Below are positions 1 through 35,003 of a stretch of 35,003 nt of DNA, piece after piece. The DNA comes from Candidatus Methylomirabilota bacterium. GTDB lineage: Bacteria > Methylomirabilota > Methylomirabilia > Rokubacteriales > CSP1-6. The notes beneath the pieces are model-generated. The model was not told the DNA's origin. It was given only the letters and a program-made list of their open reading frames with translations, and did not search any database. The position numbers were made by a program, and so were the translations under genes. Numbering within the stretch: the stretch's first letter is position 1; each line of letters begins with the position of its first letter. Location: positions 1 through 35,003 of the forward strand of contig DASYUQ010000051.1 of assembly GCA_036001065.1 (NCBI GenBank), given 5' to 3'.

Positions 1-681
1 GCTGATGCGGACGCGGCGGCGCTTCGTGCGCGACGGCATGATGTTCGACAACATCTCCTTGAGGTCGATGCCCATCTGCTCCATACCCTGGCCCGACAGC
101 ACCTCCACCATCGGCACCGCTTGCGCCTGCGTCTCGAGCTCCACCATCCGATCGTCGAGACGGCCGTCGCGGAGCTGCGCCCGGAGTTTCTCGCGTGTGG
201 CGTCCCGCGACGCGTCGGGGCCGATCTCCTCGAGCGACCCGCTCGAATATGCCTCCGTGGACCGCCGCGGGAGGAGCAGGTCGAGGACGCGATCCTCAGC
301 GAGATGCTCCGCGCGCTCGCGAACTCCGGCCATCAGCTCGTCCTTCACCATCTTCACGGAGAGCTCGGTGAGGTCGCGGATCATCGACTCCACGTCGCGG
401 CCGACGTAGCCGACCTCGGTGTATTTCGACGCTTCGACCTTGACGAACGGCGCCTGGGCCAGCTTGGCCAGGCGGCGCGCGATCTCGGTCTTGCCGACGC
501 CGGTGGGACCGATCATGATGATGTTCTTCGGCGCCACCTCGTCGCGCAGCTCCGGCGGCAGGTTCTGGCGGCGCCACCGGTTGCGGAGGGCGACGGCGAC
601 AGCACGCTTGGCCCGCTCCTGACCGACGATGTAGCGGTCCAGCTCGGCGACGATCTGGCCGGGCGTCAGGCTCTCGTTCAC
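1..681 (-). CDS. hslU: ATP-dependent protease ATPase subunit HslU (ClpY), N-terminal part
   Basis: This is the AAA+ unfoldase that feeds substrates to the HslV peptidase in the cytoplasm. The visible 227 codons start at a GTG and read [20 protein letters not shown], the typical HslU N-terminus. A Walker A motif GPTGVGKTE follows near residue 60, then [15 protein letters not shown], which is diagnostic of HslU. The frame is open to the window edge, within the inserted I-domain region and its basic stretch TKRRRVR. About half of the usual 440-460 residues are therefore missing because the window ends, not because the gene is broken. It follows hslV in the same direction, but 187 bases of palindromic repeat separate the two. 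That is unusual for a pair that is normally tightly coupled. Identification is firm. Confidence 0.95.
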
Positions 682-714
682 AGCACTTCCCCGGTCACGT
701 GGTCGTTGGTTCCG

Positions 715-820
715 TCGGAGGGGGCGGACGTTACGGCCCCCTCCGAGATTCCTAGTCGGAGGGGAGCCTCACGGCCCCCTCCCAGCCACCCCAATGGTTG
801 CGCGGGCAGAGCCCGCGCTC
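715..820. repeat. composite palindromic repeat, copy A (hslV-hslU gap)
   Basis: Read on the gene strand, this holds a 19-base hairpin (800-818, arms GCGCGGGC/GCCCGCGC), an imperfect GGAGGGG/CCCCTCC-type hairpin (about 756-784), and a 32-base hairpin at 715-746 with TCGGAGGGGGC/GCCCCCTCCGA arms. The same building blocks recur at 8718-8811, 16195-16226 and 30698-30779. The 32-base unit is identical, in inverted orientation, to the one at 16195-16226. It resembles REP/BIME-type intergenic elements. Whether it acts in mRNA processing or is simply a mobile repeat cannot be told from the sequence. Confidence 0.85.
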
Positions 821-868
821 TAACGGAGGCGAGATCGCTCTGGCAGGCCGCGGCGGGCACCAACATCC

Positions 869-1408
869 TCACAGCACTTCGACCGTGATGTGGTCGTTGG
901 TGTACACGCAGATGCCGGCCGCGATCCGCATCGCCTCGGTGACGATCGCCTTGGAGTCGAGGTCGGAGTGGCCGAGCAGCGCCCGGGCGGCGGCCAGCGC
1001 GTAGGGCCCGCCGGAGCCGATTCCGATCAGCCCGTCGTCGGGCTCGATCAGGTCTCCCGTGCCGGACACGATGAAGCTGTTCTCGCGGTCGGCCACGGCC
1101 AGCAGCGCCTCCAGCCGGCGCAGGACCCGATCGGACCGCCAGTCCTTGGCCAGCTCTACGGCGGCGCGGGGAAGGTTGCCCCGGTGCTCCTCCAGGCGTC
1201 CTTCGAACCGCGCGAAGAGGGTGAAGGCGTCGGCGGCAGCCCCGGCGAAGCCCGCCACGATCTTGTCGTGGTAGAGCTTGCGGACCTTCCGGGCGCTGGC
1301 TTTGACCACCGTGTTGCCGATCGTCACCTGGCCGTCGCCAGCCATGGCCACCTGCCCGCGATGGCGGACACAGAGAACCGTGGTGGCCCGGATCACCGGC
1401 ACGCTCAT
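869..1408 (-). CDS. hslV: ATP-dependent protease peptidase subunit HslV (ClpQ)
   Basis: This is the threonine peptidase of the HslUV proteasome-like protease, 179 residues from the chosen ATG. The N-terminus is [12 protein letters not shown]. Thr9 is the expected catalytic nucleophile, exposed after removal of an eight-residue leader, as in Bacillus CodW (leader ending HATT) and unlike the one-residue leader of E. coli. Family hallmarks are [55 protein letters not shown] and the C-terminal [12 protein letters not shown]. The ATG overlaps the xerC stop by one base (TGATG), which fixes the start better than the GTG one codon upstream. Length and motifs are normal. Confidence 0.96.
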
Positions 1409-2301
1409 CACGGGCTCGGGGTAACCGCGCGGGCACGGGGATGGGCGGCGTCGTACACGCGCGTCAGCTGGTCGGCACCCACGTGCGTGTAGCGCTGCGT
1501 CGTGCTGAGCCGGCTGTGCCCCAGCAGCTCCTGGATCATCCGCAGATCGGCCCCCGCATCCAGGAGATGGGTCGCGAAGGTGTGGCGCAGCGTGTGCGGG
1601 CTGACTCGCCGCCGGAGCCCGAGCTGCCGCGCCCGGTGGCGGACGATCTCGAAAACGCTCCGCACGCCCAGCCGCGCACCCCGGCGATTCACGAACAACG
1701 GCCCGCGCGGGCGCGGGCCTCCGTCGAGATAGGCGTCGAGCGCGGCCGCCGCCCGGGCACCGAACGGCACGATCCGCTCCTTGCGCCCCTTGCCGAGCAC
1801 TCGCACCGTCCGCTGGGGCCGGTCCACGTGGTCGAGGTCGAGCCCGGTGAGCTCGGAAACGCGCAGGCCGGTGGCGTAGAGCGTCTCTAAAATAGCGCGG
1901 TCGCGGGCCGAAGTGCCCTTGGCGTCGACCAGCAGCGCGGCCTCGTCGATGGGCAGGAACGAGACGAGCTTTCGGCCCAGGCGCGGTCCCCTCACCTCCA
2001 GCGCGGGGTTGCGCGGCAGGAGGCCCCGGCGCACGAGGAACCGGAACCAGCTCCTGAGCGCGGCGAGCTTCCGCGCCACCGTCACCGGCTCGCGCCGGTG
2101 GGTGTGCAGGCGCGCCAGGTACGCCCGGATCAGGCGCGCGTCGACGGACGCGATCGTCTCGGCCAGCGCATCGCGGCCCGAGATCTCGACGAGGAAGCGG
2201 CGAAACTCCTCGAGATCGCTCCGGTAGCTGCGGAGCGTGTGGGGAGAGGCGTGCTTTTCCACGGCGAGGTAGCGGAGGAAAGGCGCCAGCGGATCGGTCA
2301 T
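1408..2301 (-). CDS. xerC: tyrosine recombinase XerC/CodV
   Basis: This is a tyrosine recombinase of 297 residues, expected to resolve chromosome dimers at dif with a XerD partner that is not in this window. The N-terminal SAM-like core-binding domain spans about residues 1-90 and the catalytic domain about 110-285. The catalytic residues are all visible: Arg147 (GLRVSE), Lys171 (GKGRKER), His236 and Arg239 (HTLRH), His262 (LLGHS) and nucleophile Tyr271 (TQRYTHV). The ATG overlaps the topA stop by four bases (ATGA), so I take this start rather than the longer open frame. Its place between topA and hslV is that of codV in Bacillus. XerD cannot be strictly excluded, but context favours XerC. 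Confidence 0.94.
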
Positions 2302-4541
2302 GCCACTGGCAGCTCGGCCTCCCGCCGGAAGCCGCACCCGTCCCGGACGCAGGTCTGCATCTTCCGGCCCCGGGCCGAGCGCTCGGTGAGGAAGGGCGCG
2401 CCGCACGCGGGACAGGGCTCCGCGACCGGACGCTGCCAGAGGACGAACTTGCACGTCGGATAGGCCGAGCACCCGTAGAAGGTTCGCCCGCGGCGGGACC
2501 GGCGCTCGACCAGCTCGCCGGCGCAGCCAGGCTGGGGGCAGGCGATGCCGAGGGTCACCGGCTTCGTCGTCTTGCACTCGGGGTAGCCGGAGCACGCGAT
2601 GAACTTGCCGTAGCGCCCGTGCTTGACGACCATCGGTTTACCACAGGCGGGGCAGAGCTCGTTGGTGGGCTCGTCTTCCGCCCGCCCGCCGCCGTTGAGG
2701 TCGCGCGTGTACCGGCAGTCGGGATAGGCGGAGCAGGCGATGAACTTACCGAAGCGCCCCCGGCGCTCGAGCAGCGGCTGGCTGCACTCGGGACAGTCCT
2801 CCCCCGTCTCCTCCCCCTTCTTCACGTTGCGCATGTTCTTCTTGGCTTCGGCCAGGTCCCGCTTGAAGGGTCCGTAGAACTTCTGGACCGTGTCCACCCA
2901 CTTCCGCTCGCCTTCCTCGACCCGGTCGAGCTCACCCTCCATCTGGGCCGTGAACTCGACGTTCATGATGTCCGCGAAGAAGCCCTGGAGCAGGTCGGTG
3001 ACCTCGATGCCGAGCTCGGTCGCAAAGAGCGTCCGCCGCTCGCGGCGGACGTAGCCACGCTCGTTGACGATCGTGCTGAGGATCTGCGCGTAGGTCGACG
3101 GCCTTCCGATCCCCAGCTCCTCCAGCGACTTGATGAGCGAGGCCTCCGTGTAGCGCGGCGGCGGCTGGGTGAAATGCTGCTTGGGGTCGAGCCCGAGCAG
3201 TGCCAGGACCTCGCCCTCCTCGAGCGGCGGCACGACGCTCTCGGCGTCCTCCTCGGAGACCGCCTCGTCCTCCCGGCTCTCCACGTACACGGCCATGAAC
3301 CCCTTGAACTTGAGCGTCTGGCCCTGGGCGCGGAAGAGGCAGCGACCGGCCTCGATGTCGGCGCTGACGGTATCGTAGACCGCCGGCGTCATCTGGCTGG
3401 CCAGGAACCGCTCCCAGATGAGCCGGTAGAGTGCCTGCTGGTCCCGGGTGAGGAAACGCGCCACCAGCTTGGGCTCGCGGGCGACGTCGGAGGGGCGAAT
3501 GGCCTCGTGCGCCTCCTGGGCGCTGCCGCGCGAGCGGTAGACGGGCGGCGTCTCCGGCACGTACTCGCGTCCCAGCCGCGCCGTCACCCACCCCCGCGCC
3601 TCCTCCTGCGCCTCGCGCGCCACGCGGACCGCGTCGGTGCGCATATAGGTGATGAGGCCGACGGGACCGTCGTCGCCCACGTCGATGCCCTCGTAGAGCT
3701 GCTGGGCCACCGTCATCGTCTTCTTGGCCGAGAAGCCCAGCTTGCGCCCCGCCTCCTGCTGCAGCGTCGAGGTGATGAAAGGCGGCGCGGGATTCCGCCG
3801 GCGCTCGCCGCGCGTCACCGAGCGGACGGTGAAGCGCGCCCCTTCCAGCGACGCCATGAGCGTGCGGGTGGTCTCCTCGCTGGGCAGCGAGGCCTTCTCA
3901 CCCGCCACCTCCTTGAGGGTGGCGACGAACTCCGGCGGGCGCTTGGCGCGGAGGCGGGCGTGCAGCGACCAGTACTCTTCGGGTCGGAACGCCTGGATCT
4001 CGCGCTCGCGATCGACGATCAAGCGCACGGCCACGGACTGCACGCGGCCGGCCGACAGCCCGCGCTGGACCTTCTCCCACAGGAGCGGCGAGAGGCTGTA
4101 GCCGACGAGCCGATCGAGGACGCGGCGCGCCTGCTGGGCGTCCACCTTCTTGAGGTCGATCTTCCCCGGATTCTGGAACGCCGCCTTCACCGCGCGCTCC
4201 GTGATCTCGTTGAAGGCCACCCGGTACACCTTCTTCTTGTCGAAGGGCAGCTCCTGGGCCAGATGCCAGCCGATCGCTTCGCCCTCCCGGTCGGGGTCGG
4301 TCGCCACGTAGAGCGCGTCGGCCTTCTCGGCGGCCTTCTTGAGCTCGTCGAGCACCTTCTTCTTGCCCGGCATCACGACGTACTTGGGCTTGAAGCCCCG
4401 CTTGGGATCGACGCCGAGATTGGACTTGGGCAGATCGCGGACGTGGCCCATGCAGGCTTTGACGACGTACCGCGAGTCCAGATATTTCTGGATCGTCTTC
4501 ACCTTCGTGGGCGATTCCACCACCACCAGCGATTTCCCCAC
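2298..4541 (-). CDS. topA: DNA topoisomerase I (type IA)
   Basis: This enzyme relaxes negative supercoils by cutting one DNA strand through a 5'-phosphotyrosyl bond. The 747-residue protein starts at a GTG that overlaps the dprA stop by one base. The TOPRIM domain shows Glu9 (VVESPTK) and the acidic cluster TDPDREGEA (Asp82, Asp84, Glu86). The nucleophile is Tyr299 in [10 protein letters not shown]. The [19 protein letters not shown] segment is conserved around residue 165. The C-terminus carries four consecutive zinc-ribbon units beginning CPEC, CPAC, CPQPGC and CPAC; the last two are less regular. Length is within the normal range. In the related Bacillus operon trmFO lies between topA and xerC; here it is missing and the two genes overlap. 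Confidence 0.97.
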
Positions 4542-5479
4542 TAGGCCCTCCCCGCCCGCACCGCCACGCTCACCCAGCGCTGTCCCTCGAGCTGGCGCGC
4601 CCAGCCGCCGAGCTCGAGCGCGACGAGCGTCGCTGCGACGCGCGCCGGGTTGGTCGCGCTGCGCGCGATGAGCGCCTCGATGTGCTGCGGCTCATCCGGC
4701 CTCAACATCGCCAGGACTCGCGCCTCCTCGCTGTCGGCGGCCGGCCGCTCCACCTCGCCCCGCTCGGTCCGAGGGGCTTGAACGGCCCGACGCCACGGAT
4801 CTGGTAATTCTTGCACGATATCGGCCCAATCGCGTACCAGTTTAGCACCGTCCTGAATGAGCCTGTTCGAGCCCCGGCTCGTATCCGACGTGATTCGGCC
4901 TGGAACGGCGAATACTTCGCGGCCGAGATCGCCCGCCAGACCCGCGGTGATCAGCGCGCCGGAGCGCTCGCCGGCCTCGACGACGACCACGCCCAGCGCC
5001 AGGCCGGCGATCGTACGGTTGCGCGCGGGGAAGTAGCCCGGCAACGGCGGCGTGCCGGGCGCGAACTGCGAGATCACCGCGCCCTGGCGCGCGATGTCGC
5101 CGGCCAGCGCGCGGTTCTCCGGCGGGTAGGCGACGTCGATGCCGCAGCCGAGCACGGCGATGGTGCGGCCGCCGGCGGCGAGCGCGCCGCGGTGCGCGGC
5201 CGTGTCGATCCCGCGCGCCAGCCCGCTGATCACCGTCACGCCGCGCGCCGCCAGCTCGAAGGCCAGGCGCTCGGCGACCTCCAGGCCATACGGCGTCGCC
5301 CGCCGCGTGCCCACCACCGCGATGGCCAGCGCGTCGTCGCGCTCGCAGGCGCCCCGGATCCACAGATCGGGCGGCGACTGAATGGCGGCCAGCAGCGCGG
5401 GATACCGCGCGTCGCGAGGCGTGAGCCTGAGGGGTTCCACGTGAGTCGTCACATTGCCCGGAGCCGGCGCTCCGGTCAA
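4541..5479 (-). CDS. dprA: DNA processing protein DprA/Smf
   Basis: DprA binds incoming single-stranded DNA and loads RecA during natural transformation. The protein has up to 312 residues. A Rossmann-like DprA domain fills about residues 25-230, with AVVGTRRATPYG, ISGLARGIDTAAHRGAL, VLGCGIDVAYPPEN, FPARNRTIAGLA and SGALITAGLA. A C-terminal winged-helix domain follows (about 245-305). The usual N-terminal helix-hairpin-helix/SAM domain of 50-60 residues is absent, so this is a short form. The longest frame begins at a TTG at 5479. A GTG at 5452, opening VTTHVEPLRL, is equally possible, and neither has a clear ribosome site. No other competence gene is visible here. Confidence 0.93.
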   Translation of the reverse strand: MTGAPAPGNVTTHVEPLRLTPRDARYPALLAAIQSPPDLWIRGACERDDALAIAVVGTRRATPYGLEVAERLAFELAARGVTVISGLARGIDTAAHRGALAAGGRTIAVLGCGIDVAYPPENRALAGDIARQGAVISQFAPGTPPLPGYFPARNRTIAGLALGVVVVEAGERSGALITAGLAGDLGREVFAVPGRITSDTSRGSNRLIQDGAKLVRDWADIVQELPDPWRRAVQAPRTERGEVERPAADSEEARVLAMLRPDEPQHIEALIARSATNPARVAATLVALELGGWARQLEGQRWVSVAVRAGRA

Positions 5480-5503
5480 GAACCCGAACAGATACGGTGC
5501 GCC

Positions 5504-6280
5504 TTACGGTCGGCTGGAGCTCCGGCGCGCGCGCAGGAGGCCGCGCGCCCGCCCGGCGGCCTCGGAGTCGGGATGCTCCTGGACCAGACGCTGCCACACC
5601 TGGTGGGCGCGCGCCGGCTCCCGAAGGTTCGCGTAGCAGAGACCGATCCTGAGCAGCGCATCCGCCGCCTTGCCGTTGACGGAGTCCTGCTCCGGCACCT
5701 TTTCGAACTCGACGATCGCCTGGCGATAGTCGCGCTGGATGTAGTAGGCTTCGCCGATCCAGTACTGAGCGCTGGGCGCGAGCGGGTGCCTGGAGTATTT
5801 GGCGAGGAAGTCGGTGAACTCCAGCACCGCCTGGCCGTGCTCGCGGGCGCGGAACGTTGCCACCGCGATGTTGTACGCCGCTTCGGCCGCGCCCGACCGC
5901 GGGGCGCCGTCACGGGCGGGCCGCTCGGGCGCCGGCGGCGGTGGTAGCGGTGGCGCCGCCGGAGCCGGACGCGCCGCCAGGTCGGCCCGGACATCCTTGA
6001 TCCCCTCCTCGACGGCGGTCACGCGCGAGCCCAGCCGCCCCACCGCCTCGCTGGGAGCGGTCACCGCGCCGCCCACATCGCGCACGCGAGCCTCCAGCGC
6101 TCTGAGCTCCTGCAGCGCGCGCGCCGACTCACGCGCCTGCTCATCGTGAGCCTGGCGAAGCGCAGCCACCTCGGCCCGGAGCGCGGTGAGCTCGGCTCGG
6201 AACTGGCGGACACTGCTGCGTGTCGCACATCCACTGGCGAGGGCGAACACGACGGCCAGCGCCAGCAGTCCCCGACTCAT
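5504..6280 (-). CDS. cpoB: CpoB/YbgF-like lipoprotein with TPR repeats
   Basis: This is a probable periplasmic protein that in other bacteria links the Tol-Pal machinery to cell-wall synthesis. From the ATG at 6280 the product has 258 residues and begins with a lipoprotein signal, MSRGLLALAVVFALASGC (lipobox LASGC). A coiled coil follows (about residues 25-90, AELTALRAEVAALRQ), then a Pro/Ala-rich linker. The C-terminal TPR domain contains AAYNIAVATFRAREHGQAV, YWIGEAYYIQRDYRQAI and ADALLRIGLCY, as in YbgF. The frame extends up to a TTG at 6337, but the signal peptide argues for 6280; an ATG at 6313 is also possible. Tol and pal genes are not nearby, so the Tol link is by family only. Confidence 0.85.
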   Translation of the reverse strand: MSRGLLALAVVFALASGCATRSSVRQFRAELTALRAEVAALRQAHDEQARESARALQELRALEARVRDVGGAVTAPSEAVGRLGSRVTAVEEGIKDVRADLAARPAPAAPPLPPPPAPERPARDGAPRSGAAEAAYNIAVATFRAREHGQAVLEFTDFLAKYSRHPLAPSAQYWIGEAYYIQRDYRQAIVEFEKVPEQDSVNGKAADALLRIGLCYANLREPARAHQVWQRLVQEHPDSEAAGRARGLLRARRSSSRP

Positions 6281-6370
6281 GCGCGCGACCGTAGCATGCG
6301 CGGAAAAAGGCATGCGGGGAAAAACGATGTCGGCCAACCCCTCCTGTTTAAGGCTCTTTATAAGATCCTG

Positions 6371-7570
6371 TCACTTAAGATGTTGTAAAAGAATGACTTC
6401 CAAGCTGTCGCCTTTTGCGATGATGGTGTCGCCGGGCACGACGGCCAGCCCATCGGCCTCGACCATCGAGCGCAGGATGGCGGAGCCCTGCTCGCCGGTC
6501 AGGCGCGCCCCGTACTCGTCGCCGTCCCGGGCTAGCGTCACCCGGAGATAGCCGCGCCGGTGACCGGGATTGGCAATGGGATCGAGGGCGCGGGCACGGA
6601 TGCGCGGACGGTCCACGGTGCGGCGCCCGGCCATGGCCAGCAGCGCGGGGCGGACGAAGAGCTCGAACGTCACCATCGCCGAGACGGGATTGCCGGGGAG
6701 GCCGAAGACCAGGCGCCGGTCGAGCGTGCCGAAGGTGATCGGCTTACCGGGACGCATCGACACCTGCCAGAGATGCAGCTCGGCCCCGCAGCGCGTGAGC
6801 GCCTCGCGGACCAGATCGAGCTCGCCGACGGAGACGCCCGCCGACGAGATGAGCACGTCCGCGGGCATTCCCCATCGGATCCGCTCCTCGATCGCCTCGA
6901 GGCGGTCCGGCGTCACTCCGAGGTTGATCGGCTCGGCGCCGGCCTCGAGCACCTGGGCCATCAACGAGTAGGTGTTCGTGTTGGGAATCTGGCCGGGTGC
7001 GGGCTCGGTGCCGAGGTCCGCCAGCTCGTTGCCGGTCGACAGGATGGCCACGCGCGGCCGCCGGTAGACCAGCACCGGCGTGTGGCCCAGTGTCGCCAGC
7101 AACCCGACCTCGGCCGGCCCCAGCGTACGGCCCGGCTCGAGCAGGCGGTCCCCCACCCTCACGTCTTCGCCACGCGGGCGGATGAAGGCGCCCGGCTCTA
7201 CGGCGCGGATGATCCGGACCCGGTCGCCTTCCGCCTCGACGTCTTCCTGGGGAATGACGGCATCGACGCCCTCGGGCACCGGGGCTCCGGTGAAGATCCT
7301 GACCGCCTCACCGGGCCCGACCGGTCGGGTCGGCAACGTCCCCGCGGCCACGCAGTCCACGACGACGAGCGTCACGGGGACGGCGCGCGTGTCGGCCGCC
7401 CGCACGGCGTAGCCGTCCATGGAGGAGTTCGGCCACGGCGGGATCTCGCGGCGGGAAACGATGGGCTCGGCGAGGACGCGCCCCGGGGCCGCGCAGACGT
7501 CCACCCGCTCCGTCCCCAGTGGCAGGGCCCGGGAGAGGATCTGGGCCAGGGCCTCTTCGACGGTCAGCAC
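6371..7570 (-). CDS. moeA: molybdopterin molybdenumtransferase MoeA
   Basis: MoeA inserts molybdate into adenylated molybdopterin, the last step of molybdenum cofactor synthesis in the cytoplasm. The 399-residue protein starts at a GTG. It shows the N-terminal PPWPNSSMDGYAVRAADT signature, the GAPVPEGVDAVIPQED loop, STGNELADLG, the MogA-like domain (SSAGVSVGELDLVREAL, about residues 240-265), RPGKPITFG and FGLPGNPVSAMVTFELF. It lies 34 bases after actF and so probably shares the complex III transcript. Its likely client in this window is the formate dehydrogenase; ActB of complex III is not expected to carry molybdenum. The last six codons (CTTTTACAACATCTTAAG) are strikingly AT-rich for this genome. 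Confidence 0.96.
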   Translation of the reverse strand: MLTVEEALAQILSRALPLGTERVDVCAAPGRVLAEPIVSRREIPPWPNSSMDGYAVRAADTRAVPVTLVVVDCVAAGTLPTRPVGPGEAVRIFTGAPVPEGVDAVIPQEDVEAEGDRVRIIRAVEPGAFIRPRGEDVRVGDRLLEPGRTLGPAEVGLLATLGHTPVLVYRRPRVAILSTGNELADLGTEPAPGQIPNTNTYSLMAQVLEAGAEPINLGVTPDRLEAIEERIRWGMPADVLISSAGVSVGELDLVREALTRCGAELHLWQVSMRPGKPITFGTLDRRLVFGLPGNPVSAMVTFELFVRPALLAMAGRRTVDRPRIRARALDPIANPGHRRGYLRVTLARDGDEYGARLTGEQGSAILRSMVEADGLAVVPGDTIIAKGDSLEVILLQHLK

Positions 7571-7604
7571 GTCCCTACTTTAGCGTCGCGGGGGCCGCCG
7601 CATC

Positions 7605-8714
7605 CTAATGGCTTGGATGCGGCAGGTTGAGGACCGGTCGGAAGCGGGCGAAGAACCAGCGCCGGCTCAGGACGAAGACCCCGAAAAAGCCGGCCGTGAT
7701 GAGGGCGTCGCGCCAGCCGAGCGCGAAGCCCGCCTCTGGGTTGACGGAGGGAAAGACGACGACGATCCGCTCGAGGAAGATGGCGACCAGCCCGAAGACG
7801 GCCACCACGACGAGGGGCGTGTGGCGCTCGGGCGGCCGGCCGGTGAGCCGCTTGAGCAGGTAGGCGAACGGGATGAGCCAGCCCACCACCAGCACCACCC
7901 AGGACACGGCTCCCCAGGGCTGCGTGAGGAAGCGGCGCACGACGAAGCGGGTTTCGACCGGCACGTTGCCGTACCAGATGACGAGGTACTGCGACCAGAA
8001 GAAATACATCCACATGATCGAGAGAGCGAACTGAAGCTTGGCGACATCCTGGACGGCGGCGGGCGGCACCGAGGCCAACCCCCGCGCGTTGGCGAGGACC
8101 GTCAGGATCGACAGCAGCGCGAAGCCCGTGTAGAGCGTGGAGACGACGAAGTAGCCGCCGAACAGGCCGCTGTACCACTGGGGGTCGAGCGACATGACGA
8201 GGTCGAACCCCCACAGCGACACCGTGACTACCCACAGCACGAGGAGGATCACCGCCAGGCGGTTGCGCCGGCTCCGCTCCCGCTCGTCGTCGGGCTGGAT
8301 CGGGTCGCCCAGCAGGGCGCGCACGAAGACGAAGGCCACGCCGAACAGGGCGGCCGCGCACCCCAGCGTCCGGAGCCAGAAGAACGGGGTGTTCAGCCAC
8401 GCCGCCTTCACCGGGATCGGATGCGTGACCCATGGATAGAGCACGACGCGACCGGTGAAGAGGATGAGCAGCAGGACGAATGCCGCCGGGAGGAAGCCGG
8501 CCGTCGTCAGCGCGATGCGCCGCACGCTCGGCGACCAGCGCGCCTCGGTGAGCTGCATCATCCCCGCGATCGCCGGGCCGGTGACGGCCAGCCCCGACCA
8601 GAAGACGAGGTTCACGAGGTAGATCGACCACACGCGCGCGGCCTCCGCCGAGTTGACGCCCAGGACGAAGGCCAGCGCCCCCAGCGCCGCCAGCAGCCCC
8701 CAGATCACGCTCAT
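7605..8714 (-). CDS. actF: alternative complex III membrane subunit ActF
   Basis: This is an integral membrane subunit of quinol:cytochrome c/HiPIP oxidoreductase (alternative complex III). It has 369 residues and about ten hydrophobic helices, beginning VIWGLLAALGALAFVLGV. Typical ActF segments include SLWGFDLVMSLDPQWYSGLFG, FALSIMWMYFFWSQYLVIWYG and NVPVETRF. ActF is a shortened relative of the NrfD-like subunit ActC. The ATG at 8714 lies just inside the edge of a palindromic repeat that separates it from actE. It closes the set actABCDE-F in canonical order, so the assignment rests on both sequence and context. Confidence 0.92.
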   Translation of the reverse strand: MSVIWGLLAALGALAFVLGVNSAEAARVWSIYLVNLVFWSGLAVTGPAIAGMMQLTEARWSPSVRRIALTTAGFLPAAFVLLLILFTGRVVLYPWVTHPIPVKAAWLNTPFFWLRTLGCAAALFGVAFVFVRALLGDPIQPDDERERSRRNRLAVILLVLWVVTVSLWGFDLVMSLDPQWYSGLFGGYFVVSTLYTGFALLSILTVLANARGLASVPPAAVQDVAKLQFALSIMWMYFFWSQYLVIWYGNVPVETRFVVRRFLTQPWGAVSWVVLVVGWLIPFAYLLKRLTGRPPERHTPLVVVAVFGLVAIFLERIVVVFPSVNPEAGFALGWRDALITAGFFGVFVLSRRWFFARFRPVLNLPHPSH

Positions 8715-8717
8715 ACG

Positions 8718-8811
8718 TCGGAGGGGGCGACGTCACAGGCGCGCCCCCTGGGCGCGACGGCCCCCTCCGAGGCCTCCCCCAGCACAGGTTGCGCCGGCGA
8801 AGCCGGCGCTC
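8718..8811. repeat. composite palindromic repeat, copy B (actE-actF gap)
   Basis: On the gene strand there is first a 19-base hairpin (8791-8809, arms GCGCCGGC/GCCGGCGC), then a long hairpin with TCGGAGGGGGC/GCCCCCTCCGA outer arms (8718-8770). The long hairpin's loop itself folds as GCGCCC/GGGCGC. Its order and spacing match the copy at 30698-30779. It ends three bases before the actF start codon, so the hairpin would sit over the actF ribosome site in a polycistronic mRNA and could lower actF translation. Confidence 0.85.
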
Positions 8812-8850
8812 GAGTCGGCGTGCCCGACTCTCGGGTTGACACAGGATGTC

Positions 8851-9357
8851 TCATTTCGCGGCCAGCGTGCGGAGGAAGTTGACGATGTGCCACGCCTCCT
8901 GGGACGAGAGCGCCTCGACGTAGGACGGCATGACGGCCCCGCCGGCCATGATGTAGCTGTGCCAGTAGCCGTCCGTGCGCTGCTTCTGCAGCTCGGCGTT
9001 GGTCAGGTCGGGCGCGGGGATGAACTTGGTCGCCACCGGGCCGGTGACCCCGCCCTTGCCCTCGGGGCCGTGGCAGGGCGCGCAGAAGGTGGCGAAGTGC
9101 TGGCGGCCTACCGCCACCGACTCCGCCCCCGGCTTGATCGGGTTCGGCTGCTTGGCGGCGACGTCCCGCTGCTCCCGCGGCGGGATCAGCGCGCCCCCGC
9201 GGGGGATGACGCCCGCCGGCATTCGGAACACGCGCTCACCGGGGACGACCTTGGCCGTCTGGGTCATGTTGTCGACGAAGCGCACGACGATCACCATCCC
9301 CATGAGCCCGCCCGAGGCCACCACCAGCAGCAGGACGAGGATGAAGACGTACTTCAT
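8851..9357 (-). CDS. actE: alternative complex III monoheme cytochrome c subunit ActE
   Basis: This membrane-anchored cytochrome c subunit passes electrons out of alternative complex III. From the ATG at 9357, which overlaps the actD stop by four bases (ATGA), it has 168 residues. One N-terminal helix (about residues 3-27) serves as uncleaved anchor or signal. The heme c site CAPCH is at 92-96, with KGGVTGPVA after it. The probable axial Met143 lies in GGAVMPSYVEALS, a class I cytochrome c pattern. It ends at 8851, 136 bases before actF; that gap is mostly repeat. The longer open frame upstream overlaps actD and is not used. Confidence 0.93.
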   Translation of the reverse strand: MKYVFILVLLLVVASGGLMGMVIVVRFVDNMTQTAKVVPGERVFRMPAGVIPRGGALIPPREQRDVAAKQPNPIKPGAESVAVGRQHFATFCAPCHGPEGKGGVTGPVATKFIPAPDLTNAELQKQRTDGYWHSYIMAGGAVMPSYVEALSSQEAWHIVNFLRTLAAK

Positions 9358-9866
9358 CGGGCCCTCACCTCTTCGGCGCCGGCCGTGGTCAGGATCTGGC
9401 GCACGGACGGGCCCCGCTCCGGCGCGCAGTGGACGGCAACCCCGAAGCGGTCGTTCGTGAAGCGCGGGTCGTAGGCCGCCGACGGCCGCAGGCGCGGCAG
9501 GCGGGCCAGGATCACGAGGCCCAGCAGCGTCGCCAACCCGCCGAAGAGGATCGTGAGCTCGAAGGCGATGACCACGAAGGGGGGGATGGAGGCGATCGGC
9601 TTGCCGCCCGTCACCAGGCCCCACTTGAGCGCCGACCAGATCGTGAGGAGGAAGCCCGAGGCGGTCCCGGTGAGCGCGCCGATGAGCGTGAAGAGGCGGA
9701 CATGGCTCACCGGCCGGTCCCGCTCCAGCGCCTCCTCGATCTCGTGCACGGGCGCGGGCGTGTACACGGTGAGGTCGTGGTAGCCCTTGGCCCGCAGCTC
9801 CTCGAGGGCCCGCACCGTGGTGTCCACGTGGGCGAAGACGCCGAGGACGGTGTCAGTGGCGGCCAC
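9354..9866 (-). CDS. actD: alternative complex III subunit ActD (DUF3341)
   Basis: This is the DUF3341 membrane subunit of alternative complex III, 170 residues. An N-terminal soluble part (VLGVFAHVDTTVRALEELRAKGY, about 7-30) precedes two transmembrane helices (about 57-80 and 95-120, the second FELTILFGGLATLLGLVILARLP). A C-terminal segment with YDPRFTNDRFGVAVHC follows, the phrase most typical of the family. Its start overlaps the end of actC by 14 bases and its stop overlaps actE, which indicates coupled translation. Its role in the complex is structural; no cofactor ligand is visible. Confidence 0.93.
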   Translation of the reverse strand: MAATDTVLGVFAHVDTTVRALEELRAKGYHDLTVYTPAPVHEIEEALERDRPVSHVRLFTLIGALTGTASGFLLTIWSALKWGLVTGGKPIASIPPFVVIAFELTILFGGLATLLGLVILARLPRLRPSAAYDPRFTNDRFGVAVHCAPERGPSVRQILTTAGAEEVRAR

Positions 9867-11202
9867 GGGCGCCGTCCTTCAGCGGCTGGGGGAGCGTTTC
9901 CTTGACCTCCACGATGGACAGCGACGGCATCACCCGGATGAAGCCGAGGAACAGCAGGAAGAACCAGGCGAAGCTGCCGATGACGATCATGGTGTCGGTC
10001 GGGGTCGGCACGTAGATCCCCCACGTGTAGGGATAGAAGTCGTGGGCGAGCGACGGCACGATGATGTTGAAGCGCTCGAACCACATCCCGATCAGCACCA
10101 GGATGGATACGATGTAGAGCACCACCGGGCTCGTGCGCGCGCGCCTCCAGAAGAGGATCAGCGGCGAGATGCAGTTGCAGAAGTACATGAGCCAGAGTGC
10201 CCAGGCGTACGACTTGGTCACCTTCCAGAAGAGCGACGCCCGTTCGAAGTGGTCGCCGCTGTACCAGGACGTGAAGAGCTCGCAGACGTAGAAGTAGGTC
10301 AGCACCAGGCCGGTTGTCAGAATGAGCTTGCCCATGGCGTCCAGGTGCTTTTCCTGGATGTAGGCGTGGAGGTTGAAGAAGTGGCGCATGGGCAGGACCA
10401 GCACCAGCACCATCGCGAAGCCGGAGAAGATCGCGCCATCGACGAAGAAGGGCGCGAAGAGCGTGGAGTGCCAGCCGGGGACCAGGGCCACCGCGAAGTC
10501 CCACGACACCACGCTGTGGACCGACAGGACCAACGGCGTGGCCAGGGCGGCGAACAGGCCGTAGGCCCGCCGGTAGTGGCGCCACTGGCGGTCGCTCCCC
10601 TCCCAGCCGAGGGCCAGCATGGCATAGATGCGCTGGCGCCAGCCGGTGGTGGCGTCGCGCAGGGCCGCCACGTCGGGGATCAGGCCCACGATGAAGAAGA
10701 CGGTGCTGATGGAGAGATAGGTCGAGATGGCGAAGACGTCCCACACGAGCGGCGAGCGGAAGTTCGGCCACAGATCGCGCTGGTTCCAGTAGGGCAGCAG
10801 GAAGTAGGCGAACCACATGCGCCCGGCGTGGATCAGCGGGAACAGCCCGGCCGTCATGACGGCGAAGATCGTCATGGCCTCCGCGGCCCGAAAGATCGAC
10901 GTGCGCCAGCGGGCCCGGAAGAGGTAGAGGATCGCCGAGATGAGCGTGCCGGCGTGGCCGATACCGATCCAGAACACGAAGGAGGTGATGTACATCGCCC
11001 ACATCTGGGGCGTGCGCTTTCCCGCCGCGCCCATGCCGATGTAGATCTGCCAGGTCCAGGCCAGGATGCCCGCCGCCAGGATCAGCCCCACCACGCACAT
11101 CCAGCCGAAATAGAGGTTGCCCGGCGTCGCCAGCGTGCGCAGGACGTCGCGGTTGACGTCGGCGAACGTCGGCGGGCGGTGGCGCTCGGTGGCCACGCTC
11201 AT
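9853..11202 (-). CDS. actC: alternative complex III NrfD-like quinol-site subunit ActC
   Basis: This polytopic NrfD/PsrC-family protein of 449 residues contains the quinol-oxidising site of alternative complex III. About ten membrane helices can be traced, from NLYFGWMCVVGLILAAGILA near residue 30 to the last near residue 425. ActC-like phrases are YIGMGAAGKRTPQMWAMYI, WIGIGHAGTLISAILYL, HSVVSWDFA and MWFERFNIIVPSLAHDFYP. It lies 40 bases after actB and overlaps actD. Family membership is clear. The separate formate dehydrogenase NrfD-like subunit at 24281-25222 is a much shorter, distinct paralogue. Confidence 0.95.
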   Translation of the reverse strand: MSVATERHRPPTFADVNRDVLRTLATPGNLYFGWMCVVGLILAAGILAWTWQIYIGMGAAGKRTPQMWAMYITSFVFWIGIGHAGTLISAILYLFRARWRTSIFRAAEAMTIFAVMTAGLFPLIHAGRMWFAYFLLPYWNQRDLWPNFRSPLVWDVFAISTYLSISTVFFIVGLIPDVAALRDATTGWRQRIYAMLALGWEGSDRQWRHYRRAYGLFAALATPLVLSVHSVVSWDFAVALVPGWHSTLFAPFFVDGAIFSGFAMVLVLVLPMRHFFNLHAYIQEKHLDAMGKLILTTGLVLTYFYVCELFTSWYSGDHFERASLFWKVTKSYAWALWLMYFCNCISPLILFWRRARTSPVVLYIVSILVLIGMWFERFNIIVPSLAHDFYPYTWGIYVPTPTDTMIVIGSFAWFFLLFLGFIRVMPSLSIVEVKETLPQPLKDGARGRH

Positions 11203-11242
11203 AGGCTCGCCTCGCCGGCGGCTGCGGCTCGCAGGGCCACGT

Positions 11243-14146
11243 TCACGCGTGACCCCTCACGACCTTCTTGAGATAGGTGACCGACGGCCGCGTGCCCAGC
11301 TCCTCGAGCACGTGATAGGCGCGCGGCGAGTGGGCCAGCTTCGAGACCTCGCTCTTGTCGTCCTTGAGGTTGCCGAACGTGATGGCTTGGGTCGGGCAGG
11401 TCTGCTGGCAGGCGGTGAGAACGTCGCCGTCGCGCACGGACCGCTTCTCGTCGCGCGCGCGGTCCTTGCCGGCCACGATGCGCTGGATGCACATCGTGCA
11501 CTTCTCCATGACCCCGAGCTGGCGGACGGTGACGTCGGGGTTGAGCTGAACGTCGAGCGGCGGCGGGAACTCCTGGTTGTACCAGTTGAAGCGCCGCACG
11601 TGATAGGGGCAGTTGTTGCCGCAGTAGCGCGTGCCGACACACCGGTTGTAGACCTGACCATTCAGCCCTTCCTCGGTCCGATAGGCGGCGAACACCGGAC
11701 ACACCGGCTCGCACGGCGCGACTTCACAATGCTGGCAGAGCATCGGCAGGAAGACGTTCAGCGGGCGCTCCGCCCGGCCTTCCGCCCAGCGCTCGATGCG
11801 GAGCCACTGCTGCTGCCGTCCGTACGCGGCCTGGGCCTTGCCCACCACCGGCACGTTGTTTTCGGCCTGACAGGCGACCACGCAGGCCTGGCAGCCCACG
11901 CACTGATCGACGTCGATCGCCATTCCCCAGCGATAGCCCGGATAGTGCTGGGGCGGGTACATGCTGATGAACTCGTGCTCTTTGGGCTTGCCCCGGAGGG
12001 CCTGCTCGCGGGCCGCGCGGAGATCCACGTGCTGGGCGATCTCGCGCTGGTCCTGGTCATGGGTGGCCTGCAGAATCGCCAGCGGCCGCCGCGCCCCCGT
12101 CTTGGTCAGCGTGACCCTGACGCCAAGATAGGCTGCCGCCCCCGAGGCCGGATCCGCTCCCGCGGACAGCAGCGCGACCGGGTTCGTCGGCGTGGGTGAG
12201 GCCGCCACGTAGCGCGCGTGGTAGGGCGCCCAGCGGTGCCCGATGGGGATGGCCACCGCGCTCGGGTGCAGAGAGGCCGAGACATACGCCGGAAGCTCGA
12301 TGGCGCCGTGGGGCGAGGAGACGCGCACGACATCGCCCTGGGCGATGCCGAGCTTGGCGGCGGTCTCCCGCGAGATCTCCACCCACGCGTCCCACACGGC
12401 CTGCGTCATCGTGTCGGGCGCTTCCTGGAGCCAGGCCGCGCCCGCAGCGCGGCCGTCGTAGAACCGGAAGGAGGGATAGGCGAGGAGAACGAGCCCGCCC
12501 GCGTCGCCCTCCAGCCTGGGGCGCGACGCCTGCACGGCGCCGATCTTCGCCGTGACCGGCGCGGTCGGCGTCTGCCTCCACACGCCGCCCTGCTGGAGCG
12601 CCGCCTCCCAGCCGTCGGGCTGGCCCCGCAGCAGCGGCTCCCAGGCGGTCTTGAGGTACTGCTCGACGGACGCCCACGGCAGCGGCCCCTTGCCTTCTTC
12701 GGTGCCGAGCACGGCGCGAGCCGCGCGGAGCAGCACGTCCCCCATCGGCAAGGCGTCACGTACCGGCGACATCGTGGGCTGCATCAGACCCATGACGCCC
12801 TCGCGCGGCGCATAGTCCCCCCAGGACTCGAGCCAGTGCGTGTCGGGAAGGACGAGGTGGGCGAGCGCGGTCGTCTCGTCCGGCTGGTTGGCGAAGCTCA
12901 CGACGAGCCCCACCTTGCGGGCGGCCTCCGCGAACTTGAGCCCGCCCGGCAGCGCGAAGGCCGGGTTGATCCGCGGCCCCACCAGGAGCACCTCGATCTC
13001 GCCCCTGGCCATCGCCTGGACGAGCTGGGCGACCTCTCCGTACGGGGTCACCTTGCCGTAGGCCGAGTCCGGACCGAACCGGATCGTCCGGCCGGTGGCG
13101 CCGGTGGCGGCGTTCAATAGATTGATCGCCACCAGCGTCGGGGTCGCGTTGGTTCCCGTCATCGCGACCCCGCCGCCCACCGCCAGCCCCGGCCGGGCGC
13201 GGCCGAAAAGCGTGGCGATGTGCTTGATGGTTTCGGCGGAGACTCCGCTCTCCTCGGCGACCTTCCTCACGTCGATGCCCGCTACCGCCTCGCTGAACCG
13301 CCGGTCGGCCAGCCCCTCGTCGATCATCGCCCTCAAGATCGCGAGGGCCAGGAGCCCTTCGGTGCCCGGGGCGTTCCGCACCCACTCGTCGGCGTTGGCG
13401 GCGGTCAGGGACTGCCGGGGCTCCACGTGGATGAAGGTTCCCGCGCGTCCCTCGCGGAAGCCGTGCATCCTCTTGAAGGCTCGGGCATAGCTCACGTTCG
13501 ACAGCCACGTCTCGATGAAGTCGGCCCCGAAGGAGAGGACGACCTCGGCCTCCTCGAAGGCGTAGTACGGGATCGCGTCACGGTTGAAGACGATCCGGTT
13601 CGCCGCCCGAATCGCTTCGTAGCCGAACGGCTCGAGGCTCAGGCGCGGTCGCGTGCCCAGGGCCTGCGTCCAGCGGTCCATCAGCACCGCCAGGCTTCCG
13701 TTCTCCAGCTGCGTGACGAGCGCAACGGCCTTGCCCCGGCCGGCCTGGCGCAGCTCACCGATCTTGCCGGCCACCAGCTTCAGCGCCTCGTCCCAGCTCA
13801 CGGCGCCGAGCGCGCCGCCCTGGCGCCGCTGGGGCCCGGCGAAGCGGTCGGGATGATAGGCGCCCTGCAGGGCCGCCTGGCCCCGGAGGCAGAGCGCGCC
13901 ACGGTTGACCGGATGGTCGGGATTGCCCTCGAGCTTGACGACGCGCCCGTCGCGGTTGCGCGCGATGACACCGCAGCCGGCCGGGCACTCGCGGCACACG
14001 GTCGAGAACCACGCGGCCACGCCGGGCACGATCTGCTCGTTGGGCACGACCAGAGGCAGGATCCGTTCGGCCGATTGCTGGCAGCCCGCCACCACCGCCG
14101 CCGCGCCCGAGGTCGTCACGATCTTGAAGAAGTCGCGTCGCTTCAT
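11243..14146 (-). CDS. actB: alternative complex III fused molybdopterin-like/iron-sulfur subunit ActB
   Basis: This periplasmic electron-transfer subunit of alternative complex III has 967 residues. A twin-arginine signal (MKRRDFFKIV) opens it. Residues about 45-680 resemble a molybdopterin oxidoreductase. Residues about 735-967 form a ferredoxin-like domain with four cysteine clusters: CVGCQACVVAC, CQHCEVAPCEPVC, CVGTRYCGNNC (one cysteine short, as for a [3Fe-4S] cluster) and CTMC paired with ACQQTC. The N-terminal domain retains a full CX2CX3C...C set (Cys51, 54, 58, 86). In characterised ActB proteins this domain is described as without cofactor, so a fifth cluster may be present here. 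It follows actA by 22 bases. Confidence 0.95.
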   Translation of the reverse strand: MKRRDFFKIVTTSGAAAVVAGCQQSAERILPLVVPNEQIVPGVAAWFSTVCRECPAGCGVIARNRDGRVVKLEGNPDHPVNRGALCLRGQAALQGAYHPDRFAGPQRRQGGALGAVSWDEALKLVAGKIGELRQAGRGKAVALVTQLENGSLAVLMDRWTQALGTRPRLSLEPFGYEAIRAANRIVFNRDAIPYYAFEEAEVVLSFGADFIETWLSNVSYARAFKRMHGFREGRAGTFIHVEPRQSLTAANADEWVRNAPGTEGLLALAILRAMIDEGLADRRFSEAVAGIDVRKVAEESGVSAETIKHIATLFGRARPGLAVGGGVAMTGTNATPTLVAINLLNAATGATGRTIRFGPDSAYGKVTPYGEVAQLVQAMARGEIEVLLVGPRINPAFALPGGLKFAEAARKVGLVVSFANQPDETTALAHLVLPDTHWLESWGDYAPREGVMGLMQPTMSPVRDALPMGDVLLRAARAVLGTEEGKGPLPWASVEQYLKTAWEPLLRGQPDGWEAALQQGGVWRQTPTAPVTAKIGAVQASRPRLEGDAGGLVLLAYPSFRFYDGRAAGAAWLQEAPDTMTQAVWDAWVEISRETAAKLGIAQGDVVRVSSPHGAIELPAYVSASLHPSAVAIPIGHRWAPYHARYVAASPTPTNPVALLSAGADPASGAAAYLGVRVTLTKTGARRPLAILQATHDQDQREIAQHVDLRAAREQALRGKPKEHEFISMYPPQHYPGYRWGMAIDVDQCVGCQACVVACQAENNVPVVGKAQAAYGRQQQWLRIERWAEGRAERPLNVFLPMLCQHCEVAPCEPVCPVFAAYRTEEGLNGQVYNRCVGTRYCGNNCPYHVRRFNWYNQEFPPPLDVQLNPDVTVRQLGVMEKCTMCIQRIVAGKDRARDEKRSVRDGDVLTACQQTCPTQAITFGNLKDDKSEVSKLAHSPRAYHVLEELGTRPSVTYLKKVVRGHA

Positions 14147-14168
14147 CGCCTGAGCCCCCGGCGTCCGA

Positions 14169-14759
14169 TCAGTGGTGACATGTGACGCAGTCCAGCGGCG
14201 CGTGCATGCCGCGGGCGGCGTTCTCCCGACGATGGCACTCGATACACCAGCCCATGGTCAGCGGCGGCGCCGCCGGCCGCAGGCCGACCACGTTCAGCAG
14301 ATCGTTGGCCAGGCGCGGCCCCGTCTGGCCGCCGACGGTGGTCATCGTCTCCACCGGGCCGTGGCAGGTCTGGCAGGAGAGCCCCGCCCGCAGGTGGGCC
14401 TTGTGCGTGAAGTAGGTGAACTCCGGCACCTTGTAGACGCGCACCCACGGGATCGGCTCGCTCCTGGCCGCGTACTCCGCCAGCTTCTTGATCTCCGGCT
14501 TGTCCGCCGCCGTGATCTTGTGACAGCCCATGCAGCGCGCGACCGAGGGCAGGCCGGCGTACTCGGACCGGCGCGCGTCAGCGTGGCAGTACTGGCAGTC
14601 GATCTTGTACGTCTGCACGTGCACGTTGTGGGGGAAGTTGATGGGCTGCACGGAGGGTCGGGCGGCGGCTGGCTGTCGGCTCCACGAGTACACGCCCAGG
14701 AAGACCAGAATGGCGAGGAGCGCCAAACCCAGCGCTCCCACGCCTGCCTTCGCTCTCAT
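14169..14759 (-). CDS. actA: alternative complex III pentaheme cytochrome c subunit ActA
   Basis: This pentaheme cytochrome c subunit has 196 residues and one N-terminal helix (about 5-25) as anchor or signal. Five CXXCH heme-attachment sites are seen at residues 55-59 (CQYCH), 76-80 (CMGCH), 129-133 (CQTCH), 172-176 (CIECH) and 191-195 (CVTCH). The last lies one residue before the C-terminus, as in short ActA proteins. NFPHNVHV and YFTHKAHLRAGLSC supply likely axial histidines. It is the first gene of the act operon, with a promoter-like sequence about 45 bases upstream. Heme attachment would need a cytochrome c maturation system such as the CcsA-like protein encoded at 22437-23243. Confidence 0.95.
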   Translation of the reverse strand: MRAKAGVGALGLALLAILVFLGVYSWSRQPAAARPSVQPINFPHNVHVQTYKIDCQYCHADARRSEYAGLPSVARCMGCHKITAADKPEIKKLAEYAARSEPIPWVRVYKVPEFTYFTHKAHLRAGLSCQTCHGPVETMTTVGGQTGPRLANDLLNVVGLRPAAPPLTMGWCIECHRRENAARGMHAPLDCVTCHH

Positions 14760-14801
14760 CGACGGTCGAGGGCCCTCCGGAGCATTCGTAGAAGCGGCTG
14801 A

Positions 14802-14831
14802 ACCGTATCACCAGCGCCGGAAACAAGTCAA
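14802..14831 (-). promoter_or_regulatory. candidate sigma-70-type promoter of the act operon
   Basis: On the minus strand TTGACT (14826-14831) and TACGGT (14802-14807) are 18 bases apart. The -35 box matches five of six consensus bases and the -10 box three or four. The only other nearby structure is the inverted repeat at 14842-14913, which lies just upstream and separates the act genes from hemL. Start-site mapping would decide this. Confidence 0.45.
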
Positions 14832-14841
14832 TATCCGGCCG

Positions 14842-14913
14842 CTAGTGCCGTTCCAACTTGTTGATACACGTACACGGTGCCTTCCTAGGCGCGAATAGTT
14901 GGAACGGCACTAG
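14842..14913. mobile_element. small TA-flanked inverted-repeat element (MITE-like) at the end of hemL
   Basis: Two perfect 17-base arms, CTAGTGCCGTTCCAACT and its complement, occupy 14842-14858 and 14897-14913 around 38 bases of unrelated sequence. The ends read TA-GTGCC...GGCAC-TA, the pattern expected if a TA target was duplicated, as with Tc1/mariner/IS630-type elements. No reading frame is inside. The hemL stop codon (TAG, 14910-14912) lies within the right arm, so the element may have replaced the original 3' end of hemL. In RNA the arms would form a strong stem without a U-run, so some terminator activity is also possible. Confidence 0.6.
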
Positions 14914-16670
14914 GCGAGGGCGCCCAGCGCCTCGGCGGCGGCGCGCGCCGCGCGTTCGAGGTCGGCCTCCGAGTGGGCCAGGGACACGAACGCCGCCTCG
15001 AACTGCGACGGCGCCAGGAACACGCCGCGCTCGAGCATCGCGTGGAAGTAGCGCGCGTAGCGGGCCGTGTCGGACCGCTTGGCGGTCGCGTAGTCCGTCA
15101 CCGGACCGGTCGTGAAGAACGCCGTCAGCATCGAACCTACGCGGTTCACGATGAGGGGGACGCCGGACTTTTCCGCCGCCGTGCGCAGCCCGCGTTCCAG
15201 CCGCGTCCCCAGGACGTCCAGGCGGGCGTAGGGGTCGCCCTCGCGGAGCGCCCGGATCGTGGCCAGGCCGGCCGCCACCGCCAGCGGATTGCCCGACAGC
15301 GTGCCGGCCTGATAGACGCCGCCGAGCGGCGCGACGTGCGCCATCAGGTCGCGGCGGCCGCCGTAGGCCCCGACCGGCAAACCGCCTCCGATGATCTTGC
15401 CCAGGCACGTGAGATCGGGACGGACGTCGTAGAGGGCCTGGGCGCCGCCGTAGGCCACCCGGAACCCCGTGATCACCTCGTCGAAGATCAACGCCGCGCC
15501 GTGCCGCGTGCAGAGCTCCCGCAGCCCCCCCAGGAAGCCCGGCGCCGGAGGCACGACGCCCATGTTTCCCGCAACGGGCTCGACGATCACGGCGGCGATC
15601 TGGGCGCCGCGGGCGCCGAAGATCGCGCGCACGGCCTCGAGGTCGTTGAACGGCGCCGTCACCGTCAGCCGGGCCAGGCTCTCGGGCACGCCCCGGCTGT
15701 CGGGGATCGAAAACGTCGCGCCGCCGGAGCCGGCCTTGACCAGAAGACTGTCGGCGTGGCCGTGGTAGCAGCCGTCGAACTTCACGACGAGATCACGGCC
15801 GGTGGCGCCGCGGGCCACGCGGATGGCGCTCATGGCCGCCTCGGTCCCCGAGCTGACCAGCCGGACCAGCTCCATCGACGGATAGGCGGCCGTGATCGCC
15901 TCCGCCATCTCCACTTCCGCGGCCGTGGGGGTGCCGTAGCTGGTGCCGCGCGCGGCCGCATCGACCACGGCCGCCACGACAGCCGGCGCCGCATGACCGA
16001 GAACGAGCGGTCCCCACGACCCGACGAAGTCGATGTAGGAGCGCCCGTCCACGTCCCACAGGCGGGCCCCCTCGGCCCGGGCCACGAAGAACGGCTGCCC
16101 CCCCACCCCGCGGAACGCGCGCACCGGGCTATTCACGCCGCCCGGGATCACCCGCTCGGCCGCCGCGAACAACTCCCGCGAGCTCTTCACGGCTTCGGAG
16201 GGGGCCGTAACGTCCGCCCCCTCCGAGGTTACTTCGACGGGCCGGAAGTCCTGCGCGCCCAGGTCCCAGCGAAAGCCATTCATGGCTTCCACCCGGCCGC
16301 TCACGACGGAGACGACGACATACGTCGCCTCCGGATAGATGGGCTCCCCGTTCATCAGCGCCTGACGCTTGTCCGTCTCCGAGAAGTAGGCGCCCGCCTC
16401 CACGTGCGAATGATAGATGACGACCGGCGCGAAGCCGTCCTGCTCCAGGCGGACCATTGCGAGCCGATCGGCGTCGGCGATGTGATAGGCCGTGCGGGCG
16501 TCGCGGGGATAGCGGCGCGGATCGCGGGCGTGCAGGGCATCCTGATCGTTCCGGCAGCGCAGCAGCCGGCGCTCGGCCCCCCGCACCAGCACGACGCCGC
16601 AGGCCTCGCGGGGATACTCCTCCGCCGCCTGCTGCTTGATGGCTTCGACCTCGTCGGCGGCGAGGATCAC
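14910..16670 (-). CDS. hemL: JAMM/Mec-type protease fused in frame to glutamate-1-semialdehyde 2,1-aminomutase (HemL)
   Basis: One open frame of 586 codons holds two proteins. Residues 1-148 are an M67 JAMM metallopeptidase like mycobacterial Mec, which frees cysteine from CysO. Its zinc site is Glu22, His87-Ser-His89, Ser97 and Asp100 (HxHx7Sx2D). Residues 161-586 are a full-length HemL, the PLP enzyme that makes 5-aminolevulinate, with [35 protein letters not shown] and the lysine motif [17 protein letters not shown] near 425. Residues 149-159 are encoded by a palindromic repeat (16195-16226) that is open in this frame. GTG at 16190 (residue 161) gives a HemL of normal 426 residues and may be used separately. 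The GTG start of mec overlaps the cysO stop by four bases. Confidence 0.9.
16195..16226. repeat. palindromic repeat, copy C (inside the mec-hemL frame)
   Basis: This single 32-base unit, with TCGGAGGGGGC/GCCCCCTCCGA arms, is identical base for base to 715-746 but in the opposite orientation. The companion GCGCCGGC hairpin of the other copies is missing. In the reading frame used it encodes part of the linker [13 protein letters not shown] between the JAMM and HemL domains and contains no stop codon. Confidence 0.9.
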
Positions 16671-16948
16671 CGGCGACCGCCGGCCAGGGCGGGAATGATC
16701 GTCACCTCGTCGCCGTCGTGCAGCGCCGTCTGGAGCCCCTCCAGCGCCTCGATCGCCTCGCTGTTCACGTAGATGTTCACGTGGTCGTAGACCTCGCCCT
16801 TCTCGTCGCGGACGAGCCCCTTGAGCCCCGGGAACGAGCGTTCCAGCTCGTCCAGGAGCTCACCCACGTCCGACGCCGACACCTCGATGCGGTCCCGGTT
16901 GCCCGTGGCCCGCCGGAAGGGGGTCGGAATATACACGGTGACGATCAT
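16667..16948 (-). CDS. cysO: CysO-like ubiquitin-fold sulfur carrier (MoaD/ThiS family)
   Basis: This small beta-grasp protein of 93 residues is expected to carry sulfur as a C-terminal thiocarboxylate for cysteine synthesis. It resembles mycobacterial CysO throughout: [16 protein letters not shown] at the start, [20 protein letters not shown] in the middle and [14 protein letters not shown] at the end. Unlike CysO, which ends in Gly-Gly, it has two extra arginines (GGRR, residues 90-93), so activation should require trimming. QbsE of the quinolobactin pathway is a precedent, trimmed by a JAMM protease. A JAMM gene starts within its stop codon and a cysteine synthase ends 13 bases upstream. 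The activating E1-like enzyme is not in the window. Confidence 0.9.
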
Positions 16949-16961
16949 GCGTTGACCTCCG

Positions 16962-17882
16962 CTACCCCAGGCTCAGGTAGCGCTCCCCGGTGTCGGGCAA
17001 CAGGGTGACGACGAGCTGCTCGGGCCCGAGCTCCGCCGCCACGGCGCACGCGGCGAAGGCGGCCGCGCCGGCCGAGGTTCCCACCAGCAGCCCCTCCTCG
17101 CGCGTCAGACGCCGCGACCAGGCGAGCGCGTCCTCGTCGCGGACCTGGATCACGCGGTCGATGACCTGGCGATTGAGGACCCCGGGGACGAAGGAGGCGC
17201 CGATGCCCTGGATCGCGTGCGGGCGCGACCGGCCGCCCGAGAGCACCGGCGAACGCGCCGGCTCCACCGCGATCACCAGGACCCCCGGCGTCTTGTCCTT
17301 GAGCACTTCACCGACGCCCGTGATCGTTCCTCCCGTCCCTACGCCCGCCACGAACGCGTCGAGCCGCTGACCCTCGAGGGCCTCCAGGATTTCGAGCGCG
17401 GTCGTTCGGCGGTGCACCTCCGGGTTGGCGGGATTCTCGAACTGCTGGGGCATGAAGTAGTCGGGGTGCTCCCGCACGAGCTCCTGCGCCGCGAAGACCG
17501 CGCCCGTCATCCCCTCGATGGCCGGCGTGAGATGGAGCTCGGCGCCGAAGCGCGCGAGCAGCCGCTGGCGCTCGATGCTCATGTCGTCGGGCATGGTGAG
17601 GATGAGCCGGTATCCGTTCACGGCGGCGGCCATGGCGAGACCGATCCCGGTGTTGCCGCTCGTCGGCTCGACGATGGTGCCGCCGGGCTTGAGCCGCCCC
17701 CGGCGCTCGGCGTCCTCGAGCATCGCCACCGCGATCCGGTCCTTCACACTGCCGCCCGGATTCACCGACTCCAGCTTGGCCACGACGCGGGCGCCCCCGG
17801 CGGCGGGGAGCCGCCGGAGGCGGACCATGGGTGTCCAACCGATCAGCTCCAGAACCGTGGACGCGATTGCCGGGCGTGCCAT
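16962..17882 (-). CDS. cysM: cysteine synthase (CysM type)
   Basis: This PLP-dependent cysteine synthase has 306 residues. The PLP lysine is Lys47 in ESVNPGGSVKDR, followed by the asparagine loop EPTSGNTGIGLAM and the phosphate-binding GVGTGGTITGVGEVLK. GTSAGAAAFAA and VTLLPDTGERYLS are near the C-terminus. The chosen ATG is preceded by GAGG six bases upstream and lies 14 bases after the regulator gene. Because a CysO-like carrier and a Mec-like protease follow directly, it most likely uses thiocarboxylated CysO as sulfur donor, as mycobacterial CysM does with O-phosphoserine. Substrate choice cannot be proved here, and sulfide-dependent CysK activity is the alternative. Confidence 0.92.
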   Translation of the reverse strand: MARPAIASTVLELIGWTPMVRLRRLPAAGGARVVAKLESVNPGGSVKDRIAVAMLEDAERRGRLKPGGTIVEPTSGNTGIGLAMAAAVNGYRLILTMPDDMSIERQRLLARFGAELHLTPAIEGMTGAVFAAQELVREHPDYFMPQQFENPANPEVHRRTTALEILEALEGQRLDAFVAGVGTGGTITGVGEVLKDKTPGVLVIAVEPARSPVLSGGRSRPHAIQGIGASFVPGVLNRQVIDRVIQVRDEDALAWSRRLTREEGLLVGTSAGAAAFAACAVAAELGPEQLVVTLLPDTGERYLSLG

Positions 17883-17896
17883 GGGCTCCCTCGCCG

Positions 17897-18334
17897 TCAG
17901 ATGTGGTACATGGGCCGGGCCAGGCTCAGCCGCTCGCGCACGCGCGCGGCGAGCTCGCCGAAGGTGAGCCGGTCGACGACGGCGGACACGGCTTCGGCGA
18001 TGGCCCCCCACAGCTCGACCAGCTCGTGGCCGTCCCGCCAGGCGCGGTCCCGGCCCTGCGGCTCGAAGGGGGCGCTGGCGCCCTCCACCGCGCGCAACAC
18101 CTCGCCGACCGTGACCTGCTCCGGCGAGCGTGTGAGGTGGTAGCCGCCGGACGCCCCCCGCTTCGACGCGAGGAGATCGGCGCGCTTGAGCGCGAGCAGC
18201 ACCTGCTCCAGGTAGCGCTGCGGAATCCGCTGGCGCGCCGCGATCTCCTGGATCGGGATCAGCCCGCCACCATGGTGCAGCGCCAGGTCGAGCACCGCCC
18301 GGATGGCGTACTCGCCCTTGGCCGAGATCCTCAT
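17897..18334 (-). CDS. Rrf2-family transcriptional regulator (CymR-like)
   Basis: This is a winged-helix DNA-binding regulator of the Rrf2 family, 145 residues from the ATG at 18334 (a TTG at 18352 in the same frame is possible). The N-terminus MRISAKGEYAIRAVLDLA, IPQRYLEQVLLALKRADLL and SKRGASGGYHLTRSPEQVTVGEVLRAVEG are the family hallmarks. The protein contains no cysteine, so it cannot bind an Fe-S cluster as IscR does. In that respect it resembles CymR, the cysteine-metabolism repressor that uses cysteine synthase as partner. Standing directly before a cysteine synthase gene, a CymR-like role is a reasonable inference. Its operator is not recognised. Confidence 0.88.
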   Translation of the reverse strand: MRISAKGEYAIRAVLDLALHHGGGLIPIQEIAARQRIPQRYLEQVLLALKRADLLASKRGASGGYHLTRSPEQVTVGEVLRAVEGASAPFEPQGRDRAWRDGHELVELWGAIAEAVSAVVDRLTFGELAARVRERLSLARPMYHI

Positions 18335-18356
18335 GCGGGTGGCGCCCACCAATGCT

Positions 18357-19343
18357 TCACGCCTCCCGATCGTGCTCGAGCAGGCGCGCCGCGTCCTTGG
18401 CGAAGTAGGTGATGACGATGTCGGCGCCCGCGCGGCGGATCGCGGTGAGCGCTTCCATCATCGCGCGCCGCTCGTCGAGCCAGCCGAGCTGGCCGGCGGC
18501 CTTGATCATCGCGTACTCGCCGGAGACCGAGTAGGCCGCCAGCGGCACCCCGAACTCCGTCTTCGCCCGGGAGATGACGTCGAGGAAGGGTAACGCCGGC
18601 TTGACCATGACGATGTCCGCGCCCTCGTCCAGGTCGAGCGCGATCTCCCTCATCGCTTCCGCGCCGTTGGCCGGGTCCATCTGGTACGCGCGGCGGTCGC
18701 CGAACTGTGGCGCCGAGTCCGCCGCGTCCCGGAAAGGCCCGTAGAAGCAGGAGGCGTACTTGGCCGAGTAGGCCAGGATGGGCACCTCCGCGTAATTGCC
18801 CTCGTCGAGAGCCTCGCGGATGGCTCCCACGCGGCCGTCCATCATGTCCGAGGGCGCCACCATGTCGGCGCCGGCCTCGGCGTGGGAGACGGCCACCCTG
18901 GCCAGCAGCTCCAGCGTCGGGTCGTTGCGGACGGCCCCGTCTTCGACGACGCCGCAGTGGCCGTGGCTCGTGTACTGGCACAGACAGACATCGGTGAAGA
19001 CAAGGAGATCGGGCACGGTATCCTTCACCGCTCGCACCGCCTGCTGGACGATACCGTCCTCGGCGTACGCCTCCGAGCCGCGCGGGTCCTTCTCCTCGGG
19101 GAGCCCGAAGAGCAGCAACGCGGGGATGCCCATGCCCGCCACATCCTTGGCGTCCTTGAGCAGCTCGTCGATCGAGAGCCTGAACTGGCCCGGCATGGAG
19201 GCGATCGGGTCGCGGATGCCGCGGCCATGGACGGCGAAGACGGGGTAGACGAGATCGTCCACCCCGAGCCGCGTCTCGCGCACGAGCTTGCGCAGCAGCG
19301 GCTTCTCCCGGAGACGTCTCGGACGAAAGACCGGCTGTCCCAT
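18357..19343 (-). CDS. hemB: delta-aminolevulinic acid dehydratase (porphobilinogen synthase)
   Basis: HemB condenses two 5-aminolevulinate molecules into porphobilinogen. It has 328 residues from the ATG at 19343, which has an ideal AGGAGG eight bases upstream and overlaps the hemD stop by one base (TGATG). The zinc-type cysteine triad is Cys120, Cys122 and Cys130 ([14 protein letters not shown]). The two active-site lysines are Lys195 ([16 protein letters not shown]) and Lys248 ([10 protein letters not shown]). [14 protein letters not shown] is also conserved. The enzyme is therefore expected to depend on zinc. It stands between hemD and the Rrf2 gene in the operon. Identification is firm. 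Confidence 0.97.
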
Positions 19344-20179
19344 CACTCGTTCCTCCTGCCCGACCGGAGCGCCGAGCGACCCAGCCCCGGCCCCCGCCCC
19401 CAAAAATGCTCCACGATGGCCCGCGCCAGGGCGGGGATCGTGTACTCCCGCGGCGTCACGTGCGTCGTGATCCCGTACTCGGCGGCCGTCGCCGCGGTGA
19501 CCGGTCCGATCGAGGCGACCGTCACCCGCTCCATCCAGGCGCGACGCTCCTCGTCACTGAACAGCTCGGCGAAGTTGCGCGCGGTCGACGAGCTGGTGAA
19601 CGTCACCGCGTCCACCGTCCCCCCGGCCAGCGCCTCCCGCAAGCGCGCGGCGCTGGCGTCGACCCGGCGGGTAGTATACGCAGGCACTTCCCTCACCGTC
19701 GCGCCGAGCCGCCCCAACTCTTTCGGCAGCACATCGCGCGTCTGCTCCGCCCGGGGCAGCAGCACGCGGTCGTGAGGCCCGATCTCGCCGCGCAGCCGCT
19801 CCACGAGCCCCTCGGCTCGATAGTCGGCGGGCACCGCGTGGGGGCGGAGGCCATGCTCGGCCAGCGTCTCGGCCGTCGCCGGACCGATCGCCGCCACCCG
19901 GAGGTGCCGGAACGCGCCCCAGCCCAGCCCACGCTCCCGGAGCCGGCGGTCCACCATGGTCACGCCGTTCACGCTGGTGAAGATCACCCATGTGAAGGTG
20001 TCCAGGCTGTCGAGCGCCCGGTCCAGCGGCGTCCAGGAGGGCGGCGGCTCGATGGCGATCATCGGCACCTGCAGCACACGGGCGCCCTCCGCCTCCAGCA
20101 GCTCGACGAACCGCTGGGCCTGCTCGGCAGCCCGCGTGACGACGATCGTCCGCCCCTCGAGGCCTCCAGCGGCCTTCAC
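19343..20179 (-). CDS. hemD: uroporphyrinogen-III synthase
   Basis: HemD cyclises hydroxymethylbilane to uroporphyrinogen III with inversion of ring D. It has 278 residues if the GTG at 20179, overlapping the hemC stop by four bases (GTGA), is the start. Another GTG at 20188 is possible. The family is poorly conserved, but [20 protein letters not shown] at the N-terminus, [45 protein letters not shown] and [16 protein letters not shown] are characteristic. The two-lobed fold is implied by the repeated FTS and IGP segments. The open frame continues far upstream antisense-like through hemC and is not coding there. Confidence 0.93.
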
Positions 20180-21123
20180 GATGGCCACCGGCCGGGATTG
20201 AGCGCCGCCACCGACGCGGCGCCTTGTGCGAGGAGCCCCTCGGCCAGTCCCCGGCCCAGGCGCTCGGCATCCTCCGGCGCGCCCCCGGCCTCGGCCCTCA
20301 GGATCCGCCGCCCATCCTCGCTCGCCACCACCGCGGTCATGGTCAAGCGCGCACCCACCACGGCGCGCGAGACCACGGCGTGCCCGGCCATGGGCGTGGC
20401 GCAAGAGGCGCCGAGCCGTCGCAGAAAGGCGCGCTCGGCCAGCGCGCATGTCCGCGTCTCGGCGTGGTCGAGCGCGCGGACCAGCCGCAGCGTTGACCCG
20501 TCGTCGCGGCGCACCTCGATGCCGAGGATCCCCTGGCCCACGGCAGGCACGAAGCGGTCGGGCGCCAGCGGCGTGACGTGGGGGGGATGCAGGCCGAGCC
20601 GGGACAACCCAGCCGCCGCCAGGATGAGCGCGTCGCAGGCGCCGGCGGTCAGCTTGCGCATCCGCGTGTCGACGTTTCCGCGGATCGGCTCGACGACCAG
20701 GTCGGGGCGGACCGCCAGCGCGAAGGCCCGCCGCCGAAGGCTGGAGGTGCCGACGACGGCCGCCTTCGGCAGATCCTCCAGGCCCCCGCCGGCCCGCGTG
20801 ACCACGACGTCGCGCGGGTCCTCCCGCTCCGCGAAGGCGGCCAGCACGAGCCCATCGGGCTGTTCGGCGGGAAGGTCCTTGAGACTGTGGACGGCGGCGT
20901 CGATCGTGCCTTCCGCCAGCGCCTCCTCCAGCTCGCGCACGAACAGTCCCTTGCCGCCGAGCTCCGCCAGCCGTGCCCCGAACAGACGATCGCCTTCGGT
21001 CTTGACGGGAATGATCTCGATCTCGGCACCCAGGCGACGGAGCCCCTCGGCGACGGCGGCGGCCTGGGCCAGCGCCAGCGGGCTCGAGCGTGTGCCCAGC
21101 CGGATCACGGGTCGATTGTCCAT
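20176..21123 (-). CDS. hemC: hydroxymethylbilane synthase (porphobilinogen deaminase)
   Basis: HemC polymerises four porphobilinogens into hydroxymethylbilane. The 315-residue protein begins MDNRPVIRLGTRSSPLALAQA. It has the domain 1 signatures HSLKDLP (residues 79-85) and GTSSLRRRA (125-133), RGNVDTRMRKL (148-158) and AVGQGILGIE. The dipyrromethane cofactor is expected on Cys241 in LGASCATPMAGHA, close to Cys242 of E. coli. It lies nine bases after hemA. In most members the segment after the substrate loop reads KTTGD; here it is KTEGDRLF, a minor difference. Identification is firm. Confidence 0.97.
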   Translation of the reverse strand: MDNRPVIRLGTRSSPLALAQAAAVAEGLRRLGAEIEIIPVKTEGDRLFGARLAELGGKGLFVRELEEALAEGTIDAAVHSLKDLPAEQPDGLVLAAFAEREDPRDVVVTRAGGGLEDLPKAAVVGTSSLRRRAFALAVRPDLVVEPIRGNVDTRMRKLTAGACDALILAAAGLSRLGLHPPHVTPLAPDRFVPAVGQGILGIEVRRDDGSTLRLVRALDHAETRTCALAERAFLRRLGASCATPMAGHAVVSRAVVGARLTMTAVVASEDGRRILRAEAGGAPEDAERLGRGLAEGLLAQGAASVAALNPGRWPS

Positions 21124-21132
21124 AGGCGCGCC

Positions 21133-22437
21133 TCAGTCGCCGGGGCCCCAGCCCCGGTCCGACTTGCGGCTCGCACGACCCAGCCCGAAGAGTTCGTGGA
21201 CCAGCTCCATCCAAGAGCGACCGGCGCCGGCCCGCGAGGACTCGCGCAGCTTCGTGATGGGGGCGTGCAGGATCTTGTTGACGATCGCGGTGGACACGGC
21301 CTCGATCGCCTCGCGGATCTCCGGTGAAGCGTTCGGCCGGCGCGCCAGCGCCTTGCGGACCTCCCCGATCCGGATCGCCTCCAGTCGGTCGCGCAGGGAG
21401 ACGATGGTGGGGATGATCGCCACGTCCGCGAGCCGGGCCAGGAACTTCGCCACCTCCCGCTCGACCAGGGCCTCCGCCCGCTGGGCCTCGCGGGCCCGCT
21501 CGCGCAGGTTGGAGTCGACCACCTGTTTGAGGTCGTCGATGTCGTAGCAGTAGACGTTGCCCAGCCCGCCCACGCTCGGCTCGACGTCGCGCGGCACCGC
21601 GATGTCGATGAAGAACAGTGGCCGCGCCCGCCGCCCGTGCATGATCCGCGCGACCGCCTCCCGGGTGACGATCGGCTGCGGGGCGCCCGTGGACGTGATG
21701 GCGATGTCCACGGCCGCCAGCGCGGTCGGCAGCTCCTCGAAGGGCACGGCCGTGCCCGCCAGGGCCCGGGCCACCTCCTGGGCGCGGGCCCACGTTCGGT
21801 TCACGACGTAGATGGGGAACGCGCCCTGCTCCAGCAGGTGCCGCGCCGCCAGCTCGCCCATCTTCCCGGCGCCCAGCAGCAGGACCGCCTTGCCGGTGAG
21901 GCCCGCGAAGATCTTCTTGGCCAGCTCGACCGCGGCGAAGGAGACGGAGACGGCGTGGCGTCCGATCTCCGTCTCCGTCCGCACCCGCTTGGCCACGGCG
22001 AACGCCTGGGTGAAGAGCGTGTGGAGGGTCGGCCCGACCGTCTCGCACGACCGGGCCAGCGCGAAGGCGTCCTTGACCTGGCCGAGGATCTGGGGCTCAC
22101 CGACCATCATGGAATCGAGGCTGGAGGCAACGCGAAACGCGTGGCGCACCGCCTCACCGTCGAGGTGCGTGTACAGGTAGGGTTCGAGGCTCGCCGGATC
22201 GAAGCCGCGGTGGCGGCAGAGGTGGCGGAACGCCACCGCCCGCGCCTCACCGGGTACGTCGGCCACGCCGTAGACCTCGACGCGGTTGCAGGTCGAGAGG
22301 ATGAGAGCCTCGTTCACCAGGCCGGTCGCCTGGACGTCGCGCAGGATCTCGCGGAGCTTGTCCTCCTCCACCGCGAGCTGCTCGCGGACGCCGACCGGCG
22401 CGGCACGGTGGTTCAAGCCGCTGGCGAAGAGCGTCAT
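21133..22437 (-). CDS. hemA: glutamyl-tRNA reductase
   Basis: HemA reduces glutamyl-tRNA to glutamate-1-semialdehyde with NADPH, the first step of the C5 heme pathway. The product is then used by HemL, encoded further down the operon. The protein has 434 residues and starts at an ATG overlapping the upstream stop by one base. The catalytic Cys50 lies in ILSTCNRVEVYG. SLDSMMVGEPQILGQVKDAF follows around residues 105-125, the nucleotide-binding VLLLGAGKMGELAARHL near 180, and FIDIAVPRDVEPSV near 290. A C-terminal dimerisation helix domain completes a normal architecture. Confidence 0.97.
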   Translation of the reverse strand: MTLFASGLNHRAAPVGVREQLAVEEDKLREILRDVQATGLVNEALILSTCNRVEVYGVADVPGEARAVAFRHLCRHRGFDPASLEPYLYTHLDGEAVRHAFRVASSLDSMMVGEPQILGQVKDAFALARSCETVGPTLHTLFTQAFAVAKRVRTETEIGRHAVSVSFAAVELAKKIFAGLTGKAVLLLGAGKMGELAARHLLEQGAFPIYVVNRTWARAQEVARALAGTAVPFEELPTALAAVDIAITSTGAPQPIVTREAVARIMHGRRARPLFFIDIAVPRDVEPSVGGLGNVYCYDIDDLKQVVDSNLRERAREAQRAEALVEREVAKFLARLADVAIIPTIVSLRDRLEAIRIGEVRKALARRPNASPEIREAIEAVSTAIVNKILHAPITKLRESSRAGAGRSWMELVHELFGLGRASRKSDRGWGPGD

Positions 22438-23243
22438 CAGGAGCCGTGCTTGCCCGGCAGGAACAGTCCCGCGCCCAGCGTCAGCACCAGCGCGACGAAT
22501 CCGACGATGGAGAAGTACGCGGCGCGCCGGCCGTGCCATCCGGCGGCGGCCCGCCCCGCCAGAGTCGCCGCGTAGATGGCCCAGGCGACGAACGAGAGCA
22601 TTGCCAGGGGGTCGAAGGCGAAGACGCTGCCCCAGGCGGCGGTCGCCCACAGCGCGCCGAGGATGATGCCCGTGGTGAGGAACGGGAAGCCGACGGCGAG
22701 CGTGCGGTACGTGAGCCGGTCGAGGGTCGCGAGCGCCGGCAGCCGGTAGTAGAACGCTCCAGGCCGCTTGGCCTTGAGCTGGCGCTCCTGGAGGAGATAC
22801 ATGAGCGCGCCGGCGAAGTTGAGGACGAAGGCGGCGATGCCGACGAGCGCCAGCGCGATGTGCACCCACATCCATGCGCTCGACAGCGCGCGGTCCACCT
22901 GCCCGAGGCTGAGGGGCCGGGCGGCGGAGGACACGCTCAGCATCAGCACGACGGGCAGCACGAAGGCGCCCAGGACCTTGACGCCGTACTGGCGCTCCAC
23001 CCACATCGTCAGCCCCACCGCCACCCACACCGCCACCGAGACGGCCTCCGTGAGGCTGCCGAGCGGGGGACGGCCCATCTCTACACCGAGCATGATGAGG
23101 GCGACGGTGTGACATGCCCATCCCGCAAGCGTCGCGACCGAGGCGAGGCGATGGACCAACTCCTCGCGCTGGATGAGATGGGCCAGGGCTAGCCCGGTGG
23201 CGCACACATAGGCGATGACGGCGAGCGTGAACACGGACGGCAT
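22437..23243 (-). CDS. CcsA/HemX-like cytochrome c assembly membrane protein
   Basis: This is a polytopic membrane protein of 268 residues with about eight helices. It belongs to the CcsA/CcmC/HemX superfamily that handles heme for cytochrome c maturation or modulates HemA. VFTLAVIAYVCATGLALAHL opens the first helix. SSAWMWVHIALALVGIAAFV and LDRLTYRTLAVGFPFLTTGI are family-like segments with a candidate heme-ligand histidine. The tryptophan-rich motif WGxxWxWDP of true CcsA appears only in weakened form (AAWGSVFAFDPLAML). Its position first in a hem operon, directly before hemA, is that of hemX in Bacillus. HemX-type and CcsA-type roles cannot be separated from sequence alone. Confidence 0.82.
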   Translation of the reverse strand: MPSVFTLAVIAYVCATGLALAHLIQREELVHRLASVATLAGWACHTVALIMLGVEMGRPPLGSLTEAVSVAVWVAVGLTMWVERQYGVKVLGAFVLPVVLMLSVSSAARPLSLGQVDRALSSAWMWVHIALALVGIAAFVLNFAGALMYLLQERQLKAKRPGAFYYRLPALATLDRLTYRTLAVGFPFLTTGIILGALWATAAWGSVFAFDPLAMLSFVAWAIYAATLAGRAAAGWHGRRAAYFSIVGFVALVLTLGAGLFLPGKHGS

Positions 23244-23261
23244 AACGTCAGATTTCCCAGG

Positions 23262-23267
23262 AGTTTA
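23262..23267 (-). promoter_or_regulatory. candidate -10 element upstream of the hem operon
   Basis: The minus strand shows TGGTAAACT in an AT-rich patch (23246-23282), 19 bases before the ATG of the CcsA/HemX-like gene. TAAACT resembles a -10 box with an upstream TG. No convincing -35 box is seen. The 85-base gap after fdhE is the only sizeable break before the hem operon, so a promoter is expected here. Confidence 0.3.
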
Positions 23268-23328
23268 CCATATTTCCGATGCGTGTCTGCGAGAGCCGAA
23301 CCCCGCGTCTGCTGGGGGGGAGACCCGC

Positions 23329-24204
23329 TCAGGCGCCGGGGCGGCTCGCCCGCTCGAGGTCGATGAGGGTCGGAACGGCGCGCCAGTACCCGGCGCGATG
23401 CGCTACCAGGTCGAGGTGGGGAGACCCCCAGTCCTCGACCAGCGCCGATCCGGCGTTCCAGCGGACGCGGCGATCGAGCTCCTTCAGGTAGCCGTGGCAC
23501 TTCCGGCAACCACCGATCAGGTAGCCTTCCTCCCTGTCTTCGGCCTGGAACTTGACGATGTCCTTCGAGTCCAGGCTGCCGCAATAGGAACACTTGAGCC
23601 GGGGAAAGATCCAGGCTCCGCCGCAGAGGTGGCAGGCCAGACGCCGCCCGCCGTTTTCCACGATGTCGGTGAACCCGGCCGGCGCGCCGCAGAACGGGCA
23701 GACGCCGAGCTCCCACACGCCGTCGCTGAAGTGCGCGCGGCACCCGGCGAAGTAGTCCTCCAGGACCGGGCGGAGAGCGCTTCCCGCGAGAAAGCCGAGG
23801 GCGTCCGGCTGTAGCCCGAGGCGCTCGCGGATCGTCGCGGATCCGAGCGTGCCCTTTCCCGGCAGGAGCGCCGCCGGCGTCACTTCACCCCCGTCCCACG
23901 CCTGGGCGAATCGCCGGAGCGCCTCGTCGTCCGTGCCGGCGGCGAACAGCAACTCCATCGCGGGAACCAGCAGGTCCTCGAGCGCCTCGGGCTCCACGAC
24001 CGGAGAGGTTTCGGCCAGGAGCGGAACGCCACGCCGCCAGCGCTCCCGACACTCGGCGGCCGTCCAGCCGAGCGGCGCAACGCGCTCGCCCGACCAGCGG
24101 CTCCAGGCCACCAGGATCTCGCGGTAGGCCTTCAGCGGCTCACGGAACGTCGGGCGCCGCTCGAGCAACGCCTCCCATTCCGCCAGAAGCGTGGCGTAGA
24201 TCAC
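23329..24204 (-). CDS. fdhE: formate dehydrogenase accessory protein FdhE
   Basis: FdhE is a cytoplasmic iron-binding protein needed for assembly of exported, Tat-dependent formate dehydrogenases. It has 291 residues and starts at a GTG with AGAGG eight bases upstream. The C-terminal half carries the rubredoxin-like CXXC pairs: CPFC, CHLC, CSYC and CRKC, in a context typical for the family (GVCPFCGAPAGF, LKCSYCGSLDSK, GGCRKCHGYLKE). The N-terminal half is helical and variable. It follows the membrane subunit of the formate dehydrogenase, separated by 76 bases holding a strong hairpin. Its expression may therefore be lower than that of the structural genes. Confidence 0.94.
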   Translation of the reverse strand: MIYATLLAEWEALLERRPTFREPLKAYREILVAWSRWSGERVAPLGWTAAECRERWRRGVPLLAETSPVVEPEALEDLLVPAMELLFAAGTDDEALRRFAQAWDGGEVTPAALLPGKGTLGSATIRERLGLQPDALGFLAGSALRPVLEDYFAGCRAHFSDGVWELGVCPFCGAPAGFTDIVENGGRRLACHLCGGAWIFPRLKCSYCGSLDSKDIVKFQAEDREEGYLIGGCRKCHGYLKELDRRVRWNAGSALVEDWGSPHLDLVAHRAGYWRAVPTLIDLERASRPGA

Positions 24205-24227
24205 TGGCTCGTCCTCTTTTTAAAGCA

Positions 24228-24256
24228 CGAGGGGCCCCGGCGAGCGGGGCCCCTCG
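24228..24256 (-). terminator. strong hairpin between the formate dehydrogenase structural genes and fdhE
   Basis: A perfect 12-base stem (CGAGGGGCCCCG with its complement, 24228-24239 and 24245-24256) encloses a five-base loop. On the minus strand the stem is followed by TGCTTTAAAAAG, which gives only a short U-run. It lies 25 bases after the stop of the NrfD-like gene and 24 bases before the fdhE start. It can act as a partial terminator or as a 3' stabiliser of the structural-gene mRNA. Confidence 0.65.
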
Positions 24257-24280
24257 ACTGACGCCGGCGCCGGGTCGGAG

Positions 24281-25222
24281 TTAGGACAGCACCCTCTGAC
24301 CCGCGACGATGATCACGTACTTGACCAGGAAGCCGCCGACGAGCACCAGCACTGAGACGAGCGCCGTCATGCCGGGGGTCGCCTTCCTGATTGCGCCCCC
24401 CACTTGCAGGAGCAGCGGGATCACCAGCCCCAGCCCCACGGCGCCCCCCCAGAAGAAGATGGCGTCGGAGCCGATCAGGAGTTGGGCCAGCGCCTCGCGG
24501 ATGCCCCGCGACCCGGTGGCCGAGACACTGACCACGAACAGCGCCAGGAACACCAGCTCGAGGATCAGGGCGAAGGCGGTGATCTTCATGAGGCGCGACA
24601 GCGAATCCGCGGTCCCGCCCCCGAGGAGGCTCAGGATCAAGGCGATGGCGGCACCACCGGTGGCGGCGCCGACCGCGAGGAACAGCGCGCCCAGCCAGTG
24701 GGCGCTGATAAACAGCGGCCGCGCGGTGGCGTCGAGCAGCACGCCCGGGTAGGCGGCGATGAAAAATCCAAAAACGCCGCCGACGATGCCGATGATGACA
24801 CGGGCGGGGCCGAGGCGCGGGTTGCCGCGGTCCTCCAGGAACGTCAGGAGGGCGGCCAGGAACGCGCAGGCGCTGAACAGCACGAGGGCCCAGGCCCCGG
24901 CGCTCATCGGGGAGAACGGCTTGAGATGGAATGGCCCGACGGTGATCGCGTACATGCCGATCGCCGTGGTCGGCTTGGACACCATCAGCATGTGCAGGAA
25001 CCGGCTCGGGATCCCGAGATCCACGGTCAGCAGGATCGGGCCCGGGATGATCGCCAGCAGCGCGACATAGTAGCCGACGCGCGTCAGGTCGCGGTAGCGG
25101 TGGGGGTCGAGGAGGCTGGCCACCGTGGCGATGACGAACGCGCCGCCGGCGACCCCCCCCAGGAAGAAGTAGAGGTCGATGAGGAGCGGCCAGTCGGCGC
25201 TCTTGAGGAGTCCGGGTTCCAT
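24281..25222 (-). CDS. formate dehydrogenase NrfD-type membrane subunit
   Basis: This integral membrane protein of 313 residues belongs to the NrfD/PsrC family, with eight or nine helices. The first hydrophobic stretch, LLIDLYFFLGGVAGGAFVIA, and ALLAIIPGPILLTVDLGIPSRFLHM are characteristic. It should anchor the FdhA-FdhB pair and pass electrons to quinone. The classical partner of FdnG-type enzymes is instead a diheme cytochrome b (FdnI); no histidine-ligand cytochrome b is present here. Its ATG overlaps the fdhB stop by one base, so the three structural genes are translationally linked. Function follows from context. Confidence 0.9.
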   Translation of the reverse strand: MEPGLLKSADWPLLIDLYFFLGGVAGGAFVIATVASLLDPHRYRDLTRVGYYVALLAIIPGPILLTVDLGIPSRFLHMLMVSKPTTAIGMYAITVGPFHLKPFSPMSAGAWALVLFSACAFLAALLTFLEDRGNPRLGPARVIIGIVGGVFGFFIAAYPGVLLDATARPLFISAHWLGALFLAVGAATGGAAIALILSLLGGGTADSLSRLMKITAFALILELVFLALFVVSVSATGSRGIREALAQLLIGSDAIFFWGGAVGLGLVIPLLLQVGGAIRKATPGMTALVSVLVLVGGFLVKYVIIVAGQRVLS

Positions 25223-25995
25223 CAGGCGCCCCCCTTCCCTCCGCGGTCGCGGAAGACCACGACCGCGCCGAGGCCGACCATGACGGCCGCGCCGATGGAC
25301 AGGAGCGAGTCGACCAGGACGTTGCCCTGGGGCAGCTTGGGGTTCTCGGGCAGGCCGTAGAGCGACGGCTTGGCCAGGAGCAGGAAGAAGGCGTTGAGCC
25401 CGCCCACCGGCCCGTTCTGATCCTCGCCGTAGAGCTGGGCGTCCTTAAAGCCCATCCGCTTGAGGTCCTCGACCCGCTTGCGGGCCTTGGCGGCCAGCTC
25501 GTCACGGTACCCGAACCTGATCGACTCCGTCGGGCAGGCCTTGGCGCAGGCGGGGCCGAGGCCGTTGTGGATGCGGTCGTTGCAGAAGGTGCATTTGGTG
25601 GCGGTGCCGGTGTCCTCGTTGTACGCGACCACGCCGAACGGGCACGCCGACACGCAGTACCGGCACCCGTTGCAGATGTCCTGGTTGATGTTGACGGTGC
25701 CGTACTCGGTCCGGTAGATCGCCCCGGTGGGACAGGCTTCCAGGCAACCGGCCTGGGCGCAGTGCTTGCAGACGTCCGACATCATGTGCCAGGTGAGGCC
25801 GCCCTGGCCATCCGTCTGCTCGAAGAACCGGACGAGCCGATAGCTCTTGTCCGTGAAGTGGGGGTGATTCTGGTAGGTCCCCGTCCACTCCGGCTCCTCT
25901 GGCGCGAGCTGGTTCCACTGCTTGCAAGCGACCTGACAGGCGCGGCAGCCGATGCACAGCGAGACGTCCGTGAACATCGCGAGCGTGCGGGCCAT
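25222..25995 (-). CDS. fdhB: formate dehydrogenase iron-sulfur (beta) subunit
   Basis: This four-cluster ferredoxin-type electron-transfer subunit has 257 residues. The cluster motifs are CIGCRACQVAC (residues 14-24), CKHCAQAGCLEAC, CNGCRYCVSAC and CTFC with ACAKAC, each followed by the proline usual for [4Fe-4S] ligands. A C-terminal hydrophobic helix (SLLSIGAAVMVGLGAVVVF) is present, as in FdnH, and would anchor it in the membrane. It sits two bases after the alpha subunit gene and overlaps the NrfD-like subunit gene. It has no signal peptide and is probably exported with FdhA by the Tat route. Confidence 0.95.
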   Translation of the reverse strand: MARTLAMFTDVSLCIGCRACQVACKQWNQLAPEEPEWTGTYQNHPHFTDKSYRLVRFFEQTDGQGGLTWHMMSDVCKHCAQAGCLEACPTGAIYRTEYGTVNINQDICNGCRYCVSACPFGVVAYNEDTGTATKCTFCNDRIHNGLGPACAKACPTESIRFGYRDELAAKARKRVEDLKRMGFKDAQLYGEDQNGPVGGLNAFFLLLAKPSLYGLPENPKLPQGNVLVDSLLSIGAAVMVGLGAVVVFRDRGGKGGA

Positions 25996-25997
25996 GG

Positions 25998-28900
25998 CTA
26001 CGACACCCCCTTCCGGACGTTGCAGAGGAGCGCTTTGGACTCCTGGATGAACGTCGTGGGATCGCCGAGGCTCGCCACCAAGTCGTTGGTGATGTCACCG
26101 CGGGCGGACTTCATGACGCCCTGGTAGCCCCAGTGCCACGGGATGCCGACCTGGTACACCTTCTTGCCGTCGATGATGAAGGGCTTGATGCGCTCGGTGA
26201 CCAGCGCCCGGACCTTGATCTTGGCCCGCGGCGTCTCGACGGTGATCATGTCGCCGTTCTGGATCCCGAGCTGTTTGGCCATCTCCGGCCCGATCTCGGC
26301 GAAGTGGCCGAAGAACAGCTCGGACAGCCACGGCACGTGGCGCGACATACCGGCCGCGTGGTGCTCCGTGAGCCGATAGGTCGTCAGGACGTACGGATAC
26401 TTGTCGGGGGTGCCGAGCTTGTTGAGGTCGCCGATGTCCCAGTACTTGGCCACCGGGTTGTTCTGCACCTTGGAGAGCAGGTTCTTGGTCGGCGACTCGA
26501 ATGGCTCGTAGTGCTCGGGGAACGGGCCGTCCACGACCGAGGCGAAGAATTGCCCGAGGCCGTGCGGGTTCATGATGAACGCGTCGGTGCCGCTGATGCC
26601 CTTGAGCGGGCCATCCTTGGCCCGCGGCGCGTCGGGCGCCAGCGTCGGGCCGAAGTCGGGCACGTCGAGGCCCACCCACTTCTTCTCGTCCTTGCTCCAC
26701 CAGATGAGCTTCTTCTTCTCGCTCCACGGCTTGCCCGAGGGGTCCGCCGAGGCGCGGTTGTAGAGGATGCGCCGGTTGGCCGGCCACACGAAGCCCCAGG
26801 TGTGGGCCAGGTAGTCGCCCTCCTTGGGCTTCTCGCGGCGGAGGGCCAGGTTCTTGCCCTCCTCGGGGTAGATGCCGGTGTAGATCCAGTTCCCGCAGGC
26901 CGTCGAGCCGTCATCTTTCAGGTGGCCGAAGGTCTTGAGCGGCTGCCCCTGCTTGTAGAGCTCCTTGCCGTCCTTCTCCTTGATGTCCTCCGTGGCGTAG
27001 CCGTTGCACTCCTTGAGCACCAGCTCCATGGTGGGCTCCTTCTTCGGGCCCTGGGGCTGGTAGTCCCACACGAGGTCGAGGATGGGCCGGTCCTTCGCGG
27101 CCTTGGAGTCCTTGTAGAGCGCCTTCACGCGGTTGCCCACGTCCACGACGAAGGCGGCGTCCGACCGCGCGTCGTCCGGCGGCTCCACGGCCTTCACATG
27201 CCACTGGGCCAGCCGCATGGTGTTGGTGATGGAGCCGTCCTTCTCGGCGGCCGGGGCGCCAGGGATGAAGAAGACCTCCACCTTGGAGGACTTGGGATCG
27301 ATCCCCGGCTCTTTCCAGACGGCGGCGGTGTCGGTCTCGAAGAGGTCGACGACGACCATCCACTCGAGGTTACGGAGCGCCGCCCGCACCATCTTGGCGT
27401 TCGGGCTATCGACCGCCGGGTTCTGGCCCATGGAGATGAACCCCTTCACGGCGCCCTTCAGCATGCCGATCGTGAAGTGCTGGTGCGAGTAGGCGTCGGC
27501 CTTCTCGCGCTTGGGCATGTAATCGTAGGCGAAGTCATTCTCCTTGGTGGCGGCCGGTCCCCACCAGGCCTTGAGCAGGCTCACGACGAACTTCGGGTTG
27601 TTGACCCAATAGCCCCCCTTCGGCGTCGTCTTCTCCAGGTAATCCGTGAAGGTCGGATGCGCCGCCTGGAGCGGCATCGGCGGGTAGCCGGGGAGCATGT
27701 GATAGAGGGTGCCGAAGTCCGTGGCCCCCTGGACGTTGGAGTGGCCGCGAAGGGCCACCACGCCGCCGCCCGGCCGACCCACGTTGCCGAGGACCAGCTG
27801 CAGCATGCAGAGGGCCCGGATCTGCTGGACGCCGTTGGTGGACTGGTTCAGCTGGAGCGCGTAGGATGCCGTGGCGGTCTTGTCACGCCCCGACGCCGAG
27901 CAGTAGGTCTCCGCCACCTTGAGGAAAAGATCCTTGGGGATCCCGCACACCCTTTCCACCATCTCCGGCGTGTAGCGGGAATAGTGGCGGCGCAGGCGTT
28001 GCCACACGGCGTTGGGATCGCGCAGCGTGGGATCCTTTTTCGGATAGCCATCGGCGTCGAGCTGGAACTTCCAGGTCGACTGGTCGTAGCTCCGCTTCTG
28101 CGCGTCAAAGCCGCTGAACACCCCGTCGAGGTCGGTCGCGGTCTTGAAGCTCGGATCGAGCAGCAGGGGCGCGTTGGTGTAGGCGACGACGTAGTCGTGG
28201 AAGTACTTCTTGTTCTCGATGGCGTAGCGGATGAGCCCGCCGAAGAACACAATGTTGGTCCCGGAGCGGATGGGCACCCAGATGTCCGCGGTGGCCGAGG
28301 TGCGCGTGAAGCGGGGATCGACGTGGATGATCTTGGCCCCGCGTTCCTTGGCCTTCATCACCCACTTGTAGCTGACCGGATGGCACTCGGCCCAGTTGGA
28401 GGTGGGCATGATCACGTCGGCGTTCAGGACGTCGATGAGGTTCGTCGTCATGGCGCCGCGGCCGAAGGTGGCGCCCAGCGCCGGCACCGTGGCCGAGTGG
28501 CACAGGCGCGCCGAGTTCTCGAGGTTGACGAGGCCCAGGCCCCGGGAGAGCTTGGCGATGAGGTAGTTCTCCTCGTTGTCGAGCACCGAGGAGCCGAGCC
28601 AGGCGACCCCCTCGCAGCGGTTGACCGTGATCTCCTTGTCGCCCGCCTTGGCCTTCTGGACGAACGTCTCGTCGCGCGATTTCCGGACCCGCTGGGCGAT
28701 CTGCTCCATCATCCAGTCCAGCGGTTTCTCCTCCCAGCGGTCGCTCCCCGGCGCGCGATACAGGCACTTCGTGATGCGCCGCTCGTTCATCGACACCTGG
28801 TAGGTGGACGAGCCCTTCGGGCAGAGCGCTCCCTCGGTATGCGGCGCGTCCGGATCCCCCTCGATGTCGATGATCTTGTTGTCCTTCACGTAGATCAGCT

Positions 28901-29072
28901 GCGCGCAGCCCACCGCGCAGTACGGACAGACGCCCGGGAAGACCTTGGCTTCCTTGATCCGGATCGAGGTGGCGGCGGCTTCCACCGGGGTCAGATCGAT
29001 GCCCTTGGTGGCGACGACCACCCCGGCGGCGCCGGCGCCAAATTTCAAGAATCCGCGTCGCGAGAGACTCAT
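25998..29072 (-). CDS. fdhA: formate dehydrogenase catalytic (alpha) subunit, cysteine form, Tat-exported
   Basis: This molybdenum (or tungsten) enzyme oxidises formate to CO2. The 1024-residue protein starts with a Tat signal (SRRGFLKFGAGAAG, residues 4-17). Its [4Fe-4S] ligands are Cys49, Cys52, Cys56 and Cys84 (CPYCAVGC...GALCPKG). The metal ligand is Cys191, next to His192, in SARLCHSATV; E. coli FdnG has selenocysteine at the matching place. LGATFGRGAMTTNLID and PTSNWAECHP are shared with FdnG/FdoG, and the C-terminal cofactor domain contains TYRLTEHHAAGM. The length matches FdnG (about 1015). The site faces the periplasm if Tat export occurs. Confidence 0.96.
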   Translation of the reverse strand: MSLSRRGFLKFGAGAAGVVVATKGIDLTPVEAAATSIRIKEAKVFPGVCPYCAVGCAQLIYVKDNKIIDIEGDPDAPHTEGALCPKGSSTYQVSMNERRITKCLYRAPGSDRWEEKPLDWMMEQIAQRVRKSRDETFVQKAKAGDKEITVNRCEGVAWLGSSVLDNEENYLIAKLSRGLGLVNLENSARLCHSATVPALGATFGRGAMTTNLIDVLNADVIMPTSNWAECHPVSYKWVMKAKERGAKIIHVDPRFTRTSATADIWVPIRSGTNIVFFGGLIRYAIENKKYFHDYVVAYTNAPLLLDPSFKTATDLDGVFSGFDAQKRSYDQSTWKFQLDADGYPKKDPTLRDPNAVWQRLRRHYSRYTPEMVERVCGIPKDLFLKVAETYCSASGRDKTATASYALQLNQSTNGVQQIRALCMLQLVLGNVGRPGGGVVALRGHSNVQGATDFGTLYHMLPGYPPMPLQAAHPTFTDYLEKTTPKGGYWVNNPKFVVSLLKAWWGPAATKENDFAYDYMPKREKADAYSHQHFTIGMLKGAVKGFISMGQNPAVDSPNAKMVRAALRNLEWMVVVDLFETDTAAVWKEPGIDPKSSKVEVFFIPGAPAAEKDGSITNTMRLAQWHVKAVEPPDDARSDAAFVVDVGNRVKALYKDSKAAKDRPILDLVWDYQPQGPKKEPTMELVLKECNGYATEDIKEKDGKELYKQGQPLKTFGHLKDDGSTACGNWIYTGIYPEEGKNLALRREKPKEGDYLAHTWGFVWPANRRILYNRASADPSGKPWSEKKKLIWWSKDEKKWVGLDVPDFGPTLAPDAPRAKDGPLKGISGTDAFIMNPHGLGQFFASVVDGPFPEHYEPFESPTKNLLSKVQNNPVAKYWDIGDLNKLGTPDKYPYVLTTYRLTEHHAAGMSRHVPWLSELFFGHFAEIGPEMAKQLGIQNGDMITVETPRAKIKVRALVTERIKPFIIDGKKVYQVGIPWHWGYQGVMKSARGDITNDLVASLGDPTTFIQESKALLCNVRKGVS

Positions 29073-29154
29073 AGCGACACCCCTCTTGTGTCAGACTTGG
29101 TTCGCAGACAGGCCTCGCCGTCCCTGCAGGCGTGGTCGCGCCATGGGCGGTACG

Positions 29155-29430
29155 TCAGATCTCCGGGCTGGCGATCTCTTCCCAGACACGACGCACCACG
29201 ACGATCTTCTCGGGGCGACCCCCCGCGGGCTCGACCTTGACGATGTCTCCGGGGTTCAGGGCTTCGAGTCCGGACTTCCCTTCGTCGCTGAGGACGACGG
29301 TCTGCTCGCTGCAACTCAACTCGGTGCAGACATCGGCCGCGCCCCTGACGCGCAGGCGACCCTTCGACGCGTCCACGTCAACGACCGTAAGGCGGGTCTG
29401 CTGCAGGCGCTCGGTGAGGCTCTGCGTCAT
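29155..29430 (-). CDS. conserved-looking small protein of the formate dehydrogenase locus, function unknown
   Basis: This 91-residue protein has its ATG preceded by GGAGG at seven bases, which decides the start (MTQSLTERLQQTRLTVVDVD). The C-terminal two thirds look beta-rich: GRLRVRGAADVCTELSCSEQ, ALNPGDIVKVEPAGG and KIVVVRRVWEEI, like a small beta-barrel. Two cysteines (CTELSC) are spaced by four residues. It has no signal peptide or membrane segment. It is the first gene behind the formate dehydrogenase promoter and precedes fdhA by 82 bases, so a link to assembly or regulation of the enzyme is likely. I do not recognise the family. Confidence 0.75.
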   Translation of the reverse strand: MTQSLTERLQQTRLTVVDVDASKGRLRVRGAADVCTELSCSEQTVVLSDEGKSGLEALNPGDIVKVEPAGGRPEKIVVVRRVWEEIASPEI

Positions 29431-29482
29431 CGCGGATCCTCCGAAGGACGTGAGAAGTCGGGCATTCGATCTAGTTGGCGGC

Positions 29483-29511
29483 ATCGTAATTTGGTCAGAC
29501 CAGACTGTCAA
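29483..29511 (-). promoter_or_regulatory. strong sigma-70-type promoter of the formate dehydrogenase operon
   Basis: On the minus strand a perfect -35 box TTGACA (29506-29511) and the -10 box TACGAT (29483-29488) are exactly 17 bases apart. This is close to the consensus and stands out in such a GC-rich genome. The predicted start is near 29476, giving a leader of about 45 bases before the GGAGG of the 91-residue gene. An 11-base palindrome fills the centre of the spacer. Confidence 0.75.
29492..29502. promoter_or_regulatory. operator-like palindrome inside the formate dehydrogenase promoter
   Basis: TGGTCTGACCA is a perfect palindrome around one central base, located between the -35 and -10 boxes. 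It fits the TnGTnnnACnA pattern bound by FadR-subfamily GntR regulators; E. coli FadR itself binds TGGTCnGACCA-like sites. A repressor bound here would block RNA polymerase. No GntR gene lies in the window, so the cognate regulator is unknown. Confidence 0.5.
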
Positions 29512-29550
29512 GCGCGCTGCGTCAGGCAATTCGCCTGGCTTGCCGCAGCT

Positions 29551-29904
29551 TCACAAGCACCTGCCGGTCCCGGGACCGCCCTCCGTCGAGCATGCTGGGG
29601 GGGCGTCCGGCGCGCGATCCTGGACCGCGTAGAGGGCCAGGCGGGCATCCAGGAGCTGGCGCGCCTCGTCGATGCGGCCCGCCTGAACCGACTCGATGAT
29701 GCGGGCGTAGCTGGCGCGATCCACCAGGGGGCCGTTGACGAGCGGATTGTAGAGACGACTCAGCTCGAGGAGGACGGGCTTCAGCCGCTCGAGATCGTCG
29801 AGGCTCGCCTCCGCCCGCTGGAAGAGCTCGAGCCCGGTGTCCTGGCGCTTCATCCGGCGCCAGTGCTTGCGCGCCTCCACCTCGTCCGGCGTCGGCTCAG
29901 CCAT
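29551..29904 (-). CDS. hypothetical protein downstream of fdhD
   Basis: This 117-residue protein has an ATG overlapping the end of fdhD by eight bases, which suggests coupled translation. It appears almost wholly helical: EARKHWRRMKRQDTGLELF, ASLDDLERLKPVLLELSRLY and ARIIESVQAGRIDEARQLLD. The last looks like half a TPR-type helix pair. The tail (about residues 97-117) is Pro/Gly-rich and contains two cysteines. No signal peptide, membrane segment or cofactor motif is seen. It sits between fdhD and the formate dehydrogenase promoter, so an accessory role is possible, but I do not recognise the family. Confidence 0.7.
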   Translation of the reverse strand: MAEPTPDEVEARKHWRRMKRQDTGLELFQRAEASLDDLERLKPVLLELSRLYNPLVNGPLVDRASYARIIESVQAGRIDEARQLLDARLALYAVQDRAPDAPPACSTEGGPGTGRCL

Positions 29905-30670
29905 GGGACACGCCCGCCGGCTCGGAGAGCAGGAGGCCGTCGCCGGCGTAGAGGTTGAGGCCGTCCGAGCGCACGTACCCGCAGACCGTGATGTTGAGCT
30001 GCTCGGCCAGAGCCACCGCCATCTCCGTCGGTGACGTCCGCGACGCGACGATCGGCACGCCCATCCGCGCGGCCTTGAGGAGCATTTCGGACGACACGCG
30101 CCCCGTCGACAAGAGGATCCGGTCTGGCGTGGGAATCCCGCGCAGCAGCGCTTCGCCCTTCACCTTGTCGACCGCGTTGTGACGCCCGACGTCCTCGGCG
30201 ACGATCAGCAGCTGCTCGCCGTCGGCGAGGGCGGCGCCGTGGATGCCGCGCGAAGTCTTGTAGTGGGCCGCGGCCGCGAAGAGATCCTTCATCCGGGCGC
30301 TGAGCTGCTCCGGGCGCACCTTGAGCGACGAGGCCAGGCGCGGGAACAGACGGTGATCGATCCGGAAGGTGATCCCGCCGCCGCAGCCGGAGGTGAGAAT
30401 CCGCTCCGAGGGCAGGGTGACCGGATGGGTCAGCGTCGCGTCCACGCGACCGTCGACCGCGGAAACCTCCAGGCGGGCGATCTCTTCGGGATCCGCGATG
30501 ACCTTCTCCATCCACAGGTAGCCGACGACCAGCGCCTCTATCTTCATCGGTGAGCACAGCAGCGTGAGGAAGCGCTCGCCGTTGACGTACATGGTCAGCG
30601 GAAGCTCCCGCACGACCTCGCCGCTGACCTCCTCGGCCCGGTCACCGCGGACTCTGAAGTACGTTCGCAT
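29897..30670 (-). CDS. fdhD: formate dehydrogenase accessory sulfurtransferase FdhD
   Basis: FdhD transfers sulfur from a cysteine desulfurase to the molybdenum cofactor of formate dehydrogenase, which is essential for its activity. I choose the ATG at 30670, with GAGG five bases upstream, giving 257 residues starting MRTYFRVRGDRAEE. The frame continues upstream into the palindromic repeat, and that part is not family-like. Conserved segments are LPLTMYVNGERFLTLLCSP, EALVVGYLWMEKVI, ILTSGCGGGITF, VAEDVGRHNAVDKVKG, LLSTGRVSSEML and ASRTSPTEMAVALA. The active loop holds one cysteine (SGCGGG) where E. coli has a CXXC pair. It lies near the enzyme genes, as is common. Confidence 0.95.
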   Translation of the reverse strand: MRTYFRVRGDRAEEVSGEVVRELPLTMYVNGERFLTLLCSPMKIEALVVGYLWMEKVIADPEEIARLEVSAVDGRVDATLTHPVTLPSERILTSGCGGGITFRIDHRLFPRLASSLKVRPEQLSARMKDLFAAAAHYKTSRGIHGAALADGEQLLIVAEDVGRHNAVDKVKGEALLRGIPTPDRILLSTGRVSSEMLLKAARMGVPIVASRTSPTEMAVALAEQLNITVCGYVRSDGLNLYAGDGLLLSEPAGVSHG

Positions 30671-30697
30671 CTCCGCCTCGCATTCTAGCAGCTTCCA

Positions 30698-30779
30698 TCG
30701 GAGGGGGCCTCGACGGCCCCCTCCGACACCTCCTCCAGGAAGGGGAAAACGTTGCGCCGGCAAAGCCGGCGCTCGAACC
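30698..30779. repeat. composite palindromic repeat, copy D (truA-fdhD gap)
   Basis: On the gene strand the order is a 19-base hairpin (30754-30772, arms GCGCCGGC/GCCGGCGC), a spacer containing CTGGAGGAGG, and a 29-base hairpin (30698-30726) with TCGGAGGGGGC/GCCCCCTCCGA arms. This is the same layout as the copy at 8718-8811. The element fills almost the whole gap from the truA stop to the fdhD ribosome site. Confidence 0.88.
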
Positions 30780-31505
30780 CTACTTGCGGGGGTAAAGGAC
30801 ACGCAGCAAGGTGAGGCCGTGCGCCGGCGCCGTCGGGCCCGCCCGGGTCCGGTCGCGCGACCTGAGAACCTCCCCGAGCCACGCGGGTTCGCGCGACCCG
30901 CGCCCGACTGCCACCAGGCTCCCGACGATGGTGCGCACCATGTGGTGCAGATAGCGGTCCGCCGAGACCAGGATCGCCAGGCGATGCCTGCGGCGCAGCA
31001 CGTGCAGGGCGCGGACGTCGCACAACGCCGGCGCGTCGCGGCCGGCCGCGGCGCAAAAGGCGCTGAAGTCGTGCCGGCCCCGCAGGCCCATCAGCGCTTG
31101 CCGCATCGCGCCGGCATCGAGCGTCCGGACGACGTGCCAGGCGTATCGCCGGAGCAGCGGGTTCGCGACCGGTCCGTTGTCGATGAGGTAGGCGTAGCGT
31201 TTGCCGATGGCGGCGCGCCGCGCCTGGAAGCCGGCGTCCGCCTCGGCGACCCCGGTGATACGGATGTCCGGGGGCAGCTCGGCGTTGAGCGCGCCCATGA
31301 CGGCCGCCGGCGATAGCGCCGCCTCCGTCGTCAGCGAGGCGACCTGGCGCAGCGCGTGGACGCCGGCGTCGGTGCGGCTGGCGCCGGTGACGCGCGTGGC
31401 CGGCCCCAGGAGCTTCCGCGCCGCCGCGACGAGGAGCCCCTGCACGGTGGGCAGCGTGGGCTGGAACTGCCACCCCGCGTAGGCGGTGCCGTCATACGAC
31501 AGCAC
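30780..31505 (-). CDS. truA: tRNA pseudouridine synthase A
   Basis: TruA makes pseudouridine at positions 38-40 of tRNA anticodon arms. The protein has 241 residues. The catalytic Asp46 lies in TGASRTDAGVHALRQVAS. YDGTAYAGWQFQP near the N-terminus and RRYAWHVVRTLDAGAM, GRHDFSAFCAA and DRYLHHMVRTIVGSLVAVGRG in the second half are typical. The GTG at 31505 gives a very short lead (VLSYDG), a few residues less than most TruA proteins. Upstream an in-frame TAA at 31542-31544 limits any extension, and no other standard start exists between, so this start is the best available. Confidence 0.93.
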   Translation of the reverse strand: MLSYDGTAYAGWQFQPTLPTVQGLLVAAARKLLGPATRVTGASRTDAGVHALRQVASLTTEAALSPAAVMGALNAELPPDIRITGVAEADAGFQARRAAIGKRYAYLIDNGPVANPLLRRYAWHVVRTLDAGAMRQALMGLRGRHDFSAFCAAAGRDAPALCDVRALHVLRRRHRLAILVSADRYLHHMVRTIVGSLVAVGRGSREPAWLGEVLRSRDRTRAGPTAPAHGLTLLRVLYPRK

Positions 31506-31541
31506 CAGACGGAGGACGCGTGCCGGCGGCGTGATGCGGAC

Positions 31542-31868
31542 TTAGCGGCGCCGGGACGCCCCGGGCGGCACCAGCGCCAGCCAGACGAGCGCGACCAGGA
31601 GGAAGAGGAAGACGTTGACGATCAGGTGCGTGGACACGTGGGCCAGACCGACCATGCGCCCTTTCTCGTCGAGCCAGCTCTGCCGGGCGAAGTCCTTCGG
31701 CTCGTAGTCGTGGGGATCGTAGCCGCCGATCGCACCGACGAACCGGGCGACACTGGGAACCACGGCGTAGGCCACGACGACGATCGTCAGGACGACCGCG
31801 ATGTGAAAGCGGGTGTGATATCCGAAGTGCCGGTGGTAGTACCGCCTGAGGCCGATGGGCTTCCCCAC
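31542..31868 (-). CDS. small two-helix membrane protein, function unknown
   Basis: This 108-residue protein starts at a GTG preceded by a GGGGAGGGG stretch, eleven bases after the asd stop. The N-terminus is basic and rich in His and Tyr (MGKPIGLRRYYHRHFGYHTR). A first membrane helix (FHIAVVLTIVVVAYAVVPSVA, about 21-41) is followed by a hydrophilic loop with GGYDPHDYEPKDFARQSW. A second helix (LIVNVFLFLLVALVWLALV, about 82-100) and a short basic tail close the protein. I do not recognise a family. It shares its transcript with asd and truA, neither of which suggests a membrane partner. The clustered histidines could bind metal or heme, but no standard motif is visible. Confidence 0.7.
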   Translation of the reverse strand: MGKPIGLRRYYHRHFGYHTRFHIAVVLTIVVVAYAVVPSVARFVGAIGGYDPHDYEPKDFARQSWLDEKGRMVGLAHVSTHLIVNVFLFLLVALVWLALVPPGASRRR

Positions 31869-31879
31869 CCCCTCCCCGG

Positions 31880-32887
31880 TTACGTGCGCAGCAGCAGCTC
31901 CGCGATCTGCACCGCGTTCGTCGCTGCGCCCTTGCGCAGCTGGTCACCGACCACCCAGAAGACCAGGCCGCGCGGGTGCGAGAGATCCTCGCGGATGCGG
32001 CCGACGTAGCAGTCGTCCTGCCCTTCGACCAGGATGGGCATCGGGTACCGGTGCGCGGCCGGCTCGTCCCAGAGCTTGAGCCCCGGGAACCGCGCGAACA
32101 GCTCCCGCGCCCGCTCGGCGGTGATCTTGGCCTCCGTCTCCACGTTCACGGCAACGGAATGACAGGTGAACACGGGCACCCGCACGGTCGTCGGCGAGAT
32201 CTGCAGATCCGGCAGCGCCAGAATCTTCCGCGCCTCGTTGACCAGCTTCATCTCCTCGCCCGTGTAGCCGTCGGGGCCGAACCGGTCGATGTGCGGGATG
32301 AGGTTGAACGCCAGCTGGTGCGGGAAGTGCTGCGGCACGATCGGTTCGCCCCGAGCCCAGGCGAGCGTCTGCTGGCGGAGGTCCTCGATGCCGCTGACGC
32401 CGGCGCCCGACGCCGCCTGGAAGCTCGTCGCCACCACCCGGCGCAGCCGGCCGGCGTCGTGGAGCGGCTTGAGCGGCATCACCGTGACGATCGTCGTGCA
32501 GTTGGGAACGGCCAGGATCCCCTGGTGCGTCTTGGCGACGTGACCGTTGATCTCGGGCACGACCAGCGGCACCTGCGGGTCCATCCGGAAGGCGCTCGAC
32601 TTGTCGATGACCACGGCCCCCGCCCGGCGAATCATCGGCACGAACTCCTTCGACTGCGCCGACCCCGCCGAGCAGAACACGATGTCCAGACCCCTGAAGG
32701 CGGGGGCCTCGACCCGCTGGACTGTGACGGGCTCGCCCCGGAAGGTGACCGTCTTGCCCACCGACCGCGCGGAGGCGAAGCAGCGGAGCTCGCGGATCGG
32801 GAACTTCCGCTCCTCCAGGACGCGGAGCGTCGTCTGCCCCGCCGCGCCGGTGGCGCCGATCACCGCGACCGCCACACCCGCTGCCAT
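31880..32887 (-). CDS. asd: aspartate-semialdehyde dehydrogenase
   Basis: Asd reduces aspartyl phosphate to aspartate semialdehyde with NADPH, at the branch to lysine, threonine and methionine (and diaminopimelate for the cell wall). The protein has 335 residues. The nucleotide-binding loop is VIGATGAAGQTTLRVLEER (residues 9-27), FCSAGSAQSKEF follows, and the catalytic Cys130 sits in AVPNCTTIVTVMPL. SFQAASGAGVSGIEDL and RVPVFTCHSVAVNVE with the late catalytic histidine are typical. The ATG overlaps the leuB stop by one base (TGATG). The leuB-asd pairing is common. Identification is firm. Confidence 0.97.
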   Translation of the reverse strand: MAAGVAVAVIGATGAAGQTTLRVLEERKFPIRELRCFASARSVGKTVTFRGEPVTVQRVEAPAFRGLDIVFCSAGSAQSKEFVPMIRRAGAVVIDKSSAFRMDPQVPLVVPEINGHVAKTHQGILAVPNCTTIVTVMPLKPLHDAGRLRRVVATSFQAASGAGVSGIEDLRQQTLAWARGEPIVPQHFPHQLAFNLIPHIDRFGPDGYTGEEMKLVNEARKILALPDLQISPTTVRVPVFTCHSVAVNVETEAKITAERARELFARFPGLKLWDEPAAHRYPMPILVEGQDDCYVGRIREDLSHPRGLVFWVVGDQLRKGAATNAVQIAELLLRT

Positions 32888-33990
32888 CAGTACTGAGCCT
32901 CCACCTCTCTCACGATGAGATCGGTCATCTGCCGGGTGCCGACCGTCCCGGTGCCGGCCGGCGCGACGTCGCGCGTCCGGTGGCCCTTTTCCAGGACGCG
33001 CAGCACGGCGGCATCCACCCGGTCGGCGTCGCCGGCCCGGTCCAGCGAGTACCGCAGGAGCATTCCGGCCGACAGGATCGCGGCGATCGGGTTGGCCACC
33101 CCCTGACCCGCGATGTCCGGCGCCGTCCCGTGCACGGGTTCGTAGAGCCCCATCGCGCCGCCGCCCGCCCCCACGAGGCCTAATGACGCCGAGGGCAGCA
33201 TGCCCATCGATCCGGCCAGGATCGCGGCCTCATCCGACAAAATATCACCGAAGGTGTTTTCGGTCACGATCGTGTCGAAGTGAGTCGGCTTCTGGACCAG
33301 CGCCATGGCGCAGTTGTCGACCAGCATGTGCTCGAGCGCGACGTCCGGGTAGTCGCGGGCGGTCTTCGTCACCACGTCCCGCCACAGCTGGGAAACGGCC
33401 AGCACATTGGCCTTGTCGACCGACGCCAGGCGCCGCCGGCGCCGGCGGGCCACGTCGAAGCCCACGCGCGCCACGCGCTCGATCTCCCGCGAGGTGTAGG
33501 TCATCGTGTTGATGGCGCGGGCGCGGCCGTCGGCGAAGTACTCCACGCCCCGCGGCTCGCCGAAATAGAGGCCGCCCGTCAGCTCGCGGACCACCATGAT
33601 GTCCGTTCCCTCGACCACCGAGCGCTTCAGCGGCGAGGCATCCACCAGCATGGGGAAGCACCGGGCCGGCCGGAGGTTGGCGTAGAGGTCCAGCTCCTTG
33701 CGGATGGCCAGCAGGCCCCGCTCGGGGCGCTGCTCCTGGGGGGCGCCGTCCCACTTCGGCCCGCCCACGGCGCCGAAGAGGACCGCGTGGGCCTCCCGAC
33801 ACAGCTTCAGGGTGTCGGGCGGCAGGGGCATGCCCGTCGCGTCGAGAGCGGCCCCGCCGACGAGCCCCTGCTCGAACTCGAAGCCGATCCCGGCGCCCTT
33901 GGCCACCGCCTGGAGCACCCGCATCGCTTCAGGAATCACTTCCTGGCCGATGCCGTCGCCCGGAAGCACCGCGACCCGGTAGGTCGTCAT
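32887..33990 (-). CDS. leuB: 3-isopropylmalate dehydrogenase
   Basis: LeuB oxidises and decarboxylates 3-isopropylmalate with NAD+, the third step of leucine synthesis. The 367-residue protein begins MTTYRVAVLPGDGIGQEVI. It has LFGAVGGPKWDG, LDLYANLRPAR, VRELTGGLYFGEPRG, SVDKANVLAVSQLWRD (active-site lysine), the metal-binding TENTFGDILSDEAA and EPVHGTAPDIAGQGVANPIA. The ATG overlaps the stop of the leuD-like fragment by four bases. A run of six arginines (ARRRRRRLASVDK) before the catalytic segment is somewhat extreme but sits where the family is basic. Identification is firm. Confidence 0.97.
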   Translation of the reverse strand: MTTYRVAVLPGDGIGQEVIPEAMRVLQAVAKGAGIGFEFEQGLVGGAALDATGMPLPPDTLKLCREAHAVLFGAVGGPKWDGAPQEQRPERGLLAIRKELDLYANLRPARCFPMLVDASPLKRSVVEGTDIMVVRELTGGLYFGEPRGVEYFADGRARAINTMTYTSREIERVARVGFDVARRRRRRLASVDKANVLAVSQLWRDVVTKTARDYPDVALEHMLVDNCAMALVQKPTHFDTIVTENTFGDILSDEAAILAGSMGMLPSASLGLVGAGGGAMGLYEPVHGTAPDIAGQGVANPIAAILSAGMLLRYSLDRAGDADRVDAAVLRVLEKGHRTRDVAPAGTGTVGTRQMTDLIVREVEAQY

Positions 33991-34121
33991 CGGGGCGTCA
34001 GGCCCTTCTTCTTCGCCACGTACTTCATGAGGCCTCCCGCGGCCATGATCTCGCGGGCGAACTCGGGGAGCGGGTGCGCCTGGTAGGTCTCACCCTTGAT
34101 GAGGTTGATCGTCATCGGCAT
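33987..34121 (-). pseudogene. leuD C-terminal remnant (3-isopropylmalate dehydratase small subunit)
   Basis: A 44-codon frame between leuA and leuB begins MPMTINLIKGETYQAHPL, continues PEFAREIMAAGGLMKYV and ends KKGLTPR. This closely resembles the last 40 residues of the short, thermophile-type LeuD (pattern ...GKTYKAxPLPxFxxEIxxAGGL...YxKK). The rest of leuD (about 120 residues) and all of leuC are absent, because leuA ends normally only 14 bases upstream. The stop still overlaps the leuB ATG by four bases, as an intact leuD would. The fragment may still be translated, but it lacks the residues needed for catalysis. A deletion or assembly join is the likely cause. Confidence 0.72.
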
Positions 34122-34135
34122 CGGCAGTCTTCTGG

Positions 34136-35003
34136 CTACGGGCCCACGTCCTTGGTGCGCTGCGTGCTGGCCTGCATCAACCGGTTGAGCGCGTTGAGGT
34201 AGGCGCGGGCGCTGGCCTCGATGACGTCCGTCGACGCCCCCTTGCCGGACACGACGGTCCCATCGAAGTCCACCTTCATCGACACCTCCCCGATCGCGTC
34301 CTTGCCCGACGTCGCCGCCCGGAGCGCGTAATCTTGCAGCCGCCCCTTCAGCCCGGTGATGGCGTCGATCGCGGCCAGGACCGCGTCCACCGGCCCATCT
34401 CCGACTCCGGAGTCCTGGAAGACCTGTCCCTCTTTGCGCAGGCGCACCGTCGCCGACGGCACCACGCCGGTGCCGCTGATGACGTGGAGGTAATCGAGGT
34501 CGTAGGTCTCGGGGATCTTCGTCGCCTCGTCGGTGACGATGGACACCAGATCTTCGTCGTAGACCTCCTTCTTCCGGTCGGCCAGGTCCTTGAACTTCTT
34601 GAAGGCCCGGTCCAGCTCGGGGCCGGCCAGCTCGAACCCTAGGTCTCGGAGTCGGGCGGCCAGCGCGTGGCGTCCGGAGTGCTTGCCGAGCACCAGCTTG
34701 TTGGACGCCCGCCCGATGTCCTCCGGCCGCATGATCTCGTAGGTGAGCTTCTCCTTGATCACCCCGTCCTGGTGGATGCCCGCCTCATGGGCGAAGGCGT
34801 TGGCCCCCACCACGGCCTTGTTCTTCTGAACCACAAAGCCGGTCAGGTCCGAGACGAGGCGGCTCGCCCGGTAGAGTTCCTCCGTGCGGATGCCTGTGGA
34901 CAGGCTGAAGCTGTCCGAGCGCGTCCGCAGGGCCATCACGATCTCCTCCAGGGAGGCATTGCCCGCCCTTTCGCCGAGGCCGTTAATTGTGCATTCCACC
35001 TGC
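34136..35003 (-). CDS. leuA: 2-isopropylmalate synthase, C-terminal part
   Basis: LeuA condenses acetyl-CoA with 2-oxoisovalerate to start leucine synthesis. The frame is open to the window edge (about 288 residues seen of a usual 500-530), so the catalytic TIM-barrel start lies outside. Visible are VECTINGLGERAGNASLEE, the metal-site segment HEAGIHQDGVIKEKLTYEIM, LGKHSGRHAL, and the C-terminal leucine-sensing domain (about the last 130 residues), with SGTGVVPSATVRL, GDGPVDAVLAAIDAITG and FDGTVVSGKGASTDVIEASARAYLNALN. Presence of the regulatory domain implies feedback inhibition by leucine. It ends at a normal place, followed after 14 bases by the leuD-like remnant. Confidence 0.96.
   Translation of the reverse strand, partial: QVECTINGLGERAGNASLEEIVMALRTRSDSFSLSTGIRTEELYRASRLVSDLTGFVVQKNKAVVGANAFAHEAGIHQDGVIKEKLTYEIMRPEDIGRASNKLVLGKHSGRHALAARLRDLGFELAGPELDRAFKKFKDLADRKKEVYDEDLVSIVTDEATKIPETYDLDYLHVISGTGVVPSATVRLRKEGQVFQDSGVGDGPVDAVLAAIDAITGLKGRLQDYALRAATSGKDAIGEVSMKVDFDGTVVSGKGASTDVIEASARAYLNALNRLMQASTQRTKDVGP

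Follow-up and report, generated by a model that had tools for sequence, protein, structure and literature searches.

The window analyzed here, a stretch of 35,003 nucleotides from contig C51 of a Candidatus Methylomirabilota bacterium belonging to the Rokubacteriales, contains four copies of a repeat that is built around two different GC-rich hairpins. The two-hairpin elements are mobile, and recently so, and at their insertions the target is directly duplicated over a variable length of about 5-44 bp. They probably represent non-autonomous miniature insertion elements specific for the Rokubacteriales, for which insertion would depend on the hairpins and produce duplications of variable length, selection at gene edges would decide which copies are kept, and RAYT transposases would play no part. 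The genome from which the window was taken (G000) is available as a 4.46-Mb assembly of 239 contigs and is about 93% identical to its sister and nearest relative, G052; all genomes compared are metagenome assemblies (MAGs), from which long multi-copy elements may be missing.

Architecture of the Two-Hairpin Element

All four copies were found where the original prediction had placed them, dispersed over the 35 kb, and they fold much more stably than shuffled sequences, with z values of -5.9, -4.2, and -5.9 for the three two-hairpin copies and of -3.0 for a lone hairpin A. The two-hairpin layout proposed at that time is real, although the element is longer than had been assumed, as it includes a tail past the second hairpin and is accompanied by flanking duplications. 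The core has a constant order consisting of hairpin A (TCGGAGGGGGCC-TCGAC-GGCCCCCTCCGA), a CCTCCCCCAGG spacer, and hairpin B (GCGCSGGC-RAA-GCCSGCGC). In the orientation of the window, a gene edge is followed by 3-4 variable nucleotides, TCGGAGGGGGCC-loop-GGCCCCCTCCGA (hairpin A), NNCCTCCCCCAGG, a few nucleotides, GRTT, hairpin B, TCGAA, and the tail. B is always situated downstream of A in one orientation, the gap between them mostly comprising 19-22 nt, and the variable tail 3' of B extends for about 13-60 nt; the elements measure about 115-160 bp.

A and B are unlike hairpins and do not form an inverted pair. Loops of hairpin A are of two main types, CTCGACG and GGACGTTACG, which are swapped between orthologous copies. 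Pairing in hairpin B is preserved by C-G, G-C, A-U, and U-A exchanges, with compensatory pairs in 15 of 66 sequences at one pair and in 3 of 66 at another. Among the tails, type a (TTACTCCGACRCGCTC), type b (CAGTGAGCTCGCGCCATTC), and types c/d (GGTTGACACAGGATGT or CGATACC) are recurrent. Neither a GTAG nor a CGTC tag is present in the alignment consensus of 66 copies, the bases 5' of hairpin A are unconserved, and no T-run occurs 3' of either hairpin, the consensus being GNCCTCCCCC after A and TCGAA after B. The end of tail a partly matches, in reverse complement, the TCGGAG of the A end (TCGGAG/CTCCGA), and no conserved inverted ends are seen when all tail types are compared. An Rfam search with the repeat gave no match, and in the literature searched no repeat of this kind is described for the soil-dwelling Rokubacteria.

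Within the window, element 1 (711-867, plus strand) resides between hslV and hslU and is bounded by a 34-bp direct duplication, the left copy of which (677-710) is on the hslU side and holds the GTGA start/stop overlap; the right copy (868-901) comprises C-terminal codons and the stop of hslV. The hairpins A and B predicted for this copy are both present on the plus strand, A with a GGACGTTACG loop and a perfect 11-bp stem in the DNA fold (715-746), and B as a GCGCGGGC stem variant recognized by sequence and fold (800-818). In addition, the fold reveals an extra A-like hairpin (756-785, plus strand) that had not been foreseen and that is, according to the alignment, missing from the G052 copy. 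Element 2 (8715-8849, plus strand) belongs to a long-loop subfamily with a GGGTTGACACAGGATGT tail; its hairpins A (8718-8770, long loop) and B (8791-8809) were both identified by folding, and the stretch 8708-8854 is repeated at several other places of the genome with about 90-93% identity. Element 4, with hairpins A (30698-30726, by folding) and B (30754-30772) on the plus strand, is located at a junction of fdhD with a truA-like gene.

The remaining copy is a solitary hairpin A (16195-16226) that lies inside a reading frame, between JAB and HemL-type aminotransferase domains, at what was formerly a junction of two genes. At 14910-16670, the JAB-domain protein and the HemL-type aminotransferase are encoded by one ORF of 586 aa, as they are in G052, with the lone hairpin A linking them in frame; G051 has separate genes for them, the stop of one overlapping the start of the other.

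The window also contains an unrelated second MITE, CTAG-TGCCGTTCCAACTTGTTG...AGTTGGAACGGCA-CTAG (14842-14909), for which G052 shows a clean empty site (GCCGCTAGGCG). Full copies of this CTAG MITE are present in many fetched stretches of its own genome, whereas about 1.3 Mb of G052 contains none, which suggests that it invaded recently.

Abundance and Distribution

A genome-wide scan confirms copies beyond chance, with 100 exact copies of hairpin A in the own genome and none of the reversed control pattern. High copy number had been predicted correctly, but it amounts to about 100-170 and not to the hundreds of copies per genome that had been proposed. G052 sequence totaling 1.02 Mb, picked without regard to the repeat, contains 35 composites, 47 A hairpins, and 76 B hairpins (shuffled sequence: 1 A and 9 B), which extrapolates to about 34 composites per Mb and to about 130 composites and 170 A hairpins per genome. 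Only 4 of these 35 composites are situated within a predicted gene, compared with 31 expected from the coding density.

Exact hairpin A is present in 49 and exact hairpin B in 53 of 60 Rokubacteriales genomes, the copies of exact A ranging from 0 to 106 per genome. A covariance model of the kind suggested by the original prediction, with at most 50 candidates scored per genome, matches the composite in 59 of these 60 genomes, and it gives single matches in 2 of 35 other Methylomirabilota genomes; the family is therefore old and confined to the Rokubacteriales, and its copy number differs strongly between genera. When 84,980 species genomes were scanned for exact A, at least 80 contigs matched, and among the matches listed all but three are titled Rokubacteria. 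These three are from Roseicella, from bacterium HR12, and from one MAG labeled Acidobacteria, in which the copy has the normal Rokubacteria structure. In the alphaproteobacterium Roseicella aerolata (L023, 269-293), a TCGGAGGGGGC-hairpin followed by GCCTCCCCC is located directly 3' of a possible TGA stop, which may reflect convergence or relationship.

Filled and Empty Sites

One close pair of genomes, G000 and G052, was available for a comparison of filled and empty sites. For 25 elements, drawn from the G000 copies, the orthologous place in G052 is readable, and the element is missing there in 13 cases, some of which are diverged or partly remodeled rather than clean. At one clean site (L274), the empty form reads GCGCTCATG-CTC and the filled form has CTCATG on both sides of the element (6 bp); at another (L158), the empty form is ACGCTAGCGG and GCTAGC is found on both sides (6 bp); at a third (L187), ATGAGCC (7 bp) flanks the element on both sides. 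Elements of the window behave in the same manner. Element 1 is shared with G052 and absent from G004 and G021, representing other genera, where 677-710 and 868-901 align to the same single stretch of 33-34 bp; this stretch is also single in a paralog, the second hslVU locus of the own genome. Element 2 is flanked by CTCAT on each side, the left one (8710-8714) containing, on the minus strand, the ATG start of the downstream gene and the right one (8850-8854) the stop codon TGA of the upstream gene; its site is empty in G056, G021, G004, and G006, and relatives possess a single ATGA overlap. The junction of element 4 is free of the element in G021, G011, and G006, and in the G052 ortholog (L223, around 11163-11237) the same junction carries an element in the opposite orientation.

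Target Duplications and Gene Edges

Clean duplications have lengths of 5, 6, 7, 8, 10, 12, 34, 41, 43, and 44 bp. Direct repeats were examined at 207 elements, for left copies ending 3-5 nt from hairpin A and with shuffled pairings as control, and clear repeats of 7, 8, 10, 12, 29, 34, 41, 43, and 44 bp were obtained. Above a score of 7 they are well in excess of the shuffled pairings; about 17 reach scores of at least 10, compared with about 1 expected, and exact-match duplications of at least 9 bp number 17, compared with about 1.5 in shuffled pairs. Most copies are without a clear duplication, perhaps owing to decay or to a different mode. Head-to-tail arrays of element plus flank, with three units of about 146-171 bp, occur at L313 (5413-5780) and L178 (2496-2911); they were left out as separate insertions, and some long duplications may have arisen secondarily in tandem in this way. 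Many short duplications are centered on CTAG; the idea of a fixed duplication of only TA or CTAG was dropped in view of the cases of 34-44 bp.

The predicted start or stop codon of an ORF, with start positions being approximate as genes were called by a simple script, is contained in 28 of 36 candidate duplications, some of the shortest of which are due to chance, compared with 4% of random windows. The location at gene edges would be explained by the duplication, which reconstitutes both genes. At L174 and L056 the element lies within a gene, 10-15 codons past the start, and an entire start is regained through the duplication. When the A side is directed towards a 3' end, hairpin A starts 0-8 nt past the stop codon in 56 of 75 cases (14 of 20 in the own genome and 42 of 55 in relatives), and where it does not, A is often 3-9 nt from a start codon. 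This closeness of A to stop and start codons would be explained if only insertions that rebuild the edge had been kept. On the B side, the intervening tail increases the distance to a gene edge to about 50-80 nt. Elements avoid divergent junctions (3 of 122) and are enriched at convergent ones, and tandem junctions show no strand preference (41:44). An idea that was set aside considered the reverse complement of the spacer (CCTGGGGGAGG) as a ribosome-binding site bridged by hairpin A, since the duplication already accounts for the position of the start codon.

Tail types and targets are associated, tails a/b having 26 CTAR and no CTCAT and tails c/d having 1 CTAR and 11 CTCAT (Fisher p about 1e-8). 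This association may partly reflect shared ancestry, and it argues for target recognition over random breaks alone.

Candidate Mobilizers and Alternative Explanations

No known transposase accounts for the movement of the two-hairpin elements. The original prediction compared them with REP/BIME elements mobilized by RAYTs, and the layout is indeed REP-like in being dispersed, high-copy, palindromic, and located at gene junctions; the likeness ends with the missing GTAG/CGTC tag, the unlike hairpins A and B, and the target duplications. High-copy extragenic palindromes close to 3' ends are typical of REPs (PMC3733652), and true RAYTs (NF047646, about 290-310 aa) are encoded in a few genomes of the order, for example at L142 and L145 in G035 and G024. 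Nevertheless, spread by a RAYT (TnpA-REP, a Y1 HUH transposase) that has since been lost from most genomes appears quite improbable. Any Y1 transposase is limited to 11 of the 60 Rokubacteriales genomes, and the 49 genomes lacking one include almost all with high copy numbers, among them G052 and G048, which have the most copies; across the 60 genomes, Y1 presence and copy number show no relation. The sole Y1 transposase of the own genome is an IS200/IS605 TnpA (L016, 1321-1686) without the profile region that holds the catalytic HUH motif, adjoined downstream by an intact-looking tnpB, and enzymes of the IS200/IS605 type are said to make no target duplications (PMC2817692). The RAYT gene flanked by the same hairpins that had been anticipated was encountered neither in the own genome nor at the fetched Y1 loci of the order, which contain no A hairpin. 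The RAYT-family genes of G035 and G024 have no REP-like hairpins nearby and are possibly domesticated. Unlikely as well, if less so, is an origin as MITEs of a conventional DDE transposon that bears terminal inverted repeats and always duplicates the same few base pairs, for example CTAG or TA; longer duplications would then have arisen secondarily. The partial complementarity between the ends of tail a elements, the many short duplications centered on CTAG, and the true CTAG MITE in the same genome would fit this reading, whereas the lack of a fixed length among clean duplications and of inverted ends conserved across tail types speaks against it. Moreover, self-BLAST of sampled sequence (1.3 Mb of G052 and 0.64 Mb of G000) detected no autonomous multi-copy IS, and no autonomous partner or parent element sharing ends was seen there, although MAGs may lack such elements.

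A precise and a variable end, duplications of variable length, and a strong hairpin at the precise end are what one might expect from SINE-like retroposition, in which a specific nick would be the place where a reverse transcriptase copies an RNA ending in hairpin A. We give this little credence, as reverse transcriptase (RVT_1) is present in 20 and absent in 39 of 59 genomes, the latter including G048 with its 106 exact A copies, RVT_1 does not correlate with copy number, and RT loci are not associated with the hairpins. Equally hard to sustain are immobile, conserved RNA hairpins retained as terminators or mRNA stabilizers at gene ends. Their position just 3' of stop codons, and the reported ability of REPs to stall ribosomes when located within 15 nt of stop codons (PMC12306157), would agree with such a role, but empty sites with target duplications, the absence of a T-run, tandem junctions without orientation preference, and opposite orientations at one orthologous junction do not. 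The gene-edge pattern is better matched by insertion followed by selection for rebuilt genes than by an RNA function tied to one strand. That the copies originated as terminators is refuted by the empty sites and by the absent T-run and orientation bias; individual copies may have gained roles as terminators or stabilizers.

Proposed Mode of Insertion

We therefore return to the interpretation as miniature insertion elements, in which the mobile unit would consist of hairpin A, the spacer, hairpin B, and the variable tail. The A side is joined precisely, at a distance of 3-4 nt from hairpin A. A machinery recognizing the folded hairpins might cut or join at a fixed distance from A, and the second cut of the target would occur at a variable distance; duplications would vary because this distance varies and the gap is filled in. 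Subfamilies seem to favor different targets, CTAR in the case of tails a/b and CTCAT in the case of tails c/d. In this gene-dense genome, a new copy would be kept when the duplication holds a gene edge, i.e., an ATGA or GTGA overlap or the convergent stops of CTAG, and long duplications would probably rebuild the downstream ribosome-binding site besides both reading frames. A host function is unnecessary to explain the pattern.

Whether the mechanism is an undescribed one, with a factor recognizing the hairpin pair, a precise A-side join at a target that depends on the subfamily, and another cut at a variable distance of 5-44 bp, achieved without Y1, reverse transcriptase, or a DDE transposase of fixed stagger, can be proposed only tentatively, and we would lean against it. 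A contribution of end-joining to movement is possible in view of the distribution of Ku, which is encoded in 48 of 59 genomes; the median number of copies is 5 without and 21 with Ku, a weak difference (p about 0.05) in a test that ignores phylogeny. The elements illustrate how an insertion between overlapping genes is tolerated, as the stop and start codons, and in some cases probably also the ribosome-binding site, are regenerated.

Comparison With Known Systems

By behavior, the closest system is YPAL/RU-2, as judged from its published description. YPAL of Yersinia possesses internal inverted repeats, lacks TA ends, and shows empty sites and duplications of 3-26 bp (PMC2229807). Both families are small, non-autonomous, intergenic, and not A+T-rich, have internal hairpins and no TA ends (PMC2229807), and are known from filled and empty sites at which the target duplications vary in length. 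They differ in that the elements described here occur in another host phylum, are spread over a whole bacterial order, have two different GC-rich hairpins in a unit of about 115-160 bp, and create duplications of up to 44 bp.

REP, BIME, and REPIN elements are similar in their high copy number, their palindromic nature, their extragenic location near 3' ends, and their occurrence at tandem and convergent junctions. In contrast, the present elements have no GTAG/CGTC tag and no associated RAYT, combine two unlike hairpins in constant order, and make target duplications, a caution against regarding all high-copy palindromes at gene ends as REPs driven by RAYTs. CGTC-tagged REPs are likewise abundant hairpins for which no dedicated transposase is known (PMC3733652), but the present family lacks the CGTC tag, has a larger two-hairpin unit, and lives in different hosts. 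ERIC, Correia/NEMIS, and RUP resemble it as mobile intergenic units of 100-160 bp; they have terminal inverted repeats, target duplications with TA termini, and TA ends (PMC2229807), the last of which are not seen here.

After YPAL, the family thus provides a second case of a hairpin element whose target duplications vary in length, this time from an unrelated host. With about 100 copies per genome in the group, it becomes possible to test which machinery produces these duplications. Membership in YPAL is not claimed; the two-hairpin family is a miniature hairpin insertion element that works like YPAL.

Follow-up and report, generated by a model that had tools for sequence, protein, structure and literature searches.

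The window, by which we mean the whole stretch of 35,003 nucleotides analyzed here, carries on its minus strand a set of formate dehydrogenase genes headed by a promoter with a palindrome between its two boxes. The features at this locus are as follows.

29506–29511, minus strand: −35 box TTGACA, letters read from the sequence; TTGAC is kept with the operator core in 33 of 47 homologous regions
29492–29502, minus strand: putative operator, the perfect palindrome TGGTCTGACCA in the promoter spacer; its core GGTCNGACC is conserved
29483–29488, minus strand: −10 box TACGAT, letters read from the sequence; TANNNT in most homologs
29438–29442, minus strand: ribosome-binding site GGAGG of the leader gene, read from the sequence
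29155–29430, minus strand: gene of a 91-residue leader protein, which heads the genes behind the promoter; without an NCBIfam or Pfam family
25998–29072, minus strand: fdhG, formate dehydrogenase-N alpha subunit (TIGR01553, 1177 bits against a cut-off of 814)
25222–25995, minus strand: fdhH-like iron-sulfur subunit (TIGR01582, 219.7 bits, under the cut-off of 334.7)
24281–25222, minus strand: NrfD-like membrane subunit (TIGR03148, 60 bits, under the cut-off)
23329–24204, minus strand: FdhE-like accessory protein (TIGR01562, 45.5 bits, under the cut-off)

The genes follow the promoter in the order leader, fdhG, fdhH-like, NrfD-like, and FdhE-like, all on the same strand, with 52 nt between the promoter and the ATG of the leader gene at 29430. 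FdhG can be placed among the formate dehydrogenase-N alpha subunits because its score exceeds the TIGR01553 cut-off; it has a twin-arginine-type start, and its gene is free of in-frame TGA. Comparison of the leader protein with NCBIfam and Pfam returned no family and, at E values up to 1, just one subthreshold Pfam match. This protein is found in 45 of the 57 family genomes (60 match rows) and has two invariant cysteines, C35 and C40; its closest named record, at 91%, is from Rokubacteria bacterium 13_1_40CM_69_27 (Candidatus Rokubacteria). Its low-confidence structural model (pLDDT 70) consists mostly of beta strands. Another small protein with no assigned family, 117 residues long, is encoded between fdhD and the promoter (29551–29904, minus strand) and has a relative at the same place on contig C82 of the same genome. 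At about 7605–14759 on the minus strand, an alternative complex III-like gene set was recognized by eye, with multiheme cytochrome, iron-sulfur molybdopterin-like, NrfD-like, and cytochrome c subunits.

The sequence-only reading of this DNA had described TTGACA and TACGAT on the minus strand, 17 nt apart, with a perfect palindrome in the spacer, and both the letters and the coordinates are correct: TGGTCTGACCA lies 3 bases from each box and, with both strands scanned at up to two mismatches, has no second occurrence in the window. That reading also held that the promoter stands out. The boxes are present as described, but a match of this quality is by itself expected by chance (1 found against 0.9 expected in the region 20000–35003). 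A promoter of such quality together with a spacer palindrome whose arms have at least 5 bases is rarer, at 0.06 per shuffled window in a null made of single-base shuffles. The assignment of the palindrome to the FadR subfamily holds as well, as its TGGT and ACCA arms around CTG fit the common consensus of that subfamily, TKGT/ACMA boxes in which GT and AC are usually 3 nt apart (PMC4494728, excerpt).

The assembly contains two divergent blocks of the order fdh-fdhD-truA-asd-leuB-leuA, one in the window (25998–35003) and one on contig C82 (G000:C82:1-7443), with identities of 38–81% depending on the gene. The window contig and C82, which also carries the regulator gene described below, are separate contigs with one block each, and the two blocks may reflect a true duplication or a mixed assembly. 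Among the three fdh-type copies examined in this genome, the one on contig C171 is without a site and the one on C82 has CGGTCTGACCG in its promoter spacer. This spacer site supersedes what had looked like a site on the start codon of the leader gene in the C82 fdh copy (one mismatch, −10).

Conservation was followed in the 260 nt upstream of each homologous leader gene, in the 47 strong rows, from 43 genomes, among 60 leader-protein matches (the 13 weaker ones aside). In 30 of these 47 regions TGGTCNGACCA is present with one mismatch or none, and in 17 it is exact; 200 shuffles average 0.44 such regions and never exceed 3, a null in which the kinship of the genomes is ignored; the best of 29 permuted palindromes, under a null that likewise ignores relatedness, reaches 4 of 47. 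The core GGTCNGACC is found behind a TTGAC box with at most one mismatch in 33 regions, 29 of them exact and 4 with one mismatch. Anchoring on the promoter gives 35 regions with the core behind TTGAC, including 2 with two mismatches that are left out of the 33. The spacer is 17 or 18 in all but one of these 35 anchored regions, and the centre base of the palindrome varies freely (T in 13, C in 10, A in 7, G in 5). A free centre base combined with a kept position is characteristic of a two-fold protein site and not of the promoter itself, and it is the conservation across homologous regions that lifts the site above chance. The earlier reading had named loss of the palindrome from orthologous promoters as the outcome that would overturn it; instead, the exact core stands behind a TTGAC box in the fdh promoters of 28 genomes. 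Between 12 and 14 of the 47 upstream regions are without a site, the higher figure applying when at most one core mismatch behind TTGAC is required, and the genomes concerned belong to several genera (G023–G026, G035, G036, G038, G044, G046, G049, G050, and G054).

A scan of the source genome, which the earlier reading had proposed, found TGGTCNGACCA just three times: ahead of fdh, ahead of an operon on C82 that resembles oxalate oxidoreductase, and ahead of nuoA of complex I on contig C152. The reversed control occurs once. Counting of the 12-mer CTGGTCNGACCA across the 57 genomes was set aside as proof, as the motif is hardly enriched genome-wide (103 strand matches against 84 for the reversed control). 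Of 12 sites in ten regions that were read, 4 have no sensible target, and at least one of these four is inside a coding gene (RND-pump-like). A site precedes nuoA in both genomes looked at and a ferredoxin gene in G006, G007, and G008, though not in G031. At single loci there are further arrangements: in L085, L086, and L092 the site precedes a 7Fe-type ferredoxin gene; in L085, L092, and L183 it precedes an Opp-type ABC transporter operon; and in L085 genes for a thiolase and a CoA-transferase related to formyl-CoA transferases come after.

The operon on C82 encodes gamma-delta, alpha, and beta subunits, a Tct transporter, a TerC-like protein, and a GntR regulator. The best solved relative of alpha is the Moorella oxalate oxidoreductase (5c4i), with 325 bits compared with 203 for a pyruvate enzyme, and its aligned residues YPIRPY, R, D, and F, which we take to serve in oxalate binding, follow the oxalate enzyme and not the pyruvate one, at YPIRPY as well as in the loop after it. 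We call the operon OOR-like because its subunits fall under the NCBIfam equivalog cut-offs for oxalate oxidoreductase (alpha 370 bits against 500, beta 344 against 590, gamma-delta 78 against 230). In each of the 27 OOR-like promoters examined the site has one mismatch at most, against a shuffle mean of 0.285, and 19 of the sites are exact. In 24 of the 27 the operator starts 1 or 3 nt past the assigned −10 box (G043 and G018 differ; in G030 the box is weak but the distance is also 1 nt), a position in which it would cover the transcript start.

The two sets of promoters differ in layout. In 27 of 27 OOR-like promoters a further GACC is found exactly 8 bp on from that of the palindrome (shuffle mean 0.23, maximum 3), compared with 1 of 30 fdh promoters (G043, L018) and none of 5 ferredoxin or nuoA promoters. 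Among relatives from other classes, GACC recurs at +8 in 11 of 12, at +16 in 8, and at +24 in 6. Tandem GACC units with an 8-bp pitch follow the palindrome in L189–L198 as well as in the 27 OOR-like promoters, and some loci have as many as three additional ones. On the opposite strand the array is a series of TGGTC units, one every 8 bp, with the palindrome at its end. The additional half-sites probably hold further GntR dimers, perhaps cooperatively. Nature seems to have provided a promoter set in which the same regulator meets either a single palindrome or a tandem array.

The sequence-only reading had proposed control by a GntR-type protein, and there is indeed a fitting gene, linked to the site through gene order and also, in other classes, through its position behind the operator. 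The reading therefore stands, and both a regulator and a regulon can be named. The gene (G000:C82:16323-17090, minus strand) follows the Tct transporter and TerC-like genes within the OOR-like cluster and encodes a protein whose two domains both exceed their Pfam cut-offs (GntR 86 bits against 27, FCD 103 against 24.3), so by sequence it belongs to the FadR/FCD subfamily of GntR regulators. Copies with 69–100% identity are present in 44 of the 57 family genomes, and in 15 genomes the gene shares a contig with the fdh leader gene, at a distance of 14–18 kb. In the genome studied here the leader gene neighboring it is the C82 copy and not that of the window. The G052 ortholog is on one contig with both the fdh and the OOR-like genes of its genome. 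Of the 28 genomes with an exact fdh site, 6 have no full copy of the regulator (G001, G003, G018, G021, G040, and G041); in G003 a fragment lies at the end of a contig, and the other five assemblies are fragmented or incomplete. Several genomes without an fdh site nonetheless have the regulator.

Inside the family, none of 23 regions upstream of the GntR gene has a site, as the gene is there an internal member of the OOR-like cluster. In the phylum's other classes a relative of the regulator (43–54% identity) is the first gene behind the operator, and in 10 of 13 such loci the site, with at most one mismatch, lies 39–57 nt before the GntR start; of the others, L200 has a site with one mismatch at 132 nt, L201 one with two mismatches, and L199 none. 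Four loci of order-level or greater distance have the GntR gene inside the cluster; L185 is the one among them that extends to the OOR-like start, and its site is exact. At L201 the relative has 47% identity, and in the operon that it heads the alpha and delta subunits score above the oxalate oxidoreductase cut-offs (598 bits against 500 and 262 against 230).

Over 55 aligned GntR sequences, D164, H168, H212, and H234 are invariant and align with the D, H, H, H positions of LldR (2di3), so the effector domain has the quartet that serves in metal-dependent FCD sensors of the LldR type. Also invariant are E53, R54, R64, E69, and G87, which match the winged-helix DNA-contact residues E34, R35, R45, E50, and G66 of FadR, a correspondence made by motif and not by structural alignment (FadR residues from a table in PMC4494728, excerpt). 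The AlphaFold2 model of the regulator (pLDDT 85) is of the GntR-FCD type. A fold search with this model adds little because its best matches, although GntR proteins, have whole-chain TM-scores of only about 0.4–0.5.

Taken together, we think it probable that the palindrome is the operator of a repressor of the C82 type, that the OOR-like operon is under the same control, and that a small metal-chelating acid, most likely oxalate, releases the repressor. A dimer of the FCD GntR protein (C82:16323-17090 and its orthologs) would occupy the palindrome between the −35 and −10 boxes, covering the spacer and blocking RNA polymerase at the fdh promoter; we infer repression from the position of the site. 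The same protein would sit just past the −10 box of the OOR-like operon, where the added half-sites could hold that operon, and with it the regulator's own gene, more tightly. Entry into the FCD pocket of the small metal-chelating acid used by the OOR-like enzyme would then free the DNA, turning on acid oxidation and formate dehydrogenase together with, in single lineages, complex I (nuoA) or ferredoxin.

As the first ligand candidate, oxalate has about an even chance. It is favored because of the OOR-like enzyme and because a metal-type FCD pocket would suit a chelating dicarboxylate. The sequence-only guess of a C1 or C2 acid as the ligand likewise gains some indirect support from the probable co-control of the OOR-like operon. 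A path from oxalate to formate by way of oxalyl-CoA decarboxylase was set aside, as none of 16 matches in the source genome passes the cut-off of 739 bits (best 384), which, like the OOR-like subunit scores under their cut-offs, counts against oxalate. The fdh genes may just respond to whatever small acids or low-potential electrons are supplied.

A reading to which we give a little less than even chances keeps the operator but changes the ligand to glyoxylate, pyruvate, formate, or an acyl-CoA, with an OOR-like enzyme that is not an oxalate enzyme. The subunit scores under the oxalate oxidoreductase cut-offs and the failure of any protein in the source genome to pass that for oxalyl-CoA decarboxylase both fit this reading, and FCD proteins as a group bind many carboxylic acids (PMC4494728, excerpt). 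Against these points stand the nearness of alpha to the Moorella enzyme, in score as in its aligned residues, and the L201 operon, headed by a related GntR, whose subunits do pass the cut-offs. It is improbable that another regulator binds the fdh operator. The source genome encodes four FCD GntR proteins (on C82, C20, C48, and C67), all with both domains, and sites of the FadR subfamily look alike; however, the C20 and C48 proteins are 38–39% matches whose like is found in some genomes only, against 44 of 57 for the C82 type, the stretches examined around these genes are free of TGGTCNGACCA, and it is the C82 type that stands behind the site in other classes.

Only slightly less improbable is that the GntR protein acts from the spacer as an activator, in the manner of MerR. 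Promoters activated in this way can have a dyad centred in a spacer of 17 or 18, which is what the fdh promoters show, but such spacers are of normal length, the OOR-like sites cover the expected start, and FCD proteins mostly repress from such positions. The least likely reading by far is a chance palindrome in a conserved promoter with no regulator at all. In its favor, promoter matches this good are to be expected by chance, and the motif shows hardly any enrichment over whole genomes, yet position is kept and the centre base left free in many genera, and the site recurs in 27 of 27 cases at a second, unrelated promoter. These conservation counts strongly disfavor chance.

More tentatively, and with somewhat less than an even likelihood, an oxalate-sensing FCD regulator conserved throughout Methylomirabilota may run an electron-intake regulon, with lone and 8-bp-extended palindromes grading repression by cooperative dimers. 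If this is true, the regulon would comprise the OOR-like enzyme, ferredoxin, formate dehydrogenase, and complex I, with the lone palindrome at fdh and the extended one at the OOR-like genes and gntR, a blend of a FadR-type dyad and a NanR-type repeat.

Among the open-licence papers listed, judged by title and abstract opening, we found none on a GntR operator of a formate dehydrogenase or a regulator of an oxalate oxidoreductase; the proposed regulon is new, and the kind of regulator is already known. Rokubacteria are common in soil. They are described as uncultivated (PMC8780371, excerpt), and their formate dehydrogenase is usually explained by methanol oxidation (PMC5103831, excerpt). The switch shared by fdh and the OOR-like genes suggests a main signal, and perhaps a food, in small dicarboxylic or 2-oxo acids such as oxalate. 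The finding offers a candidate ligand, a candidate regulator, and a DNA site that are directly testable.

The proposed system combines likenesses to several known ones without belonging to any of them by NCBIfam cut-offs. The C82 regulator scores below the equivalog cut-offs for PdhR (117 bits against 330), LldR (124 against 311), GlcC (96 against 301), and FadR (36 against 249). LldR of Corynebacterium glutamicum (2di3), a lactate regulator, has the same domain build and the aligned D, H, H, H positions but shares no targets with it. FadR of E. coli has a site of the same subfamily with a core close to TGGTCNGACCA; the two NCBIfam models of FadR, however, give 36 and 41 bits against cut-offs of 249 and 189, and the targets here are not fatty-acid genes. 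On the enzyme side, the oxalate oxidoreductase of Moorella thermoacetica, the best solved relative of the coregulated alpha subunit, converts oxalate to CO2 and low-potential electrons without CoA (PMC5020499, excerpt), but the rokubacterial subunits remain under its equivalog cut-offs.

NanR of E. coli, an FCD GntR protein for sialic acid, gives the C82 regulator its highest NCBIfam score, 156 bits, which is below the cut-off of 260 for membership. In NanR sites the 8-base unit TGGTATAW is directly repeated (PMC4494728, excerpt), and three dimers fill them cooperatively (PMC8012715, excerpt); the half-sites of the OOR-like promoters are likewise 8 bp apart. The array here differs in opening with a true palindrome, TGGTCNGACCA, and the fdh promoters have the palindrome alone. 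PdhR of E. coli, whose ligand is pyruvate, recognizes the box AATTGGTnnnACCAATT with a GGTnnnACC core. It controls a 2-oxoacid-oxidizing complex together with the respiratory genes ndh and cyo (PMC7660256, excerpt). The targets here are other ones, and the half-sites have a fixed C/G within them (TGGTC) and lack conserved AAT flanks. The proposed system nonetheless works like PdhR, in that an FCD GntR protein would act through a GGTnnnACC core and here join the OOR-like operon, fdh, and nuoA.
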